This document shows, piece by piece, positions 1 through 64,000 of a stretch of 64,000 nucleotides of DNA. The position numbers and the translations under genes were made by a program. How positions within the stretch are numbered: the stretch's first letter is position 1; each line of letters begins with the position of its first letter. The notes beneath the pieces were generated by a model. That model was not told the DNA's origin and did not search any database. It saw nothing but the letters and a program-made list of their open reading frames with translations. Source of the stretch: Sinomicrobium soli (GTDB lineage: Bacteria > Bacteroidota > Bacteroidia > Flavobacteriales > Flavobacteriaceae); NCBI RefSeq assembly GCF_003285545.1, contig NZ_QLNV01000003.1, positions 124,001 through 188,000 of the forward strand. Reading direction: 5' to 3'.

Positions 1-2
1 TC

Positions 3-362
3 CCCGCCGACATGGCCGCTCTTGAGGCCCTCCCCGCCGTGGGGCACAAGACTGCCAGTGTTGTGGTCTCACAGGCCTTCGGTATCCCGGCTTTTCCGGT
101 AGATACGCATATCCATCGCCTGATGTACCGCTGGGGTTTCAGCAACGGTAAAAACGTAGTACAGACCGAAAGGGATGCGAAAAGACTGTTTCCGGAAAAA
201 TGCTGGAACAAACTGCATCTCCAGATCATATGGTACGGAAGGGAATATTCGCCGGCAAGGGGCTGGAACCTGGAAAAAGACATCATAACCAGAACTATAG
301 GCCGGAAATCGGTAATCAGGGACTATTACCGGTCAAAAGAAAAACCGTCTTCAAGGAAATGA
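3..362 (+). CDS. Endonuclease III-family (HhH-GPD) DNA glycosylase, 5' end outside window, no [4Fe-4S] loop
   Basis: C-terminal part of a base-excision repair glycosylase/AP lyase; the frame is open to the window edge, so the ATG at 12 is internal and the true start lies upstream. Visible are the helix-hairpin-helix segment LPAVGHKTA with the catalytic-type lysine, then FPVDTHIHR with the catalytic-type aspartate 18 residues later, the same spacing as in E. coli Nth (K120/D138). After the conserved histidine/tyrosine helix, where classical Nth carries C-X6-C-X2-C-X5-C, this protein reads YGREYSPARGWNLEKDI and has none of the four cysteines. It is therefore an Nth relative without the iron-sulfur cluster. 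Family membership is secure; substrate range is unknown, and the missing N-terminus prevents comparison of the whole length. Confidence 0.85.
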   Translation, partial: PADMAALEALPAVGHKTASVVVSQAFGIPAFPVDTHIHRLMYRWGFSNGKNVVQTERDAKRLFPEKCWNKLHLQIIWYGREYSPARGWNLEKDIITRTIGRKSVIRDYYRSKEKPSSRK

Positions 363-430
363 CACGCGAACATGCCTGTCCTTAAAAACGGTTCGAGGGA
401 CTTTTTTATCAGAGCTCATTTAAACTGATC

Positions 431-580
431 TCAGTTCAGTATGGTGTCGAAATGAATCTCTTCATAATCGACCACCTTCAGGGCCCTGGAATAATTGAGG
501 AGAAAATCGATGGTCTCCTTCCTGGGCTTCATGTTTTTCTGTTCTGCTGCTGAAGACTTTCTGGTGTAAAGGTGTGCCAT
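431..580 (-). CDS. Small conserved flavobacterial protein downstream of an ECF sigma factor
   Basis: A 49-residue protein starting at the ATG at 580 (MAHLYTRKSS...). A longer frame back to 640 exists but would start inside the stop region of the sigma factor gene. The C-terminal half, from MKPRKETIDFLLNYSRAL to HFDTILN, resembles a short hypothetical protein I recall directly after ECF sigma factors in Flavobacteriaceae. There is no signal peptide or membrane segment; it looks like a small soluble, partly helical protein. It lies 59 nt after the sigma factor stop and is probably co-transcribed with it. Function unknown; a link to sigma factor control is only inferred from position. Confidence 0.6.
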   Translation of the reverse strand: MAHLYTRKSSAAEQKNMKPRKETIDFLLNYSRALKVVDYEEIHFDTILN

Positions 581-639
581 ATTATTACGTTTGATTTTGC
601 GATGTGTAATACAAACGTGGCAAACCCCGGCATATTGCA

Positions 640-1224
640 TTAATATGTTGTTAAAACTATGTTATTTTTCTCTACCAGCTTTCGCAGATTGATAATTGCA
701 TAACGCATTCTTCCCAATGCCGTATTGATACTGACCCCGGTGATCTCCGAGATCTCCTTAAAACTCATATCCTTATACATCCTCATCACCAGTACTTCCT
801 GCTGGTCTTTCGGCAATTCCAGGATGAGTTTTCGCACATCATCCTCTACCTGGTCCTTAATGATCTGTCCTTCGACATTCAGTGAACCATCCCCTATCAC
901 CGAAAAAATATTGAAATCCTCGTTACCTTCAAATTTAGGCATGCGGGTTCCTTTCCTGAAATGATCTATAATAAGGTTGTGCGCGATACGCATTACCCAG
1001 GGCAGGAATTTCCCCTCCTCGTTATAGGCTCCTCTTTTAAGGGTACGGATAACCTTAATAAAAGTATCCTGAAAAATGTCTTCCGTGATATCCTTGTCAA
1101 AAACCTTGGAAAAAATAAAACTGTAAACTCTTTGGGAATGACGGTTGATAAGTACTTCCAGCGCACTTTCATCGCCGTTAATATAATCTTCTACTAAAAC
1201 AGAATCCTGAAGAAGTTGCTCCAT
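640..1224 (-). CDS. ECF-type RNA polymerase sigma factor
   Basis: A 194-residue sigma-70 family protein of the extracytoplasmic-function class, directing RNA polymerase to a subset of promoters. Region 2 is seen around DITEDIFQDTFIKVIRTL with the core-binding helix and FLPWVMRIAHNLIIDHFRK. Region 4 is the C-terminal helix-turn-helix LPKDQQEVLVMRMYKDMSF...KEISEITGVSINTALGRMRYA. I start at the second methionine (MEQLLQD) rather than three codons upstream. No anti-sigma factor with a membrane segment follows; the only co-oriented neighbour is the 49-residue gene. Such stand-alone ECF factors are common in Flavobacteriaceae and are often highly conserved. Promoter elements are visible upstream (see 1360-1392). 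Confidence 0.9.
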   Translation of the reverse strand: MEQLLQDSVLVEDYINGDESALEVLINRHSQRVYSFIFSKVFDKDITEDIFQDTFIKVIRTLKRGAYNEEGKFLPWVMRIAHNLIIDHFRKGTRMPKFEGNEDFNIFSVIGDGSLNVEGQIIKDQVEDDVRKLILELPKDQQEVLVMRMYKDMSFKEISEITGVSINTALGRMRYAIINLRKLVEKNNIVLTTY

Positions 1225-1359
1225 AATAATCACTTTTTTTATACAATTCAGGCCTTCCGTCAGATGGAAAGCACTTAAATTCTCTTTTTAAACTTAAAAT
1301 TTAAAAACTCAAAAAGTAATTTTATGGTATACGCGCTACTGTTTTAACGTTTTGCTGGC

Positions 1360-1392
1360 CAAATATAATAACATTCCTTAAATATATGCAAA
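1360..1392 (-). promoter_or_regulatory. Bacteroidota-type promoter for the sigma factor gene
   Basis: On the minus strand TTTG (1392-1389) and TATATTTG (1367-1360) are separated by 21 nt, an exact fit to the Bacteroidota vegetative consensus TTTG-N17-23-TAnnTTTG. Transcription would begin near 1353, giving a leader of about 130 nt before the ATG at 1224. Confidence 0.5.
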
Positions 1393-1695
1393 TATTATAT
1401 GGTAATTTAATGTTTCAACACGAATAAGCTTAATATAAATAACTAAAATACAGTTAATTACACCCTATATTGTTTAAGCGTCTTTTTTGTGCGAAGCACA
1501 AAGAAGGATTCTTCTGACTTCGATTGCAGGTTGCAGGTTTCAAATCATAGTTCATAACTCCGAACTCATAGCATAGCTGTAATTTATAGCTTTAATGACA
1601 CTGCGTACAAACCATAATACCCTGATCGCAATGATTTTAATGACGCTTCAGGCTAAAATCAAACACAGTACTTTTAAATTCCTCTCATTATCCCT

Positions 1696-1703
1696 TATCT
1701 TTG
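1696..1703 (+). promoter_or_regulatory. -7 promoter element upstream of uvrA
   Basis: TATCTTTG matches the Bacteroidota -7 consensus TAnnTTTG and lies 19 nt before the uvrA ATG, implying a very short leader. The -33 region holds only a T-rich stretch without a clear TTTG. Confidence 0.45.
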
Positions 1704-1722
1704 TATTTTTCCTTATTTCGCT

Positions 1723-4503
1723 ATGACAGACATATTGGCACTCGATCCCAGGCATCACATACTCATAAAGGGGGCAAAACTCCACAATCTCAGGAACATT
1801 AATGTCGCCATACCCCGTAACAGGCTGGTTGTCATTACCGGACTTTCCGGTTCGGGAAAATCCAGCCTGGCCTTCGATACCCTGTATGCCGAAGGGCAGC
1901 GCAGGTATGTGGAGAGCCTTTCTTCCTATGCACGGCAGTTTCTCGGGAGGCTGGACAAACCCAAGGTAGATTACATCCGGGGGATCGCCCCGGCCATAGC
2001 CATAGAACAAAAGGTCAATTCTACCAATCCCCGGTCTACCGTAGGCACAACCACCGAAATATACGATTACCTGAAACTGTTATATGCCCGGATCGGGCAC
2101 ACCTATTCGCCCGTATCGGGGGAAGAGGTAAAAAAGCATACGGTGACCGATGTGGTAGATGCCGTAAACCGGTATGAACCCCGTACCCGGCTGTTGTTGA
2201 TGGCCCCCGTACACCTTCCGGAAGACCGGACTGCAAAACAGAGCCTGCAGTTACTCGCACAACAGGGATATGCCCGTATCAAATACGGAGACCGGGTACT
2301 GCGTATCGACGAGATCGGGGAAGAGATCACCTCCGATTTTTATCTGGTCGTAGACCGCGTGATCACGCAACCGGATGACGAAGATTTTATCAATCGCCTT
2401 TCGGATGCCGTAGAAACAGCCTTCTTCGAAGGCAAGGGAAGCTGTATCCTCGAAGAAATGCAAACGGGAACACAGACCGTATTCAGCAACAGGTTCGAGA
2501 AAGACGGCCTGCAGTTCATAGAGCCCAATATTCACCTTTTCAGTTTTAACAATCCTTTCGGGGCATGCCCGAAATGTGAGGGATACGGAGATATTATAGG
2601 TATAGACGAAGACCTGGTTATTCCCAATTCGGGACTCTCTGTGTATGACAATGCCATTTTTCCCTGGAGGGGGGAAAGCATGGGGTGGTATCGCGACCAG
2701 CTGGTCAATAATGCCTACAAGTTCAACTTTCCGATACACAAACCCTGGTTCGAGCTCTCCGATGCCCAGAAGCAACTGGTGTGGGACGGCAACAAATACT
2801 TTACGGGGCTCCACGATTTCTTTGCCGAACTGGAAGAAAAGAATTATAAGATACAGAACCGCGTGATGCTGTCCCGCTACCGGGGAAAGACCCGCTGTTC
2901 CGAATGTGGCGGAAGGCGGTTGCGCAAAGAGGCCGATTATGTCAGGATCGGGGGAAAGAGTATCTCCGACCTCGTGGATATGCCGTTGCACCACCTCGCC
3001 GACTTCTTCCGGGAGCTTTCCCTTACGGATTACGAGCAGAAAGTGGCCGGGCGGCTCCTTAAAGAGATCAATAACCGGCTGGCCTTCCTGGCCAATGTGG
3101 GACTGGAATACCTGACACTCAACCGAAAGTCCAATTCGCTTTCCGGAGGGGAATCACAGCGCATCAACCTCGCTACCTCCCTCGGGAGCAGCCTGGTCGG
3201 TTCTATGTATATCCTGGACGAGCCCAGTATCGGACTGCATCCGAAGGATACCGAAAAACTGATCTCCGTACTGCAATCGCTCCGGGACCTCGGCAATACG
3301 GTTATTGTAGTGGAACACGACGAAGACATCATGAAAGCTGCGGATAACATTATCGATATAGGCCCCGAAGCGGGTACCCTTGGCGGGGAAGTCGTCGCCT
3401 GCGGGGATTTTGACGATATCCTGAAAGCACATACCCTTACCGGTGATTATCTGAGCGGGAGGAAAAGTATTGAAGTTCCGTCAAAACGGCGCACTTCCGA
3501 AAATTACATTACCATCAGGGGGGCACGGGAGAACAACCTCAAAAACATCGATGTCACCTTTCCCCTCGGTATGCTCACTGTTGTGACCGGGGTATCCGGG
3601 AGCGGAAAGAGTTCCCTGGTAAGAAAAATACTGTACCCTGTAGTGCTTAAGGAAACCGGCGGCTACGGTGAAAAGTCCGGAAAGTACACCAGCGTGGAAG
3701 GCCGTTACGGCAATCTTAAAGCAGTGGAATTCATAAACCAGAATCCCATTGGCCGGTCGTCCAGATCGAACCCGGTGACCTATATCAAGGCTTATGATGA
3801 TATCAGGGCGCTTTTTACAGCACAGAAACTGGCCAAAATGAGGGGATACCAGCCCAAACACTTTTCATTTAATGTAGACGGCGGAAGATGTGAGACCTGT
3901 AAGGGCGAAGGAGAGGTTACCATAGAAATGCAGTTTATGGCCGATGTGGTCCTGCCCTGTGAGACCTGTAAGGGAAAACGCTTTAAAAAGGAAATTCTCG
4001 AAGTGACCTTCGAGGGGAAGAACATCAGCGATGTCCTGAACCTCACCATAGACGATGCCATTGCATTCTTCGGAAAACACAAACAGAAAAAAATCATCAA
4101 TAAATTGCAGCCCTTACAGGATGTAGGCCTGGGATATGTGGCCCTGGGGCAGTCTTCCTCTACCCTGTCCGGCGGGGAAGCACAGCGCATCAAACTCGCC
4201 TCTTTTCTCTCCAAGGGCAATACGGACGAAAAAACGCTGTTTATTTTTGACGAGCCCACCACCGGGCTTCACTTCCACGATATCAGTAAACTGCTGGCCT
4301 CTTTTAATGCCCTGATCGCAAAGGGACATTCGGTGGTTGTCGTGGAACACAACCCCGAGCTTATCAAATGTGCCGACTATATCATAGACCTCGGCCCCGG
4401 GGGAGGGGAAAAAGGAGGTACTGTGGTGGCAGAGGGAACACCTGAGGAAATCAGTACACAGTCCGGGTCATATACGGGACAGTTTTTAAGAGATAAATTA
4501 TAG
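1723..4503 (+). CDS. uvrA: Excinuclease ABC subunit A
   Basis: A 926-residue UvrA, the damage-sensing ATPase of nucleotide-excision repair that loads UvrB. Two ABC ATPase modules are complete. The first has Walker [10 protein letters not shown] near residue 40, ABC signature LSGGESQR near 473 and Walker [12 protein letters not shown]. The second has Walker [10 protein letters not shown] near 623, signature LSGGEAQR near 815 and [11 protein letters not shown]. Zinc-module cysteine pairs are CPKC near 282 with CSEC near 391, and CETC near 724 with CETC near 746. Length is close to the family norm (about 940), so nothing is missing. Flavobacteria often carry two UvrA paralogues; which one this is cannot be told here. 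Transcribed alone, with a promoter element 20 nt upstream. Confidence 0.97.
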
Positions 4504-4520
4504 GGGGCAGCCCCGCTATC

Positions 4521-4542
4521 CCGGCCCAAAGGAACTTCAACA
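4521..4542. repeat. Dispersed intergenic repeat, copy 1
   Basis: A 22-nt segment beginning CCGGCCCAAAGGAACTTC recurs identically at 6353-6374, also between genes. It is followed by the inverted repeat CTGCCTGGCAGGCAG near 4570-4584. Both copies sit next to G+C-rich inverted repeats, as expected of a REP-like interspersed element. Confidence 0.5.
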
Positions 4543-4675
4543 ACACAACAGAAAGCCCGGAGATACTTCCCTGCCTGGCAGGCAGAGACTGCGCTCAGGA
4601 AGACCTTTAATAATGGGGCATAACCATGTTATTTAACAAGTATTTAACTACTCCTGCCCCATGTCAGGATATTTT

Positions 4676-4692
4676 TTGGCACGTTCTTTGAA
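4676..4692 (+). promoter_or_regulatory. Sigma-54-like (-24/-12) promoter
   Basis: TTGGCACG followed by TTCT and TTGAA. The GG at 4678-4679 and the G at 4690 are 12 nt apart, as in the RpoN consensus TTGGCACG-N4-TTGCA. The only clear mismatch in the -12 element is A for C. It points away from uvrA and no ORF follows on the plus strand, so its product would be the short transcript ending at the terminator at 4754-4792. Confidence 0.45.
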
Positions 4693-4711
4693 CTGTACTT
4701 TACCGTTAAAC

Positions 4712-4752
4712 GGTTAGTTAGTTTTTTTCATATTTTGGTTGGTTAGTTAGTT
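4712..4752. repeat. Direct repeat GGTTAGTTAGTT, two copies
   Basis: Identical 12-mers at 4712-4723 and 4741-4752, the second preceded by an additional GGTT. Each is itself a tetranucleotide repeat. They lie inside the candidate small transcript. Confidence 0.7.
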
Positions 4753-4753
4753 G

Positions 4754-4792
4754 TAAAACCCTGTACAGATAGCTGTGCGGGGTTTTATTTTT
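4754..4792. terminator. Intrinsic terminator, probably bidirectional
   Basis: AAAACCCTGTACAG, loop ATAG, then CTGTGCGGGGTTTT followed by ATTTTT: a long stem with a T-run on the plus strand. The stop codon of the minus-strand exporter (4785-4787) lies in the right arm, so it may also end that transcript. Confidence 0.75.
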
Positions 4793-6014
4793 GGTACATC
4801 CCCGCCCGGCGAGGGGTTTCCCGGCGACTTTTCAACGGCTTCCCGGCTACCAGCAATAACAGCAGAAACGACACGAGAGACATCAGAAAGATCAGTACCA
4901 CCATGGGCATGGCCGTTGCGTTGAACAGGATACCCATCAGGGCAGATATCCCTGCCCCTGCTCCCATCCTGAAACTGCCGTTCATTGCGGAGGCAGACCC
5001 GATATTACTGGAAAAAGGGTGTAAAGACATGGCCGTAGCATTGGGATTGATAAACCCGAGCAGGAACAATATCAGGAACAGAAGCACGGCAAAAACAGGA
5101 AGGGAAAGGTCGAATTTCCACATTCCCACAAGCAGCACCACAGTGACCAGCAGTTGCAGCAGGGAGGTTTTCCGGGTAAGATCTGAGATCTCAAAACGGT
5201 TGAGCAACCACCGGTTGCACTGGCTCCCGGCTATAAAACCAAAAGCATTGATCCCGAACATCCAGCCGAAGGTGGTTTCGGATACGCCGTATAATTTCAT
5301 CAGGATAAACGGGATCCCGGATATATAGGCAAACATGATGGCCATGGCTATACTTCCCGACAGGCCGTATACCACAAAATCGCGGTTCTGCAATACACTC
5401 AGGTAATTTCCCGCTATTTTCTGCGGATGCAACGAAACGGTCCTGTCCTGCCCCCTGCTTTCCTTCAGGAAAAAATGAATGACCAGCATAAGCAGCACGG
5501 CTACGACAAACAGGAACACGAAAATGGACTGCCACCCGAAATTCCCCGTAAAGAGCCCGCCCAGTGTTGGCGCTATGACAGGAGCTACCCCCATAACAAG
5601 AAGGATCGAGGAAAAAGCCTTGGCCACATCTTCACCCGAAAAGTAATCACGGATAATGGCACTGTAAGCCACCATTCCCACACAGCCCCCGAGAGCGAGT
5701 ACAAGCCGCATTCCCACAAGCCACCATATATTCGGCGAAACCGCACATCCTATCGCCGCAACGGCATAAATGGCCAGTCCGGCCAGTAACGGCTTCTTAC
5801 GGCCGTAACGATCCAGCAACGGTCCGTAGATAAGCTGCCCGAAAGATATCCCAGCGAAATAAGTGGTCAGTGTCAGGGAAACATGAGCATCATCGGTATT
5901 GAGATCTTCCGCTATGGCCGGAAATCCCGGGAGATACATATCTATCGAGAACGGCCCCAAAGCGGCAATAAAGCCCAGTATAACAATCAGAATACGCTGC
6001 TGTCGTTTCGTCAT
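4785..6014 (-). CDS. Bcr/CflA-family multidrug MFS exporter
   Basis: A 409-residue inner-membrane proton antiporter of the major facilitator superfamily, drug:H+ (12-TM) type. The start is placed at MTKRQQRILIVILG (6014), because the 26 residues upstream do not fit the family and the first transmembrane helix begins immediately afterwards. Diagnostic features are FSIDMYLPGFPAIAEDL after helix 1, the loop 2-3 signature GPLLDRYGRKKPLL, and GPMxAP-like GVAPVIAPTLGG in helix 5. Twelve hydrophobic helices can be counted. Substrates are not predictable; relatives export antibiotics such as bicyclomycin or sulfonamides, or small metabolites. It stands alone, ending in the terminator at 4754-4792. 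Confidence 0.9.
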   Translation of the reverse strand: MTKRQQRILIVILGFIAALGPFSIDMYLPGFPAIAEDLNTDDAHVSLTLTTYFAGISFGQLIYGPLLDRYGRKKPLLAGLAIYAVAAIGCAVSPNIWWLVGMRLVLALGGCVGMVAYSAIIRDYFSGEDVAKAFSSILLVMGVAPVIAPTLGGLFTGNFGWQSIFVFLFVVAVLLMLVIHFFLKESRGQDRTVSLHPQKIAGNYLSVLQNRDFVVYGLSGSIAMAIMFAYISGIPFILMKLYGVSETTFGWMFGINAFGFIAGSQCNRWLLNRFEISDLTRKTSLLQLLVTVVLLVGMWKFDLSLPVFAVLLFLILFLLGFINPNATAMSLHPFSSNIGSASAMNGSFRMGAGAGISALMGILFNATAMPMVVLIFLMSLVSFLLLLLVAGKPLKSRRETPRRAGMYQK

Positions 6015-6352
6015 AAGCCTCGCAAAAATTAATGTGAATAAAAAAGGAAACGGCAAAAGTAGCGATAATCCCATGCACCGGACTTTCCACACAGCTTTTT
6101 AACATCCCTGTTGCAGAAGCGTAAAAAAGAAGGAATGATTTATAGAAAAACAGGACCGTTACTGCCTGCAGGGTTATAAGTTGAAGGTTACATTATAAAA
6201 TAACATTCGGGAAAGCCCGGAACTTCTTCCCCGCTTGTCCGGCCGGCAGGTTCATCTGAAGAGGGGAGTTTTAAAATGGAGCAACTTACCATAGATACGT
6301 CATGGGTAGCGAAGCCCCGTCCCGACCCTTGGTCGGGGGAAGAATCTCCCCC

Positions 6353-6374
6353 CCGGCCCAAAGGAACTTCAACA
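6353..6374. repeat. Dispersed intergenic repeat, copy 2
   Basis: Identical to 4521-4542 over 22 nt (CCGGCCCAAAGGAACTTC plus four more bases). Preceded by a G+C-rich hairpin. Confidence 0.5.
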
Positions 6375-6393
6375 GTCGACGACAAACGGACCA

Positions 6394-6420
6394 ATAAAAA
6401 AGAGGCCCGTTAAGGCCTCC
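6394..6420 (-). terminator. Intrinsic terminator of the 58-residue membrane protein gene
   Basis: Read on the minus strand, GAGGCC, a six-base loop, GGCCTC, then six T residues, 11 nt after the stop codon at 6431. Confidence 0.7.
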
Positions 6421-6430
6421 GTTGCGTTTG

Positions 6431-6607
6431 TTACGCTTGCATTTTTTTAGCTTTCCGGGCTTCGCGTTTTTCCTTGATCATTTCCATGATAGCCCCGGTA
6501 ACCCAATACGGTATCGCGAAAGCAGTCAGGAAAACCATCAACCAGAACCCCATAAGGGCTATACCTGCGAATGCCAAAAAGCCTAAATACTGGTCAAATT
6601 CAAACAT
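6431..6607 (-). CDS. Small single-pass membrane protein, 58 residues
   Basis: An open frame too short for usual ORF cut-offs, found by translating the minus strand: ATG at 6607, TAA at 6431. The product starts MFEFDQYLGFLAFAGIALMG, continues with a strongly hydrophobic segment (about residues 8-40) and ends in a basic tail KEKREARKAKKMQA. This is the form of a single-pass (or tight hairpin) inner-membrane protein with a positive cytoplasmic tail. A good terminator follows directly. It lies divergent to fumC with about 155 nt between starts. I do not recognise a named family, and no function is claimed. Confidence 0.7.
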   Translation of the reverse strand: MFEFDQYLGFLAFAGIALMGFWLMVFLTAFAIPYWVTGAIMEMIKEKREARKAKKMQA

Positions 6608-6726
6608 AATTTCCGGAAATTTTCGAATTCAGTACAAAAATACCGTTTTTAATCGAAACGGCGAAAGCTTTTTTACGCAACCACATATAAATCGGCAAAA
6701 TCATTACCCGGTACGGGGCAAAATAC

Positions 6727-6734
6727 TAACTTTG
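6727..6734 (+). promoter_or_regulatory. -7 promoter element upstream of fumC
   Basis: TAACTTTG matches TAnnTTTG and lies 28 nt before the fumC ATG. No clear TTTG is visible at the -33 distance. Confidence 0.45.
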
Positions 6735-6762
6735 TAAACAGTGTAAACATTAATATATTTCC

Positions 6763-8160
6763 ATGAAATACAGAATAGAAAAAGATACGATGGGCGAGGT
6801 AAAAGTGCCCGCCGATAAATTATGGGGGGCACAGACCGAACGTTCCAGGAACAATTTCAAAATAGGCCCTTCTGCCTCCATGCCCCTGGAGATCATATAC
6901 GGATTTGCCTATCTTAAAAAGGCAGCGGCATACACCAACTGCGAGCTCGGGGTGCTCCCCGAAGAAAAAAGGGACCTCATTGCCCGGGTATGCGACGAGA
7001 TCCTGGAGGGCAGGCACGACGGGCAGTTTCCCCTGGTCATCTGGCAGACCGGATCGGGAACCCAGAGCAACATGAATGTCAACGAGGTAATTGCCAACCG
7101 GGCACACCAGCTGGCCGGAAAGACCATAGGCGAAGGGGAAAAAACATTGCAGCCGAATGACGATGTAAACAAGTCACAATCTTCCAACGACACCTTTCCC
7201 ACGGGGATGCATATTGCCATTTACAAAAGGGTCGTGGAAACGACCATTCCGGGGGTTACCCGGTTAAGGGATACCTTGCAACAGAAATCGGAAACTTTCA
7301 GAAACGTAGTAAAAATAGGGCGTACCCACCTTATGGATGCCACCCCCCTGACACTCGGGCAGGAATTCTCCGGGTATGTATCACAGCTCGATCACGGGCT
7401 TAAAGCGCTCAACAACACCCTCGACCACCTGTCCGAACTCGCGCTCGGGGGTACTGCCGTAGGTACCGGGATCAATACCCCGCAGGGATATGCCGGAAAA
7501 GTAGCCGCATACATCGCAAAATTTACCGAACTTCCCTTTAAGTCGGCAGAGAATAAATTTGAGGCCCTGGCCGCTCACGATGCCCTGGTGGAAACTCACG
7601 GAGCCCTGAAACAACTGGCAGTGTCCCTGAATAAAATAGCCAATGATATCCGTCTTATGGCTTCCGGGCCCCGTTCGGGTATAGGTGAGATCGTTATCCC
7701 GGCCAACGAACCGGGAAGTTCCATCATGCCGGGAAAGGTAAACCCCACCCAGTGCGAAGCCCTCACCATGGTCTGTGCACAGGTTATCGGAAATGACGTT
7801 GCCGTTTCGGTAGGAGGTACACAGGGGCATTACGAACTCAATGTCTTTAAACCCGTTATGGCAGCCAGCCTGCTGCAATCGGCCCGGCTCATCGGCGATG
7901 CCTGTGTCAGCTTTGAAGAACACTGCGCTTCGGGCATAGAACCCAATCACAACAGGATTACGGAACTGCTGAACAATTCCCTGATGCTGGTCACCGCCCT
8001 CAATACCCGAATAGGATATTACAAGGCCGCCGAGATTGCCAATACGGCCCATAAAAACGGTACCACCCTTAAGGAAGAAGCCATTAACCTCGGCTACCTT
8101 ACCGCTGAAGAATTCGACGAATGGGTAAAACCGGAGGATATGGTAGGGGCCATGAAATGA
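6763..8160 (+). CDS. fumC: Class II fumarate hydratase
   Basis: A 465-residue iron-independent fumarase interconverting fumarate and L-malate in the citric acid cycle, a cytoplasmic homotetramer. It belongs to the fumarase/aspartase superfamily. The substrate loop [15 protein letters not shown] is near residue 319. [14 protein letters not shown] near 91 and [16 protein letters not shown] near 187 are the other conserved blocks. Asparagine and serine in the loop fit fumarase ([11 protein letters not shown]) rather than aspartase. Full length for the family (about 460-467). Transcribed toward hutI with 26 nt between them; the two may share a message, though their pathways meet only at central metabolism. 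Confidence 0.97.
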
Positions 8161-8186
8161 TGTACACCATGTAAAATTTAAATAAG

Positions 8187-9434
8187 GTGCCTTTGAAAAC
8201 GCTGATTACCAATATCAGGCAACTGGTACAGGTGCGGGATACCCCTGCCCCGATGATCGCTGGAGCAGCCATGAAAACGCTGCCTGTAATCGAAAATGCC
8301 TTTCTCCTTATCGAGGACGACCGCATTGCCGGTTATGGTAGCATGGATGACCTGGACACCCATCGGGCGGACAACATCATCGATGCTTCGGGAAGGGTGG
8401 TTCTCCCCAGCTGGTGCGACAGCCATACCCATATCGTATATGCCGGGAACAGAGAACAGGAATTTGCCGATCGCATTAACGGGCTCTCCTACGGGGAAAT
8501 TGCAGCACGGGGAGGCGGAATCCTGAATTCCGCAAAAAAACTACAGGACACTCCCGGCGATGAATTGTACAAACAGTCGGCCACAAGGCTGGAAGAGGTG
8601 ATCTCCATGGGTACCGGGGCTGTGGAGATCAAGAGTGGTTACGGACTGGACACGGATGCGGAACTGAAAATGTTACGGGTTGTCAGCAAGCTGGCACAAA
8701 ACTATGATCTCCCGGTAAAAGCGACTTTTCTGGGAGCCCATGCCATTCCCGCCCGGTATAAAAACGACCGGAAAGCATATCTCGATATCCTCATGGATGA
8801 AATGATCCCGGCGGTAGGAGAAAAAAAACTCGCTTCCTATATCGATGTGTTCTGTGAACAGGGATATTTCACCGTGGAAGAAACCGAAAGCATACTCGAA
8901 GCCGGGCGGGCTTTCGGGCTGATCCCGAAAATCCATGTCAACCAGTTTCACGCCATCGGGGGGGTACAGGCCGGGATAAAACACCACGCCCTGTCTGTAG
9001 ACCACCTGGAGGTCATGCGGGATGAAGACATCGAAGCCCTGAAAGGAACGAAGACCATGCCCGTAGCCTTGCCTTCGTGCTCATTTTTCCTGGGTATCCC
9101 TTACGCCCCGGCCCGGAAAATGATCGACAGCGGACTCCCCCTGGCACTGGCCACGGATTACAACCCGGGGTCTGCTCCCAGCGGGAATATGAATTTTGTA
9201 GTGGCCACCGCCTGTATAAAGATGAGAATGACCCCCGAGGAAGCCATAAATGCCGCCACGGTCAACGGGGCCTATGCTATGGGATTACAGGAAACACACG
9301 GAAGTATTTCGATAGGTAAAAAAGCCAATATCATTATCACTAAAAAGATTCCCGGCTACACCTATATCCCTTATGCTTTCGGAAGCCAGCTGATAGATTC
9401 GGTACTGATAAACGGAAGTAAATTCGTTCCCTAA
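8187..9434 (+). CDS. hutI: Imidazolonepropionase, non-ATG start
   Basis: A 415-residue metal-dependent amidohydrolase that opens 4-imidazolone-5-propionate to N-formimidoyl-L-glutamate in histidine degradation. The metal site SHTHIVYAG is near residue 80. Other family blocks are AARGGGILNSAKK, AVEIKSGYGLDTDAELK, TFLGAHAIP and LATDYNPGSAPSGNM. No ATG begins the frame: the longest start is GTG at 8187, and TTG at 8193 would give MKTLITNI, which looks at least as natural. Length fits the family (about 400-420). The next step enzyme (hutG-type) lies 1.2 kb downstream on the same strand, separated by an opposite-strand gene. A terminator closes this gene at 9464-9503. Confidence 0.95.
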   Translation: MPLKTLITNIRQLVQVRDTPAPMIAGAAMKTLPVIENAFLLIEDDRIAGYGSMDDLDTHRADNIIDASGRVVLPSWCDSHTHIVYAGNREQEFADRINGLSYGEIAARGGGILNSAKKLQDTPGDELYKQSATRLEEVISMGTGAVEIKSGYGLDTDAELKMLRVVSKLAQNYDLPVKATFLGAHAIPARYKNDRKAYLDILMDEMIPAVGEKKLASYIDVFCEQGYFTVEETESILEAGRAFGLIPKIHVNQFHAIGGVQAGIKHHALSVDHLEVMRDEDIEALKGTKTMPVALPSCSFFLGIPYAPARKMIDSGLPLALATDYNPGSAPSGNMNFVVATACIKMRMTPEEAINAATVNGAYAMGLQETHGSISIGKKANIIITKKIPGYTYIPYAFGSQLIDSVLINGSKFVP

Positions 9435-9463
9435 GGTTTCGCCCATCGGGACCCAAAAACCAG

Positions 9464-9503
9464 AAACCGCCGGAAACCAATGATGTGTTTCCGGCGGTTT
9501 TTT
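9464..9503 (+). terminator. Intrinsic terminator after hutI
   Basis: AAACCGCCGGAAAC and its exact complement GTTTCCGGCGGTTT (9487-9500) around a nine-base loop, then further T residues. It also sits 26 nt past the stop of the convergent gene and may serve both strands. Confidence 0.85.
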
Positions 9504-9528
9504 ACTGTTTTATGGTATAAGGGAAGCC

Positions 9529-10533
9529 TTATTTCAGTTCAAAACTGGACGAGCCAAGCTCCCTGAGTTTGCTGTCAAATACCTTTACCTCATAATTTCC
9601 CTGCTGAAAATCTTCACCTTCCTTGTCTACGTAATCACAGACATCCAGGGAGGCATTCTCATAATAAAAGGTAGAAACCTTGCTATAGGTCACACTCACC
9701 GCGGCCGGATTTTCCTCTTCAACCACTTCTTCCACCGTATTGTCGACCATATCATCCACTTCAACGGAATCCTGGTTGACAAGCTCATCCTTGGCTTCTG
9801 CGATCTTCCTCACAACGGGAGGGGCATAACTGGCCTCCTGCCTGTCTCCCATAACATTACCGTCAGGGCCGGTAACCTGGACATAGAACATCGTATCTCC
9901 CGAAGGAGCTATCCGGTTGGCTGCAACGGTATAACACACCTTGAGCTTATCTGCTCTCCTGTGGCGGTTTACAGACACCAGTTTTCCGCTGTTACGCTCC
10001 CTGACCGCCTCTACGGAAAATTTTGACAGGCTCAGTGCCGAACCGGCATCCACAACCTTGGCCAGCTGAACGTTCTGGGTGAGTATGGAATCGGCATATT
10101 CAGACTGGCGCTGCAGGGTCATCTGCGTGCTGTCGCGCTGCAGGGTCAGCTCCGCATTCGAACGTCGCAGCGAGTCGTTCTGTGCCAGCAGGAACTCTCT
10201 CTCCTTGGTAAGCACATTTACCTGTCTCCTGTAGCGGTAGAGCGCCGCGATATCGGCCTTCATGCTTTTTACGGAATCTATATACTGTGCAATCCGATCC
10301 CGGGCAGACAGGAGTTCCTGGCTGGTCGAATCACCTTCGGCAATGGCCCGGTCATAATCAGCCTTCAGATTATTGAGGTCCTCCACCACCATGTTCTTCT
10401 GGTTGGTAAGGTCGGCCGTTGTCTTTTTCTTATCACTGTACAGGCTCGAAGTATAGATCAAAGTCCCCACCAGGGCTACTCCGAGCAGTGCAGCAAGAAC
10501 TTTCAAACCGTTATTACTCTTTGATTCAGTCAT
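9529..10533 (-). CDS. Membrane-anchored coiled-coil protein of unknown function
   Basis: A 334-residue protein. One N-terminal transmembrane segment (LKVLAALLGVALVGTLIYTS, about residues 9-28) is followed by a long heptad-rich coiled coil (about 35-165, with repeated runs such as LTLQRDSTQMTLQRQ). A C-terminal beta-rich domain (about 170-260 and 280-334) follows, interrupted by an acidic stretch VEVDDMVDNTVEEVVEEE. No signal peptidase site is evident, so the helix is probably an anchor with the coiled coil in the periplasm. I do not recognise a functional family. Its ATG is 130 nt from the divergent hutG-type gene, and it separates the two histidine-degradation genes. Confidence 0.75.
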   Translation of the reverse strand: MTESKSNNGLKVLAALLGVALVGTLIYTSSLYSDKKKTTADLTNQKNMVVEDLNNLKADYDRAIAEGDSTSQELLSARDRIAQYIDSVKSMKADIAALYRYRRQVNVLTKEREFLLAQNDSLRRSNAELTLQRDSTQMTLQRQSEYADSILTQNVQLAKVVDAGSALSLSKFSVEAVRERNSGKLVSVNRHRRADKLKVCYTVAANRIAPSGDTMFYVQVTGPDGNVMGDRQEASYAPPVVRKIAEAKDELVNQDSVEVDDMVDNTVEEVVEEENPAAVSVTYSKVSTFYYENASLDVCDYVDKEGEDFQQGNYEVKVFDSKLRELGSSSFELK

Positions 10534-10663
10534 AATGATTTCGTTTTTAACTGTTAACGCTCAATTTCGGTTTTTGTTATACATTCCCGTAAATATATAT
10601 ACGAATAAATTTAACAATTAGATTTTTATTTTCATATTTGTTTTACCTTTTTAAACCTTATCC

Positions 10664-11689
10664 ATGCAGAATTTTTTAAGCTTGTACACCCTGAAGGACA
10701 TCGAAAAGATCATTTCGAGAAGAAAGGGAGAAACCAGGTTCGGCGAACGTATCCAATTGCCCAATGAAGGGCAGGACCTGGAAGAACAGCTCAACGAATC
10801 TGAGGCCAGGTATGTGCTTTTCGGTATCCCGGAAGACATCGGTATTACCGGGAATTACGGAAGAAAAGGAGCGCGGCACGCCTGGCAGGCTACCCTGTCG
10901 CAGCTGCTGAATACCCAGCACAATACGGAAAACAAGGCAAAAAAGGTCCTGTTACTGGGGCAGCTGGATTTTTCTGAGGAAATGAAGTTACTGGACACTG
11001 CCGGGACTTCCGGAAATGACCGGATCAAAAAGGCACGTGAGCTCACGGCACTTATAGACACCGAGGTCACCGACCTGGTCTGTAAAATTGTAAGGGCGGG
11101 CAAAAAACCGGTGGTTATAGGTGGCGGGCACAATAACTGCTACGGGATCATGAAAGGTTGTGCCCTGGCCCTGGGCCAGCCCGTAAACTGCATCAATATC
11201 GACGCACATACCGATCTGCGCAAGCCTGAAGGCCGGCATAGCGGCAACGGCTTTTCCTATGCCTGGCGCGAAGGCCTCCTGCAACGCTATTTCATATTCG
11301 GCCTTCATAAGAACTACACCCCGAAAAATATCTTCAGGAAGTTTTTAAAAACGGAAGAAAATATAAAGTACCTGAGTTTCGAAGAGCTGCTGCTGGCTCC
11401 CGAAAGTTCATTCGAATACCACATGGAACAGGCTCACCAGTTTGTGCGGAAAGCTCCGTACGGCATAGAGATAGATTGTGATGCCATAAAGAACGTTCCG
11501 AGCAGTGCCGCAACTCCTACCGGTTTCACGCCCGAACAGGTCAGGAAGCTCGTCTATTCCTGGAAAAACCATAAAAATGCGCTGTACCTGCATATCTGCG
11601 AAGCCGCCCCCCATCCTGAAAATGAAGAAGAAACACGGCTTACGGGCAAACTTATCTCATATCTCATCACCGATTTTATCAGGAAATAA
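10664..11689 (+). CDS. hutG: Formimidoylglutamase, arginase/agmatinase superfamily
   Basis: A 341-residue ureohydrolase-fold enzyme. The three manganese-binding blocks are visible: GGGHNN near residue 153, NIDAHTD near 178 and EIDCDAI near 269. Family members with this architecture include arginase, agmatinase and formimidoylglutamase. The nearby imidazolonepropionase gene on the same strand favours formimidoylglutamase (N-formimidoyl-L-glutamate to glutamate plus formamide), the step directly after HutI. The sequence alone does not exclude arginase. Start ATG at 10664. A terminator follows immediately. Confidence 0.85.
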   Translation: MQNFLSLYTLKDIEKIISRRKGETRFGERIQLPNEGQDLEEQLNESEARYVLFGIPEDIGITGNYGRKGARHAWQATLSQLLNTQHNTENKAKKVLLLGQLDFSEEMKLLDTAGTSGNDRIKKARELTALIDTEVTDLVCKIVRAGKKPVVIGGGHNNCYGIMKGCALALGQPVNCINIDAHTDLRKPEGRHSGNGFSYAWREGLLQRYFIFGLHKNYTPKNIFRKFLKTEENIKYLSFEELLLAPESSFEYHMEQAHQFVRKAPYGIEIDCDAIKNVPSSAATPTGFTPEQVRKLVYSWKNHKNALYLHICEAAPHPENEEETRLTGKLISYLITDFIRK

Positions 11690-11697
11690 TATCCCAT

Positions 11698-11733
11698 AAA
11701 AAATCCACCCCGGAAAACGAGGTGGATTTTTCC
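11698..11733 (+). terminator. Intrinsic terminator after hutG
   Basis: AAAATCCACC, short interior CCGGAAAACGA, GGTGGATTTTT. It lies between two convergent genes and has A and T runs on both sides, so it can act in both directions. Confidence 0.8.
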
Positions 11734-11752
11734 ATACCGGAAACTACCGTTA

Positions 11753-14605
11753 TTATTTACTCAGGTACATCTTTCTGCGCGTATACAGATCGTAGAACTG
11801 GTCGTCCTTGAGACTGTCTATAAACAATATGCCCTCCCCGGTACTCTTCATTTCGGGGCCGAGGTTCTTGTTTACATTGGGGAACTTGTTGAAGGAGAAT
11901 ACCGGCTGCTTGATCGCAAACCCTTCCAGTTTGGGATTAAAGTCAAAGTCAGTTACCTTTTTCTCTCCCAGCATGACCTTGGTCGCATAATTCACATAAG
12001 GTTCTCCGTACGCTTTTGCAATAAAAGGTACTGTTCTCGAAGCCCTCGGGTTTGCCTCTATGATGTATACCACGTCATTCTTGATGGCAAACTGTATGTT
12101 GATCAATCCTACGGTATTCAGCGCCAGGGCGATCTTTTTCGTATGGTCCTTGATCTGTTGCAGGACAAATTCCCCCAGGTTAAACGGCGGCAGGGTCGCA
12201 TTGGAATCGCCGGAATGTATCCCGCACGGTTCTATGTGCTCCATAATACCGATAATATACACGTTCTCCCCGTCACATATGGCATCGGCCTCGGCCTCTA
12301 TGGCCCCGTCGAGATAATGGTCGAGCAGGAGCTTGTTATTGGGTATCTTGCGAAGCAGGTCTACCACGTGCTCTTCCAGTTCTTCCCTGTTGATCACGAT
12401 CTTCATTCCCTGGCCGCCCAGCACGTATGAGGGGCGTACCAGTATCGGGAAGTTCAGCTCATCTGAAAGTTTAAGGGCCTGTTCGGCAGTTTCGGCCACC
12501 CCGAATTCCGGGTAGGGAATATTGTTTTCCTTTAACAAGGTGGAGAAACTTCCCCGGTCTTCGGCAAGGTCGAGGGCCTCAAAACTGGTCCCTATGATCC
12601 TGATACCGTACTTGTCCAGCTTTTCAGCGAGTTTAAGCGCCGTTTGTCCGCCCAGCTGCACGATGACCCCTTCGGGTTTTTCATGCTGTATAATGTCGTA
12701 AATATGTTCCCAGAACACCGGTTCGAAGTACAATTTATCCGCAGTGTCAAAATCGGTAGACACGGTTTCCGGGTTACAGTTGATCATGATGGTCTCATAA
12801 CCGCATTCCGCAGCGGCCAGTACCCCGTGTACACAGCAGTAATCAAATTCGATCCCCTGCCCTATCCTGTTCGGGCCGGAACCGAGGACCACTATTTTCT
12901 TCTTGTCGGTCACCACACTTTCGTTATCCACGTACCGCGTGCCGTCTGCCGTTTCTATTTCGTCTTCGAAAGTGGAATAGTAATACGGGGTTTGTGCCCG
13001 GAACTCGGCAGCGCAGGTATCTACCAGCTTGTACACCCGGTTTACCCCCATCTCTTCCCGCTTCTTGTGTACCTCACTTTCCCAGCACTTCAGCATATGG
13101 GCTATCTGCCTGTCTGCAAAGCCTTTCTGCTTGGCCTCGAGAAGCAGGTCTTTGGGAAGCGATTCTACAGTGTAGGTAGAAATCTCCTTTTCGAGGAAAT
13201 ACAGTTCTTCATACTGTTTCAGGAACCACATGTCTATCTTGGTGATCTCGTGTATCCTGCTCAGGGGGATGCCCATCTGTATGGCATCGTAGATCACAAA
13301 TACCCGGTCCCAGCTCGCATAGGTCAGTTTTTCAATGATCTGGTCGTAATTCGTATATCCCTTTCCGTCTGCCCCGAGACCGTTTCTCTTGATCTCGAGG
13401 GACTGGGCGGCCTTGTGCAGCGCTTCCTGGAACGAGCGTCCGATCCCCATGACCTCTCCCACAGATTTCATCTGCAGACCCAGTGTCCTGTCGGCTCCTT
13501 CGAACTTGTCGAAGTTCCACCTCGGGATCTTCACAATAACATAATCCAGGGTAGGCTCAAACAGTGCCGACGTGGATTTGGTGATCTGGTTGTCCAGTTC
13601 GTCCAGGGTATACCCTATAGCCAGTTTAGACGCTATTTTTGCAATGGGATATCCCGTAGCCTTGGAGGCCAGGGCCGACGAGCGCGATACCCTCGGGTTG
13701 ATCTCGATGGCAATAATATCTTCTTTTTCATCCGGGCTTACTGCAAACTGAACGTTACACCCGCCCGCGAAATCACCGATACTGCGCATCATATGGATCG
13801 CCATATCGCGCATCCTCTGAAATGTTCTGTCGGATAAGGTCATTGCCGGGGCCACCGTAATGGAATCTCCCGTATGGATCCCCATAGGGTCCATATTCTC
13901 GATGGTACAGATGATAACCACATTGTCATTCTTATCACGCAACAGCTCCAGCTCGTATTCCTTCCAGCCCAGCAATGCCTTGTCGATCATTACCTCGTGG
14001 ATCGGAGAGACCTCCAGCCCCCTGGTGAGCATTTCGTCAAACTCCTCCTTGTGGTGTACGAAAGAAGCTCCCGCCCCACCCAGCGTAAAAGACGCCCTGA
14101 TCACCAGCGGAAAACCGAATTCCTGTGCGATCTCCTTTCCTTGCAGGTATGAAGTGGCCGTAGCCTGGGGCGCCATCGGAACACCGATCTTCAACATCAA
14201 CTCCCTGAATTTCTCACGGTCTTCGGTAATGTTGATGGCATCGATATCCACCCCGATAATTTCAACACCAAAATCTTTCCATATCCCTTTCTCATCCGCT
14301 TCTATACACAGGTTCAGTGCAGTTTGCCCGCCCATTGTCGGCAACACCGCATCTATATTCGGATGTGCCCGGAGTATTTCCACGATCGATTTGGTGGTTA
14401 GCGGCTTCAGGTATACGTGATCTGCCATGGAAGGGTCGGTCATAATGGTAGCCGGGTTGCTGTTGATCAGCACAGTTTCTATCCCGTCTTCCCTGAGCGA
14501 CCTGAGTGATTGCGAACCGGAATAGTCAAATTCACACGCCTGGCCTATGATTATAGGTCCCGAACCGATAATAAGGATACATTTGAGATCTTTTCTTTTT
14601 GGCAT
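11753..14605 (-). CDS. carB: Carbamoyl-phosphate synthase large subunit, without C-terminal allosteric domain
   Basis: A 950-residue CarB, which makes carbamoyl phosphate from bicarbonate, ammonia (from CarA) and two ATP for pyrimidine and arginine synthesis. Two homologous ATP-grasp halves are present: GSGPIIIGQACEFDYSG with GQTALNLC in the first, GSGPNRIGQGIEFDYCC with GQTALKLAEKL in the second. Metal and ATP motifs FAVSPDE...IEINPRVSRSSALASKATGYPIA and YIIEANPRASRTVPF are also seen. The protein stops at LYTRRKMYLSK, about where E. coli CarB (1073 residues) begins its methylglyoxal-synthase-like regulatory domain, so that domain is absent. Short CarB proteins of this size are usual in Flavobacteria as I recall. 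No carA is in the window. Confidence 0.95.
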   Translation of the reverse strand: MPKRKDLKCILIIGSGPIIIGQACEFDYSGSQSLRSLREDGIETVLINSNPATIMTDPSMADHVYLKPLTTKSIVEILRAHPNIDAVLPTMGGQTALNLCIEADEKGIWKDFGVEIIGVDIDAINITEDREKFRELMLKIGVPMAPQATATSYLQGKEIAQEFGFPLVIRASFTLGGAGASFVHHKEEFDEMLTRGLEVSPIHEVMIDKALLGWKEYELELLRDKNDNVVIICTIENMDPMGIHTGDSITVAPAMTLSDRTFQRMRDMAIHMMRSIGDFAGGCNVQFAVSPDEKEDIIAIEINPRVSRSSALASKATGYPIAKIASKLAIGYTLDELDNQITKSTSALFEPTLDYVIVKIPRWNFDKFEGADRTLGLQMKSVGEVMGIGRSFQEALHKAAQSLEIKRNGLGADGKGYTNYDQIIEKLTYASWDRVFVIYDAIQMGIPLSRIHEITKIDMWFLKQYEELYFLEKEISTYTVESLPKDLLLEAKQKGFADRQIAHMLKCWESEVHKKREEMGVNRVYKLVDTCAAEFRAQTPYYYSTFEDEIETADGTRYVDNESVVTDKKKIVVLGSGPNRIGQGIEFDYCCVHGVLAAAECGYETIMINCNPETVSTDFDTADKLYFEPVFWEHIYDIIQHEKPEGVIVQLGGQTALKLAEKLDKYGIRIIGTSFEALDLAEDRGSFSTLLKENNIPYPEFGVAETAEQALKLSDELNFPILVRPSYVLGGQGMKIVINREELEEHVVDLLRKIPNNKLLLDHYLDGAIEAEADAICDGENVYIIGIMEHIEPCGIHSGDSNATLPPFNLGEFVLQQIKDHTKKIALALNTVGLINIQFAIKNDVVYIIEANPRASRTVPFIAKAYGEPYVNYATKVMLGEKKVTDFDFNPKLEGFAIKQPVFSFNKFPNVNKNLGPEMKSTGEGILFIDSLKDDQFYDLYTRRKMYLSK

Positions 14606-14651
14606 TTCTTTGGTATTGTGTTATTTAAATGAATAAATCCTGATCAGGTAT

Positions 14652-14685
14652 AAAAAAAGGTGTTACTTCTAAAAGCAACACCTTT
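14652..14685 (-). terminator. Intrinsic terminator after rpmH
   Basis: On the minus strand AAAGGTGTTGCTT, loop TTAG, AAGTAACACCTTT followed by a T-run. It separates rpmH from carB, so carB needs its own promoter in the 46 nt that follow or depends on read-through. Confidence 0.85.
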
Positions 14686-14708
14686 ATATGAATAGCATTT
14701 CAACAGCA

Positions 14709-14867
14709 TTATTTTTTATGCCTTGGTTCAGAAGATACCGTCAGTTTCTTTCTTCCTTTTGCCCTTCTCCTGGCAAGCACTTTCCTGCCGTTGGCACTCG
14801 CCATTCGCTCTCTAAAACCGTGCTTGTTCCTTCTTTTTCTCTTTGAGGGTTGAAATGTTCTTTTCAT
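14709..14867 (-). CDS. rpmH: 50S ribosomal protein L34
   Basis: A 52-residue, very basic protein found by translating the minus strand. [20 protein letters not shown] followed by [20 protein letters not shown] is the textbook L34 sequence (MKRTFQPS...HGFRxRMxTxxGRxVLxxRRxKGRxxL). It is a structural protein of the large ribosomal subunit. ATG at 14867, TAA at 14709. A matched promoter lies 73 nt upstream and a strong terminator 24 nt downstream, so it appears to be a single-gene unit. The usual rnpA neighbour is not here. Confidence 0.98.
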
Positions 14868-15196
14868 TGTTTAATATCTTAAATCTGCTTAAAAATACCT
14901 AATTGAATGTGCACGAGATTCCTCCACAAAAGTGCGGCGCAAATATACGAAGAGTTTTTATTTAGACAAACCATTTAAAAAATATTTTTCGGCTGTTTTC
15001 AGGATGGTTTCACGTAGCCTGTTACCGGTTTTTCCGGGAAAACATTTTCGGGATCCCGCCCAGGTTACACACCGTCACTACACGTATTTATTTTTTAACG
15101 CCTATGTAACCGGGATTTTGTGTCACGGGTAGGTCTGCCGCAAGTTTTTTGCTAACTTTGCAACCTTGTTTATACGGTGCATTAAAAAAATACTAT
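14868..15196. other. Divergent intergenic region rpmH / TPR protein
   Basis: About 330 nt containing the rpmH promoter and, on the plus strand, TAACTTTG at 15153-15160, a -7 element 36 nt before the TPR gene start. A plus-strand frame of 66 codons (14932-15132) overlaps the rpmH promoter and has no protein-like features. Confidence 0.5.
14940..14970 (-). promoter_or_regulatory. Bacteroidota-type promoter for rpmH
   Basis: On the minus strand TTTG (14970-14967), 19-nt spacer, TATATTTG (14947-14940): an exact match to TTTG-N17-23-TAnnTTTG. The leader to the rpmH ATG would be about 65 nt. Confidence 0.7.
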
Positions 15197-15712
15197 ATGT
15201 TCAATAAAAACCTAAAATTAGTTATTGCCGCATTTATCATCGCTTATGCTGTATACCAGTTTATCGACGGAAATATCGGAAACGGTATTTTCCTCATCCT
15301 GCTATCCGGTATATTCATTTTCCTGTATTTCAGGAACGAGATGATCCTTATGGCCTTCCTGCGCATGCGTAAACAGGATTTTGAAGGAACGGCCAAATGG
15401 CTGGGCAGGATCAGAAATCCCGAGGCTGCCCTTACCAGGAAACAACAGGGGTACTACAATTACCTGCATGGTATCATGGCCTCCCAGACCAACCTTACAC
15501 AGGCGGAGAAATACTTTAAAAAAGCACTTAAACTGGGGCTTTCCATGAGTTATGATATCGCTATGGCAAAACTGAGCCTGGCCGGTATAGCCATGCAGAA
15601 ACGCAGAAAGCGAGAGGCGACCATTCTTCTGAACGAGGCCAAAAAACTGGACAAACAGAACATGCTGGGCGAACAGATCAAAATGATGCAACAACAGATG
15701 AAACGGATATAA
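15197..15712 (+). CDS. Membrane-anchored TPR-repeat protein of unknown function
   Basis: A 171-residue protein starting MFNKNLKLVIAAFIIAYAVY (ATG at 15197; the frame continues upstream but without a sensible start). Two transmembrane helices occupy about residues 7-24 and 28-46. The remaining cytoplasmic part is helical with tetratricopeptide-like units, for example YNYLHGIMASQTNLTQAEKYFKKAL and AKLSLAGIAMQKRRKREATILL, ending in a glutamine-rich helix. TPR units usually mediate protein contacts. No operon partner: it converges on the lytic transglycosylase gene. Function unknown. Confidence 0.75.
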   Translation: MFNKNLKLVIAAFIIAYAVYQFIDGNIGNGIFLILLSGIFIFLYFRNEMILMAFLRMRKQDFEGTAKWLGRIRNPEAALTRKQQGYYNYLHGIMASQTNLTQAEKYFKKALKLGLSMSYDIAMAKLSLAGIAMQKRRKREATILLNEAKKLDKQNMLGEQIKMMQQQMKRI

Positions 15713-15769
15713 AACCACACCACAACCTGCCGGTTTCAATATCATTCCGTCATTCATCGAATCCGTTAA

Positions 15770-16714
15770 TCACCGTACCGAATAATATCCCTTTTCCGGG
15801 ATTTCGATATAATACTGCTTTCTCGATTTATTGTTCAGTTTTGCTTCCCGGAGCCAGGGATTATGGATTTTCAATATCTTGTAATTTATTCCCTGCTCCC
15901 TGGCAAAGGCTGCCAGGTTGTCTATCTCGTAATCCACCGCTACCTTTTTTGTGGGTACCAGCGTATACATATGCTTCGGCTCTATATTAAACCCGTATTT
16001 TGCCGGGTCGGACAGGATCTCCTTCAATGCCAGTATCCTGAATATATAACGACTGGTTTCATCTCCGAGCAGAATATCGTAGTAGTCATTGATCTCCTGC
16101 CTCTCCTGCTGCCGTGATATCCCGGCCTGCCCGGCATTATAGGCCGCAGCGGCGAGGGTCCAGCTGCCAAACCTGGCCTTTGCCTTTTTGAGATATTCAC
16201 AGGCTACTTCCGTAGATTTCTCCAGGTGATAGCGTTCGTCCACATTCTGGTTGACCTCCAGCCCGTATTCCTTTCCCGTACCGCTCATGATCTGCCAGAA
16301 TCCCGTGGCCCTCGCCGGAGACACCACATTCTGCAATCCGCTCTCTATGACGGCCAGGTACTTGAAATCGTCCGGCACCCCGTGTTTTTTCAGTATGGGC
16401 TCTATTACCGGAAAATACTTATGCGCCCTTTTTATAAGCAGTAACCCGTTAGACTGCCAATAGGTATTCACCAGGAGTTCCCTGTCCATACGCTCCATGA
16501 TATCCGGTTCGTCCAGTGGCACGGGCTCCCCGGCAAAACTCACATTTTCCATAAAATCTATGGCATATACATTGTAGTCGTGTACTACCTTGTCACTGGC
16601 CTCTTCTTTTCCTTCAACCAGGCCGTCCTTTCCTTCTCCCTGTACCGATCCCAGGAAAATTCCTGCCAGAGCTACAACCCCGACCCCCATTAAACCTTTT
16701 TTTATCCATTCCAT
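15770..16714 (-). CDS. Lytic transglycosylase (MltD/Slt-type, family GH23)
   Basis: A 314-residue secreted murein-cleaving enzyme that splits peptidoglycan with formation of 1,6-anhydromuramyl products. An N-terminal hydrophobic segment (IKKGLMGVGVVALAGIFLGSV, about residues 4-24) acts as signal or anchor. The catalytic domain begins around FKYLAVIESGL, where Glu124 is the catalytic acid, followed by RATGFWQIMSGTGKEYGL and AAAYNAGQAGI, the standard Slt motifs. The C-terminal stretch YTLVPTKKVAVDYEIDNLAAFAREQGINY resembles the start of an MltD linker, but no LysM domain follows, so it is shorter than E. coli MltD. Likely role: cell-wall turnover. Confidence 0.92.
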   Translation of the reverse strand: MEWIKKGLMGVGVVALAGIFLGSVQGEGKDGLVEGKEEASDKVVHDYNVYAIDFMENVSFAGEPVPLDEPDIMERMDRELLVNTYWQSNGLLLIKRAHKYFPVIEPILKKHGVPDDFKYLAVIESGLQNVVSPARATGFWQIMSGTGKEYGLEVNQNVDERYHLEKSTEVACEYLKKAKARFGSWTLAAAAYNAGQAGISRQQERQEINDYYDILLGDETSRYIFRILALKEILSDPAKYGFNIEPKHMYTLVPTKKVAVDYEIDNLAAFAREQGINYKILKIHNPWLREAKLNNKSRKQYYIEIPEKGYYSVR

Positions 16715-16891
16715 AACATTACGCTTTAGTCATTAGCAGCCAACCCTTCCTGACTTTCCCCGATACCGGGATGGGAATGAGTTCCATGTTTTAAATATTA
16801 ACGCATCTTTTACCCGATTCTTGCCTGCCTCCGGGCAGGAGGAAGTAAAAATACGCATTTCAAATGTACAAAATAAGAAGAAAACCGGAAT

Positions 16892-17557
16892 TCAGTTCTC
16901 GATAAGCGACGGAAGATGTTCATTGAACCACCTGGAACGGTTAATAATCATGATATGCGTACCGCCTTTCACCCGGATACACTCTTTTATACAACTAATG
17001 GGAAATACGGGATCCTTGTCTCCGTGGATGTGGATAATCCCCGGAACGGGAGTAGTCCTTTTCCAGTGCACGATCTCATTAATGGCCCAGTCCACATAAT
17101 CCTTGTCTTTTACGGCGAGGTATTTTTCATAGCGTTTCAGCCTTTTACTTATCCCTTTCCCGAAAGCATACCTCGCTATAAACTCTACATTGGTCACCAG
17201 GGAAGTGGGCAGGAGTTTATGAACTCCCGTATAGTGTGCAAATTTCATTTTTCCCGGAAGTTCGTCCCTGGTCTTGACACTTGATATGATAATAAGCTTT
17301 CGCGGATTCACAAAAGGCGCCATTTCCTGGACCAGCATCCCTCCGAACGAAACCCCGATCAGTACGGGGTCCGGGTGACGGATGTTCCTGCTCATGCGCC
17401 TTGCGTAATCTTTCAGGCTTTCTCCTTTGAGCGGAGGTATCCATTCCAGCCTGAACACCTCAAAACAGGCGGTCGGAAGCTCTATATGTTCAAATATAAG
17501 CGGGCTTGCCGCCATTCCCGGCATAAAATACACTGGTATCTTAACGCGATTCGTCAA
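16892..17557 (-). CDS. Alpha/beta hydrolase, TTG start
   Basis: A 221-residue alpha/beta-hydrolase-fold protein. Nucleophile elbow GVSFGG places Ser70. The acid is likely Asp180 or Asp182 in HIHGDKDPVFP, and the base His201 in KGGTHIMI. The oxyanion segment is YFMPGMAASPLIF. There is no signal peptide, so it is cytoplasmic. The frame has no ATG near its beginning: TTG at 17557 gives the expected N-terminal strand (MTNRVKIPVYFMPG), while later GTG or ATG codons would cut into the first strand. The substrate (ester, lipid or other acyl compound) cannot be inferred. It stands alone. Confidence 0.85.
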   Translation of the reverse strand: MTNRVKIPVYFMPGMAASPLIFEHIELPTACFEVFRLEWIPPLKGESLKDYARRMSRNIRHPDPVLIGVSFGGMLVQEMAPFVNPRKLIIISSVKTRDELPGKMKFAHYTGVHKLLPTSLVTNVEFIARYAFGKGISKRLKRYEKYLAVKDKDYVDWAINEIVHWKRTTPVPGIIHIHGDKDPVFPISCIKECIRVKGGTHIMIINRSRWFNEHLPSLIEN

Positions 17558-18006
17558 AAAGCTTATATAATTGGGTTATAGAATTTTATATATTTTTCGT
17601 ATCTTTGTAGGCGCAAATCCGGCTCCGCAGGTTTTTTACTTCTGAAAAGAATGCAACAGGGCTGCGATATTTCCTGAATTTGTACCTGATCGGTCTTTAC
17701 AAATTTAGGCTTTACAAAAGAAATCAATGGTATTTCTTCATCAATTCTTACGCGAGGAAATTAAAACATGAAATGGACATGGATAAACGATAATGATTTG
17801 TTCATGTGAGAGCGCAACGGTTCCTGAATGTGCGGATTTTTTTTGCGCATTCCGGTTTATGCGAAAAATTTTAAATATGAAAAATGAGCGGTACATATCT
17901 AATGTCCGATCCGGCGTTGCCCCTGTCTTACAGTATCTTTTCCTGCCGCTCTACGGTAGTTCCCAACCCGGAACCCTTAATCTCTCTAATTTAAAAACAA
18001 CAAAAG
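17558..18006. other. Long structured leader upstream of GNAT gene
   Basis: A -7 element TATCTTTG lies at 17600-17607, so transcripts may carry about 390 nt before the next gene. Hairpins visible are: CCTGAATTTGTA with TACAAATTTAGG (17673-17684 / 17698-17709, one mismatch); AAGAAAT with ATTTCTT (17718-17724 / 17732-17738); and GAATGTGC with GCGCATTC (17826-17833 / 17845-17852). The right arm of the last can instead pair as CGCAT/ATGCG (17846-17850 / 17859-17863). Two small frames lie inside: 13 codons from the ATG at 17768, after GAGGAAA, and 45 codons from the ATG at 17877 that runs into the start of the next gene. No known riboswitch was recognised. Confidence 0.4.
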
Positions 18007-18300
18007 ATGAGTAATGATGTAGCTGTCAAGGACAATGATTTTTTGCGTCAGTTTGAAATCCGTATCGACGGTAAACTGGCGAAAATTGAGTACTCTTCAC
18101 AGGAAAAAAAGATCTTCCTGACCAAACTGGTGGTTCCCGAGAACTTCGGCGAACACTTCAAAGACGATTTTATCGCCTCCGTATTACAACTCGTAGAACA
18201 AAGGAACCTTCGGGTAGTCCCGACAAGCCCCGAAATAGCGCGGTTTCTCAGAAAACACAAGGAATATAAAGACCTGCTTCCGGTAGGGATAAGGATATAA
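18007..18300 (+). CDS. Small GNAT-type N-acetyltransferase-like protein (YidJ/Acetyltransf_CG type)
   Basis: A 97-residue protein matching the compact GNAT-like family in which nearly the whole chain is the acetyl-CoA-binding fold. A short N-terminal beta meander (FEIRIDGKLAKIEYSSQEKKIFLTKLVVPENF) is followed by the helix and strand around VLQLVEQRNLRVVPTSPEIARFLRKH. The ending RKHKEYKDLLP fits the conserved C-terminal helix (typically hxxhxDL). Relatives are predicted N-acetyltransferases with unknown substrate. A 45-codon upstream frame ends at TAA eight nt into this gene, so translational coupling is possible but unproven. The leader is unusually long. Confidence 0.75.
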   Translation: MSNDVAVKDNDFLRQFEIRIDGKLAKIEYSSQEKKIFLTKLVVPENFGEHFKDDFIASVLQLVEQRNLRVVPTSPEIARFLRKHKEYKDLLPVGIRI

Positions 18301-18317
18301 GTCCCCGTTTTCCCGGA

Positions 18318-19655
18318 TCAGGAAGCGAAGACCACGGCTTCTACGAATTCGAAACGCACCAGGCCGTCTTCATCGATATCTTTCAGGATTACCCGGTGCA
18401 GGGTATTTACCAGTTCCGGGTTCCACGGGGCTTTTACCTTAATGTAATTTTCGGTAAAACCGTGAATATACCCGGCCTTGTTCTCCCCTTCGAAAAGCAC
18501 GGTGCGGGTGGTTCCCAGCTGGCTTTCATAAAAGGCGCGTCGTTTCTTTACCGAAAGTCCGCGAAGCATCTTACTCCGTTTGGCCCGCACTTTGGAGGGC
18601 ACTACCCCGTCCATTCCGGCAGCAAGGGTATTATCCCGCTCCGAATAGGTAAAGACGTGCAGATAGGAAATATCGAGTTCGCTGAGAAAACGGTATGTTT
18701 CCAGGAAGTGTTCGTCGGTTTCTCCCGGAAATCCCACAATAACATCAACCCCGATACAGGCATGCGGCATGACCTTCCTGATCCTTTGCACCCGGTCGGT
18801 ATATAGTTCACGCAGGTACCGGCGTCTCATCCGCTTCAGTATCTCATTACTTCCCGATTGTAGCGGAATGTGAAAATGAGGGACGAAAGTCCGGCTCCGG
18901 GACACAAAATCAATCGTCTCGTTTTTAAGGAGATTGGGCTCGATAGACGATATTCTCAGGCGTTCGATGCCTTCCACCTCATCCAGGGCCTTTACCAGGT
19001 CAAGGAAGGTGTGTTCGTGCTTTTTATTCCCGAACTCCCCTTTTCCGTAATCCCCGATATTCACCCCGGTAAGTACTATTTCCCGGATATGCTTACGGGA
19101 AATTTCACGGGCGTTGTTCAGCACATTTTCCAGGGTATCGCTACGGGAAATGCCCCGTGCCAGCGGAATGGTACAATAGGTGCACTTATAGTCGCAACCG
19201 TCCTGTACCTTGAGAAAGGCCCGGGTCCGGTCGCCTATGGAATAACTGCCCACATAAAAATCGGCTTCCTCGATCTCGCAGGAGTGCACTTCCCCGAAAT
19301 CATTCTTTGCCAGGTCATTGATATAATCCGTGATCTTGAATTTTTCCGTGGCTCCCAGCACAAGGTCCACACCGTCTACGGCGGCGAGCTCCTCGGGTTT
19401 TAACTGGGCATAACAGCCGACAGCGGCGACAAAGGCTTTTTCATTCTTCTTCAATGCCTTCCGCACTACCTGTTTAAACTGCCGGTCGGCATTCTCGGTC
19501 ACCGAGCAGGTATTGATCACGTAGATATCTGCCGTAGTATCAAAACCGACCCGGTCGAATCCCTTGTCCTGAAAATCTCTTGCGATCGTCGAAGTCTCTG
19601 AAAAATTCAGCTTGCATCCCAATGTGTAAAAAGCGACCTTTTTTCTCTGATCCAT
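18318..19655 (-). CDS. mtaB: tRNA t6A37 methylthiotransferase MtaB
   Basis: A 445-residue radical-SAM methylthiotransferase that converts t6A to ms2t6A at position 37 of tRNAs reading ANN codons. N-terminal UPF0004 domain cysteines are C14, C50 and C81, which hold the auxiliary [4Fe-4S] cluster. The radical-SAM cluster motif C154-x3-C158-x2-C161 lies in GCDYKCTYC. A C-terminal TRAM-like segment follows (VLFEGENKAGYIHGFTENYIKVK). The N-terminus KVAFYTLGCKLNFSET is typical of MtaB rather than MiaB or RimO. Length fits (about 430-450). A -7 element TAACTTTG lies on the minus strand at 19738-19731. Confidence 0.95.
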   Translation of the reverse strand: MDQRKKVAFYTLGCKLNFSETSTIARDFQDKGFDRVGFDTTADIYVINTCSVTENADRQFKQVVRKALKKNEKAFVAAVGCYAQLKPEELAAVDGVDLVLGATEKFKITDYINDLAKNDFGEVHSCEIEEADFYVGSYSIGDRTRAFLKVQDGCDYKCTYCTIPLARGISRSDTLENVLNNAREISRKHIREIVLTGVNIGDYGKGEFGNKKHEHTFLDLVKALDEVEGIERLRISSIEPNLLKNETIDFVSRSRTFVPHFHIPLQSGSNEILKRMRRRYLRELYTDRVQRIRKVMPHACIGVDVIVGFPGETDEHFLETYRFLSELDISYLHVFTYSERDNTLAAGMDGVVPSKVRAKRSKMLRGLSVKKRRAFYESQLGTTRTVLFEGENKAGYIHGFTENYIKVKAPWNPELVNTLHRVILKDIDEDGLVRFEFVEAVVFAS

Positions 19656-19730
19656 ATTCCTTACCGGTTACCATTCGTCAACGTCCCCGAAGAGACTCAT
19701 TATTAATACCTTGACATAATTTCGGGAGTG

Positions 19731-19738
19731 CAAAGTTA
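19731..19738 (-). promoter_or_regulatory. -7 promoter element upstream of mtaB
   Basis: Minus-strand TAACTTTG, 75 nt before the mtaB ATG. No convincing TTTG at the -33 distance. Confidence 0.4.
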
Positions 19739-19807
19739 CTCAAAGTATTTAGAACCAGGTTAAAAAAAATCAGTAGATTCGTAGCTTGTGTTTTAAATCC
19801 ATCTCCC

Positions 19808-22168
19808 ATGTTAAAAAAAACTACCTTTCTGCTTTTTCTTACCGGTATCTCCCTCCAGGCCCAGCAACAACTGACCGTGGAAAAGATCATGCAGGACCCC
19901 CGGTGGATGGGGACCTTTCCCTCCGATGTCCGGTGGGACGATCACGGGGAGGTCCTGTATTTCAAATACAACAGGGACAACGACCCCTCCGATTCGCTCT
20001 ACCGCATTAATATAAAATCGCCCGGAACCATCGAAAAGGTACATGCCCGTGAAGCCGTGGCCCTGGTCCCGGAAACGGGCAGTTACAATAAAGACCGGAC
20101 AAAAAAACTTTTTACCGAAGGGAAAAGTCTTTTTATCTACGATCTGCGGAAACGGAAAAGGACGGAACTCATACAAACGGACGAGCATATCGGCAACCCG
20201 CAGTTCCTCGCCGATGAAAACAGGATTGTCTTTCAGACAGGGGCCAACCTTTTCACCTACTCCCTCTCCGACGGGCATATAAGGCAGGTAACCCGTATCC
20301 GCAAGGGGGAAGCTCCCGGAAAAAAGGACAAAAAAGAGTCGCCCAAAGCACAATGGCTCCGGGAAGAAAACCTGGGGCTGCTCCGGGTGGTCAACGAACG
20401 GGAAGAAAAAAAGGAACAAAGCAGGGAATATGCGGAAATGATCGCCGAAAAACCGCCGTATACCTTCTATCCGGGAGACAGGCAGATTACGAACCTGCAA
20501 CTGTCCCCCGACGAAAAATTTGCCGTTTTTAATCTCCGGACACCCGGTGACTCCCGGAAAACCGTTGTACCCGATTACATCGATACCTCCGGGTATACCA
20601 CCGACCTCCGTACCCGAGCCAAGGTGGGCGAAGAGACTACAAAAACGGAGATGGCCGTATACAACCTGGAAAAAGACACCGTGTATCCCGTTAAGACAGG
20701 GGCATTACCGGGACTGGACGACCTCCCCGACTACACCCGTGACTATCCCGGCAAGGACTGGGGCTCCGCGGAGAGAGCATTAATGATATCGGGGGCCTCT
20801 TTTTCCCCGGACGGAAAACACATGGTAGTCAACGTGCGTTCCAAAGACAATAAGGATCGCTGGATCGCCCTGCTGGACCCGGAAAACGGCAACCTGAAAA
20901 ACCTGGACCGCCAGCGGGACGAGGCCTGGATCGCCGGGCCGGGGATCGGCTGGAGCACGGGAGGCGGCATCCTCGGATGGTTGCCCGACAATAAACATAT
21001 CTATTTCCAGTCGGAAGAAAGCGGGTATTCCCACCTCTACCTCCTCGATGTGACCACCGGGAGAAAAAAGGCCCTGACATCCGGCGCGTTCGAAGTTTTC
21101 GACCCGTTTTTATCGGCCGACGGTACGCACTGGTACCTGACGACCTCGGAGGTAAACCCCGGGGAACGCCATTTCTACAAAATGCCCGTATACGGCGGGC
21201 CCATGGAACAACTGACTTCCATGACCGGCAACAACGAAGTAAGCCTTTCCCCCGATGAAAAACACCTGGCCATACGACACTCCTACAGCAACAGGCCCTG
21301 GGAATTATACCTGAAAAAAAACAGTGTCCGGGCAAAGGAAACCCGACTCACCTCCGGCCGGTCGGAAGCCTTTGCCGCATATCCCTGGCGCGACCCGGAA
21401 CTCATACACTTCACTGCCGCCGACGGCACCAAAGTCCCGGCGCGGCTGTACCTTCCCGAAAAAGGGGTAAAGAACAACGCCGCAGTACTGTTCGTTCACG
21501 GAGCGGGTTACCTGCAGAACGCCCATAAATGGTGGTCTCTTTACTTCAGGGAATACATGTTTCACAACCTGCTCACCGATCTGGGCTACACTGTCCTGGA
21601 TATCGACTATCGTGGCAGTGCGGGATACGGACGGGACTGGCGTACCGCCATCTACCGCCACATGGGCGGGAAAGATCTTTCAGACCAGGTAGACGGTGCG
21701 CGGTTTCTCATAGCCGAACACGGCATAGACCCCCAGAAAATAGGTATCTACGGCGGCAGCTATGGCGGGTTTATCACCCTGATGGCCATGTTTAAGGAAG
21801 GTGACACCTTTACTTCCGGGGCCGCCCTCCGGTCGGTTACCGACTGGGCACACTACAACCACGGATATACTTCAAATATCCTGAACGAGCCTTACAACGA
21901 TCCCGAAGCATACCGGAGGTCTTCGCCGGTCTACTTTGCAGAAGGGCTGAAAGGACATTTACTGATCGCACACGGCATGGTCGATGTCAATGTACATTTT
22001 CAGGATGTCGTACGCCTTACACAGCGTCTTATCGAACTCGGAAAAGACCATTGGGAAATGGCCGTATATCCCGCCGAAGACCACGGGTTCACCGAACCGA
22101 GCAGCTGGACCGACGAATACAAACGGATACTGAAAATATTCAACACCACCCTGTTAAAAGAGGAATAG
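19808..22168 (+). CDS. Secreted S9-family prolyl oligopeptidase-type serine peptidase
   Basis: A 786-residue exported peptidase of family S9 (prolyl oligopeptidase / dipeptidyl-peptidase IV type). The signal peptide is MLKKTTFLLFLTGISLQAQ with a likely cut after AQA/Q. Residues about 25-500 form the beta-propeller with WD-like TolB repeats (for example SPDEKFAVFNLR and SPDGKHMVVNVR). The C-terminal alpha/beta hydrolase domain carries GGSYGG with Ser651, Asp726 in HGMVDVN and His759 in EDHGF. It cleaves short peptides, often after proline or alanine, in the periplasm. It is monocistronic; the convergent GlmU-family gene stops 5 nt away. Confidence 0.93.
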   Translation: MLKKTTFLLFLTGISLQAQQQLTVEKIMQDPRWMGTFPSDVRWDDHGEVLYFKYNRDNDPSDSLYRINIKSPGTIEKVHAREAVALVPETGSYNKDRTKKLFTEGKSLFIYDLRKRKRTELIQTDEHIGNPQFLADENRIVFQTGANLFTYSLSDGHIRQVTRIRKGEAPGKKDKKESPKAQWLREENLGLLRVVNEREEKKEQSREYAEMIAEKPPYTFYPGDRQITNLQLSPDEKFAVFNLRTPGDSRKTVVPDYIDTSGYTTDLRTRAKVGEETTKTEMAVYNLEKDTVYPVKTGALPGLDDLPDYTRDYPGKDWGSAERALMISGASFSPDGKHMVVNVRSKDNKDRWIALLDPENGNLKNLDRQRDEAWIAGPGIGWSTGGGILGWLPDNKHIYFQSEESGYSHLYLLDVTTGRKKALTSGAFEVFDPFLSADGTHWYLTTSEVNPGERHFYKMPVYGGPMEQLTSMTGNNEVSLSPDEKHLAIRHSYSNRPWELYLKKNSVRAKETRLTSGRSEAFAAYPWRDPELIHFTAADGTKVPARLYLPEKGVKNNAAVLFVHGAGYLQNAHKWWSLYFREYMFHNLLTDLGYTVLDIDYRGSAGYGRDWRTAIYRHMGGKDLSDQVDGARFLIAEHGIDPQKIGIYGGSYGGFITLMAMFKEGDTFTSGAALRSVTDWAHYNHGYTSNILNEPYNDPEAYRRSSPVYFAEGLKGHLLIAHGMVDVNVHFQDVVRLTQRLIELGKDHWEMAVYPAEDHGFTEPSSWTDEYKRILKIFNTTLLKEE

Positions 22169-22173
22169 CAGGA

Positions 22174-23346
22174 TTACCCTTCCCGCCATTTCCCGGTTTC
22201 CTTGTATACATGTTCCAGGATGCGGGCATCTTCTTCGGTAAAAGCCGCCTCCCGCCTTGCGGCTGCCCTTTGTGCAGAGGCTATGGCTTTTGGCAATACG
22301 TATTCCGCAAAACCACCGGCCCCTCCCCAGGAAAAGTCGGGCACAAAATTGGGTGGAAGGCCGCTGCCGTAGATATTGGTGTTGACACCGACAACAGTCC
22401 CGGTATTGAACATGGTATTGATACCGCATTTGCTGTGATCTCCCATCATCAACCCGCAAAACTGCAATCCCGTCTTTTTAAATTCCCCCGCAGCATAATC
22501 CCACAGCTTAACTTCATCATAATTATTCTTCATGTTGGAGTTATTGGTATCGGCCCCCATATTGCACCATTCTCCCAGAACGGAATTCCCCAGGAACCCG
22601 TCGTGCCCCTTGTTGGAGTATGAGAAGAGCACCGAATTGTTGATCTCTCCTCCTACCTTACAGTAAGGCCCTACCGTGGTAGCCCCGTAAATCCTGGCTC
22701 CCATCTTGACGATACTGTGGTCGCAAAGCGCAAAACCACCGCGGATATGACACCCTTCCATGACCAGCGTATCCTTCCCTATATAAATGGGGCCGTCGGA
22801 AGCATTAAGCGTGGAGAAATACAACTGCGCCCCTTCTTCTATAAAAATATTTTCAGGCGCTATGACCTGCACCCCTTCCGGAACGGGCCTGCTTTTTCTT
22901 CCGGCCGTAAGCAGGTCAAAATCTTTGCGAAGGGCCTCCCCGTTCCCGGAAAATATGTCCCAGGTATTTTCCAAATGTATCAGCGCTCCGGTATATTCCT
23001 TTTTCCGGTAAGCGGAAAAATCCGGTTCTGGTTTCCTGTCAGAAAAATAGGCTACCGTATGCTGTCTGTAGGTGATCATCTCCCCGGGTTTCAACTGTTT
23101 TACGGCATCGGCCAATGCAGGTTCCGGCAAAAAGGAAGCATCTATGCATACATTTTCATCTGCTGCAACCTCCGGAAATTTAACCGACAGATATTCTTCG
23201 GTCCGCACCGAAACAGGGCCGTCCAGCAACCTGTCCCATTTTTCCCTTATAGTAAGTATGCCCACCCGTATCTCCGCCACCGGCCTGGTATAGGTAAAAG
23301 GCAGCAGCGCATTGCGGGCAGGGCCGTCAAACAAAATATAGTTCAT
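22174..23346 (-). CDS. GlmU-family putative sugar-nucleotidyltransferase with left-handed beta-helix
   Basis: A 390-residue protein starting MNYILFDGPARNALLPFTYTRPV, a characteristic opening of the Bacteroidota GlmU-family proteins. The N-terminal part (about 1-190) resembles a degenerate nucleotidyltransferase domain. The C-terminal part (about 195-350) consists of hexapeptide repeats of a left-handed beta-helix (IYIGKDTLVMEGCHIRGGFALCDHSIVKMGARI...). Unlike GlmU it lacks the GxGTRM nucleotide loop at the N-terminus, so pyrophosphorylase activity is doubtful. Its role may be acyl transfer or carbohydrate binding in envelope sugar metabolism. In related genomes it is often near rpmE2, as here. 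Confidence 0.8.
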   Translation of the reverse strand: MNYILFDGPARNALLPFTYTRPVAEIRVGILTIREKWDRLLDGPVSVRTEEYLSVKFPEVAADENVCIDASFLPEPALADAVKQLKPGEMITYRQHTVAYFSDRKPEPDFSAYRKKEYTGALIHLENTWDIFSGNGEALRKDFDLLTAGRKSRPVPEGVQVIAPENIFIEEGAQLYFSTLNASDGPIYIGKDTLVMEGCHIRGGFALCDHSIVKMGARIYGATTVGPYCKVGGEINNSVLFSYSNKGHDGFLGNSVLGEWCNMGADTNNSNMKNNYDEVKLWDYAAGEFKKTGLQFCGLMMGDHSKCGINTMFNTGTVVGVNTNIYGSGLPPNFVPDFSWGGAGGFAEYVLPKAIASAQRAAARREAAFTEEDARILEHVYKETGKWREG

Positions 23347-23371
23347 AGTATGTGTGTGAGTTTTGGGTAAA

Positions 23372-23400
23372 AATAAAAAAACCCCTGATTTCTCAGAGGT
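23372..23400 (-). terminator. Intrinsic terminator after rpmE2
   Basis: On the minus strand ACCTCTGA, loop GAAA, TCAGGGGT, then seven T residues. It separates rpmE2 from the GlmU-family gene. Confidence 0.75.
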
Positions 23401-23425
23401 CTTGTAAGCTATAAATTTGCGAAAT

Positions 23426-23677
23426 TTATTTTTTGAATTTCGCGTATTTGCTCTTGAACTTGTCGATACGTCCGGCGGTATCCACCAGTTTGGATTTACC
23501 GGTATAGTACGGATGAGAGGTTCTTGATATCTCCAGTTTGATCAGGGGATATTCAACACCTTCCACTTCTATGGTCTCTTTTGTGTTTGCGGTAGACTTG
23601 GTAATAAAAATATCGTCGTTAGACATATCCTTGAATGCAACCAATCTATAATTTTCCGGGTGTGTACCTTTTTTCAT
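23426..23677 (-). CDS. rpmE2: 50S ribosomal protein L31 type B
   Basis: An 83-residue ribosomal protein of the large subunit. The opening [20 protein letters not shown] and the end [20 protein letters not shown] are diagnostic. It has no zinc-binding cysteines, so it is the C-minus (type B) form; in other bacteria this form replaces the zinc form when zinc is scarce, while in Bacteroidota it is commonly the only L31. Its -7 element TAAATTTG lies on the minus strand at 23724-23717, with a TTG 19 nt further upstream. An AGGAGA is present about 22 nt before the ATG. Confidence 0.96.
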
Positions 23678-23716
23678 CGCCGTTATATTTATTTCTTTCT
23701 CCTAAAATTCGAGGTG

Positions 23717-23746
23717 CAAATTTAATGATTTTTTGTATATACACAA
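23717..23746 (-). promoter_or_regulatory. Promoter for rpmE2
   Basis: Minus-strand TTG (23746-23744), 19-nt spacer, TAAATTTG (23724-23717), matching the Bacteroidota consensus apart from one base of the -33 box. Confidence 0.5.
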
Positions 23747-23853
23747 TACTACGATCAAAAATTGTGGTGTAAAAAATTTATTGTCCGGGAAAGATGTAAC
23801 AAAATACCTTCTTTTTACGACAAACTGATTACTTTTAACCAAAAATAGAACTC

Positions 23854-24378
23854 ATGACAGAAAACGCAGCACCTACCGGAAAATTCGCTCTGAATTACGG
23901 GCTTCTCCTCGGGGGAATAAGTATCGTATTCGGGTTGATCCTTTACAGCATGGACCTTCATTACCAGGGAGGATACAGTGTATTGTTAGTCTCTGTAGTG
24001 ATCATGCTCGGATGCATTATTACAGGGCTCATACAATACAGGAACGCCAACGGCGGATATATGTCTTTTGCACAGGGATTAAAAGTCGGGGTGGGAATCT
24101 GCCTGATAGGAGGGGTTATTTCCATGCTCTTTCAGCTTGTACTCAGCAATGTCATAGATCCTGAAATGACCGCCAAACAACTGGAAATGGCACGGGTCCA
24201 GATGGAAGAACAGGGCATTGCCTCCGAGCAGATAGACGCCCAGATGGAGATGGCCAAAAAGTTTACCGGACCATTTATTCAGGCTGCTTTCGGCCTGATC
24301 GGCAGCATCTTTTTCGGTTTTGTGCTTTCCATGATCCCTGTCCTTGTTCTTAAAAAGAATAAGCCCGAACATATGTAA
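23854..24378 (+). CDS. DUF4199 family inner-membrane protein
   Basis: A 174-residue membrane protein of the Bacteroidota-restricted DUF4199 type. It has four hydrophobic helices (about residues 12-30, 41-60, 75-97 and 143-166). Between helices 3 and 4 lies an amphipathic, methionine- and glutamine-rich stretch (EMTAKQLEMARVQMEEQ), typical of this family. Conserved text includes YMSFAQGLKVGVGICLIGGVIS. The family has no known function. It is followed 100 nt later by a glycosyltransferase gene with its own -7 element; in other flavobacteria DUF4199 genes often sit just before such a glycosyltransferase. Confidence 0.85.
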   Translation: MTENAAPTGKFALNYGLLLGGISIVFGLILYSMDLHYQGGYSVLLVSVVIMLGCIITGLIQYRNANGGYMSFAQGLKVGVGICLIGGVISMLFQLVLSNVIDPEMTAKQLEMARVQMEEQGIASEQIDAQMEMAKKFTGPFIQAAFGLIGSIFFGFVLSMIPVLVLKKNKPEHM

Positions 24379-24448
24379 CTGTTGTAATAAAATCACAAAA
24401 ATCCGTAAGGGTATGGATGGCCGGTTTACCTATAGAAACATTTTTACG

Positions 24449-24456
24449 TAAATTTG
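24449..24456 (+). promoter_or_regulatory. -7 promoter element for the glycosyltransferase operon
   Basis: TAAATTTG matches TAnnTTTG, 30 nt before the ATG at 24479. Confidence 0.45.
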
Positions 24457-24478
24457 GGGAGTATTTTAATCGTCATTC

Positions 24479-25477
24479 ATGGATATATCCATTGTAATAC
24501 CCTTACTGAACGAACGGGAATCCTTACGGGAATTACACGACTGGATTGCAGCGGTCATGCAGTCCGGTCGTTTTTCCTATGAAATACTGTTTATCGATGA
24601 CGGCAGCACTGACGGCTCCTGGGATATTATCTCGGAGCTGTCTGCGGGAAACGATGCGGTAAGGGGTATCCGGTTTTTCCGCAATTACGGCAAGTCCCAG
24701 GCCCTGCACGCAGGATTCCGGGTCGCCCGCGGGGCGGTGGTCATCACCATGGATGCCGATTTGCAGGACAACCCGGAGGAGATCCCCGAACTCTACCGCC
24801 TGGTCACCGAAGAGGGTTATGACCTTGTTTCGGGCTGGAAGAAAAAAAGGTACGATGATATCCTGACCAAGAACATTCCTTCCAAACTGTTTAACTGGGC
24901 CGCCAGAAAGACCTCCGGCGTCAAGCTTCACGATTTCAATTGCGGTCTCAAGGCTTACAGGAACACCGTGATCAAGAATATCGAAGTCTACGGGGAAATG
25001 CACCGGTATATTCCGGTACTTGCAAAAAACGCCGGGTTTTCCAGGATAGAAGAAAAAATAGTGCGTCACCAGGCCAGGAAATACGGCCGGACCAAGTTCG
25101 GGATAGAGCGGTTTATCAACGGCTTTCTCGACCTGATCACCATCTGGTTCCTCTCCCGCTTCGGCAAGCGCCCCATGCACCTGTTCGGGGCTTTGGGGGT
25201 ACTGATGTTCCTCATCGGGTTTTTATCCGCCGGCTTTATCGGGGCCGACAAGCTCTACAAACTTTACAGCGGCCAGCCCGCAATACTGGTCACCCAGAAC
25301 CCGTGGTTCTTTATCGCCCTAGCCACCATGATCATAGGTTCACAGCTATTTCTTGCAGGATTCCTGGGAGAAATCATCCTGCGCACCAAAACAAAGAACG
25401 ACAGGTATAAAATATTTGACACGATCAACGTTACTACAGGAGAAGAACCTGAAAAAGAAACAGTACGACACCTTTAA
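24479..25477 (+). CDS. Family 2 glycosyltransferase, GtrB/DPM1-like, membrane-anchored
   Basis: A 332-residue GT-A glycosyltransferase of family GT2. The catalytic domain (about 1-215) opens MDISIVIPLLNERESLRELHDWI, has FIDDGSTDGSWDII for nucleotide-sugar binding and TMDADLQDNPEEIPEL with the metal-binding aspartates. HDFNCGLKAYRN and a Q/RxxRxYGRTKFG segment (HQARKYGRTKFG) fit the polyprenyl-phosphate glycosyltransferase subgroup. Two C-terminal transmembrane helices (about 232-255 and 270-295) anchor it. The probable reaction is transfer of a sugar to undecaprenyl phosphate or another lipid carrier. It is the first gene of a row with a phospho-sugar mutase and an ABC exporter, suggesting lipid-linked sugar or envelope work. 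Confidence 0.9.
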   Translation: MDISIVIPLLNERESLRELHDWIAAVMQSGRFSYEILFIDDGSTDGSWDIISELSAGNDAVRGIRFFRNYGKSQALHAGFRVARGAVVITMDADLQDNPEEIPELYRLVTEEGYDLVSGWKKKRYDDILTKNIPSKLFNWAARKTSGVKLHDFNCGLKAYRNTVIKNIEVYGEMHRYIPVLAKNAGFSRIEEKIVRHQARKYGRTKFGIERFINGFLDLITIWFLSRFGKRPMHLFGALGVLMFLIGFLSAGFIGADKLYKLYSGQPAILVTQNPWFFIALATMIIGSQLFLAGFLGEIILRTKTKNDRYKIFDTINVTTGEEPEKETVRHL

Positions 25478-25509
25478 CCGAATTAACTGAGATAAACGAT
25501 TTACAAGAA

Positions 25510-27234
25510 ATGCAGATAGAAGAACACATCCTCAGGAAAGCCAATCAATGGCTCACCCCTGCCTTTGACGATGCTACCCGGCAGCACATAAAAGAAATGA
25601 TCGAAAACAATCCCGAAGAACTCACGGATTCCTTTTACCGCGACCTGGAATTCGGCACCGGGGGAATGCGGGGTATTATGGGCGTGGGCAGCAACCGCAT
25701 CAACCGGTATACACTCGGAAAAAACACCCAGGGACTGAGCAATTACCTCAGGGAAACATATCCCGGACAACAACTGAAAGTAGCCATAGCCTACGATTGC
25801 CGCCACAACAGCGATACCCTTGCCGGGGTGGTGGCCGAGGTTTTTTCGGCCAATGGTGTGCAGGTATACCTCTTTTCTGCCCTGCGCCCTACCCCGGAGC
25901 TCTCTTTTGCCGTCAGGCACCTGGAATGTCACTGCGGTATTGTACTGACCGCCTCACACAACCCGCCCGAATACAATGGTTACAAGGTATACTGGACCGA
26001 CGGAGGACAGATAGTACCCCCGCAGGACGGAGCGATTATCGAAGAGATCAACCGGTTGTCATTTGGCGATATCCGGTTTTCCCCGGATGAAAAACTCATT
26101 TCGTATATCGATAAGGAGGTAGATGAAGCCTTTATCGCCGCATCAGTAAAAAACGGAAGCTTCAACGCCAAGGATAAAGATAATTTCAGCATCGTTTTCA
26201 CTTCCCTGCACGGTACTTCCATTACCATCCTTCCCGAGGTGCTCAAAAGGGCGGGCTACGAAAACGTGTATATTGTTGAAGAACAGGCTGAACCGGACGG
26301 AAATTTTCCCACGGTAAAATCGCCCAACCCGGAAGAACCCGAAGCCCTCGCGATAGCGCTGCAAAAAGCGGAAGAAACCGGGGCCGACATGGTTATCGGT
26401 ACCGATCCCGACAGTGACCGCCTGGGCATAGCGGTAAGGGATACCGGGGGCAAACTCGTATTGCTCAACGGTAACCAGACCATGGTGCTGATGACACGTT
26501 TTCTGCTGGAACAGTGGAGAAAGGAAGGTAAACTGACAGATCACACCTTTATAGCATCCACCATAGTGTCTACCCCCATGATGTCGGCCATTGCAGAAGA
26601 CTACGGCGTAGAGTACAAAATAGGGCTTACCGGGTTCAAATGGATCGCCAAAATGATCAAGGCCCATCCGCAACAGCCGTTTGTAGGGGGCGGAGAAGAA
26701 AGCTTCGGGTTTATGGTCGGTGATTTTGTACGGGATAAAGACGCCATAACCTCTTCCCTGCTCGCCTGTGAAATTGCAGCTGCCGCCAAGGCAGAAGGCA
26801 GCTCGTTCTACGAGCAGCTCATACAGATGTACGTGGAATACGGTTTCTATAAGGAACACCTGGTCTCCCTGGTTAAAAAAGGAATGAAAGGGGCCGAAGA
26901 GATCAAACAGATCATGACCGGGCTGCGCAACAACCCCCTGAAGGAAATCAACGGTTCGCGGGTAATCCGTATCGAGGATTACCAGGGCTCCGTAGCCAAA
27001 GACATGCTCAGCGGCGAAGAAGAATCCATAACACTCCCGAAATCCAACGTACTGATCTACCATACCGAAGACGGGAGCAAAATAGCGGCAAGGCCCAGCG
27101 GTACCGAACCCAAGATCAAATTCTACATCAGTGTACACACCCGACTGCCATCGGCCGACCTTCTCGACGAAACGGCACGGAAATTGCAGAAACGGATAGA
27201 TCATATCGTAGCAGAACTCGGTATCAACGGCTAA
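25510..27234 (+). CDS. Phosphoglucomutase/phosphomannomutase (alpha-D-phosphohexomutase family)
   Basis: A 574-residue cytoplasmic enzyme that interconverts hexose 1- and 6-phosphates. The catalytic phosphoserine is Ser149 in TASHNPPEYNGYK. The metal loop GTDPDSDRLG is near residue 297, the sugar-binding loop GGGEESFGF near 394 and the phosphate loop RPSGTEPKIKFY near 528. The size (about 570) fits the PgcA-type bacterial phosphoglucomutase. It begins 32 nt after the glycosyltransferase and could supply the hexose 1-phosphate for the nucleotide sugar used by it. Confidence 0.95.
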   Translation: MQIEEHILRKANQWLTPAFDDATRQHIKEMIENNPEELTDSFYRDLEFGTGGMRGIMGVGSNRINRYTLGKNTQGLSNYLRETYPGQQLKVAIAYDCRHNSDTLAGVVAEVFSANGVQVYLFSALRPTPELSFAVRHLECHCGIVLTASHNPPEYNGYKVYWTDGGQIVPPQDGAIIEEINRLSFGDIRFSPDEKLISYIDKEVDEAFIAASVKNGSFNAKDKDNFSIVFTSLHGTSITILPEVLKRAGYENVYIVEEQAEPDGNFPTVKSPNPEEPEALAIALQKAEETGADMVIGTDPDSDRLGIAVRDTGGKLVLLNGNQTMVLMTRFLLEQWRKEGKLTDHTFIASTIVSTPMMSAIAEDYGVEYKIGLTGFKWIAKMIKAHPQQPFVGGGEESFGFMVGDFVRDKDAITSSLLACEIAAAAKAEGSSFYEQLIQMYVEYGFYKEHLVSLVKKGMKGAEEIKQIMTGLRNNPLKEINGSRVIRIEDYQGSVAKDMLSGEEESITLPKSNVLIYHTEDGSKIAARPSGTEPKIKFYISVHTRLPSADLLDETARKLQKRIDHIVAELGING

Positions 27235-27308
27235 CCGCCGGGGTACCCGGATCATTTTTCCGGCACTTTCCCGGTGCCGGAACATCATATATTAATATTC
27301 GAAACCGA

Positions 27309-29135
27309 ATGAATTATTTCAAAAAGATCTTTCGCTTTGCCCGGCCGTACCGCAAATATGCCGTGCTCAATATTATCTGTAATATACTGTACGCCCTGTT
27401 TGCCACGCTGTCTATGGTATCGCTGATACCCATGCTTACCGTACTGTTCGGTGAAGAGGAAAAAATAACCGTCCCGCCGGTATACGACGGTATCGGGCAT
27501 TTAAAATCTTTTCTGGAAGATTATCTCAATTATTACATCACCACCACACAGCAATCCCACGGGGCCGAATATACGCTCGGTATCATGGTCGCGATCATCA
27601 TCTCCCTGTTCCTCCTTAAAAACCTGTTCAATTACCTGGCCATGTTTTTTATCACTTTTCTTCGGAACGGTGTTTTGAAAGATATCCGAAATGCCATGTA
27701 TAAGAAGGTAGTGGAACTGCCCGTAGCCTATTTTTCGGAAAAGCGGAAAGGAGATGTCATAGCCCGTATTTCTTCCGATGTACTGGAAATACAGCACTCA
27801 TTCCTGTCCATACTCGAACTCATAGTGCGGGAACCCCTTACCATTCTGTTTACCATCGTCACCATGTTCTCCCTGAGCACCAAACTCACCTTGTTTGTGT
27901 TTATCTTCATTCCCATCTCCGGCGTCATTATTTCCATGATCGGGAAGCGGCTGAAAAAACAATCGGACAAGGCGCAACTGGAACAGGGATATTTCCTTTC
28001 CATCATCGAGGAAACCCTGGGCGGACTGAAAGTGATCAAAGGCTTTAACTCGGAAAATTATTTTAACAGGCGGTTCCGGTCTTCCACCAACAGGTTCTAC
28101 CAGTTGTCCAACAAGATCCTGAACCGGCAAAACCTGGCTTCCCCTGCAAGTGAATTTCTCGGGATTATCGTTATAGCCATCCTGCTGTGGTACGGCGGGC
28201 ACATGGTCCTGGTGGAGGAAAGCCTGAATGGCCCTGTCTTTATTGCCTATATGGCCCTGGCCTACAATATCCTCACCCCTGCAAAAGCCATTTCCAAAGC
28301 CTCTTACGGGGTTAAAAAGGGCAATGCCGCAGCCGAGCGGGTACTGGCTGTCCTGGAAGAAGACAATCCCATAGCCGACGGCCAGGGGGCAGCGGAGAAA
28401 AACAGTTTTGACCGGGAGATCCGCATCGACCATATCGATTTTCAATACGAGGAGGAAAAGGTACTCCACGATTTTTCCCTCCACATCCCCAAGGGCAGGA
28501 CTGTTGCACTGGTGGGACAATCCGGAAGCGGGAAGAGTACCATTGCCAACCTGCTCACCCGTTTTTACGATGTACAGAAAGGGAGTATTACCATAGACGG
28601 AACGGATATCAGGGACCTGAAACTACACTCGCTTCGGGGGTTAATGGGGCTGGTAACCCAGGACTCCATCCTGTTCAACGATACCGTAAGGGCCAATGTA
28701 GTCATGGGCAAGGAAGATGCCACCGATGCCGAAGTTGAAGCAGCCCTGAAAATAGCCAATGCCCATGAATTCGTTTCCAACCTGCCTAAGGGCATCCATA
28801 CCAACATAGGGGACAGCGGGAACAAACTGTCGGGCGGACAGAAACAGCGGTTGAGCATTGCCCGTGCGGTACTGAAAAACCCCCCGATCATGATACTGGA
28901 CGAGGCTACTTCCGCACTCGATACGGAGAGTGAGAAACTCGTTCAGAAAGCCCTGGAAAACATGATGAAAAACAGGACTTCGGTGGTCATCGCACACCGT
29001 CTTTCCACCATCCAGAATTCAGATCACATCGTAGTCATGCAACAGGGCAGGATCGTGGAACAGGGCACCCATACCGAGCTGATGCTGAAAGACGGTACAT
29101 ACAGGAAGCTCGTGGAAATGCAATCATTCGAATGA
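27309..29135 (+). CDS. ABC exporter, fused permease and ATPase (MsbA-like)
   Basis: A 608-residue half-transporter that works as a homodimer in the inner membrane. The membrane domain (about 1-340) has six helices. The nucleotide-binding domain has Walker A GQSGSGKST near residue 403, Q-loop TQDSILFND, signature LSGGQKQR near 508, Walker B ILDEATSALD near 529 and switch histidine IAHRLS near 561. This architecture covers MsbA and related lipid or drug flippases. The position after a lipid-carrier glycosyltransferase and sugar mutase makes a lipid or glycolipid substrate plausible, but this is inference. Confidence 0.93.
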   Translation: MNYFKKIFRFARPYRKYAVLNIICNILYALFATLSMVSLIPMLTVLFGEEEKITVPPVYDGIGHLKSFLEDYLNYYITTTQQSHGAEYTLGIMVAIIISLFLLKNLFNYLAMFFITFLRNGVLKDIRNAMYKKVVELPVAYFSEKRKGDVIARISSDVLEIQHSFLSILELIVREPLTILFTIVTMFSLSTKLTLFVFIFIPISGVIISMIGKRLKKQSDKAQLEQGYFLSIIEETLGGLKVIKGFNSENYFNRRFRSSTNRFYQLSNKILNRQNLASPASEFLGIIVIAILLWYGGHMVLVEESLNGPVFIAYMALAYNILTPAKAISKASYGVKKGNAAAERVLAVLEEDNPIADGQGAAEKNSFDREIRIDHIDFQYEEEKVLHDFSLHIPKGRTVALVGQSGSGKSTIANLLTRFYDVQKGSITIDGTDIRDLKLHSLRGLMGLVTQDSILFNDTVRANVVMGKEDATDAEVEAALKIANAHEFVSNLPKGIHTNIGDSGNKLSGGQKQRLSIARAVLKNPPIMILDEATSALDTESEKLVQKALENMMKNRTSVVIAHRLSTIQNSDHIVVMQQGRIVEQGTHTELMLKDGTYRKLVEMQSFE

Positions 29136-29150
29136 CGGATACAAAAAAAC

Positions 29151-29173
29151 ATCCGCCTCACGGGGAGACGGAT
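29151..29173. terminator. Hairpin after the ABC exporter, possible terminator
   Basis: ATCCGCCTC, loop ACGGG, GAGACGGAT (one mismatch), 15 nt past the stop. The T-run is on the minus-strand side, so termination of the plus transcript would be weak. Confidence 0.35.
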
Positions 29174-29390
29174 GCAGTTTCATAGTAAGACCCGGACTTT
29201 TTTCACTATATATAAGCAAAAAAAGCATTGGTTGGTCAAAAGGTTGCCCCGAATATAGGTATATTTTTTTATGATTTATTAATAATGGTAATAAAAAAAT
29301 AACTAAAAATTAACTCAGGCCACTCTTTTTGTTAATACGACATTTTAAAGTGTAATCATAATTTCACCGTTTTCTATTTTATCAACCCGA

Positions 29391-29930
29391 ATGTCCGAAT
29401 CAGAACTATTACAGCAACTCAAAAGCCAGGACACCCGTGAGCGGGCGTTCCGGGAACTGGTGTCCCGGTATTCGGAGCGTTTGTACTGGCATATCAGGCG
29501 TACCGTGATCAATCACGACGATACCGACGATGTCTTACAGAATACCTTTATCAAAATATACCGGAATATCGAAGGATTCAAGGGAGAGAGCAGTCTCTTT
29601 TCATGGATGTACCGCATTGCGATCAACGAATCCATTTCCTTTCTGAACAGCAAATCCAGGCGGCAGGGCCTGAACAATACCGAATTACAACAGTCGCTGG
29701 TAGCCAACCTCCATGCTGATCCTTATTTTAACGGGGACGAGGCCGCGTTAAAGTTACAACACGCCATTGCCACACTGCCCGAAAAGCAGAAAACGGTCTT
29801 TAATATGAAATATTTCGAAGCCCTGTCTTATGAAGAGATTTCGGAAATACTGGAGACCTCTGTCGGGGCATTAAAAGCATCGTATCATCATGCCGTAAAA
29901 AAAATTGAGCAGTTTTTAAGTGAGGATTAA
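29391..29930 (+). CDS. ECF-type RNA polymerase sigma factor
   Basis: A 179-residue sigma factor. Region 2: DDTDDVLQNTFIKIYRNIEGFKG and SLFSWMYRIAINESISFL. Region 4: LPEKQKTVFNMKYFEALSY...EEISEILETSVGALKASYHHAVKKIE. It begins an operon: its stop overlaps the next frame (anti-sigma-like), and a small Spy-like exported protein follows. This three-gene order (sigma, anti-sigma, small exported sensor-type protein) is a familiar flavobacterial stress-response arrangement. Start ATG at 29391 is well placed before region 2. Confidence 0.93.
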   Translation: MSESELLQQLKSQDTRERAFRELVSRYSERLYWHIRRTVINHDDTDDVLQNTFIKIYRNIEGFKGESSLFSWMYRIAINESISFLNSKSRRQGLNNTELQQSLVANLHADPYFNGDEAALKLQHAIATLPEKQKTVFNMKYFEALSYEEISEILETSVGALKASYHHAVKKIEQFLSED

Positions 29931-30579
29931 ACCTTCTACGATAAAAACAGTCAAACAGTTATCGTTCCAAGAAACGGCGGAACAGCCGGAAGTCGGAAGC
30001 CCGGAGCCGGAAGTAAAAGTACTGCGGGCTCCGGCCCCAGAAACAAACAATATGAATATGGGAAATACAAATAACAATAATGGCTTTAAGGTTCCGGAAG
30101 GCTATTTCGGGCAACTGGAAGATCGCCTGTTGGCATCGGTCTCCGGAAGCCGCCGTATCTCCCGGGAAGAAGGCTTCTCCGTTCCGGACCATTACCTGGA
30201 GAGCCTGGAAAAACGTATTGCGGAACGGGTCAGTACCGATACTGCCACTACCCCGATGCACCGGAACCCGGTAGTGCGGCTGATCTATACCGTTTCGTCG
30301 GTAGCGGCACTCGTTGCCATATTGCTTTCTGTGGTATTCGGCACGATCTCCCGGACCGGAAGCGGTCCCGACACTGCGTTTACCGGCATACTCCCTGAGG
30401 AGATCGAATATTATATTCAAAACGGTTTTTTATCTGTTGACATCCAGGACATAGGAGACCTCTATGACAGCAGTGAGCTGGAAACCGTAAGCTTTTCCTC
30501 CCTGGATGAGGCATTTATCATGGAATACCTGGAAGAGCATGCGGATATGGATATTTATATGGGTCTTGAGGATGAATAA
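29920..30579 (+). CDS. Putative anti-sigma factor, single-pass membrane protein
   Basis: A frame of up to 219 codons beginning with GTG at 29920 inside the sigma factor's last codons; the ATG at 30052 (MNMGNTNNNNGFKVPEG) is the more natural start, giving 175 residues. It contains a duplicated motif, GFKVPEGYFGQLEDRL and GFSVPDHYLESLEKRI, about 25 residues apart, then one transmembrane helix (VVRLIYTVSSVAALVAILLSV). An acidic external part rich in EEIEYYIQNG and EEHADMDIYMG follows. The position after an ECF factor and the N-in single-pass topology support an anti-sigma role, with the duplicated motif in the cytoplasm as the likely sigma-binding part. No ZAS zinc motif is present. Confidence 0.7.
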   Translation: MRIKPSTIKTVKQLSFQETAEQPEVGSPEPEVKVLRAPAPETNNMNMGNTNNNNGFKVPEGYFGQLEDRLLASVSGSRRISREEGFSVPDHYLESLEKRIAERVSTDTATTPMHRNPVVRLIYTVSSVAALVAILLSVVFGTISRTGSGPDTAFTGILPEEIEYYIQNGFLSVDIQDIGDLYDSSELETVSFSSLDEAFIMEYLEEHADMDIYMGLEDE

Positions 30580-30621
30580 CAATGGATTTTTATATCACAT
30601 ACACACTATAATTACACGAAT

Positions 30622-31071
30622 ATGAACACATTCAGGAACCTGGCACTCACTATCCTTCTTCTCTTTTGCATTGCAGGTATGGCCCAGGAAAAAAGCAAGA
30701 AAGAGCGTTTCATGGCACTCAAGGTAGCCTATATTACGGAAAAGCTTTCGCTGACTTCGGAAGAAGCTGAAAAATTCTGGCCTGTTTACAATAACTATTA
30801 CGAAAAGATATTGGATCTCAGGTACAGGGAATACAAGGATGTCAGGAAAAAAATAAAGGACAATGACATAGGGAATATGTCTGAACAGGAAGCTAACAAG
30901 CTGCTGTCTGCACTGGAAGCCATAGAGTATGAGAATTACCAGGAAGATATAAAGCTCACCAAAAAACTCAAGGGCATTATCCCGGCAGGTAAAATACTCC
31001 TGCTCAAAAAAGCCGAAAAAGATTTCAGCAGGGAACTGCTCCACAAGCTTAAACGGGATAAGTCAAAATAA
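30622..31071 (+). CDS. Small exported Spy/CpxP-like protein of a sigma factor operon
   Basis: A 149-residue exported protein. The signal peptide is MNTFRNLALTILLLFCIAGMAQ with cleavage likely after GMA. The mature part is all-helical and highly charged, with KLSLTSEEAEKFWPVYNNYYEKI resembling the LTxxQ-type helix of Spy/CpxP envelope chaperones. It ends in a basic tail. In Flavobacteriaceae such genes often follow ECF sigma and anti-sigma genes and are labelled sensors of the sigma factor; that is a recollection, not shown here. Closes its operon, with a strong terminator 13 nt after the stop. Confidence 0.75.
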   Translation: MNTFRNLALTILLLFCIAGMAQEKSKKERFMALKVAYITEKLSLTSEEAEKFWPVYNNYYEKILDLRYREYKDVRKKIKDNDIGNMSEQEANKLLSALEAIEYENYQEDIKLTKKLKGIIPAGKILLLKKAEKDFSRELLHKLKRDKSK

Positions 31072-31083
31072 CGTCCGGACCTG

Positions 31084-31118
31084 AAAAAGCCCTCACGAAA
31101 ACGAAAGGGCTTTTTTTT
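31084..31118 (+). terminator. Strong intrinsic terminator
   Basis: AAAAAGCCCTC, interior ACGAAAACGAAA, then GGGCTTTTTTTT. It ends the first sigma factor operon and lies 30 nt before the convergent DUF4198 gene. Confidence 0.9.
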
Positions 31119-31147
31119 GATATTCTCATTTCACTGTTATCCGCTGT

Positions 31148-31861
31148 TTACCGCTGCGCACTATAGGTCGTAAAATGCCATATAAACTGGTACTCCTTTC
31201 CGTTAAATGTTCCGGGCACCTGTTCCTTATACGACGTTTCCACTACATAGGTCTCTTTCCAGGGTGTTGTAAAGGATACCTTCCCTTCCTTGTCGGTATG
31301 AAGGGTTTTCTCCCATCCTCCGGGTAAAAATACCTTGAGTTCATTTTCAGCCAGGGGCTTGCCGTCATACATGAGCCGGAGTACTATTTCTCCCTCCTCT
31401 TTTTCCGGAATGATCTCCAGTTTGGACAGGGAAGCCGCCCCGGGAACATTTTCTGCCTGTTTTCCCACATGTACAGAGGCTACGGAGGCGTACTCCGTTT
31501 TGAAAATTCCCAGGTCATACTCGGTATAATCGACCACGTCTACCTTGTCATTGGTGAGCACCACACGATAAATCCCGGCTGTTCCGGGAACAAAAGAGGC
31601 CGTATAATGATTATCTGCCGCTTTTTTCTCCAGTTCTGTCGTGCTTCCGTCGGGGGCTACCAGATGCAGGACAAAATCGGCAGCAAAAGAAAAATGTCCG
31701 TCCACATCTTCGCGCTGCCCGTAGGCATATTCACCGAAAAACACTTTTACCTCATGAGAGGTACCCGGTGTTCCCTCCGGTTTTGTTTCGAGCCACAGGA
31801 AATGTGCATTTGCCTGCTGAAGGCCCAGGATGGCTATGAGAGCCAGGATAGTTTTTTTCAT
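31148..31861 (-). CDS. DUF4198-family periplasmic protein
   Basis: A 237-residue exported protein with signal peptide MKKTILALIAILGLQQANA and the mature N-terminus HFLWLETKP. The histidine next to the signal cleavage site is characteristic of DUF4198 proteins, whose members are often linked to transition-metal uptake. Two beta-sandwich halves follow (about 22-130 and 135-237), the second with a bacterial Ig-like pattern (LKVFLPGGWEKTLHTDKEGKVSFTTPWK). It is the last gene of a minus-strand iron-related operon. A metal-binding role is inferred from the family and the neighbours. Confidence 0.8.
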   Translation of the reverse strand: MKKTILALIAILGLQQANAHFLWLETKPEGTPGTSHEVKVFFGEYAYGQREDVDGHFSFAADFVLHLVAPDGSTTELEKKAADNHYTASFVPGTAGIYRVVLTNDKVDVVDYTEYDLGIFKTEYASVASVHVGKQAENVPGAASLSKLEIIPEKEEGEIVLRLMYDGKPLAENELKVFLPGGWEKTLHTDKEGKVSFTTPWKETYVVETSYKEQVPGTFNGKEYQFIWHFTTYSAQR

Positions 31862-31962
31862 TTTTCAAGGTTTAAAAGATTAAAATATTTCCGGGAAATA
31901 CCGGAAATAACACAAGAGCCTTTCTGCTTTTCCGGACTCCGAACAAGGTTTTTTACCATTCG

Positions 31963-33585
31963 TCATACTACCGGTGCCTTATCTTTCGGCACTGCCCTCC
32001 CCTGCTTTACGGGACGGCCGGGCACTTTCTGTTTTTTCAGTTTCAGGGCTATAATAAGGGTAGTTACCGAGAGCAGTATCCAGAACACATCCACAAAGAA
32101 TATGTCATAATGCCCCGCCCTGAGGGTCACCCATATCCAGTTGCCCGATACCAGTCCGTTAGCCACCGGCACCAGGAACCCTATCAGCGATCCGCTGATA
32201 AGGGTGTATTTATTGGTAAAATAATTATCCCTCTTTACCGTAAACAACACCGTCAATACGAGCCAGCTATAGAAAAATATCCGGTATATCTGTGTTACCC
32301 TCGAAGGATCAAAATCATGTACCAGCACCTTCACGGCTACAAAAGTAAACGCTGTTGCGGGGTACATGCTCAGGCATACGGCGATATATATCCACACCAA
32401 CCACGCATTAAAGCGCCGCTTGCTTTCGGAAACACTCTTTCTGTCACGGGCCACCAGCCAGATCATGACCCCGGAGATAATCACAAAACAGGACACAATA
32501 CCCAACACGAAATAAACAATGCGCAATCCCCGTCCGCCAAAATCCCCGAAATGCAACTTGTTGAGTACATTCGTTGCCGCATCCACATAGTTAAAATCCT
32601 TAAACGGATCCTTCGTATATACCACCTCCCCGGTACCTGCCCTGAAGACCATCTTTCCCTTTCCGGTAAAACTGCTCGTATTCCGGGCCAGTCCCTCTAC
32701 AGCGATATGCATATTGGTATCGCCGTAATTCATTACAGTCACCCATCTTATATCAAAATCGGGCCATGTCTCGTGAACCTTATCCACATAAGCATCCACA
32801 TCCGGGACCCCGTTCCCTGCCCTGCCCTGCAACTCATACCCGGAGGCTCCATAGCCAAAATCCTCATACATTTTTGCCGTATCATTATTATACACCAGGG
32901 AAACCACCGGGGGAGCCATGACACTGGCCCCTATCATGAGATAGGTTCCGGTAAGTGCAAAGACAAACTGGTAAGGCAATCCCAGTATTCCCAGTGCGGT
33001 ATGTGCATCGGTCCACATCGCTTTCAGTTTGGCCCGTGGCCTGAACAGGTAAAAATTGGAAACGATCTTGTTCCAGTGTACCAGCACCCCGGTAATTACG
33101 GCAAACAAAAAGAAAAAAGCGACCAGGCCGGCCAGCAGATATCCGGAAGTACCGTAAAAGTTGAGCTGGGCAAAAAAGTGAAGCCGGTACAGCAGTTCTC
33201 CTATGGAATAGGAACTGTAATAATCATAGCTTTCGGCATTCTCCTTGTCCATATAGAAGAACGTCCCGGCCCTGGCCTCTTCAGGAGCCAGCGTATCCTT
33301 ACTTGCCGTGATATTCACCGATACCCTTTTCTCCTCGTAGTACTGGTTAAAGCTTATATCTCTTCCGTAGAGGGGGGTTCTCTCCCTTATACTGTCGAGC
33401 AGGACATTGAGACCGGCATCGTTCAATGCTGCACTGCTTACGGTTTCATTGCGCTCCCAACTGATGATCTCATCCCGGAAAAAGGAAAAAGAACCTGCAA
33501 AAAAAATAACGTACAATGCGGCACTTATAACGATGCCACTAATGGTATGGGTGTTGAAAAGAACATTGTATATTCTGTTATCCAT
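31963..33585 (-). CDS. PepSY-associated transmembrane protein (iron-regulated membrane protein family)
   Basis: A 540-residue inner-membrane protein of the PepSY_TM group. Helix 1 carries FNTHTISGIVISAALYVIFF. A large periplasmic PepSY-like region (about 35-130) follows, then LLYRLHFFAQLNFYGTSGYLLAGLVAFFFLF with conserved histidines and VHWNKIV, and a second periplasmic loop (about 225-350). LNKLHFGDFGGRGLRIVYFVLGIVSCFVIISG and several C-terminal helices complete it. Members (PiuB and FegA-neighbour type) accompany siderophore receptors and are thought to reduce or process ferric siderophores. Here the receptor is absent, but the two small membrane genes upstream match the usual partners. Confidence 0.88.
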   Translation of the reverse strand: MDNRIYNVLFNTHTISGIVISAALYVIFFAGSFSFFRDEIISWERNETVSSAALNDAGLNVLLDSIRERTPLYGRDISFNQYYEEKRVSVNITASKDTLAPEEARAGTFFYMDKENAESYDYYSSYSIGELLYRLHFFAQLNFYGTSGYLLAGLVAFFFLFAVITGVLVHWNKIVSNFYLFRPRAKLKAMWTDAHTALGILGLPYQFVFALTGTYLMIGASVMAPPVVSLVYNNDTAKMYEDFGYGASGYELQGRAGNGVPDVDAYVDKVHETWPDFDIRWVTVMNYGDTNMHIAVEGLARNTSSFTGKGKMVFRAGTGEVVYTKDPFKDFNYVDAATNVLNKLHFGDFGGRGLRIVYFVLGIVSCFVIISGVMIWLVARDRKSVSESKRRFNAWLVWIYIAVCLSMYPATAFTFVAVKVLVHDFDPSRVTQIYRIFFYSWLVLTVLFTVKRDNYFTNKYTLISGSLIGFLVPVANGLVSGNWIWVTLRAGHYDIFFVDVFWILLSVTTLIIALKLKKQKVPGRPVKQGRAVPKDKAPVV

Positions 33586-33607
33586 CAGGATCGGTCTTGG
33601 TTTTTAC

Positions 33608-33655
33608 TCACTAAGTGAGATTTAAAATGCTCCGACGCTTGCGTCGAAATGTTTT
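33608..33655. repeat. Two short inverted repeats upstream of the PepSY gene
   Basis: CTCACTAAGTGAG (33608-33620) is a perfect palindrome around one base. TCCGACGCTTGCGTCGA follows about 15 nt later. They lie in the 150-nt space between the small membrane gene and the PepSY gene and could be a processing or regulatory signal. Confidence 0.35.
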
Positions 33656-33736
33656 TTCGGGACTTCCGGTTTATGCCTCGCGAACCTGCTCCGAGGTCAT
33701 GGACTATTTTCGGATCAGGACAGGTCCGGTTTCCTC

Positions 33737-34036
33737 TTACACAAGAGGATTATACGTTTTTCCGAGGTAGATGAACACCGCGAAAAAGAGGGTCAGCAAA
33801 AGATATATTCCCCATACCTTCCATCCGTTCTTCGCCAGGAACGCCAATATTAAAAGTGCTCCCCACAACAAGAACCCGGCATAGCGCAGTGTCATGATCA
33901 CATTGACGTGATCCAGCCAGAACGCCAGTGCTATATGTACCGAGGTCGTTACCATATATCCTCCTATAAAACCAGCAGTAATTTTCGCAAAACGCTGCCA
34001 GGGCGACCGCGTCAGGTATTTTTTATTGGCCGGCAT
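33737..34036 (-). CDS. Small membrane protein, DUF3649-like
   Basis: A 99-residue protein with three hydrophobic helices (about 15-38, 48-66 and 72-92). The opening SPWQRFAKITAGFIGGYMVTTSVHIALAF resembles DUF3649 proteins, which accompany PepSY-TM proteins in iron-uptake operons. It overlaps the end of the upstream gene by 14 nt, so the two are translated from one message. Family assignment is by pattern and gene order, not by a search. Confidence 0.65.
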   Translation of the reverse strand: MPANKKYLTRSPWQRFAKITAGFIGGYMVTTSVHIALAFWLDHVNVIMTLRYAGFLLWGALLILAFLAKNGWKVWGIYLLLTLFFAVFIYLGKTYNPLV

Positions 34037-34379
34037 AAGGCAGGATTAATTCGACGACAAAAGAAAGAATCGCAATAACCAGGACTCCCCGGTAATTTAT
34101 AAACTTCAGGGGAGATACTATAACAACAAGGCTTCCCAGGGTCATCAGTATAACAAAAAAAGCAAATATCCCCGCCCCGGTACCATAATACAGGACAGAG
34201 AGCGACAGCCCTGCAAAAAGCATACACGATCCGGCTATTTTACTTTCCGCGGTATGCACCTGCAGCCACTTCTCTATTCGCAGGGACTTGCTCAACACTG
34301 CCCGCCTCGAAGTATTGTAAAATGCATAAAACCCTAAAAAAGTAATGACGACAATCAGGGTAGTCATATTCTGATACAT
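34023..34379 (-). CDS. Small membrane protein, DUF3325-like
   Basis: A protein of 118 residues if started at MYQNMTTLI (34379), or 114 from the next ATG (34367). The frame extends to 34433, but that start would lie upstream of the putative Fur site. Four hydrophobic helices are seen, the first TTLIVVITFLGFYAFYNTS, then a basic linker RRAVLSKSLRIEKWLQ and three more helices. Size, topology and position before a DUF3649-like gene and a PepSY-TM gene fit DUF3325. First gene of the iron-related operon. Confidence 0.65.
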   Translation of the reverse strand: MYQNMTTLIVVITFLGFYAFYNTSRRAVLSKSLRIEKWLQVHTAESKIAGSCMLFAGLSLSVLYYGTGAGIFAFFVILMTLGSLVVIVSPLKFINYRGVLVIAILSFVVELILPYAGQ

Positions 34380-34383
34380 TTTA

Positions 34384-34400
34384 TTTTGACTAATTCTAAA
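34384..34400 (-). promoter_or_regulatory. Possible Fur-type operator
   Basis: TTTTGACTAATTCTAAA lies immediately upstream of the first gene. The arms TTTTGA and TTCTAAA are imperfectly inverted. It resembles the TTAGA-N-TAATTCTAA type of iron box I recall for Bacteroidota Fur. Support is mainly the matching gene content. Confidence 0.4.
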
Positions 34401-34433
34401 CAGCGACAAATATAATAACGGAATACGGATCAA

Positions 34434-34812
34434 CCAATTTTATTTAAATTAAATTTAAATACAGATGTCTGAGCTATGATTTTATTGAAATTCTCCCAGG
34501 CCCTGTAGCAAAGTCTTACCTGTTATCCGATCGGGGAAATTGCTTTAACTGTTAGACGTTGAAATATCACCTCTCCGGTTACGATTAAAACGGCGGGTAT
34601 CAGATTTACCTACAGGCTGTGATTTCAGAAACGTTCACAGAGCTGGGTGTCTTTGTATGTCCTTGTAAAATAATCCGTAAGACGGTTTTGGAATCATGAG
34701 CTCAACCTGTAACTCGTAACCTGCTACCAGCAACCAAAGAGATAGTCCCCCTCAAAAAAAATTAAAAAAATCGTCTGAACTGTAACAATCATTCCCGACC
34801 TTCATCTTTATA
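34434..34812. other. Divergent intergenic region, no gene seen
   Basis: About 380 nt of mixed composition between the iron operon and the second sigma factor operon. It contains TAACTCGTAACCTGCTACC-like near-repeats around 34710-34730 and A-rich runs near the sigma gene. No open frame of protein character. Confidence 0.5.
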
Positions 34813-35394
34813 TTGAAAAACAAATCCTTTTTGAGCCTACAGGATAAACATACGGAACAGTTACTCGAGCAGTGCAAACACGGAAATACCAAGGCACAGA
34901 TCGCCATTTACAACCGCTATTACAGGGCCATGTACAATACTGCCCTCAGGATCGTAAAAGACGAGGCGGAAGCCGAAGATATCATGCAGGAGTCTTTCCT
35001 GAAGGCATTTACCAAACTGGACACCTTCCGGGGCGAGGTGACTTTCGGGGCCTGGCTGAAGCGGATCGTGGTCAATGACAGTATTTACAGCTTCCGGAAA
35101 CAACAGCAAAACCGGAAGGTCCCGATGAATGAAGCATTGCATAAGGTCGAAGATAACGACGGTATTGCTCCCGACCATGAGTTTACAGATATCAAGGCTC
35201 AAAAAGTTCTGGAAACCATGAAGACATTAAAGGACAATTACAGAGTTTCTTTGACCTTATATTTAATCGAAGGGTATGACTATGACGAAATAAGCGATAT
35301 CATGCAGATCAGTTATGCCAACTGCAGGACAACGATCAGCAGGGCCAGGGAAAGCCTGAGAAAAAAACTGGTTTCCGTGATGGAAACGGAATAA
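34813..35394 (+). CDS. ECF-type RNA polymerase sigma factor, TTG start
   Basis: A 193-residue sigma factor. Region 2: DEAEAEDIMQESFLKAFTKLDTFRG and FGAWLKRIVVNDSIYSFRK. Region 4: LKDNYRVSLTLYLIEGYDY...DEISDIMQISYANCRTTISRARESLRKKL. No ATG precedes region 2; TTG at 34813 (MKNKSFLSLQDKHTEQ) is the best start, and a second TTG lies at 34830. It opens a four-gene operon: the next start is 10 nt after the stop. Confidence 0.92.
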   Translation: MKNKSFLSLQDKHTEQLLEQCKHGNTKAQIAIYNRYYRAMYNTALRIVKDEAEAEDIMQESFLKAFTKLDTFRGEVTFGAWLKRIVVNDSIYSFRKQQQNRKVPMNEALHKVEDNDGIAPDHEFTDIKAQKVLETMKTLKDNYRVSLTLYLIEGYDYDEISDIMQISYANCRTTISRARESLRKKLVSVMETE

Positions 35395-35404
35395 AACGAA
35401 CACG

Positions 35405-35995
35405 ATGAAAAAAGATCCGATAGACGAACTATTCGATAAACCCGAGGGGCATTTCGATACCGAAGCCCCCCGTGCAGACCACCGCGATCGCTTCCTGGAA
35501 AAACTTTCGGCCTGCGCAGGCACGAAAACCAGGACGGGACCTCCGAAAAATTTATGGAGGACCTTATCGGTTGCAGCGTCTCTTGTCGTATTGCTCGGGC
35601 TGGGCTGGATCGTATTCCGGATCCCGCCGCCTTCCCCGGTCGATATGGCCCCCGAAACGGAAGAAATACAAACCAATCCGGAACTGAAAAGAACACAGTA
35701 TTATTTCTCCTCTCTTATCCGGGAAGAGCTGCAGAAAATAAGGGAAAATGCAGATACCGAAGAAACGAGGACCATCATGGAGGATGCCCTGGAACGACTG
35801 GCCCTCATGGAGAATGACTACAACAAACTGGAACAAGAATTACAGCGCAACGGATACAGTAAAAAACTGCTCCATGCCATGATCACCAATTTTCAGACGA
35901 GGATCACCCTCTTGCAAAACGTCATGGAGCAGATCGAGGAAACAAAAGCATTAAAACAAGTAACACAGGAAAGTCATGAAGAAAACAGGATATAG
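35405..35995 (+). CDS. Putative anti-sigma factor, single-pass membrane protein
   Basis: A 196-residue protein with a cytoplasmic N-terminus (about 1-50, including HFDTEAPRADHRDRFLEKL), one transmembrane helix (LSVAASLVVLLGLGWIVF, about 54-71), a proline-rich step PPPSPV and a long helical, coiled-coil-like periplasmic part (about 90-190). The HRDRFLEKL segment with a nearby histidine is common in Bacteroidota membrane anti-sigma proteins. It sits 10 nt after the sigma factor and overlaps the next gene by 20 nt. Confidence 0.75.
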   Translation: MKKDPIDELFDKPEGHFDTEAPRADHRDRFLEKLSACAGTKTRTGPPKNLWRTLSVAASLVVLLGLGWIVFRIPPPSPVDMAPETEEIQTNPELKRTQYYFSSLIREELQKIRENADTEETRTIMEDALERLALMENDYNKLEQELQRNGYSKKLLHAMITNFQTRITLLQNVMEQIEETKALKQVTQESHEENRI

Positions 35996-37061
35996 GATCG
36001 GGACCCTTATGCTCGCTATTGCCTTCCCGGTAATAGCACTCGCCCACGGGCCGGGAACAAAGTGGAACGGACGTTACAGCAAGGAAAAGAAAATCGAGAA
36101 ATCGTTTGATGTGAATGCCAGTGCGCTGTTAAAGGTAAATAATTCCTACGGGAATATTTATATCACCTCCTGGGAACAAAACCGTATAGAGATCGAAGTT
36201 CATATCAGGACCAACGGGAACAACGAGGAAAAGGTACAGCAAAAACTCGACGAGATCGACGTGGAGTTCGAAGCCGGCAAAAGCATGGTTTCCGCCAGAA
36301 CCGTATTTGGCAGTAAAAAATGGAGATGGAGCTCGGGCGGCAATGTCAGCATGGAAATAAACTACACCGTCAAACTCCCTGCGACCAATAATGTAGACCT
36401 GAGCAATGATTACGGAAGCATCCGCCTCGACCGCCTGAAAGGCAAGGCCAGAATAAGCTGTGACTACGGGAAACTGGACCTGGGCGAACTGTATGCGGAC
36501 AACAATGAATTGTCTTTCGATTACACCACCAAGTCCACCATCTCTTATATGAAAGGGGGGACCATCAGTGCCGACTATTCCGGTTTTATCCTCGAAAAAA
36601 CGGAACACCTCAACCTGAGTGCGGACTATACCTCATCGGAGATCCATGAGATCGGCAAGCTCGAATACTCCTGTGATTACGGCAGCCTGAACGTGGAAAA
36701 GGCAAAAAGCATCCGGGGAAGCGGGGACTACCTGTCTACCAGGATCGGGACGGTACACGGGGACCTCGGAATTACTTCTGATTACGGTTCCATAAAAATA
36801 TCGGAACTGGCTGCGGATGCCGGCAATGTCAATATCCGGTCCGATTATACCGGGATCAGGATAGGATTTGATCAGAATTACAGTTTTGACTTCGAAATAA
36901 AACTGGATTATGCCGGGTTTAAAGGAGAAGACAGTTTCGAATACGACATAAAACGGGAAACAGGCACGGAGAAGTACTACAAGGGTTCTTACGGTAATTC
37001 CCCGGCCAGAACATTAACCATCACTTCAGATTACGGGGGAGTTACCCTATACCGGAACTAA
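35976..37061 (+). CDS. Exported DUF4097-like repeat protein
   Basis: A 361-residue protein with signal peptide MKKTGYRIGTLMLAIAFPVIALA. The mature chain is a predicted beta-solenoid: a short turn motif recurs with a spacing of about 15-25 residues, as in SNDYGSIRL, SCDYGKLDL, SADYSGFIL, SADYTSSEI, SCDYGSLNV, TSDYGSIKI, RSDYTGIRI and TSDYGGVTL. This is the adhesin-like DUF4097 pattern found in many proteins downstream of sigma/anti-sigma pairs. Its start overlaps the anti-sigma gene by 20 nt, so translation is coupled. Likely periplasmic or surface-located; function unknown. Confidence 0.8.
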   Translation: MKKTGYRIGTLMLAIAFPVIALAHGPGTKWNGRYSKEKKIEKSFDVNASALLKVNNSYGNIYITSWEQNRIEIEVHIRTNGNNEEKVQQKLDEIDVEFEAGKSMVSARTVFGSKKWRWSSGGNVSMEINYTVKLPATNNVDLSNDYGSIRLDRLKGKARISCDYGKLDLGELYADNNELSFDYTTKSTISYMKGGTISADYSGFILEKTEHLNLSADYTSSEIHEIGKLEYSCDYGSLNVEKAKSIRGSGDYLSTRIGTVHGDLGITSDYGSIKISELAADAGNVNIRSDYTGIRIGFDQNYSFDFEIKLDYAGFKGEDSFEYDIKRETGTEKYYKGSYGNSPARTLTITSDYGGVTLYRN

Positions 37062-37092
37062 ACCGTGACCTGCATTAAATCACAGATCAAAA

Positions 37093-37815
37093 ATGAAAAA
37101 AATCATCACACTTTGCATCGCCATGTCATTTGTGTCAGCTACAAATGCACAATGGTTTGGGAACAAGAAAATAACCGGGAACGGAAAGGTTGTCAAAACC
37201 GACCGGGAAACGGCAAATTACGACGAAATAGGTGTTGCCGGCATGTTTGACGTTGTCCTGGTATCCGGCGGGGAAGGCCATATTACCATAGAAGCCGAAG
37301 AAAACCTCCTGGAATACATAGAAACCGAGGTAAAGGGAAGTACCCTGAAGATCAAAACCACCAGGGGTATCAACCTGAGGCCGCGAAAAAAGATACTGGT
37401 CACCATTCCGTTCGAAGAAATTTCAGCAGTATCGCTGGCCGGCTCCGGAAGCATTACCGGGAAATCCCCGGTCAGGGCTTCCGGTTTCAGTACCAGCCTG
37501 GCAGGATCGGGCGACATAGACCTCACCGTGGAAGCCGACAGGGTCGAGAGCAATATCGCGGGTTCGGGAGATATAAAGCTCAGGGGAAAAGCAAAAAATT
37601 ACAAGGGTCAGGTTTCCGGTTCCGGGGATATTCACGCCTTTGAACTCACCACCGACGAAGCCGACCTGTCGGTATCGGGCTCCGGCGATATCCGGGTGTA
37701 CTGCGCACAGCAACTCACCGCAAGGATATCCGGTTCGGGAAGCGTGCTGTACAAGGGCAACCCTAAAGAAGATTCGAAGGTATCCGGTTCCGGAAAAATA
37801 AAAAAAGAAGGGTGA
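37093..37815 (+). CDS. Head GIN domain (DUF2807) exported protein
   Basis: A 240-residue exported protein, signal peptide MKKIITLCIAMSFVSATNAQ. The mature part is a right-handed beta-solenoid of the DUF2807 kind, with turns of the form (A/S)GSG(S/D)I recurring about every 20 residues: LAGSGSITG, LAGSGDIDL, IAGSGDIKL, VSGSGDIHA, VSGSGDIRV, ISGSGSVLY and VSGSGKIKK. The head segment ANYDEIGVAGMFDVVLVSGGEGHITIEAEENLL is the family signature. It follows the DUF4097-like gene by 31 nt and ends the sigma factor operon at a hairpin. Confidence 0.9.
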   Translation: MKKIITLCIAMSFVSATNAQWFGNKKITGNGKVVKTDRETANYDEIGVAGMFDVVLVSGGEGHITIEAEENLLEYIETEVKGSTLKIKTTRGINLRPRKKILVTIPFEEISAVSLAGSGSITGKSPVRASGFSTSLAGSGDIDLTVEADRVESNIAGSGDIKLRGKAKNYKGQVSGSGDIHAFELTTDEADLSVSGSGDIRVYCAQQLTARISGSGSVLYKGNPKEDSKVSGSGKIKKEG

Positions 37816-37830
37816 AATCCGACGCGTTAC

Positions 37831-37855
37831 AGGTCCCCGATATTGCGGGGACTTG
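37831..37855. terminator. Hairpin between convergent genes
   Basis: GTCCCCG (37833-37839), loop ATATTG, CGGGGAC (37846-37852), flanked by a weak T-rich tail. It lies 16 nt after the GIN gene and 27 nt after the symporter gene on the other strand. Confidence 0.6.
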
Positions 37856-37878
37856 TATTATAACACACCCCCCGGGGG

Positions 37879-39555
37879 TCATATCCCGCGGTATTCCGGC
37901 AGCTTCCTGTAGATCATCCAGGAGATCAATCCGACCACTATCCCTACAGAGAGCGTTATCCACAACGCTTTATGATCTGTCATCAGGGCCAGGATTATAA
38001 ATATGATCGCAGTTACGGCCATAGTCCTGGCCAGCACGCGGAGTCCGAAACTGTTCTGTGCCTCACTGCTCTTTAAATCTTCGGCAGCCTGCTTTTCATC
38101 TGCGGTTTTACGGTGAACGGACTTGTAACGGAGGTAATCATCCGATACTTTTCCCCTGCTCCCCGCCCAGATCTCATAGGCTCCGAGAAGTATCACCGGA
38201 ATAAGGGCCCCTGCCAGCATTTCTTCGGCCCGGCTCAACGAAATACCGGTAAAGAGGGGATGAAAAAATTTAAGATAAACATTCAGGGAAAGCCCTAAGA
38301 TCGTGCACCACAAAACGGACTTTCCCGTATGATGTTTCGAAAACAAGGCCCAGACAGGCGGGCCGTAGAGCGAACACCCGGTAACGGCGCCCACACTCAG
38401 TACAATCTCCACAATTCCCCCGGCAGAAGGCACCAGCAAGGCTACACCGATCGTCATGAGCCCGAAAACAACAACGGCCAGTTTCGCGATCACCATCAGG
38501 TGCGCGGGCCTGGTATCCGGGCGTACCGACCGGTACAGGTCGTTGGTAAATACTGCGGCGGCCAGGTTCAGGGTCGTATTGACAGAACTCGCCGTGGCAA
38601 AGACCATCCCTCCCAGCATCAGGCCGATCAGCCCCCGGGGAAGCACTTCCTTGCACATCATCAGGTAGGCCCCTTCACTTTCCAGTCCCGACAAACCCGG
38701 GTTTACCAGGCGGTATATCACGGGAGGTAACATCCAGATCAGGGGACTGACCAGGTATAGTGCGGCAAAGAGATATCCTACCTTTTTTGCCGATGCAGGG
38801 CTGTCTACACTGGTATAGCGCTGTACATAAGCCCAGTTCCCGCCTATAAATATGCCGTTATAGACTCCGAAGGCCAGTAAGAACAGCCAGGAATATTCTT
38901 CATTCACCGGCATAAAGAAACCTTCCGGTGCATCCCGGAACAGGGTATCTATCCCCCCTATACTGTCAAAAGCCAGGGGTACCACAATAAGTACGGCCCC
39001 CGTAAGTACGATAAACTGTACCACATCAGTGATCATGACCCCCCATAAGCCCCCTACCACCGTATAGATAATGATCAGGGCCCCCAATGCCAGAATACAG
39101 GCTTCTATCGGAAACCCGGTAGACACATTGATGATCTTGGCTACCGGGTACAGAAAGGCCCCGGTATACATTAAAGAGATCAGCAGGATAAGGTAACTGT
39201 AGAATTTCTGTATGGTGATCCCCAGCCTTTCAGATACGAATTGAGCTGCTGTCAGGGCCCGCGACCGCTGCCAGGCAGGAGCGATAAACATCCCGACAAA
39301 AAATCCGCCCAGGCACATGGTGAGCTGAATGGCTACCGATACAAAACCGTACTCATAGGCTATGGAGCCCCATACGACAAAGGTCCCTGCAGAAAAAAAG
39401 CTCATAAACAAGGACAGCGAACTGATCTGCCACGGTACGGCGCCCCCGGCGGCAAAATACGACTTCATCGAATTGCCCGTTTTTCCGAAAGACAGCCCTG
39501 CCGCTACTATAATACCTGTAAAGACAAGCATTACGATATAATCCAGAATTCCCAT
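37879..39555 (-). CDS. Sodium:solute symporter (SSS family)
   Basis: A 558-residue inner-membrane transporter of the SSS/SLC5 family that couples solute uptake to sodium. The start MGILDYIVMLVFTGIIVAAG at 39555 places the first helix at the N-terminus. About 13 helices are visible, including SYFAAGGAVPWQISSLSLFMSFFSAGTFVVWGS and QFVSERLGITIQKFYSYLILL. YTVVGGLWGVMITDVVQF is the family's core-helix motif. SSS members in such loci carry sugars, myo-inositol, sialic acid or carboxylates; the substrate cannot be read from sequence. It starts 10 nt after the FAD oxidoreductase gene, so both are one operon. Confidence 0.9.
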   Translation of the reverse strand: MGILDYIVMLVFTGIIVAAGLSFGKTGNSMKSYFAAGGAVPWQISSLSLFMSFFSAGTFVVWGSIAYEYGFVSVAIQLTMCLGGFFVGMFIAPAWQRSRALTAAQFVSERLGITIQKFYSYLILLISLMYTGAFLYPVAKIINVSTGFPIEACILALGALIIIYTVVGGLWGVMITDVVQFIVLTGAVLIVVPLAFDSIGGIDTLFRDAPEGFFMPVNEEYSWLFLLAFGVYNGIFIGGNWAYVQRYTSVDSPASAKKVGYLFAALYLVSPLIWMLPPVIYRLVNPGLSGLESEGAYLMMCKEVLPRGLIGLMLGGMVFATASSVNTTLNLAAAVFTNDLYRSVRPDTRPAHLMVIAKLAVVVFGLMTIGVALLVPSAGGIVEIVLSVGAVTGCSLYGPPVWALFSKHHTGKSVLWCTILGLSLNVYLKFFHPLFTGISLSRAEEMLAGALIPVILLGAYEIWAGSRGKVSDDYLRYKSVHRKTADEKQAAEDLKSSEAQNSFGLRVLARTMAVTAIIFIILALMTDHKALWITLSVGIVVGLISWMIYRKLPEYRGI

Positions 39556-39565
39556 AGCTATCTCT

Positions 39566-41953
39566 TTAACGGTAACAACGAACCCCGAACAGTGCAGCGG
39601 GAACATTGGCCGAAGGATGTTCCAGCACGATAGTCAGCTCCCCCGTCGTTACCGGATCTTCCAAAAATACATTATTTATCGTCTGGTAATTCCCCTCTTT
39701 TTTATACAATACATTCCCCCGGTCGTCAAGGATATGGTAATTCCTGACACAAAACGGCATCACATCTTCCGGGTGCCCCATCAGGACGCTTTCCATGGGA
39801 TGATCGTAATCGGTATCGAAAAACAGGTCGATCCTGCTTATCCTTTCAGGGTTCTCCCAGCGGATACGGACGGTCGGGCGCTTATCGTTCAGATCGGCCA
39901 CCCAGGCATTGGGTGACGTAGTAGGCCTGTAAACCCCGTTCCGGATATTCTCCTTATCAAAAGGCTGCAGCGGCGGATCGATGCTCAGGGCTAAATTGTG
40001 CCCTTCCGGGCGCCGCTGGGGGCACCAGAACTCAAAAGTATCCATCCCTATGTCTTCCGGAGGGGTCTGTTTCCCGAAGTTCGACACCGCCTTATTCACC
40101 AGGTTAAATGCAGATAACACCCCGGTAAGCCTGAGGGAGGAACGGAACAGTTTGATATCCGGGTTTTCACGCAGGATCAGAAAGGCATAGGCTTCCTCTT
40201 CCATCACTGCAGAAAATTCAAGCTTAAGCGTTCTCCGCCCCTGCTTTGTTTCCACCGATTTCTTTTCCAGGATGACATCGGGGGTAAAATTACCTGTCCT
40301 GGAACTGGTCCTCAACTCGACCTCCACGGTAGTGTTTTTCAGAACGGCCAGGTCAAAAGTCAGGGAAGGTACTCTTCCCTGTTTCAGGGGAAGCAGCTGG
40401 GCCACGGAAATATCCAGGGGCAGTACAAGATCTGCATTCAGGGTATCCAGGCAAAAGGTACCGGAGACCTCCAGGGTAGCCTGCCGTACCAGGTCGAGCT
40501 CATCATGCAGGGCAAGCCCGGGAATATGCTGCCCGCTTTTCAGCAATTCCTGCTGCAGATCACCGATAAAGCCCTTGCTTATAATATCCCGGGGATCCAG
40601 ATATCTTTTCGCAGTACAGATGTCATTTCCGGCCGCTTTATGTACAGGCCCCTCTCCTCCTCCGGGATAATATCGGTGCTGTTCCATTTCCGCAAATTCT
40701 ACTTCTGCCGGTGCCTTTTCCCGGGCAATATAGGCCGCCATGCCTATGGCCTGCCCGATATAGGCTGCCGTGGCCATGACCCGGGTAGAAGCAAAAGCCA
40801 CATGGGTGGTACTGATAATGCGCCCTGCCAGGAAAAGATTTTTAATATTTCTGCTGTACAGGCAGCGGTAAGGTATCTGGTATATCCCTTTGGAATGCCA
40901 CTGGTTGCAGCCCGGTTTTTCGCTGAACACACCGTCTGCAGGGTGCAGGTCGATAGACCATCCGCCATAGGCCACGGCATCATCGTGCGCCTTTTGCTCC
41001 ACAATATCCTGCTGGCGTAATATATAATCCCCTTCAAACCTGCGGCTCTCCCGCTTTCCCGGGATCATCCCCACCCATTCCAGGGTCATGGTCTCCGCTT
41101 CCGGGTACTCCCCCGAATTCTTGATATAATCCCACGCGCCGTACACGATCTTCCACAGTTCCCACTTGATCTTTTCGGTATCGTGTATCGTATCCATCCG
41201 CCCCCCGTATTCCAGCCACCAGAGTTTACATCCGTACTCTTTGGCATTAAAACTCCTGAACCGGGGGATTTCCCTGCGTACATCCATTGCAAAATCCGGG
41301 GCTTTATACTTTACCGGCCTTCCGGTATCCTTGCTGTAAAAATACAGGCTGTGCCCCAGCAATTCCCCGTATTCCTCGGTAGGGGCAAATTTCTCTCCGA
41401 ATTCCTCCTGCCTTTCCGCTCCCATCCGGAATGCCGATCCGGAAAGAAAACCCACAATACCGTCGCCCGAAGCATCACAGAACAGCGGAGCATGGACCAC
41501 ATATTCGGTAGAATTCTGGCTGCAGAACCCTTTTACCGACCCGATCCTGTCTGCTTCCGGTTTATACACTTCATAAACAGCAGTGTTTAACAGCAGCGTT
41601 ATGTTGGGTTCACTCTTTACCTTATCGAGGAGGATCATATCCAGGATCAGGGGGTTCCCTTCCCTGTTCCGGTACATGTTTTCCACCAGGATCTCATCGA
41701 TAACCCCGCCCTCACGGCTCCACCTGTTGTTATTGCCGAGATGGGAAGTGGCCCCGAGGATCCACAGGCGCACTTCACTGGATGAATTTCCCCCCAGTAC
41801 CGGCCTGTCCTGGATCAATACTACCCTGATCCCCTTTCGCGCCGCCGTAATGGCCGTACACACCCCGGAAAGTCCCCCACCTATAACCGCCAGCTCCGTA
41901 TGATGAATTTCGCTCTTTAACGCTCTCTTTAATTCATAACCTTTTTTTATCAT
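39566..41953 (-). CDS. FAD-dependent oxidoreductase with C-terminal beta-domain
   Basis: A 795-residue protein (start MIKKGYELKRALKSE at 41953; an ATG 13 codons upstream at 41992 is possible). It belongs to the large FAD_oxidored group. The dinucleotide motif VIGGGLSGVCTAITAARKG is near residue 23 and RPVLGGNSSSEVRLW near 53; the FAD-binding end LFLAGRIISTTHVAFASTRVMATAAYIGQAIGMAA is near 400. The last 250 residues look like a beta-sandwich carbohydrate-binding or galactose-binding-like domain. No signal peptide is evident. Such genes recur in Bacteroidota glycan loci, but their reaction is not established. A YTGGT-triplet operator overlaps its promoter. Confidence 0.85.
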   Translation of the reverse strand: MIKKGYELKRALKSEIHHTELAVIGGGLSGVCTAITAARKGIRVVLIQDRPVLGGNSSSEVRLWILGATSHLGNNNRWSREGGVIDEILVENMYRNREGNPLILDMILLDKVKSEPNITLLLNTAVYEVYKPEADRIGSVKGFCSQNSTEYVVHAPLFCDASGDGIVGFLSGSAFRMGAERQEEFGEKFAPTEEYGELLGHSLYFYSKDTGRPVKYKAPDFAMDVRREIPRFRSFNAKEYGCKLWWLEYGGRMDTIHDTEKIKWELWKIVYGAWDYIKNSGEYPEAETMTLEWVGMIPGKRESRRFEGDYILRQQDIVEQKAHDDAVAYGGWSIDLHPADGVFSEKPGCNQWHSKGIYQIPYRCLYSRNIKNLFLAGRIISTTHVAFASTRVMATAAYIGQAIGMAAYIAREKAPAEVEFAEMEQHRYYPGGGEGPVHKAAGNDICTAKRYLDPRDIISKGFIGDLQQELLKSGQHIPGLALHDELDLVRQATLEVSGTFCLDTLNADLVLPLDISVAQLLPLKQGRVPSLTFDLAVLKNTTVEVELRTSSRTGNFTPDVILEKKSVETKQGRRTLKLEFSAVMEEEAYAFLILRENPDIKLFRSSLRLTGVLSAFNLVNKAVSNFGKQTPPEDIGMDTFEFWCPQRRPEGHNLALSIDPPLQPFDKENIRNGVYRPTTSPNAWVADLNDKRPTVRIRWENPERISRIDLFFDTDYDHPMESVLMGHPEDVMPFCVRNYHILDDRGNVLYKKEGNYQTINNVFLEDPVTTGELTIVLEHPSANVPAALFGVRCYR

Positions 41954-42014
41954 AATCCTGTCTTCTTTACCTTTTTTCCCGATATTAAACATTGACCTTT
42001 TTAACTCAAACCGA

Positions 42015-42022
42015 CAAAACTA
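42015..42022 (-). promoter_or_regulatory. -7 promoter element for the FAD oxidoreductase operon
   Basis: Minus-strand TAGTTTTG matches TAnnTTTG and directly abuts the YTGGT triplet at 42025-42039, which therefore fills the -33 to -7 spacer. Confidence 0.45.
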
Positions 42023-42024
42023 TA

Positions 42025-42039
42025 CTGGTCTGGTCTGGT
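42025..42039. promoter_or_regulatory. YTGGT triplet operator-like element, copy 1
   Basis: Three perfect tandem pentamers CTGGT-CTGGT-CTGGT. The same architecture occurs at 55505, 55812 and 55907. Its place inside the promoter suggests repression when bound. Confidence 0.6.
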
Positions 42040-42565
42040 TTAAAATCAAAGAAAAGAAAAACCATTAGCATAAACAAATATTTTTTCTTGTTATCTATTC
42101 TCAATCATTATTTCACAGAAAAGAGATCAGTATATCTCAATGTTTTTTAGATATTTTACAACATAATCAGGTATTTTCTTACATAAATTTGAAACACTGC
42201 GAAAGTAATCAGTGCAGAAAGAGACTACCCCAAAGCCTTTCTTATCCTAAAAAACAGACCCGTGGTTGATTACCTAATAAGACATGACGTGATTCAAAAA
42301 AGAGAATTCTGTCACGCTAACCTTTATCTTTAATTATCTATAACTATTTATCTGCTATAGAAGATTTATCAGTTTCTACAGCTTCATGAAACATTAATTG
42401 CATTTCCCATGATAAATACTATCTGGATATATTTAACTGCACGAGCCCTTATCTTCTTAATATTTTACAAGCCAATACTTCTTTAATCACTCCGGACAAA
42501 TTCTAAAATAGAAAGAACATAAAAAACCCTCGATAAAACCCTGAAATTTTGCTTTCCCTTAAACT
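42040..42565. other. A+T-rich intergenic region, no gene seen
   Basis: About 525 nt with very low G+C between the sulfatase stop and the FAD oxidoreductase promoter. No frame longer than a few dozen codons and no clear terminator hairpin was found. Confidence 0.5.
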
Positions 42566-44221
42566 TCATATACTTCTATTTCGTTCTTCATAGAGTCTGA
42601 TATAGTAATTGTCCAATTCTACAGAATCATTATACTTCTTACGTATTGCTTTTAATTTTTCTTTCATCCTTTTAACCACGTCTAAATATTCGGGATCCTC
42701 AAATACATTATACATTTCCTCCGGATCTCTTTTCCTATCATATAATTCCCATTCATCAATATCATAATAAAAATGGATGAGTTTATAATTCTTGGTGGCA
42801 ATACCATAATGCCTTTTCACTGCATGAGTTGTAGGATATTGATAATAATGGTAGTAAACTGCATCACGATCCCATTTTTCTTTTTCCCCTTTCAGTAATG
42901 GCAACAAACTCTTTCCCTGCATATCTTCAGGGGCCTTGATTCCTGATATTTCCAAAAAAGTTTGAGCAAAATCGAGATTTTGTACCATTTCATCTTCGGT
43001 AATACCAGGTGTAATTTTATTAGGCCATTTGATTAATAAAGGTGTTTTAAACGATTCCTCATACATAAACCTTTTATCGAACCAACCATGCTCCCCAAGA
43101 TAGAATCCTTGATCCGAAGTATAAACTATTATAGTATTTTTATCCAATTTATTTTTCTCGATATAATCCAGTAAACGCCCTACATTTTCATCAATTCCTG
43201 CTATAGTTCCCAGATAATCTTGCATATAACGTTGATATTTCCATTTTAGCAAATCCTCATCATCCATTGTAGAATATAATTTCTCAAACTCCTCTGAAAC
43301 AGGATAGTAAACACTATCCCAGCTCATTTTTTGAATTTGATCCATTCTGGATAAACCTGAATTTATTTTTCTTTCCTTAATTCCCAGTTTTTTGATGATC
43401 TTCAGATCAACTTTATTATCATAATTAAGATTCATATCCTTCAGAATACTCATTTTTGCAGTTTTAGCAGCAGTTCCCCTATTACTGTAATGGTCCAAGA
43501 GGGTTTGGGGTAAGGAAAATTTCTTCTTAGCATACTCCTTATAATGTCTTTTAGAAGGTAACCATGGCCTATGTGGAGCTTTTTGCAAACACATTAAGAA
43601 AAATGGTCTGTCAGCTTTTCGTCGATTATTGAGCCAATCAATGGTAAGATCCGTTATAATATCAGTTACGTAGCCGTGAATAATGGTGTCTCCTTTATTA
43701 GTAATAAATTCAGGATTGTAATAACTCCCTTGCCCAGGTAAAATTTTAAACTCGTCAAAACCTTTAGGGTTATTTCCAAAATGTAGTTTTCCAAACATAG
43801 CGGTTTGATACCCCTTTTTCTGTAATAGTTGGGGAAAAGTAATGTTCGTTGTATCAAACTTACTGATATTATCTATTTTTCCATTAATGTGACTATGTTT
43901 TCCGGTTAAAATCACTGCACGGGAAGGCGCACATATCGAATTGGTAACTGTTGCATTGGTGAATAAAATCCCTTCTTTAGCAATACGATCAATATTCGGA
44001 GTTTGGATCAGTTTACTACCATAAGCACTGATAGCCTGATATGCATGGTCATCGGACATTATAAAGATAATGTTGGGCTTTTTAGGGGGTTGTTCAATAG
44101 TCTTACTTTTTTCCATGTTATCACATCCGATAATTATCGACGTAATTAGAAAAAAAAGAAGTATACTGACGCATGGGTGATTTTTGACTTTCATCTTATT
44201 TTTTTTCAATGAACTATTCAT
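42566..44221 (-). CDS. Sulfatase, family S1, lipoprotein
   Basis: A 551-residue formylglycine-dependent sulfatase that hydrolyses sulfate esters. The export signal has a lipobox (FFLITSIIIGC, Cys33), so it is an envelope lipoprotein. The metal site begins NIIFIMSDDHAYQAISAYG. The modification motif is CAPSR with Cys97 (C-x-P-S-R), followed by AVILTGKHSHINGK. Further family text is FLMCLQKAPHRPWLPSKRH and YTSDQGFYLGEHGWFDKRFMYEESFKTPLLIKWP. The ATG overlaps the stop of the GDPD gene (ATGA); a second ATG nine codons on (44194) is also possible. It is the last gene of the SusC operon and the most A+T-rich. Related sulfatases act on sulfated glycans; subfamily not assignable. Confidence 0.93.
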   Translation of the reverse strand: MNSSLKKNKMKVKNHPCVSILLFFLITSIIIGCDNMEKSKTIEQPPKKPNIIFIMSDDHAYQAISAYGSKLIQTPNIDRIAKEGILFTNATVTNSICAPSRAVILTGKHSHINGKIDNISKFDTTNITFPQLLQKKGYQTAMFGKLHFGNNPKGFDEFKILPGQGSYYNPEFITNKGDTIIHGYVTDIITDLTIDWLNNRRKADRPFFLMCLQKAPHRPWLPSKRHYKEYAKKKFSLPQTLLDHYSNRGTAAKTAKMSILKDMNLNYDNKVDLKIIKKLGIKERKINSGLSRMDQIQKMSWDSVYYPVSEEFEKLYSTMDDEDLLKWKYQRYMQDYLGTIAGIDENVGRLLDYIEKNKLDKNTIIVYTSDQGFYLGEHGWFDKRFMYEESFKTPLLIKWPNKITPGITEDEMVQNLDFAQTFLEISGIKAPEDMQGKSLLPLLKGEKEKWDRDAVYYHYYQYPTTHAVKRHYGIATKNYKLIHFYYDIDEWELYDRKRDPEEMYNVFEDPEYLDVVKRMKEKLKAIRKKYNDSVELDNYYIRLYEERNRSI

Positions 44222-45144
44222 TCAACCAATAATTCCGGATAATCCGTAATAATACCATCCACCCCCATCAATTTCAGCATATCAATTTCTTCTTTGGTAT
44301 TAGGAGTCCAGGCCACTACCTTCATTCCTCTTTCATGACATTTATCTACTTCTTCCCGGGTCAGATATTTAAAATTCGGACTGTAGATATCAGGTTCAAA
44401 TCCCAATAATTCCAGATTATCCTCCAGTGTGAAGTCTTTCCTTCTGCTTCCCACCAGATATGAAGTTCTTATATAGGGATAATTCTCTTTTAGCACCTGC
44501 AAGGTCCGGACATCGGCAGACTGTATAATAACGTAAGGCATGATTCCCTTTCTTGTGATTACATCCATTAACAATTGTACAAATACCTCCGGAGTCGGGT
44601 TTAAAGTATTATCTCCGCTTACTGAAGATTTAGTTTCAATATTGTAAAAAACCTGCGCTCTACCCTTTTTTTCAATGAAACACTGTACCGAATCGATTAC
44701 GTCTTCCAATAACGGTATGGAAACTGCCATTTTACGTTGGCTCGGAAAAAGATGATGGGCTTTCAATCCTACATCATATTGCTTCAATTCATCATACGTC
44801 ATTTGCATGATGGGATAATTCTCTTTTTCTTCTTCTCTTAGATCTTCTCCATTTGGTTTCCGCGTAAACCACGGATTCAAATAATCATCATGACTCAATA
44901 CAAGTTTTCCATCTGCTGTCACTTTTACATCCATCTCCAGCGTTGTTATTCCATCTATCGAAAGACTATAAAGCATGGAAGGAATTGTATTTTCCGGCAT
45001 CACCCCTCGGCCTCCACGATGACTTTCTCGATCAAAGGCTGGAAATTCTGCTGGTTTCGGGTTCATAGAACATGACACCAATGATATTATGATTCCACAA
45101 AAAAGGAAAGTTTTCTGAAAATTGATCTTATTATTTTCCCTCAT
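44218..45144 (-). CDS. Glycerophosphodiester phosphodiesterase family lipoprotein
   Basis: A 308-residue TIM-barrel phosphodiesterase of the GDPD family. The signal has a lipobox ISLVSC (Cys25). Catalytic residues are visible in HRGGRGVMPENTIPSM (His42, Arg43), the metal ligands Glu70 and Asp72 in LEMDVKVTADG, and the second histidine His85 in LSHDDY. The end VDGIITDYPELL is typical. The family splits glycerophosphodiesters to sn-glycerol 3-phosphate plus alcohol; some relatives act on phosphoinositides or other phosphodiesters. Being an envelope lipoprotein inside a SusC/SusD operon, it likely acts on a polymer-borne or lipid-borne phosphodiester. Confidence 0.92.
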   Translation of the reverse strand: MRENNKINFQKTFLFCGIIISLVSCSMNPKPAEFPAFDRESHRGGRGVMPENTIPSMLYSLSIDGITTLEMDVKVTADGKLVLSHDDYLNPWFTRKPNGEDLREEEKENYPIMQMTYDELKQYDVGLKAHHLFPSQRKMAVSIPLLEDVIDSVQCFIEKKGRAQVFYNIETKSSVSGDNTLNPTPEVFVQLLMDVITRKGIMPYVIIQSADVRTLQVLKENYPYIRTSYLVGSRRKDFTLEDNLELLGFEPDIYSPNFKYLTREEVDKCHERGMKVVAWTPNTKEEIDMLKLMGVDGIITDYPELLVE

Positions 45145-45189
45145 GATAGTTAAACTGTTTCCTGGTTTATCATATTTGCTGGGTCCCTA

Positions 45190-47784
45190 CTAAATATCCA
45201 TCTCAATGACCCGAAGGCCATAGGCTGGCAATTCCACCTTAAAATTCCCCCCATTATCCATAAACTTTTTTATTCGATTTCCTTCTTCGTCATAAAGTAT
45301 GGTGTCTCCTTTATTTGATTCCTTATAAGGTGTGATCTTTTCCCGTTCCACAAGAATATCCGTAACCTGTTTTCCGGTACTGTTATTAAGCAATATAACA
45401 TACAGCTTCTTTGACCTGGAGTTGATCGCTCCTACAAAATCAATACGGGAGTTGCTCATGGTGATCATTTTTTGCTTCAAGAACAATTCGGCCGGCTTTC
45501 CGAAAATATTCCCCATTTCAAAACCATAAGTTTTATGGGGTCCTACTTTAGGAGTAATAAACCCAGCGGGGAAATCGATTTTCCCTTTAGAACGCAATTT
45601 TACTTCCGATAATAAATAATCGGTTATCCAGCCAATCTGCCACCATGCATGATGAGGATAACGTCCGACACCTGCATCCATTGATTTCCAGTAATAGGAT
45701 TGTACTCTCGTTTCGGGATTGACAAAAGCATCCCGTCCCCAGACAGCAGCCCGGGCCATATTAATAAACAGTGAGTCCCGGGTAAGTTGATATAGCCTGA
45801 CAAACATTCCGGCGTGACTTGCCAATAAGATAGGGCCATTATCATTGGCAGATCCCAATAGCCCATTTTGTTCTACTCTCAATCCTGCCTGGCTGATCTC
45901 CCAGTCCTCCCTCTCAATACCATTGACATTTTTTTCAGTCCGATCAGGGACAGGATGTGTGTAAATATAAGTCGTATAAAAACGGGCAGCTTTTATAGCT
46001 GCATCCCTATAACGTTCATCTTCCGTCAATTCATAAAGATCGAGAAGCGCCTGTACACTTTGGGCAGTGGCAAAATCAGGAGCAAACCTGAAATCTCCAC
46101 ACACTCCTAAAAAATGACCTTTGTCAACAGCATTTCTGATAAACCAGTCCGCTCCGTTTCGGGCTGCCCGAAGATACTTTTCATCACCCAATATTCTGCT
46201 CGCCACCACCAGTCCGTAAAAAGTAGGTCTTAAATCCTTTACATCAGTAAAAACCGGATTTTCTGTCTCCCGGTCATATGCTACTTCCCAACGCCCGTCA
46301 GGATGCTGCCAATCCAGCAACTTATCCGCCCCAAGGCGTAATTGTTGCCTTAACAAGGTGTCTTCCGGATTAAAAAGAAGCATATTACCTATATCGAGCA
46401 TAACGTAATATGTAAGACCTATGGGTTCTACATAGTTGCCCCATTCTTCTACAAAACGTTTGCTTTTCCATAAATAATACTGCCCTTTGGCTGCTCCCTG
46501 AAAAAAACCGGATTCGTCTTCCTGCTGAGCAATCTTAAAGTTTCTTGCATAGGGCAGACGCCCTTTCTTAAGTGAGCTGTCGGTCATATTCGACAACATC
46601 CACATCGCCCCATAATCCGAATTCTTCATGGCATCATCGTCCTTATCATAAACACTGCTCAAATAATCCTGTGCTCCTATTTTCAGGTTTTGATAAGATT
46701 GGATATTCCACATAGATATGGAATCATCCTTCACATATCGGGATAGGGCCAAAAGCCTGTCAGACAGGGACTCTTCAGTATCCTTCAATTTCAGGAAATC
46801 CGGAAAACGATAAATATCATTGATTGCATGCTTGTAAACAGGGTACCAATCTGTTGCCTGAAGTGTATACCGAAAATGGAAGGAAAGGGTATCTCCTTCT
46901 TTGAGGTATGACCCCTGTTCTCCCAAAACCGGGTGATATACTACCGGGGTCAACTCCCTGTCCCGGTTCATGATCGACAATCCAAGGTTCCAATCGTTGT
47001 GTGTCCTGTAATCGTATTTCCAAGGATTACGCCCCTGTCCCGGTTCCGGGATTACAGATATGGTATATCCCTCGTTCGAACTGATCAGGGGAGAAAGGGT
47101 ACTTGCTGCACGCTCTCTTAAAAGTACAGGTAACTCGGGTATACCCTGTCCATATCCGTAAGAAAGGACAAGATCAGGTTCCAGGGTATTTCCCTGAAAA
47201 TAACCGGGAACCATTCCCCAACTCAGGTTATCTTCAGAAATTGTAGTCAGAGTGGGGCTTGCTATCGAAAAATAACCGTCTTTTTTTGCGGTTAACTGAT
47301 AATGTACCAGAATATCATTCTTATGACGAGGATCAAGTTCCCAGATTGCTTTTATAAAAGCCCGGTCGGTATCATGAGAGAACATTATCTTATTATTTCT
47401 CTGCTCCGAAAGGGATGGGAAAAATGCTGTTGCCGTACCCTCCTTATTTAAGGGAACAGCGGACAAGCTGTTTTTCCAGCGATCAAAAAAATGCCCGTAT
47501 ATACTATCAGGGAACGTCCGTGCCCTTTCGTTAACTTCCGTTAATAAAGGGTCTCCTTCGGGTCGGTCTTTGGCGTACAGATAAAGATATTCACCTGAAG
47601 GATGTTCCAGCACAATATCATTTTCATCCTCTTTTACCCGAATGGCATGTAACGTAAATCCCGCCGGGGTTTTCTTCCACTGCAAATTCAAATTTTCATT
47701 GTAAAGAAAGAGATCCTGAGTAAAAGATTTTTGAATACTTATTATCCCTATAATGACAAGACAAAGCGTTAAGTTTTTTTGCAT
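45190..47784 (-). CDS. Exported six-hairpin (alpha/alpha-toroid) carbohydrate-active protein, family unknown
   Basis: An 864-residue exported protein with signal peptide MQKNLTLCLVIIGIISIQKSFTQ. Residues about 25-330 are beta-rich. Residues about 340-740 show the helical-hairpin repeat style of the six-hairpin glycosidase-like fold (for example LGADKLLDWQHPDGRWEVAYD, YLRAARNGADWFI, SVQALLDLYELTEDERYRDAAIKAARF and YPHHAWWQIGWITDYLL). The end (about 745-864) is a small beta-domain. This fold includes glycoside hydrolases of several families and polysaccharide lyases. Aromatic and acidic residues in DGRWEVAYDRETE and NGIEREDWEISQAG are candidate active-site parts. I cannot assign a CAZy family. 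Confidence 0.75.
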   Translation of the reverse strand: MQKNLTLCLVIIGIISIQKSFTQDLFLYNENLNLQWKKTPAGFTLHAIRVKEDENDIVLEHPSGEYLYLYAKDRPEGDPLLTEVNERARTFPDSIYGHFFDRWKNSLSAVPLNKEGTATAFFPSLSEQRNNKIMFSHDTDRAFIKAIWELDPRHKNDILVHYQLTAKKDGYFSIASPTLTTISEDNLSWGMVPGYFQGNTLEPDLVLSYGYGQGIPELPVLLRERAASTLSPLISSNEGYTISVIPEPGQGRNPWKYDYRTHNDWNLGLSIMNRDRELTPVVYHPVLGEQGSYLKEGDTLSFHFRYTLQATDWYPVYKHAINDIYRFPDFLKLKDTEESLSDRLLALSRYVKDDSISMWNIQSYQNLKIGAQDYLSSVYDKDDDAMKNSDYGAMWMLSNMTDSSLKKGRLPYARNFKIAQQEDESGFFQGAAKGQYYLWKSKRFVEEWGNYVEPIGLTYYVMLDIGNMLLFNPEDTLLRQQLRLGADKLLDWQHPDGRWEVAYDRETENPVFTDVKDLRPTFYGLVVASRILGDEKYLRAARNGADWFIRNAVDKGHFLGVCGDFRFAPDFATAQSVQALLDLYELTEDERYRDAAIKAARFYTTYIYTHPVPDRTEKNVNGIEREDWEISQAGLRVEQNGLLGSANDNGPILLASHAGMFVRLYQLTRDSLFINMARAAVWGRDAFVNPETRVQSYYWKSMDAGVGRYPHHAWWQIGWITDYLLSEVKLRSKGKIDFPAGFITPKVGPHKTYGFEMGNIFGKPAELFLKQKMITMSNSRIDFVGAINSRSKKLYVILLNNSTGKQVTDILVEREKITPYKESNKGDTILYDEEGNRIKKFMDNGGNFKVELPAYGLRVIEMDI

Positions 47785-47830
47785 ATCCCTATTTAAGTTT
47801 TCAATACAGGTAAATTAAAATAAATATGTT

Positions 47831-48991
47831 TTACTTTATTTTAATACACCGTATGCACTGACCTTCTGTCGCAGGCCTGTTTGACCTGTTTATACCAGGA
47901 TTATTATATAAAACAAGACGCCTGATTCCCCTGTCCCCCTGTGTTCCACTGGGTGTTGAAGTCCAGAAATAAGCATGGCTTTTTTCTCTGTTATAACTTC
48001 CATCAGGATATCTGGCACCATTAGGCAACGCCCGGAATCCAAATTGATCTTTGGCCTCATTACCACCTTCCAACCACCCGTCAGTACTCATCAAAAGCGG
48101 CGCCACATTTCCTCTCCAACCAGCTTCATCCAGTTCATCCTGGTTCATTCCAATGGTTTCCTCTAATATTTTCCAATCATCGTCAGTCGGCACTTTCCAC
48201 CCTTCCGGGCAAATTCCTTTCGGATTGTCTACAACCTTCCAGTTGTAAAGCAGCCCGTACCTGTCAATAACATCCTGCTCCGAATCCATTCCCTCGATAT
48301 TTTCATACGGGTAAACAGTATATGCTCCTTCCGTTGCATCAGACCATTCACTATTATTTAATCCGGTAACAATAGGATCTCCATTATTGTAATGGGTAAC
48401 TTTCAAATTTTCGGCAAACCACTCCTGATCCCCGATAACAACGGTTTCATACTCATTACCATCGTAATCTTTGACTTTTTCGATTACGATCTCTTCAACT
48501 TTATGGTTTAATGTCAACGCTACGGATTCTTCGTCTGCTATATTATATAGCGTTCCTACACCGGATTCTATATCCTGGAGAGATTTGTCATTATAAAAAA
48601 CAGCAAGATCGCCAAAATTTATTCTCCCGTCCCGGTCAGTATCCAGGTGGGCCCCTAAATATATTTGATCCTTTTTCTCAAAGAATTTAAAGGGAATATC
48701 CATCCCCTTATCAATATTCTCCTTTGTCAATTCATAACGAAATGAAAAATCAGGGTTCAGACCAACTCTGTTTTTGCCACTTATTTCGGAATAATACAAA
48801 TCTATATTCAGCATGTCATCGATGTCGGGCTGATTTAACGAATCAAAACTCACGATAACATTAAACGATTGCTTTACTTCATGGCCGGTATAGCCTCTGT
48901 CATTATCTTCTTCACTACATGCGCTTATGAGCAAAGCCGAAAACAAGAATAGTGTTAATCGGTAAAATATGGTTTTGGTGGTCCTTCTCAT
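47831..48991 (-). CDS. FISUMP-domain lipoprotein with calcium-loop-like motif
   Basis: A 386-residue lipoprotein (lipobox LLISAC, Cys25). Residues about 40-145 form a beta-rich domain that contains an EF-hand or dockerin-like loop, DTDRDGRINFGDL, near residue 117. From about residue 160 the Fibrobacter succinogenes major paralogous (FISUMP) domain follows: YDGNEYETVVIGDQEWFAENL, CPEGWKVPTDDDWKILEE and FRALPNGARY, ending AYFWTSTPSG...CIRCIKI. FISUMP domains have a C-type-lectin-like appearance and are thought to act at the cell surface in binding. In a SusC/SusD operon it would be an accessory surface glycan-binding protein. Confidence 0.85.
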   Translation of the reverse strand: MRRTTKTIFYRLTLFLFSALLISACSEEDNDRGYTGHEVKQSFNVIVSFDSLNQPDIDDMLNIDLYYSEISGKNRVGLNPDFSFRYELTKENIDKGMDIPFKFFEKKDQIYLGAHLDTDRDGRINFGDLAVFYNDKSLQDIESGVGTLYNIADEESVALTLNHKVEEIVIEKVKDYDGNEYETVVIGDQEWFAENLKVTHYNNGDPIVTGLNNSEWSDATEGAYTVYPYENIEGMDSEQDVIDRYGLLYNWKVVDNPKGICPEGWKVPTDDDWKILEETIGMNQDELDEAGWRGNVAPLLMSTDGWLEGGNEAKDQFGFRALPNGARYPDGSYNREKSHAYFWTSTPSGTQGDRGIRRLVLYNNPGINRSNRPATEGQCIRCIKIK

Positions 48992-49184
48992 ATTAGTTCA
49001 TTTTATATTTATATTTAAAAAGTACGAGTAGCTGGTTAAGGATTAAAAGACACTTACTTTCCTGGTCTTCTTTATCGGATATTCAAGAGAGTACGACATC
49101 ATGATTCCCGATACCCAATCCTTTTCCTTAATAAAAATGATAAATCTTCCGATCCTTAGATACCATCAACCCGGTGTCGTTATA
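48992..49184. other. Intra-operon gap, no gene seen
   Basis: About 190 nt between the FISUMP gene and the EEP gene, longer than the other gaps of the operon. Contains no hairpin with a T-run and no open frame. Confidence 0.4.
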
Positions 49185-50408
49185 TCAATCGTATGAAAAA
49201 TACAAAACAGATTTTACGGGATGATGATCTGAAGGTACAGGTTCCTGTAACCGTGTGGAAGATCCTTCACTAAAATTAATAATAATACTATAATCCCCTA
49301 TAGACACCTGTTCCCCGGGATATACAAAAATATAATCCAACCGTCGTGAGCCATTTTCACCCGGTTTTACCGAAGAAGTCGCCCTGTTTACAGTGGTACT
49401 ATAATCTTCATTTGTGCGTGTTGGTGCTTCCTGAAACGTATCTGCAAAACCATTTTCACTCAATACCTTGGGAGCCGATTTAATTCCTTCCACTACCGTA
49501 TCAAAATAATTATTGAGGTCGCCCAGTACGACTGCGGGTAATCCGGACTCCTTAACTTCTTGTTTCACATATTCGGCCAAATTACGCGCCCCTATCTGGC
49601 GGATTCTCTGTCCGTCTTTCTTAGGCAGGTTGGTGGAGGCAGGTACATGTACATTGTATACTAATATCTCCTTTCCGGTTTCAATTTCCCGGAGTCTTAC
49701 ATGTGCGATATAACGCGCCGTATTACGTCCTGTGACTTCCGATCCGAAAATATCAATATCATCGTTGTAGCTGACCAATTCAAACTTACCGGGTTTCCAG
49801 CTTATCAGCCTTGCTGACACCTCTCTTTCTGAAATATGGCTATCATAATTTTCACCGATCATCTCCTTTATCTCAGGTGCTACCGTAGTCGTCTCCTGAA
49901 AAGCAATAATATCCGGATTATTATTCGCCTGCAATATCATCGCCTTAAGCGCTTCCTTGCGCAGGTGCCAGGCGTATTCCGGTTCTACATTCGGGTCAGC
50001 TTCTACACCGAGGACATTATAAGTGGTAATAGAAGCCTCAAAGGAGGCAGTATTAATTTGATTGATCGCTGACCAATCTGTCCAACCCGATTTCAACTGT
50101 GCCCTCACCTGGAAAAAATAACTACTCCCTTTTTCCAGGTTTTCGATATCGACGAAGGTTTTCCCGGTTTTTATTAACTCTGCATCTGTCATATTTTCCG
50201 CATCGGAATATCGAACCTCATATTCGGTTGCACCGGACAAGGTTTCCCAATTCAAAACCAACCTGTCCATATAACTGTTCTGGGCAGTAAAATCCGGAGC
50301 TGCCATTTTAGCCGTTCCTTCTTCGTCTTCACTTTTCGAACTGCACGCTAAAATCATAACAAACAACAGCGAACAGATCAACAGGTATATTTTTTTCATT
50401 TTATTCAT
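49185..50408 (-). CDS. FN3 + endonuclease/exonuclease/phosphatase (EEP) family lipoprotein
   Basis: A 407-residue lipoprotein (lipobox MILAC, Cys22; a second ATG lies three codons in). Residues about 35-125 are a fibronectin type III domain (LVLNWETLSGATEYEVRYSD ... YFFQVRAQLKSGWTDWS). Residues about 128-405 are an EEP phosphoesterase domain with the metal ligand in DIIAFQETT, the catalytic histidine in VYNVHVP, GDLNNYFD, and the final SDHHPVKSVL. EEP enzymes hydrolyse phosphodiester or phosphomonoester bonds of nucleic acids, sphingolipids or inositol phosphates. Its location between SusD and glycan-acting genes suggests a phosphorylated glycan or glycolipid rather than DNA. It is the second phosphoesterase of this operon. 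Confidence 0.9.
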   Translation of the reverse strand: MNKMKKIYLLICSLLFVMILACSSKSEDEEGTAKMAAPDFTAQNSYMDRLVLNWETLSGATEYEVRYSDAENMTDAELIKTGKTFVDIENLEKGSSYFFQVRAQLKSGWTDWSAINQINTASFEASITTYNVLGVEADPNVEPEYAWHLRKEALKAMILQANNNPDIIAFQETTTVAPEIKEMIGENYDSHISEREVSARLISWKPGKFELVSYNDDIDIFGSEVTGRNTARYIAHVRLREIETGKEILVYNVHVPASTNLPKKDGQRIRQIGARNLAEYVKQEVKESGLPAVVLGDLNNYFDTVVEGIKSAPKVLSENGFADTFQEAPTRTNEDYSTTVNRATSSVKPGENGSRRLDYIFVYPGEQVSIGDYSIIINFSEGSSTRLQEPVPSDHHPVKSVLYFSYD

Positions 50409-50479
50409 ATTCAGTAATTAATTTTAATTCATCAAGTTTCAATCGAAAATACTGCAGGGCAAAGCCCCGCTGCCGGCTA

Positions 50480-52258
50480 TCAATACCCTTCATTTTGCGT
50501 CAGATTCGGATTCAGACGTCGTTCATCTGCCGGAATCGGCCATAAATACTGACGTTGAGGAAAAGACGTACTCGTCAATTGCTGACAAAGTCCCGCTGCC
50601 CTCAACGGTTCAAAATCAGCGCTGCCATTTTCATCCAGTTGCGGGGTCATTCCCCAGAACCACAATTCCGATTCTATCACGTTTTTCACCAGAGGGGAAT
50701 TATTATCCACTATATCCGGATTATTGTTCGCTGTAATGGCCGCCAGACCGTAGGCCGCTCCTCCATCCATTATTTTATCCGCAATCTTCCAGCGAATCAG
50801 ATCCATATACCGCAGTGACTCATCTGCCAATTCGGCACGTCTTTCATTTCGTATAATATATCGCAACCTGTCCTGGTCAGTTGTAGTTACCACAGGGTTT
50901 GAAAAAGTTGAATTCGCATAGGCCCTGTCCCTCACCTCATTGATGGCTTCCAAAACACTGGCGTCAATTTCATTTAATTCAATTTTAGCTTCTGCATACA
51001 TCAGCAACACATCGGCATAACGCATTGTTATTATGTTATTATCTGCCTGTAGATCATCCCAATCAGAATCGACTCCCTTTTTCCAGACAAGTCCGTTAAA
51101 GCTACAGTAGTTTTGATTGGATTTAGTATCATTATTCGTTTGTTCTTTACCACTCGCATAGTTAAAAATCCTGGTGGCATAAGGATGCGGATTATATTCC
51201 AGATCCATAAACCTGCTACCGTCATCCGGAGAGTTACCATCCCCATCCTCTAAGGAGCCGATAGGAACTATAGTAGCCAACAATCTGGGATCCCTGTTTT
51301 TAAAAGGATTCCGGGGATCAAATAAGGGAGATTGGTCAATGGGTAGTCCGTCAATACATTCAAACGAAGCCAATAGGTCCCACGACGGAACCGCACTCCC
51401 GTATCCTCCGTTATTTCTCGGTATTTTGTAACGCACTTCCCGGGTCGGGATCGTTTGTTGAAATTCTACACCTCTCGGAAGCTGAAAAATGATCTCGGGC
51501 GATGCTTTTGTTTTCGATAAAAAAAGTTCCCCGAAATCCGGGTGTAAGCTATAGGTCCCCAGATCGATACACAAAGCTGCAGCTGCAGCTGCCGTGGAGA
51601 AATCTCCCATATACAAAGCAGCTCTCGCTTTATAGGCCAAAGCAGCACCCTTAGTCGCATATTCCAGATTTGAATGATCCTCCGGAAGGTGCTGAGCCGC
51701 AAAATCAAAATACTCATAGATTTTTTCCAGGATTTCATATTTATCTGTTCTGGCAATCTCGAAAGACTCGTCTACCGTAATTAAATCTTCATAAAACGGA
51801 ACATCTCCGAAATGGGTAATCAAATACGTCCAATACACCCCCAGTAAAAATTTCGCTTCTCCTTCATAGTGTCCGGACTGTACTTCAGACAGAACCCCAT
51901 CCTGCTCCTGGACTTCTTTTACTACTGTCAGCATTCTTATAATACCTTTGTACAAATTATTCCAGTCGTCTTTACCCCTTGTAAATTCGGAGCTCACCGT
52001 ACCAGATTTTATAACGGACAGGGATGTTCTCATCATGGTATCGTCATCCCATCCTCCTTCGGAGCCTCCGTCTCTTCCGTCTCGCGGAAAGAATACCGGC
52101 CGGTAACCTTCATTCAGGGATTGCCTGAAATGTTCTTCTGTTTGATACCACGACCCGGTGCTTGCAGCATCTTCAGGAACCAGGTCCAGTTCATTACAGG
52201 ATATTGAAAGTGTTAATATCCCAAAACAGACTATCAATTTATCTATTATTCTTCTCAT
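50480..52258 (-). CDS. SusD/RagB-family surface glycan-binding lipoprotein
   Basis: An approximately 592-residue SusD-like lipoprotein. The frame can start at TTG 52276 or ATG 52267; I use MRRIIDKLIVCFGILTLSISC at 52258, with lipobox LSISC. Family blocks: SWYQTEEHFRQSLNEGYRPVF, EAKFLLGVYWTYLITHFGDVPFYEDLI, ATKGAALAYKARAALYMGDF, MRYADVLLMYAEAKIELNE and RRAELADESLRYMDLIRW. SusD proteins cap the SusC pore on the outer face and deliver oligosaccharides. The TTG start would lie across the SusC stop, so the two are tightly coupled. The glycan is unknown. Confidence 0.95.
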   Translation of the reverse strand: MRRIIDKLIVCFGILTLSISCNELDLVPEDAASTGSWYQTEEHFRQSLNEGYRPVFFPRDGRDGGSEGGWDDDTMMRTSLSVIKSGTVSSEFTRGKDDWNNLYKGIIRMLTVVKEVQEQDGVLSEVQSGHYEGEAKFLLGVYWTYLITHFGDVPFYEDLITVDESFEIARTDKYEILEKIYEYFDFAAQHLPEDHSNLEYATKGAALAYKARAALYMGDFSTAAAAAALCIDLGTYSLHPDFGELFLSKTKASPEIIFQLPRGVEFQQTIPTREVRYKIPRNNGGYGSAVPSWDLLASFECIDGLPIDQSPLFDPRNPFKNRDPRLLATIVPIGSLEDGDGNSPDDGSRFMDLEYNPHPYATRIFNYASGKEQTNNDTKSNQNYCSFNGLVWKKGVDSDWDDLQADNNIITMRYADVLLMYAEAKIELNEIDASVLEAINEVRDRAYANSTFSNPVVTTTDQDRLRYIIRNERRAELADESLRYMDLIRWKIADKIMDGGAAYGLAAITANNNPDIVDNNSPLVKNVIESELWFWGMTPQLDENGSADFEPLRAAGLCQQLTSTSFPQRQYLWPIPADERRLNPNLTQNEGY

Positions 52259-52272
52259 AATTATCATTCTTT

Positions 52273-55200
52273 TCAAATGCTCAGTTGCAAACCAATTAAA
52301 AAAGATTTTGTAATAAGGTAGCTGTTTCCACCCCCTTGTTCGGGATCTATTCCATCGGGTAAGCTATCGAAAGTGAACAAATCATTTCCCGACAAATAGA
52401 TACGTAACTTTCTTATATTAATTTTTGAAGTTACATTTTCAGGAATGGTATATCCTAAAGTGAGATTCTTTATCCTCAAATAGGAACCGTCTCTTAACCA
52501 GAAATCTGAAAAGGCATTGTTGTTGTCCCGATTGTTATTTCCAATACGGGGATACCGGGCCGACAGGTTTTCTTCGGGTGTATTGTAAAAACTCCAGTAA
52601 TTTCCGTCTATAAGTTCAGGAGGAGACTTCCAGTTACCCTGAAATGCCGTGGCATACGTTGACGGGTTGAGGTAAAAGCTATGTTTGGCAACCCCTTGAA
52701 AAACCAGTCCGAAATCAAAACCTTTATAACCTAAACTGATATTACCTCCATACTGATACCTCGGCAGGGAACCGTCGAGAACGGTTTGATCCAATTCGTT
52801 AATTTCACCGTCAGGAACTCCGTCAGGGCCACTTATATCCTTATACCTCACATCTCCGGGGGCAACCACACTACTGGTCACCGCAGAGTTATCCACCTCT
52901 TCCTGGGTCTGGTAAATACCATCTGACTGATAACCGTACCAGGATTGGAATTCGATCCCCTCTTCTGACAAGGTGTTTCCACTAAACAAACGTTTACCTG
53001 CAACATCTCCAACGACTGATTTGGCATCAAAAACGTTTGCCGATACAGAATAACTTAAATCGCCTATTTTATCACTCCATGATGCGGCCAGTTCCCAACC
53101 CCTGGTATTCATACCACCAACATTTACAGTCGGATCTTCGAAGCCGCTTAAGGCAGGAATACTTAATCCCAATAACATATCCCTGGTTTCCTTATCAAAA
53201 TAATCCGCTTTAAACGACAGCCTGTTGTCCAGGGTCGTGAAGTCTACTCCTATATTAAATGAGGTCGTAGTTTCCCAGGTAATATCTGATACTGCCAGAT
53301 AACGTTGTGCGGCCCGCCTCACAGATAAAACATCTTCTCCATTGGCAATTAAAACATTGCCGAACTGCAGGGTTGAAAGATATAAATAGTTTCCCAGCCG
53401 GTCATTTCCCAAGCTACCGTAGGAAGCTCTGATCTTTAAGAAATCAATAAAAGAAGCGGATTCCATAAATTTTTCTTCAGAAAGTACCCATCCCAATGCT
53501 ATGGAAGGAAATGTTCCCCATCTGTAATCGGCACCAAATCTCGAAGATGCGTCCCGGCGTACCGTTCCCTGCAGGTAATATTTTTTATCAAAATCATACG
53601 ATATCCTGCCAAAATAGGATCGGTAGGCCAATTCCGAGATTCCCGAGCCATTATCGAAAACCTTATCTATCGGAGCCTGACTCAAAAAAGGATAATCATT
53701 ACTGATAAACTCTTCTCCTGTTACCCGGATAGCTTCTACCTTATTGGTGTATTCCTCAAATCCGAATACAGAGTTGATACTGTGATCTCCAAAAGTCTTC
53801 TTATAATCCAGTACTGCCTGTGTGGTCAGTGATTTTTCAATAACCCTGTTCTCATCCAGACTTCGGTTTGTCGGGCTATGACTTGTCAGATAGTTCGGCT
53901 CCTGTGTCATCTCCTTATCATCCGCCCCCCAGTAGGGTATTGAATTGACAAACCTCTTATAATTTCTAAATTCATAGTTTGGTGAAGCATTAATAGAAAT
54001 CTTCATACCCTCCAAAGGTTTCACATACAGTTCAAACTTTCCACTAACTATGGTATTGGAATTTTCCCGTGAACCGCCATAAAGTAATTTGGCGTAAGGA
54101 TTAGTCCCTGTTTTTCCATCCGCGACCCTTCCATCTGCCCATACAGCCGGATAAATTGTACCCGCAGTAATTGCCGGTTCAGTAGGATCAAAAACGGGTT
54201 CGTCTGCATCAACCTGGCTGAATGCCATATTTAAAACTGCTCCGAACTTATCGGTAATCTTCAGATCGTTATTCAACCGGCCAGTATACCGCTTCCAGTC
54301 CCTGTTTTTATATAGTGCATCCTGACTTTCGTAACCGAAACTGGCATTGGTTTTCAATCTCTCCGTCCCCCCGGATAAAGTCAGGACATGACGCTGGGTA
54401 TGAGACTGTTTTCTCAAAATAAGGGACCTCCAATCAGTATCCGGGTAATTGTCTGGGTTTTGTTTATGAAGTTCCGCATAATTTGCTATAACTTCCGGAT
54501 CATAAGTGCTGAACTCATTCTGCTCATTATTATTGTCGTTCCAGATAGCTTCATTAAACATTTCCATATATCGTACGGCTCCTACATTTCTCCTTATTTC
54601 CGTAGGCTTGTTAATGGCATATTCGGAATTATAATTTGCACTGAAAACTCCTGTTTTGGCTCTTTTTGTCGTAATTATTATAACCCCTGCTGCTGCCCGG
54701 GAACCGTATATAGCTGCAGAAGCTGCATCTTTGAGCACAGAAATGGACTCTACATCTTTTGGGTTTACCACATTGATATCCTTGACCGGAACATCGTCTA
54801 CCAAAATTAACGGACTACTATCTCCCTGTAAGGTAGTAATCCCCCGAATCCTGATGCTATTGCCGGATCCTGGTTCAGAATTACTCCGGGTGACACTTAC
54901 TCCCGCAGCTGCACCTTGTAAGGCATTCGAGATGTTAGTGACGCTCCTCGAGGCAATATCTTCTCCACCAATCACGGAAACAGAGCCGGTCAGATCCCTT
55001 TTAGCCTGGGTTCCATAACCGACAACAACAACCTCATCAAGATTCTCCAGGTCTCTTTCCATTTTAATATTTATGACACTCTGGTTATCTACCGGTATTT
55101 CTTTTGTCTTATACCCCATATAACTGAAGACCAGGGTTGAATTTACCGGAACATCCAAAACATAATTCCCATCAAAGTCCGTTATGGTCCCCACTTTTTC

Positions 55201-55437
55201 ATTACCTAAAATAATCACATTTACCCCGGGGATGGGAATATCATCAGAATCTGTCACGGTACCTCTTACCTGTCGTTGATCCTGCTTATTCTCTCCGAAG
55301 GAATTATAACTTTCAAGTGTTGTTTCCAGGTATTTCCCGTTGTAACTAAATGAATAAGCTACAAATGGAAATACCATTAAAGTACAGACCAGATATCTCA
55401 CTTTAATTAAAAAAGGTTTGGTTTTTAGTTTTTTCAT
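52273..55437 (-). CDS. SusC/RagA-family TonB-linked outer-membrane transporter
   Basis: A 1054-residue TonB-dependent transporter. A signal region (about 1-30) is followed by the CarboxypepD_reg-like N-terminal extension (RQVRGTVTDSDDIPIPGVNVI ... FSYMGYKTKEI, about 56-126), the TonB-box-like DEVVVVGYGTQAKRDLTGSVS near 134, the plug domain (to about 260, with VESISVLKDAASAAIYGSRAAAGVI) and the 22-strand barrel ending in FLIGLQLSI. There is no STN domain, so no FecI/FecR-type control; regulation is more likely through the divergent GntR gene. First gene of the operon; a YTGGT triplet lies 68 nt upstream. Confidence 0.97.
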   Translation of the reverse strand: MKKLKTKPFLIKVRYLVCTLMVFPFVAYSFSYNGKYLETTLESYNSFGENKQDQRQVRGTVTDSDDIPIPGVNVIILGNEKVGTITDFDGNYVLDVPVNSTLVFSYMGYKTKEIPVDNQSVINIKMERDLENLDEVVVVGYGTQAKRDLTGSVSVIGGEDIASRSVTNISNALQGAAAGVSVTRSNSEPGSGNSIRIRGITTLQGDSSPLILVDDVPVKDINVVNPKDVESISVLKDAASAAIYGSRAAAGVIIITTKRAKTGVFSANYNSEYAINKPTEIRRNVGAVRYMEMFNEAIWNDNNNEQNEFSTYDPEVIANYAELHKQNPDNYPDTDWRSLILRKQSHTQRHVLTLSGGTERLKTNASFGYESQDALYKNRDWKRYTGRLNNDLKITDKFGAVLNMAFSQVDADEPVFDPTEPAITAGTIYPAVWADGRVADGKTGTNPYAKLLYGGSRENSNTIVSGKFELYVKPLEGMKISINASPNYEFRNYKRFVNSIPYWGADDKEMTQEPNYLTSHSPTNRSLDENRVIEKSLTTQAVLDYKKTFGDHSINSVFGFEEYTNKVEAIRVTGEEFISNDYPFLSQAPIDKVFDNGSGISELAYRSYFGRISYDFDKKYYLQGTVRRDASSRFGADYRWGTFPSIALGWVLSEEKFMESASFIDFLKIRASYGSLGNDRLGNYLYLSTLQFGNVLIANGEDVLSVRRAAQRYLAVSDITWETTTSFNIGVDFTTLDNRLSFKADYFDKETRDMLLGLSIPALSGFEDPTVNVGGMNTRGWELAASWSDKIGDLSYSVSANVFDAKSVVGDVAGKRLFSGNTLSEEGIEFQSWYGYQSDGIYQTQEEVDNSAVTSSVVAPGDVRYKDISGPDGVPDGEINELDQTVLDGSLPRYQYGGNISLGYKGFDFGLVFQGVAKHSFYLNPSTYATAFQGNWKSPPELIDGNYWSFYNTPEENLSARYPRIGNNNRDNNNAFSDFWLRDGSYLRIKNLTLGYTIPENVTSKINIRKLRIYLSGNDLFTFDSLPDGIDPEQGGGNSYLITKSFLIGLQLSI

Positions 55438-55504
55438 AAACGATCAGGTTTTAAAGTTGTTCCATCAATCAAAAACAAAACAGTATTGAAAACAAACAAT
55501 TAGT

Positions 55505-55519
55505 CTGGTTTGGTTTGGT
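55505..55519. promoter_or_regulatory. YTGGT triplet operator-like element, copy 2
   Basis: Tandem CTGGT-TTGGT-TTGGT preceded by TTAGT, 68 nt before the SusC start codon, likely just upstream of the SusC promoter. Confidence 0.6.
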
Positions 55520-55811
55520 TGTAAATATACTATTTTTTAATTAAAATCCTAATGACAGACTCAACACTTCATCTAAACTTAACACTTGCGCCCTTGAAAT
55601 AATATCACGAAATAAAAGAATAACACAATCTTAAAACATTCTTCATACGACTGGCGGGAAGGGGACTTTAAAAAGGATTACAGATTTATTTCTAAGAGAT
55701 CAAGTATCTGAAACAACTCGGGATAAATTGCCATTACTCTTTTGTGTCATCAATCAACAAACAAGAAATTATCATTGAAAAAGCTACACAACACTCTTTC
55801 ATAATATTAGT

Positions 55812-55826
55812 CTGGTTTGGGTTGGT
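55812..55826. promoter_or_regulatory. YTGGT triplet operator-like element, copy 3
   Basis: CTGGT-TTGGG-TTGGT, again preceded by TTAGT as in copy 2. Central position in the divergent region, 167 nt before the regulator start. Confidence 0.55.
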
Positions 55827-55906
55827 CTATTTTCATTGCAATTATAAATGAATAAATTGTAATTGCCAAATTATTACCCGTAAAAATTGTGATATTGTTA
55901 ATTATT

Positions 55907-55921
55907 CTGGTTTGGTCTGAT
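55907..55921. promoter_or_regulatory. YTGGT triplet operator-like element, copy 4
   Basis: CTGGT-TTGGT-CTGAT, third unit degenerate. It lies 10 nt upstream of the -33 box of the regulator gene, consistent with autoregulation. Confidence 0.5.
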
Positions 55922-55931
55922 CATTTTCTTG

Positions 55932-55959
55932 TTTGGAACACTCAAAAACAATAGATTTG
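55932..55959 (+). promoter_or_regulatory. Promoter of the GntR-type regulator
   Basis: TTTG (55932-55935), 16-nt spacer, TAGATTTG (55952-55959), close to the Bacteroidota consensus. Leader about 28 nt. Confidence 0.5.
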
Positions 55960-55992
55960 CAAATCATTGACTAATCCATAAATCTTACTCAT

Positions 55993-57018
55993 TTGAAAGA
56001 AGTGCCGGACTCCATATCGAATAATACGGGCAATCTTCACCGCCTGAAGTACATGCAGCTGGTCGACTATATCATGACATTGATCGAGGAGGAAAAGCTG
56101 AATATCAACGACCGCCTGCCCTCGCTCAACCAGCTCACCCATACCCTGAAGATCAGTAAGGAGACGGCGCTCAAGGGGCTTAACTACCTCTCCGAAAAGG
56201 GAATCATAGAGTCGGAATACCGCAAGGGTTACTACCTCAAACGCATAAAACAGCACCTGCCTTACCGGGTATGCCTTATCCTGGATAAAATGAATATCCT
56301 CCGTGACAGGGTATACCAGTCCTTTCTGGAGACGATAAAGGACCATGCCGATGTAGAGGTCTTCTTTCACCACCACAATTTCAGGGTATTCGAAAAGCTT
56401 ATCGAGGAGAACCTGAACAATTATACGCATTTTGTTATCGTTACCTTTTTCAGGGAAAACCCTGCGGATGTACTCAACAAAATCCCTCCGCATAAAAGGA
56501 TTGTCATCGACCACCTGGAGAGAGGGCTGGAAGGGGAATACAGCTGTATATACCAGGATCACCGGTCAGACATCAGCGACGCGCTCTCGGAATTACTGCC
56601 CCAGCTGGAAAAGTATAAACGGCTGGTACTGGTAGCCCCCCCGGAGGCTTTCCATGCAAAAGATCTTATCGAAGGTTTCGAATCCTTTGCGACACGGTAC
56701 GATAAAGAGCATACGGTTATTCACGGGGTGGACGAAAAGCTTGTGAAAAAGGGCGATGCCTTTATTACCTTCGACCGCTACGACAAGGATGATGTGGATA
56801 TTATCAGGATGGTGAGAAAAAAGAACTGGCAGCTCGGTAAAGACATCGGTCTTATTTCCTATAATGACACCGCAGTCAAGGAAGTGCTGGAAAACGGCAT
56901 TACCGTGATCAGTTCCGATTTTCACAAAATGGGCAGGGAAGCAGCCAATGCCATCCTCAATCGCACCGCCGTTACCCTCCGGGACCCGGCCAGGGTTATT
57001 GTACGGAATTCCCTGTAA
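55993..57018 (+). CDS. GntR-type transcriptional regulator with sugar-binding-protein-like effector domain, TTG start
   Basis: A 341-residue regulator. The N-terminal winged helix (about 15-80; KYMQLVDYIMTLIEEEKLNINDRLPSLNQLTHTLKISKETALKGLNYLSEKGIIES) is GntR-type. The rest (about 90-341) has the periplasmic-binding-protein/LacI-like fold that senses a sugar or its phosphate (YRVCLILDKMNILRDRVYQSFL ... DIGLISYNDTAVKEVLENGITVISSD). No ATG precedes the winged helix; TTG at 55993 (or GTG at 56002) is required, since the first ATG would remove part of it. It is divergent from SusC and G+C-richer than that operon. Likely binds the YTGGT triplets and controls the locus. Confidence 0.88.
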   Translation: MKEVPDSISNNTGNLHRLKYMQLVDYIMTLIEEEKLNINDRLPSLNQLTHTLKISKETALKGLNYLSEKGIIESEYRKGYYLKRIKQHLPYRVCLILDKMNILRDRVYQSFLETIKDHADVEVFFHHHNFRVFEKLIEENLNNYTHFVIVTFFRENPADVLNKIPPHKRIVIDHLERGLEGEYSCIYQDHRSDISDALSELLPQLEKYKRLVLVAPPEAFHAKDLIEGFESFATRYDKEHTVIHGVDEKLVKKGDAFITFDRYDKDDVDIIRMVRKKNWQLGKDIGLISYNDTAVKEVLENGITVISSDFHKMGREAANAILNRTAVTLRDPARVIVRNSL

Positions 57019-57027
57019 TATCTGTTC

Positions 57028-58350
57028 TTACTTTACCAGCCTTTTTTCCAGGTCTTCCAGTGAAACTCCCTTGGTTTCGGGCATCAGGAAAATACTAAAC
57101 AACAACTGCAATACCATCATAAAGGCAAAAAAGGCAAATATCGGCCAGGGATTGTCCCTGAACATATCGATAAACACCGGTCCCAGTAATGTGATCAATG
57201 CCGCAAAGACCCAGTGCACCCCACTGCCGAAGGCCTGCCCGTATGCCCGTACCCTGTTGGGAAAGATCTCGGAGATAAACACCCAGATCACGGCCCCCTG
57301 CCCTATGGCGTGTGACGCTATGAACAGCAATATGAAAATGAGCAGGACCACGGAGCTCGCCGCACTGTAAAACGACCATGCTACCATCACCAGGCTCACA
57401 ATATATCCCAGCGAGCCTATGATCAGGAGTTGCCGGCGGCCCAGCTGATCTATGAGGCGTACCCCGATCAGGGTAAATACCAGGTTTACCACCCCTATGG
57501 AAATCGCATTCATCAGGGAATCCCTGGAAGCCAGGCCGGCCATTTCCAGGATTTCGGGCGCGTAGTAAAGAATAAAATTGATCCCTGATAACTGGTTAAA
57601 AAAGGCGATAAGAAATGCCAGCAATAACGGCAGGGAGAATTTCCGGGAAAATACATTTCCCCCTTTTTCCGGCGCCATATCATTGCGGATGTCGGCCAGG
57701 GCCCTCTCTGCTCCCGCCCGGTCGTAAATTTTCTGAAGTATGGTTCTTGCGCCCTCTTCATCCTTTTTATGCAGCATTAACCACCTCGGGCTGTTGGGCA
57801 CCCGGATTACCATGATACTGTACAATGCGGCGGGTATGGCCTCCACGCCAAGCATGAACCGCCAGTCATTATCCCCTCCTACTCCCCCGAGCAGATAGTT
57901 GGAGATATAGGCGATCAGTATTCCCAGTACCAGGTTAAACTGGTATAAAGCCACGAGTTTACCCCTGTTCCGGGCATTGGAGATTTCGGAGATATAGGTG
58001 GGCGCCGCCACTGAGGAAGCCCCTACCCCGAGTCCGCCGATAAACCGGAAAAAGGAAAACGAATACGGGTCGGGAGCCAGTCCCGAACCCAGGGCAGATA
58101 CCAGGTAGAGCACCCCGATCCAGAACAGGGTTTTCTTCCGTCCGTAGCGGTCACAGGGAATCCCCCCGAAAAGGGCACCGATAACCGTACCCCACAGGGC
58201 CATACTCATGATAAAGGTACCGTGGAACCAGGCCGAAGTATTCCAGAGTTCCTTTATGGGGAGATTGGCCCCTGATATGACAACGGTATCAAAACCGAAC
58301 AGGAAACCGGACAGGGCTACCGTCACCGACCAGTTGCGTATATTATTCAT
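57028..58350 (-). CDS. Sugar-porter family MFS transporter
   Basis: A 440-residue, 12-helix inner-membrane proton symporter of the sugar porter family (XylE/GLUT type). Signatures: GFDTVVISGANLPI in helix 1, the loop 2-3 motif GGIPCDRYGRKKTL, RFIGGLGVGASSVAAPTYISEISNARNRGKLVALYQ, VPNSPRWLMLHKK, the QLSGIN block in helix 7 and the C-terminal FLMPETKGVSLEDLEKRL. It likely imports the monosaccharide or polyol freed by the locus. It is the last gene of a minus-strand group with the HAD-IIA and UMF1 genes; convergent with the GntR gene, 9 nt apart. Confidence 0.93.
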   Translation of the reverse strand: MNNIRNWSVTVALSGFLFGFDTVVISGANLPIKELWNTSAWFHGTFIMSMALWGTVIGALFGGIPCDRYGRKKTLFWIGVLYLVSALGSGLAPDPYSFSFFRFIGGLGVGASSVAAPTYISEISNARNRGKLVALYQFNLVLGILIAYISNYLLGGVGGDNDWRFMLGVEAIPAALYSIMVIRVPNSPRWLMLHKKDEEGARTILQKIYDRAGAERALADIRNDMAPEKGGNVFSRKFSLPLLLAFLIAFFNQLSGINFILYYAPEILEMAGLASRDSLMNAISIGVVNLVFTLIGVRLIDQLGRRQLLIIGSLGYIVSLVMVAWSFYSAASSVVLLIFILLFIASHAIGQGAVIWVFISEIFPNRVRAYGQAFGSGVHWVFAALITLLGPVFIDMFRDNPWPIFAFFAFMMVLQLLFSIFLMPETKGVSLEDLEKRLVK

Positions 58351-58386
58351 ATCGATGGATTATGGTTTTTAATAGCAGGAAAATGC

Positions 58387-59163
58387 TCAGAGCTCCTTCA
58401 GTTCTTCCAGGCTGAGGTCTTTAACGGAATTGATGATCTTATTGGGCTGAAAGGCATAGTGTTTCAGGTCTGTTTTTTTCGAGACTCCCGAAAGTGTCAG
58501 TATGGTCTTATACCCCAGCTGTACCCCGCCGAGGATATCCGTATCCATAGTATCCCCTATGATAATGGTTTCCTGGGCGGTGAGACCGAGTGTTTTCCTG
58601 GCGGCACGCATCATGACGGGGCTGGGTTTCCCGACAGAAAACGCCTTTTTCCCCGTAGCTTCCTCGATCATGGCCACAACGGCCTTTATCCCGAGATTAT
58701 TCCACCCCTCCTTTTTAGGTGAAGGATCGAGGTTGGTGGCTATGAATTTGGCCCCGGAAAGGATCATGTCTACGGCATTATTGACCATTTCCAGCGTAAA
58801 ATTCCTCCCCTCGCCTACAACCACATAATCGGGATTCTGGTTTACCATGACATATCCCTGCTGGTGCAGGCTGGTAATCAGTCCGCCCTCTCCCAGTACA
58901 TAGACCGTACCGTTGGGTTTCATAAAAGACAGGAACCAGGCTGTTGCCATGGCACTGGTGTACACATTCTCTTCCTTGATCCTGATCCCCATCTTGGCCA
59001 CCTTGTTTACGGTATCCAGCGGAGAACGCTGACTGTTATTGGTCATAAACAGAAACGGTATCTTCTGTTCCTGCAAGGCAGCTATAAATGTATCGGCGCC
59101 TTCTATCATGGTGTCTCCACTGTATATGACACCATCCATATCTATTAAAAATCCTTTTTTCAT
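58387..59163 (-). CDS. HAD-IIA family phosphatase (NagD-like)
   Basis: A 258-residue haloacid-dehalogenase-superfamily phosphatase with a C2B cap. The start MKKGFLIDMDGVIYSG at 59163 is preceded by AAGAAAGAA. Motif I is DMDGVI, motif II MTNNSQRSP, motif III the lysine in the SVGKPSPVMM segment and motif IV IIIGDTMDTDILGG. The subfamily dephosphorylates small phosphometabolites: sugar phosphates, UMP, glycerol phosphates. With a GDPD enzyme in the neighbouring operon, glycerol 3-phosphate is one candidate, but this is only inference. It sits between two MFS genes in the same direction. Confidence 0.9.
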   Translation of the reverse strand: MKKGFLIDMDGVIYSGDTMIEGADTFIAALQEQKIPFLFMTNNSQRSPLDTVNKVAKMGIRIKEENVYTSAMATAWFLSFMKPNGTVYVLGEGGLITSLHQQGYVMVNQNPDYVVVGEGRNFTLEMVNNAVDMILSGAKFIATNLDPSPKKEGWNNLGIKAVVAMIEEATGKKAFSVGKPSPVMMRAARKTLGLTAQETIIIGDTMDTDILGGVQLGYKTILTLSGVSKKTDLKHYAFQPNKIINSVKDLSLEELKEL

Positions 59164-59261
59164 TTCTTTCTTTTTTATTTCTTTATTCAGACCGGTCAAG
59201 AGCTAAGATAGGAAAAACCCCTGCCACCGGCATGACGCATCCTGTTGCTATTGTTATATTT

Positions 59262-60572
59262 TTAACTTTTCCCGGTTTTATTTACCCGCACCAGCAATAC
59301 GATGCCCACGATAAACAGTCCGCCGAGAAAAAGCACCGAATTCCTCATGCTTCCCGTAAGCTGGGCGATAAATCCGTACAGGAACATCCCTATAACGATC
59401 CCTATCTTTTCGGCCACATCGTAAAAGCTGAAAAACGAGGCCGTATCTCTGGTCTCCGGAAGGAACCTGGAATAGGTAGAGCGCGACAGGCTCTGTATCC
59501 CTCCCATGACCAGCCCTACAAATGACGCAGCGATATAAAACTGCACGGGAGAAACGACAAAATAGGCATAAATACAGATCAGGCTCCACAGCACGTTTAT
59601 AATTGTAAGGGTCTTTATGTTCCCCAGCCGTACGGTAACCTTCGAGGTAGCCCAGGCCCCGGCCGCGGCCACAATCTGAATAAGCAGGATACTGACGATA
59701 AGCCCCACTGTCCTTTCATCGGCCCCTCCCCACTCCAGTTCTTCTTCCCCGAAATACGTAGCAGCCAGCATTACGGTCTGTACGGCCATACTGTACACAA
59801 AAAAGGCCAGCAGGTATCGTTTGAGTTTCGGCGAATCTCCCAGGCGCCGCCATACCTGCCGCAATTCCCGGAATCCGTTGAACAATACATCTTTCCTGAG
59901 CTTCCCGTTGGAATCGTTGCCCCTCGGAAGGTAATAAAAGGAGTACTGGCTAAAGCCCATCCACCAGATACCGGTAAGCACAAACGACCACCGGGTAGGA
60001 GCTGCCGCAGTGTCAAACCCGAACCATTCGTGTTTCATGATCATGGCCAGGCACAGCAATAACAGCAGTACACTACCTATATACCCCATAGAATACCCCC
60101 GGGCACTTATCGCGTCCTGCTGCTCCGGAAAAGCAATATCCGGCAGATATGAATTATAGAATACCAGGCTCGCCCAGAACCCGATCAATGCCAGGAAGTA
60201 ACAGCTCAACCCTATATAAATATGTTCCAGGGAAAACCAGTACAGTCCTATGCAGGAAAAAGCCCCGAGATAGCAGAAGAATTTGAGAAAAGCCTTCTTG
60301 TTGCCCGTGTAATCGGCAATACCCGAAAGAAACGGGGAGATCACGGAAACCACCAGGAATGCAGCTGCCGTAACATAACTGATAAGGGGTGCCCGGGCAA
60401 TGCTTCCCCCGAAAACACTTATTTTTTCTATATCTGCCTCCCTGAAAAGCGCCCCGTAAAATATGGGAAATACGGCCGATGCAATAACCAGGCTATATAC
60501 AGAATTGGCCCAATCGTAAAAGGCCCAGGCATGAAGCAGTTTCCTGCTGCCTTTGGCAAGTGTTTTTGTCAT
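59262..60572 (-). CDS. UMF1-type MFS transporter
   Basis: A 436-residue inner-membrane transporter of the UMF1 / YxiO-like branch of MFS. The start MTKTLAKGSRKLLHAWAFYDWANS at 60572 is chosen because the family opens with WAFYDWANSxY right before helix 1. About twelve helices; other blocks are FLSGIADYTGNKKAFLKFF (loop 2-3), FWASLVFYNSYLPDIA and GGIQSLSRSTYSRFLPE. Bacterial relatives are poorly characterised; some sit in carbohydrate loci. First gene of the three-gene minus-strand group, facing the second SusC locus. Confidence 0.85.
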   Translation of the reverse strand: MTKTLAKGSRKLLHAWAFYDWANSVYSLVIASAVFPIFYGALFREADIEKISVFGGSIARAPLISYVTAAAFLVVSVISPFLSGIADYTGNKKAFLKFFCYLGAFSCIGLYWFSLEHIYIGLSCYFLALIGFWASLVFYNSYLPDIAFPEQQDAISARGYSMGYIGSVLLLLLCLAMIMKHEWFGFDTAAAPTRWSFVLTGIWWMGFSQYSFYYLPRGNDSNGKLRKDVLFNGFRELRQVWRRLGDSPKLKRYLLAFFVYSMAVQTVMLAATYFGEEELEWGGADERTVGLIVSILLIQIVAAAGAWATSKVTVRLGNIKTLTIINVLWSLICIYAYFVVSPVQFYIAASFVGLVMGGIQSLSRSTYSRFLPETRDTASFFSFYDVAEKIGIVIGMFLYGFIAQLTGSMRNSVLFLGGLFIVGIVLLVRVNKTGKS

Positions 60573-61150
60573 TCCTTTGGTTGATATAAATATGATGGCC
60601 CGCACAAGGTAACACCCCATACGGGAAACAGCCCGAAGATAAAAATTAATTCCGAACCGGGTGTTATATCTGTATTAAAGTGAATATAACAGGTCCGAAA
60701 CTTCCATCTATAAATAATGTCACTTTTCAACAAAACGATTCAAAAACTACCGTTATAGCATCAAATAAATGATAATGAACAGTTTTGAATAAAAATTGAG
60801 ATGTTTTAAACATCTTTTTACAGAATAAAATATGCTACTTTGACCGGGAAAATATGATAACAAACCGGTATTATTTAATGTAAAACCACAAAAATATACC
60901 GGAAATATTACGCAATAAACAAAACTGTATATGGTAGAAAACTAAATCCCGTGAAACCAGTCATTGACGAACCGAGCTCAGAAAAGTACAGAGACACCAC
61001 TCTCTTTCACTTTTTTTTATCAAATCTTTACGCAATCGATTGCGTAAAAATCAACCTGAAAAAGCTGAAAAACCGGATCCGGGTAAAGCCGTGAGGAAAC
61101 AGGATCATGACAGCTTTTCATACCGACCACTTAAAAAAAATGAAAACAAC
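60573..61150. other. Divergent control region UMF1 / second SusC locus
   Basis: About 580 nt with three dyads: TGTTATAT and ATATAACA 14 nt apart (60662-60669 / 60684-60691), AGATGTTTTAAACATCT (60799-60815), and the LacI-type palindrome at 61027-61048. A plus-strand frame can be drawn from 61040 but begins inside the palindrome and has no protein character before 61151. Confidence 0.5.
61027..61048. promoter_or_regulatory. Perfect 22-bp palindrome, LacI-family-type operator
   Basis: TTTACGCAATC followed directly by its exact reverse complement, with a central CG as in classical LacI/PurR-family operators. It precedes the second SusC locus. No LacI-family gene is in the window. Confidence 0.7.
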
Positions 61151-61430
61151 ATGAAAAAAAACCGAGGTAATCTTCTGCGATTACTTAAAGAGTTACCGGA
61201 CCATATCCCCTTCACCCTGACGACAGGTACACCTGGTGTAAATCAATATCTTCTTGTAGATAATCCCGGTAACGATAACGGAACCCGGGCCCGGGTGACA
61301 TCGATCGTGAATACCAGATCCCGACCTCGACGAACAGAAGTCGTTCCGGTATTTCAGGATTGTCCCTACATCCGGCCATGATGCGCAGCAACAGCCCGGA
61401 CTGGCTGAAGCCGGTACATATTTTTGCTAA
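61151..61430 (+). pseudogene. Remnant: SusC N-terminus joined to a carbohydrate-binding-domain C-terminus
   Basis: ATG at 61151 starts MKKNRGNLLRLLKELPDHIP, nearly the same as the intact SusC start 329 nt later (MKKNEGNLLRLLKGLPKNAV), but the frame ends at 61381 without any SusC domain. In another frame, open from 61311 to the TAA at 61430, the translation reads DLDEQKSFRYFRIVPTSGHD and ends AEAGTYFC, which has the look of the last strands of an F5/8 type C (discoidin-like) domain. I infer two gene pieces joined by deletion or recombination. The 76-codon frame may still be translated as a short leader. Confidence 0.5.
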
Positions 61431-61479
61431 ATCCTTTTAACCCAACTCTTAAAAATCGATCTATTAAATCAAAACTGAC

Positions 61480-64000
61480 ATGAAGAAAAACGAAGGTAAT
61501 CTTTTACGATTATTAAAAGGCTTGCCAAAAAATGCAGTTATTATCACCTTGTTCTGCATGATGGCAAATTACGGTTTTGGCCAGGAAGGAACCATAAATG
61601 GTACTGTCCTGGATGCCGAAGGAGTTCCCCTTATCGGGGTCAACGTCCTGGAAAAAGGGACCCAAACGGGTACTACCACAGACTTTGATGGCAATTTTAG
61701 TCTGAAAGTGAGTAAAACGCCCACAGTACTTGTATTCAGCTATATCGGTTTCTCTACGACGGAAAGGGAGGTCACCAACAACCAGCAGTCCGTATCGGTC
61801 ACCATGCAGGAAGATGTAGGCAGGCTCGATGAAGTTGTAGTCATCGGTTATGGTACAATGAAGAAAAAAGACCTTACCGGTTCCGTAGTCCAGATCCGGC
61901 CCGACAAAATGGCCAACGAAAACCCAAAGACTGTTCAGGACATCCTGCGGGGTGCTCCGGGTTTGCGCATTGGTTACAATGCTTCGGCCAAGGGCGGGGG
62001 AAACATACAGATACGCGGGCAGCGTTCGGTATACGACGAAGGAGGGCACAATAATCCCCTTCTTATCCTCGACGGGATGATCTTTTACGGGGAACTCTCG
62101 GAGATCAACCCTGACGATATCGAACAGATAGATGTGCTCAAGGATGCTTCGGCAGCGGCCATCTACGGATCAAAGGCGGCAAGCGGGGTGATCATCATCA
62201 ATACCAAAAAGGGAAAACAAGGCAAACCCGTGGTCAACATCACCACCAATATCGGTATAACGACACCGAGCACATACCGCAAACGGTTCGGTACCGATGC
62301 GTACCTGCAGCACCGCCAAGACTGGTATACCAAGAACACCTACGGGGTAAACGCCGAAACGGGAGCCTACGAAGCCTATCAGAGTGGAACATACGCCAAC
62401 CGGCCCGGTTATTTTATGCAGCCGGACCAGTTACCTTCGAACATCTCCCTAGAGGCATGGAGAGGATATACCGAAAATGACAACGACGAATCCGACCTGA
62501 GCATCTGGGCCAAAAGGTTAGGCTTCCAGGGAAATGCCCTGGAAAATCTCCTTGCGGGGAAAACCGTCAACTGGGGAGACCATACCTTTCGCACGGGTAT
62601 TGACCAGGATTTTAATGCCAGTGTAAGCGGTGCCAGTGAAAAGACCAACTATTACCTGTCTATGGGCTACCTGAAGAACCAGGGTGCCGTGGTCGACGAC
62701 GAATACAGGGCAGTCCGGGCCAATATGAAGATCAATACCGAGGTGACCGACTGGTTCGAGATCGGAGCCAATGTCAATTTCCAGGATCGCTCCGACGGTA
62801 AAGTAGGGCTGGACATGGATTACCAGATGCGTAACAGCCCCTTTGCCGATTATGCAGATGAAGAAGGCAAGCCGGTACAATTTCCCCTGAGTTCGGAGTA
62901 CAGCCAGAGAGGATATAATTACGATTTCCAAAAACAATACCTGGAGCTTGAAAAGGGGTATACCGTACTTAACAGTATAATCCAGGCCAAAATCAAACTG
63001 CCTTTTAACATTACATACTCTTTCAACGCTTCTCCCCGGTACCAGTTTTTCTACGACCGGTATTTTATGTCGGCGAAGCTACCGGGATCGGACCCCAAGA
63101 CTCGTGGAGCCAACCGCGAACAATCCAAGCGTTTTGACTGGTCTTTGAACAACACCATTACCTGGGACCATACCTTCCTGGACAAACACCACGTTATCCT
63201 CACCCTGGTGCAGGAAGCAGAGGAACGCCAATTCTGGAAAGACCGCATTGAGGCACGGAATATCCAGCCTTCTGATGCGCTCGGGTTCCACAATACCAAA
63301 AACGGCAGCAAGGAAGACAGTTTCTTTGACAGTTATGATTCCAATCAGACCGCAGACGGACTGTTGGCACGGTTGTTCTATTCCTATGACGATCGCTATA
63401 TGCTTACGACGTCCATACGAAGAGACGGGTATTCCGCCTTCGGGACTTCTAATCCCTATGCCACCTTTCCATCTGTGGCCACAGCCTGGACATTTACCAA
63501 TGAAGAGTTCTTTAAATGGGGCCATATCATGAATTATGGAAAATTACGGGTTTCCTATGGTGAAAACGGAAATCGGTCCCTTGAGAACCCTTACCTGGCA
63601 TTGGCCAATCTCTCGGAGGGTTCCGGTAATATGCAAGGATATATAGATGCCTCAGGGAAGCTTGTGCTATACCGGTATCTCATGATGGATCGTATGGCCA
63701 ATCCGAACCTGCAATGGGAAAAAACGGCGTCCTGGAACGTCGGGCTCGATTTCGGGTTTCTCAACGGGCGTATATCCGGAAGTATCGAATATTACAACAT
63801 GGATACCCATGATATGATCATGAATCAGCGCCTGCCGAGTTTTACAGGATTTTCAAATATCACGACCAACCTGGGAGAAGTGAATAACAGCGGGGTTGAA
63901 GTGGCCCTGAATACCAATAATATCAGCAAGGAAAATTTCGAATGGTCTACCACCTTTAGTTTTTCCTATAACAAGAACAAGATCAAGCACCTTTACTACC
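61480..64000 (+). CDS. SusC/RagA-family TonB-linked outer-membrane transporter, 3' end outside window
   Basis: An open frame of 840 codons from ATG 61480 to the window edge without a stop, so the gene is incomplete here. The signal region MKKNEGNLLRLLKGLPKNAV is followed by a hydrophobic stretch IITLFCMMANYGFGQ, CarboxypepD_reg-like domain (about 38-110; GTVLDAEGVPLIGVNVLEKG, TDFDGNFSLKV, FSYIGF), TonB-box-like DEVVVIGYGTMKKKDLTGSV near 117, plug (QIDVLKDASAAAIYGSKAASGVI) and much of the barrel. First gene of a second glycan-uptake locus with a LacI-type operator 430 nt upstream. No STN domain. The glycan is unknown. Confidence 0.95.
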   Translation, partial: MKKNEGNLLRLLKGLPKNAVIITLFCMMANYGFGQEGTINGTVLDAEGVPLIGVNVLEKGTQTGTTTDFDGNFSLKVSKTPTVLVFSYIGFSTTEREVTNNQQSVSVTMQEDVGRLDEVVVIGYGTMKKKDLTGSVVQIRPDKMANENPKTVQDILRGAPGLRIGYNASAKGGGNIQIRGQRSVYDEGGHNNPLLILDGMIFYGELSEINPDDIEQIDVLKDASAAAIYGSKAASGVIIINTKKGKQGKPVVNITTNIGITTPSTYRKRFGTDAYLQHRQDWYTKNTYGVNAETGAYEAYQSGTYANRPGYFMQPDQLPSNISLEAWRGYTENDNDESDLSIWAKRLGFQGNALENLLAGKTVNWGDHTFRTGIDQDFNASVSGASEKTNYYLSMGYLKNQGAVVDDEYRAVRANMKINTEVTDWFEIGANVNFQDRSDGKVGLDMDYQMRNSPFADYADEEGKPVQFPLSSEYSQRGYNYDFQKQYLELEKGYTVLNSIIQAKIKLPFNITYSFNASPRYQFFYDRYFMSAKLPGSDPKTRGANREQSKRFDWSLNNTITWDHTFLDKHHVILTLVQEAEERQFWKDRIEARNIQPSDALGFHNTKNGSKEDSFFDSYDSNQTADGLLARLFYSYDDRYMLTTSIRRDGYSAFGTSNPYATFPSVATAWTFTNEEFFKWGHIMNYGKLRVSYGENGNRSLENPYLALANLSEGSGNMQGYIDASGKLVLYRYLMMDRMANPNLQWEKTASWNVGLDFGFLNGRISGSIEYYNMDTHDMIMNQRLPSFTGFSNITTNLGEVNNSGVEVALNTNNISKENFEWSTTFSFSYNKNKIKHLYY

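Follow-up and report, generated by a model that had tools for sequence, protein, structure and literature searches.

Apparent exchange of a seven-gene cassette inside a Sinomicrobium soli PUL with a native regulator and native transporter genes at its flanks

We analyzed a 64,000-nucleotide stretch of the Sinomicrobium soli genome (hereafter, the window). The open reading frames of an initial annotation were confirmed at their coordinates, and the features around the SusC/SusD pair are as follows.

37879..39606, minus strand: SSF sodium:solute symporter P0009, native flank (PF00474, 2e-34)
39566..41992, minus strand: FAD_oxidored protein P0008 of the native flank, start probably at 41953 (PF12831, 4e-92)
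41956..55803, no strand: apparent exchanged cassette, 13.8 kb (blastn, GC3 step, neighborhood comparison)
42024..42039, plus strand: fourth operator-like repeat, upstream of the FAD_oxidored gene (motif search)
42566..44221, minus strand: S1-type formylglycine sulfatase (C-A-P-S-R) with lipobox (Sulfatase, 6e-56, with SGSH_C; GC3 0.297)
44218..45144, minus strand: GDPD-family lipoprotein P0002 (PF03009, 5e-34; PDB 3ch0, 3e-61)
45190..47784, minus strand: six-hairpin protein P0003 with a signal-peptide-like N-terminus (AF2 model; GH127 at 3e-4, below cut-off)
47831..48991, minus strand: FISUMP-domain lipoprotein (PF09603, 3e-43; lipobox ISAC)
49185..50408, minus strand: FN3-EEP lipoprotein P0005 (Pfam Exo_endo_phos, 3e-9, plus fn3)
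50480..52276, minus strand: SusD-type lipoprotein (PF07980, 6e-50; GC3 0.417)
52273..55437, minus strand: SusC-type TonB-linked transporter (TIGR04056, E 5e-280; GC3 0.397)
55499..55921, plus strand: three operator-like repeats of TCTGGTTTGGTnTGGT, at 55504, 55811 and 55906 (motif search)
55993..57018, plus strand: GntR-HTH/periplasmic-binding-like regulator, native, divergent from SusC (profile match; kept in relatives)
57028-58350: MFS sugar porter adjoining the regulator
58387-59199: HAD gene, native flank, beyond the MFS sugar porter

The seven genes from SusC to the CxPSR sulfatase lie on the minus strand with close spacing: SusC and SusD overlap by 4 nt, as do the GDPD and sulfatase genes, and the remaining intergenic gaps are 45-193 bp. 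A terminator-like hairpin is located between the SusD and EEP genes, and a promoter scan performed no better than shuffles. The initial annotation had described a SusC/SusD operon at 44218-50408 that included the sulfatase and the six-hairpin protein; the locus is operon-like, but the sulfatase gene (42566-44221) falls outside that span. Its description of the GDPD and EEP proteins as lipoproteins was borne out by their lipoboxes (LVSC and ILAC, respectively); the Pfam matches (5e-34 and 3e-9) bear out the two families. The FISUMP protein, presumed to be a surface accessory, and the sulfatase (IIGC) also carry lipoboxes, while none was found in P0003.

The composition of the locus changes abruptly. 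GC3 is 0.30-0.42 in all seven genes and 0.51-0.65 in the other genes of the window, one small ORF excepted. In a blastn comparison with a same-genus genome (G004), DNA homology ends at 41955 and picks up at 55803. Same-genus genomes keep the same regulator (640-672 bits against its counterparts in G002-G004), the same FAD oxidoreductase (77-83% identity in G002-G004) and the SSF symporter, and differ in the middle, where SusCD, GH2, GH97, beta-helix and sulfatase genes are found. The GC3 step, together with the same flanks around a different middle, therefore points to a 13.8-kb exchanged cassette, and the seven genes seem to have come from another source, replacing whatever stood between the native regulator and the native transporter genes. 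The best SusC homologue seen (1109 bits) is in a genome, G161, whose SusD is 55% identical to that of the window. A 573-bp spacer separates the sulfatase and FAD genes, so a transcript shared between them may be absent.

The initial annotation had placed an HAD-IIA phosphatase just beyond the regulator. It is the MFS sugar porter that adjoins the regulator, with HAD following; HAD and its MFS neighbor are kept together in a same-genus genome and belong to the native flank, not to the unit. The initial annotation had also missed the exchange itself, in which the regulator on one side of the cassette and the FAD-oxidoreductase/SSF pair on the other stay fixed.

The locus is a mosaic PUL variant: its genes are of known kinds, no second example of their combination was found, and the core enzyme is without an assigned family. 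It is probably a PUL of a known general kind with its middle replaced, in which the native GntR/PBP regulator and the native FAD/SSF pair flank an acquired, A+T-rich cassette. Such a locus offers a clear case of a PUL in which the regulator and the inner-membrane/cytosolic end are retained and the entire outer-membrane/degradative middle is exchanged, with operator-like repeats close to both joins; this is a testable route for diet change in Bacteroidota.

The SusC and SusD genes are adjacent, as in a SusCD PUL, and the locus shares with Bacteroidota SusCD PULs this pair, a surface lipoprotein, a sulfatase, a periplasmic enzyme, a divergent sugar-type regulator and an inner-membrane symporter. 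It differs from them in that none of its proteins scores above a curated Pfam cut-off for a glycoside hydrolase, in its two phosphoesterase-fold lipoproteins, and in the exchange of the middle as one cassette. Evidence for carbohydrate-active enzymes comes from the sulfatase; the six-hairpin protein contributes only sub-threshold matches to GH127, GH88 and C5-epimerase. By its CxPSR formylglycine site and full-length similarity, the sulfatase is S1_11-like: its nearest structures are 7p24 and 5g2v (BT3177 and BT4656 type), which have the same CxPSR-type site and align over the full length at >510 bits. Conserved FDKRFMYEE and H-x-VKRH stretches are compatible with the S1_11 His and Asp/Arg recognition triad.

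The catalytic residues of both phosphoesterases are intact in alignments: in P0005, the EEP motifs N, E, GDxN, D and SDH (N131, E172, D297, N299, D358 and S393-D394-H395), and in P0002, the GDPD residues (HR..EN, ExD and a downstream His). These residues, the overlap of the GDPD and sulfatase genes, and the similar composition of all genes in the cassette would fit a system devoted to a single glycan or glycolipid that is both sulfate-esterified and linked through phosphodiesters (of glycerophosphate, phosphoinositol or sugar type), as first proposed. Against this, the set of GDPD, EEP, six-hairpin and sulfatase genes was not seen again at any of 80 six-hairpin loci, where EEP was absent, GDPD was represented by one partial, unlinked gene at a locus edge, and sulfatases were found at 3; the initial annotation had itself named such an outcome as refuting, and one coherent system is not supported. 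Nor did the supposed rarity of two phosphodiester-cleaving families in such loci hold up. An EEP gene beside SusCD is common in this genome (12 of 17 lie within 6 kb of SusD, at 8 loci), and loci combining GDPD, a metallophosphoesterase and SusCD exist. With PUL EEPs that can be monoesterases (4c1r), and with the nearest relatives of individual genes in different contexts, we regard a dedicated system as unlikely.

Fold matches of P0005 include Bacteroides EEPs, among them 4c1r, and comprise both monoesterases and diesterases. Its designation as a phosphodiesterase is thus not upheld, since the fold spans monoesterases and the mannosyl-6-phosphatase BT3783 (PDB 4c1r), which has the same EEP fold and catalytic residues, is among the closest solved structures. 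P0005 is about 20% identical to BT3783 and differs from it in carrying an FN3 domain. BT3783 lies in the yeast-mannan PUL. Searches for P0005 homologues in 198 genomes of the phylum and 250 of the family (E<=1e-8), in 395 genomes (E<=1e-25) and in plasmids returned none. The lack of a detectable close homologue, and the finding that several P0002 relatives belong to loci of the glycerophosphodiester type or have no SusCD locus around them, would agree with EEP and perhaps GDPD being passengers, that is, a generic surface nuclease/phosphatase and a phospholipid-headgroup salvage enzyme captured in a mosaic PUL. However, conservation of the catalytic sites and tight gene packing suggest selection, and we consider the passenger reading very unlikely.

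The closest GDPD relatives (51-54% identical) lie in glycerophosphodiester-type SusCD loci, one of which (L220) also carries GlpT, GlpK and GlpD, while L221 and L222 are simpler. Like the window locus, these have SusC/SusD-like genes and a second phosphoesterase family, in their case a metallophosphoesterase; unlike them, the window locus has SusCD of another type and no identified G3P transporter or kinase. Flavobacterium PusCD systems couple SusCD to phosphodiesterases and phosphomonoesterases and are induced by low phosphate (PMC8115612), and 576 CAZyme-free SusCD loci carry phosphodiesterases (PMC6499787). The presence of SusCD, GDPD and EEP genes here matches the PusCD gene content, and the locus could accordingly be imagined to scavenge organic phosphorus, taking up phosphodiesters or sugar phosphates mainly for phosphorus under low-phosphate induction. 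Yet a sulfatase and a six-hairpin protein, neither described for PusCD (PMC8115612), would not fit; none of the cassette and flanking genes inspected was recognized as GlpT, GlpK or GlpD; the GntR/PBP regulator is of a sugar type; and the fixed FAD and SSF partners follow glycan loci. Phosphorus scavenging is, on this evidence, improbable. In the paper library searched, no article mentioning PULs together with both glycerophosphodiester phosphodiesterase and SusD turned up. The mosaic PUL may target a glycan that carries sulfate and phosphate, and the phosphoester idea would matter only if the enzymes act on the same glycan.

The AF2 model of P0003 has a pLDDT of 88 and a pTM of 0.90, and a PDB fold search returned fold-class similarity only (TM 0.15-0.35). 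P0003 scores below the curated cut-offs for GH127 (20.4 bits versus 24.9), GH88 (16.2 versus 26.6) and C5-epimerase (18.5 versus 23.3), and membership in GH127, GH88 or GH76 was rejected. GH154 is a candidate home for P0003. GH154 has been reassigned as uronate dehydratases (PMC12269599). A search of genome contigs identified 155 related stretches, a family without a Pfam entry or a close solved relative. Its recurrent partners at the 80 loci, namely SusD (78), SSF (69), the FAD protein (59) and GH2 (44), suggest that the cassette and the native pair fit functionally. In a tree, P0003 clusters with a few loci (support 90, long branch), including L020, L034 and L036, the three that bear a sulfatase; the best-matching SusD proteins of the set are those of L020 and L034. 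A more far-reaching reading, which we consider quite unlikely, is that P0003 is the founder of a new enzyme family. It would then form the conserved center of a glycan system widespread in terrestrial Bacteroidota (SusCD, six-hairpin, GH2, FAD oxidoreductase and SSF), here re-tooled with sulfatase, GDPD and EEP against a glycan with both sulfate and phosphate esters.

For the mosaic PUL, we infer the following cell locations, order of steps, substrate and regulation. SusD, the FISUMP protein and the FN3-EEP lipoprotein would act at the cell surface, and SusC would import oligosaccharides. In the periplasm, P0003 may cleave or modify the glycan, the S1_11-like sulfatase would remove 6-O-sulfate, and GDPD a glycerophosphoryl-type substituent; SSF could then take up the released sugar for processing by the cytosolic FAD enzyme. 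The GntR/PBP regulator would act at the operator-like TCTGGTTTGGT repeats found in front of the SusC gene as well as the FAD gene. Their role as operators is a prediction from sequence. In a whole-genome scan, the motif occurred at <=2 mismatches at this locus only, a reversed control pattern yielded 7 matches when as many as 3 mismatches were allowed, and 2 copies of the regulator-side repeats are conserved in relatives.

The gene set described in the initial annotation was borne out: on the minus strand, from 55437 to 42566, seven genes encode SusC, SusD, an FN3-EEP lipoprotein (49185-50408), a FISUMP lipoprotein, a six-hairpin protein (P0003; 45190-47784), a GDPD lipoprotein (44218-45144) and a CxPSR sulfatase, and the catalytic residues of both EEP and GDPD are intact. 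The SusC and SusD genes share 4 nt, as do those for GDPD and the sulfatase, the remaining gaps being 45-193 bp, and the sulfatase can be aligned over its whole length to S1_11 enzymes (reviewed in PMC10154612). An FAD_oxidored protein and then an SSF symporter are encoded downstream; upstream of SusC lies a divergent GntR/PBP-type regulator, followed by an MFS sugar porter and an HAD gene. A GC-rich hairpin in the SusD-EEP interval (50454-50470) would be compatible with partial termination after SusCD. With ~80 SusD genes in a 4.6-Mb genome, the organism is a glycan generalist.

The seven genes form a cassette. Their GC3 is 0.30-0.42, compared to 0.51-0.65 for all remaining window genes longer than 150 aa, except for one small ORF (0.46). 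In three genomes of the same genus (G002, G003 and G004), the regulator, FAD protein and SSF gene occur in the same order, with regulator matches of 640-672 bits and FAD protein identities of 77-83%, but the middle differs: SusCD is accompanied there by GH2-type, GH97, beta-helix and sulfatase genes, to which G004 adds a FISUMP gene. DNA homology to G004 stops at 41955, the likely FAD start codon, and restarts at 55803. The TCTGGTTTGGTnTGGT repeat occurs between the regulator and SusC (55504, 55811 and 55906), where two copies are kept in relatives, and ahead of the FAD gene (42024); at up to 2 mismatches, the whole genome yielded three matches, all in the regulator-SusC intergenic region. Most simply, a single regulator would govern both halves of the locus. 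We speculate that the repeats, which lie near both joins, may have taken part in the exchange.

The six-hairpin protein is the recurring core across loci. Searching one genome per species, we found 155 relatives and read 80 loci, chiefly from Pedobacter, Chitinophaga, Dyadobacter, Spirosoma and Runella. Neighbors included SusD (78/80), SusC (77/80), SSF (69/80), the FAD protein (59/80) and GH2 (44/80). The proposed GDPD, EEP, six-hairpin and sulfatase set did not recur: EEP was found in 0/80 of these loci, GDPD in just one, as a partial gene at a locus edge, and sulfatases in 3/80. In the tree, P0003, which has a long branch, clusters (support 90) with the three sulfatase loci and a small number of further ones, and two of the three, L020 and L034, also carry the best-matching SusD. 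Thus, SusCD with a six-hairpin protein and a sulfatase has precedent, and what has been added is the phosphoesterases. The predicted P0003 structure is confident (pLDDT 88, pTM 0.90) but resembles solved structures at the fold-class level only. P0003 scored under the Pfam cut-offs for GH127, GH88 and C5-epimerase.

The initial interpretation holds in part: a SusCD locus with two phosphoesterase-fold lipoproteins, a sulfatase and a six-hairpin protein is supported, but the supposed rarity of two phosphoester-cleaving families is not. In this genome, 12 of 17 EEP genes, in 8 loci, have a SusD gene no more than 6 kb away, although such zones make up just 21% of the genome, so EEP beside SusCD is normal here. 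Of four GDPDs, only the window's is near a SusD; its closest relatives (51-54%) belong to SusCD loci that also contain a metallophosphoesterase, and one such locus additionally encodes GlpD, GlpK, a GlpF-like protein and GlpT, indicating that SusCD with two such families already exists. Published work describes SusCD phosphate-utilisation systems (PMC8115612) as well as phosphodiesterases in 576 SusCD loci (PMC6499787). Nor is the EEP necessarily phosphodiester cleaving, since its fold class includes monoesterases, and one of these, the mannosyl-6-phosphatase BT3783, was among its best matches in profile and fold searches (moderately confident model, pLDDT 75). None of the genomes searched yielded a close homologue of the FN3-EEP, so its role is not derivable from relatives; such isolation is uncommon for a catalytic fold that is conserved. 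Overall, the locus represents a mosaic form of an already known system type, with the widely conserved but unassigned P0003 at its centre.

Acidic residues following the lipobox, read from the sequence, suggest that EEP and FISUMP are surface displayed, whereas GDPD and the sulfatase, lacking a clear acidic run, are more likely periplasmic. We propose that a glycan would be captured and partially dephosphorylated at the surface and imported by SusC; the six-hairpin protein, the sulfatase and GDPD would then act on it in the periplasm, before uptake by SSF and cytosolic processing by the FAD protein. The data directly show gene content, catalytic residues, composition, cassette borders and co-occurrence, and from there the substrate, the sequence of steps and the regulation are inferred.

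In the window's own genome, three clustered SusCD operons (L141-L143; G000:C1:65110-104449) have paired EEP genes, with an AGE-type epimerase in one operon and SSF and FAD-type genes in another. An unassigned secreted family of 826-841 aa (L137:11074-13599, L144:10521-13007 and L149:11570-14050; 36-64% identical, no Pfam match) adjoins the SusCD pairs closest to the window's. In Pedobacter and Chitinophaga loci, a second, larger family (~1100-1150 aa; L021:12586-16050, L044:12547-15873 and about 20 more loci), with distant similarity to P0003 and no Pfam match, is encoded immediately after the homologue of P0003. In Dyadobacter loci, including L054, L064 and L070, a second FAD-type protein has an ApbE flavin transferase as its neighbor, and the six-hairpin locus is followed closely downstream by genes for a TauE-like exporter and a Cys/Met PLP enzyme.
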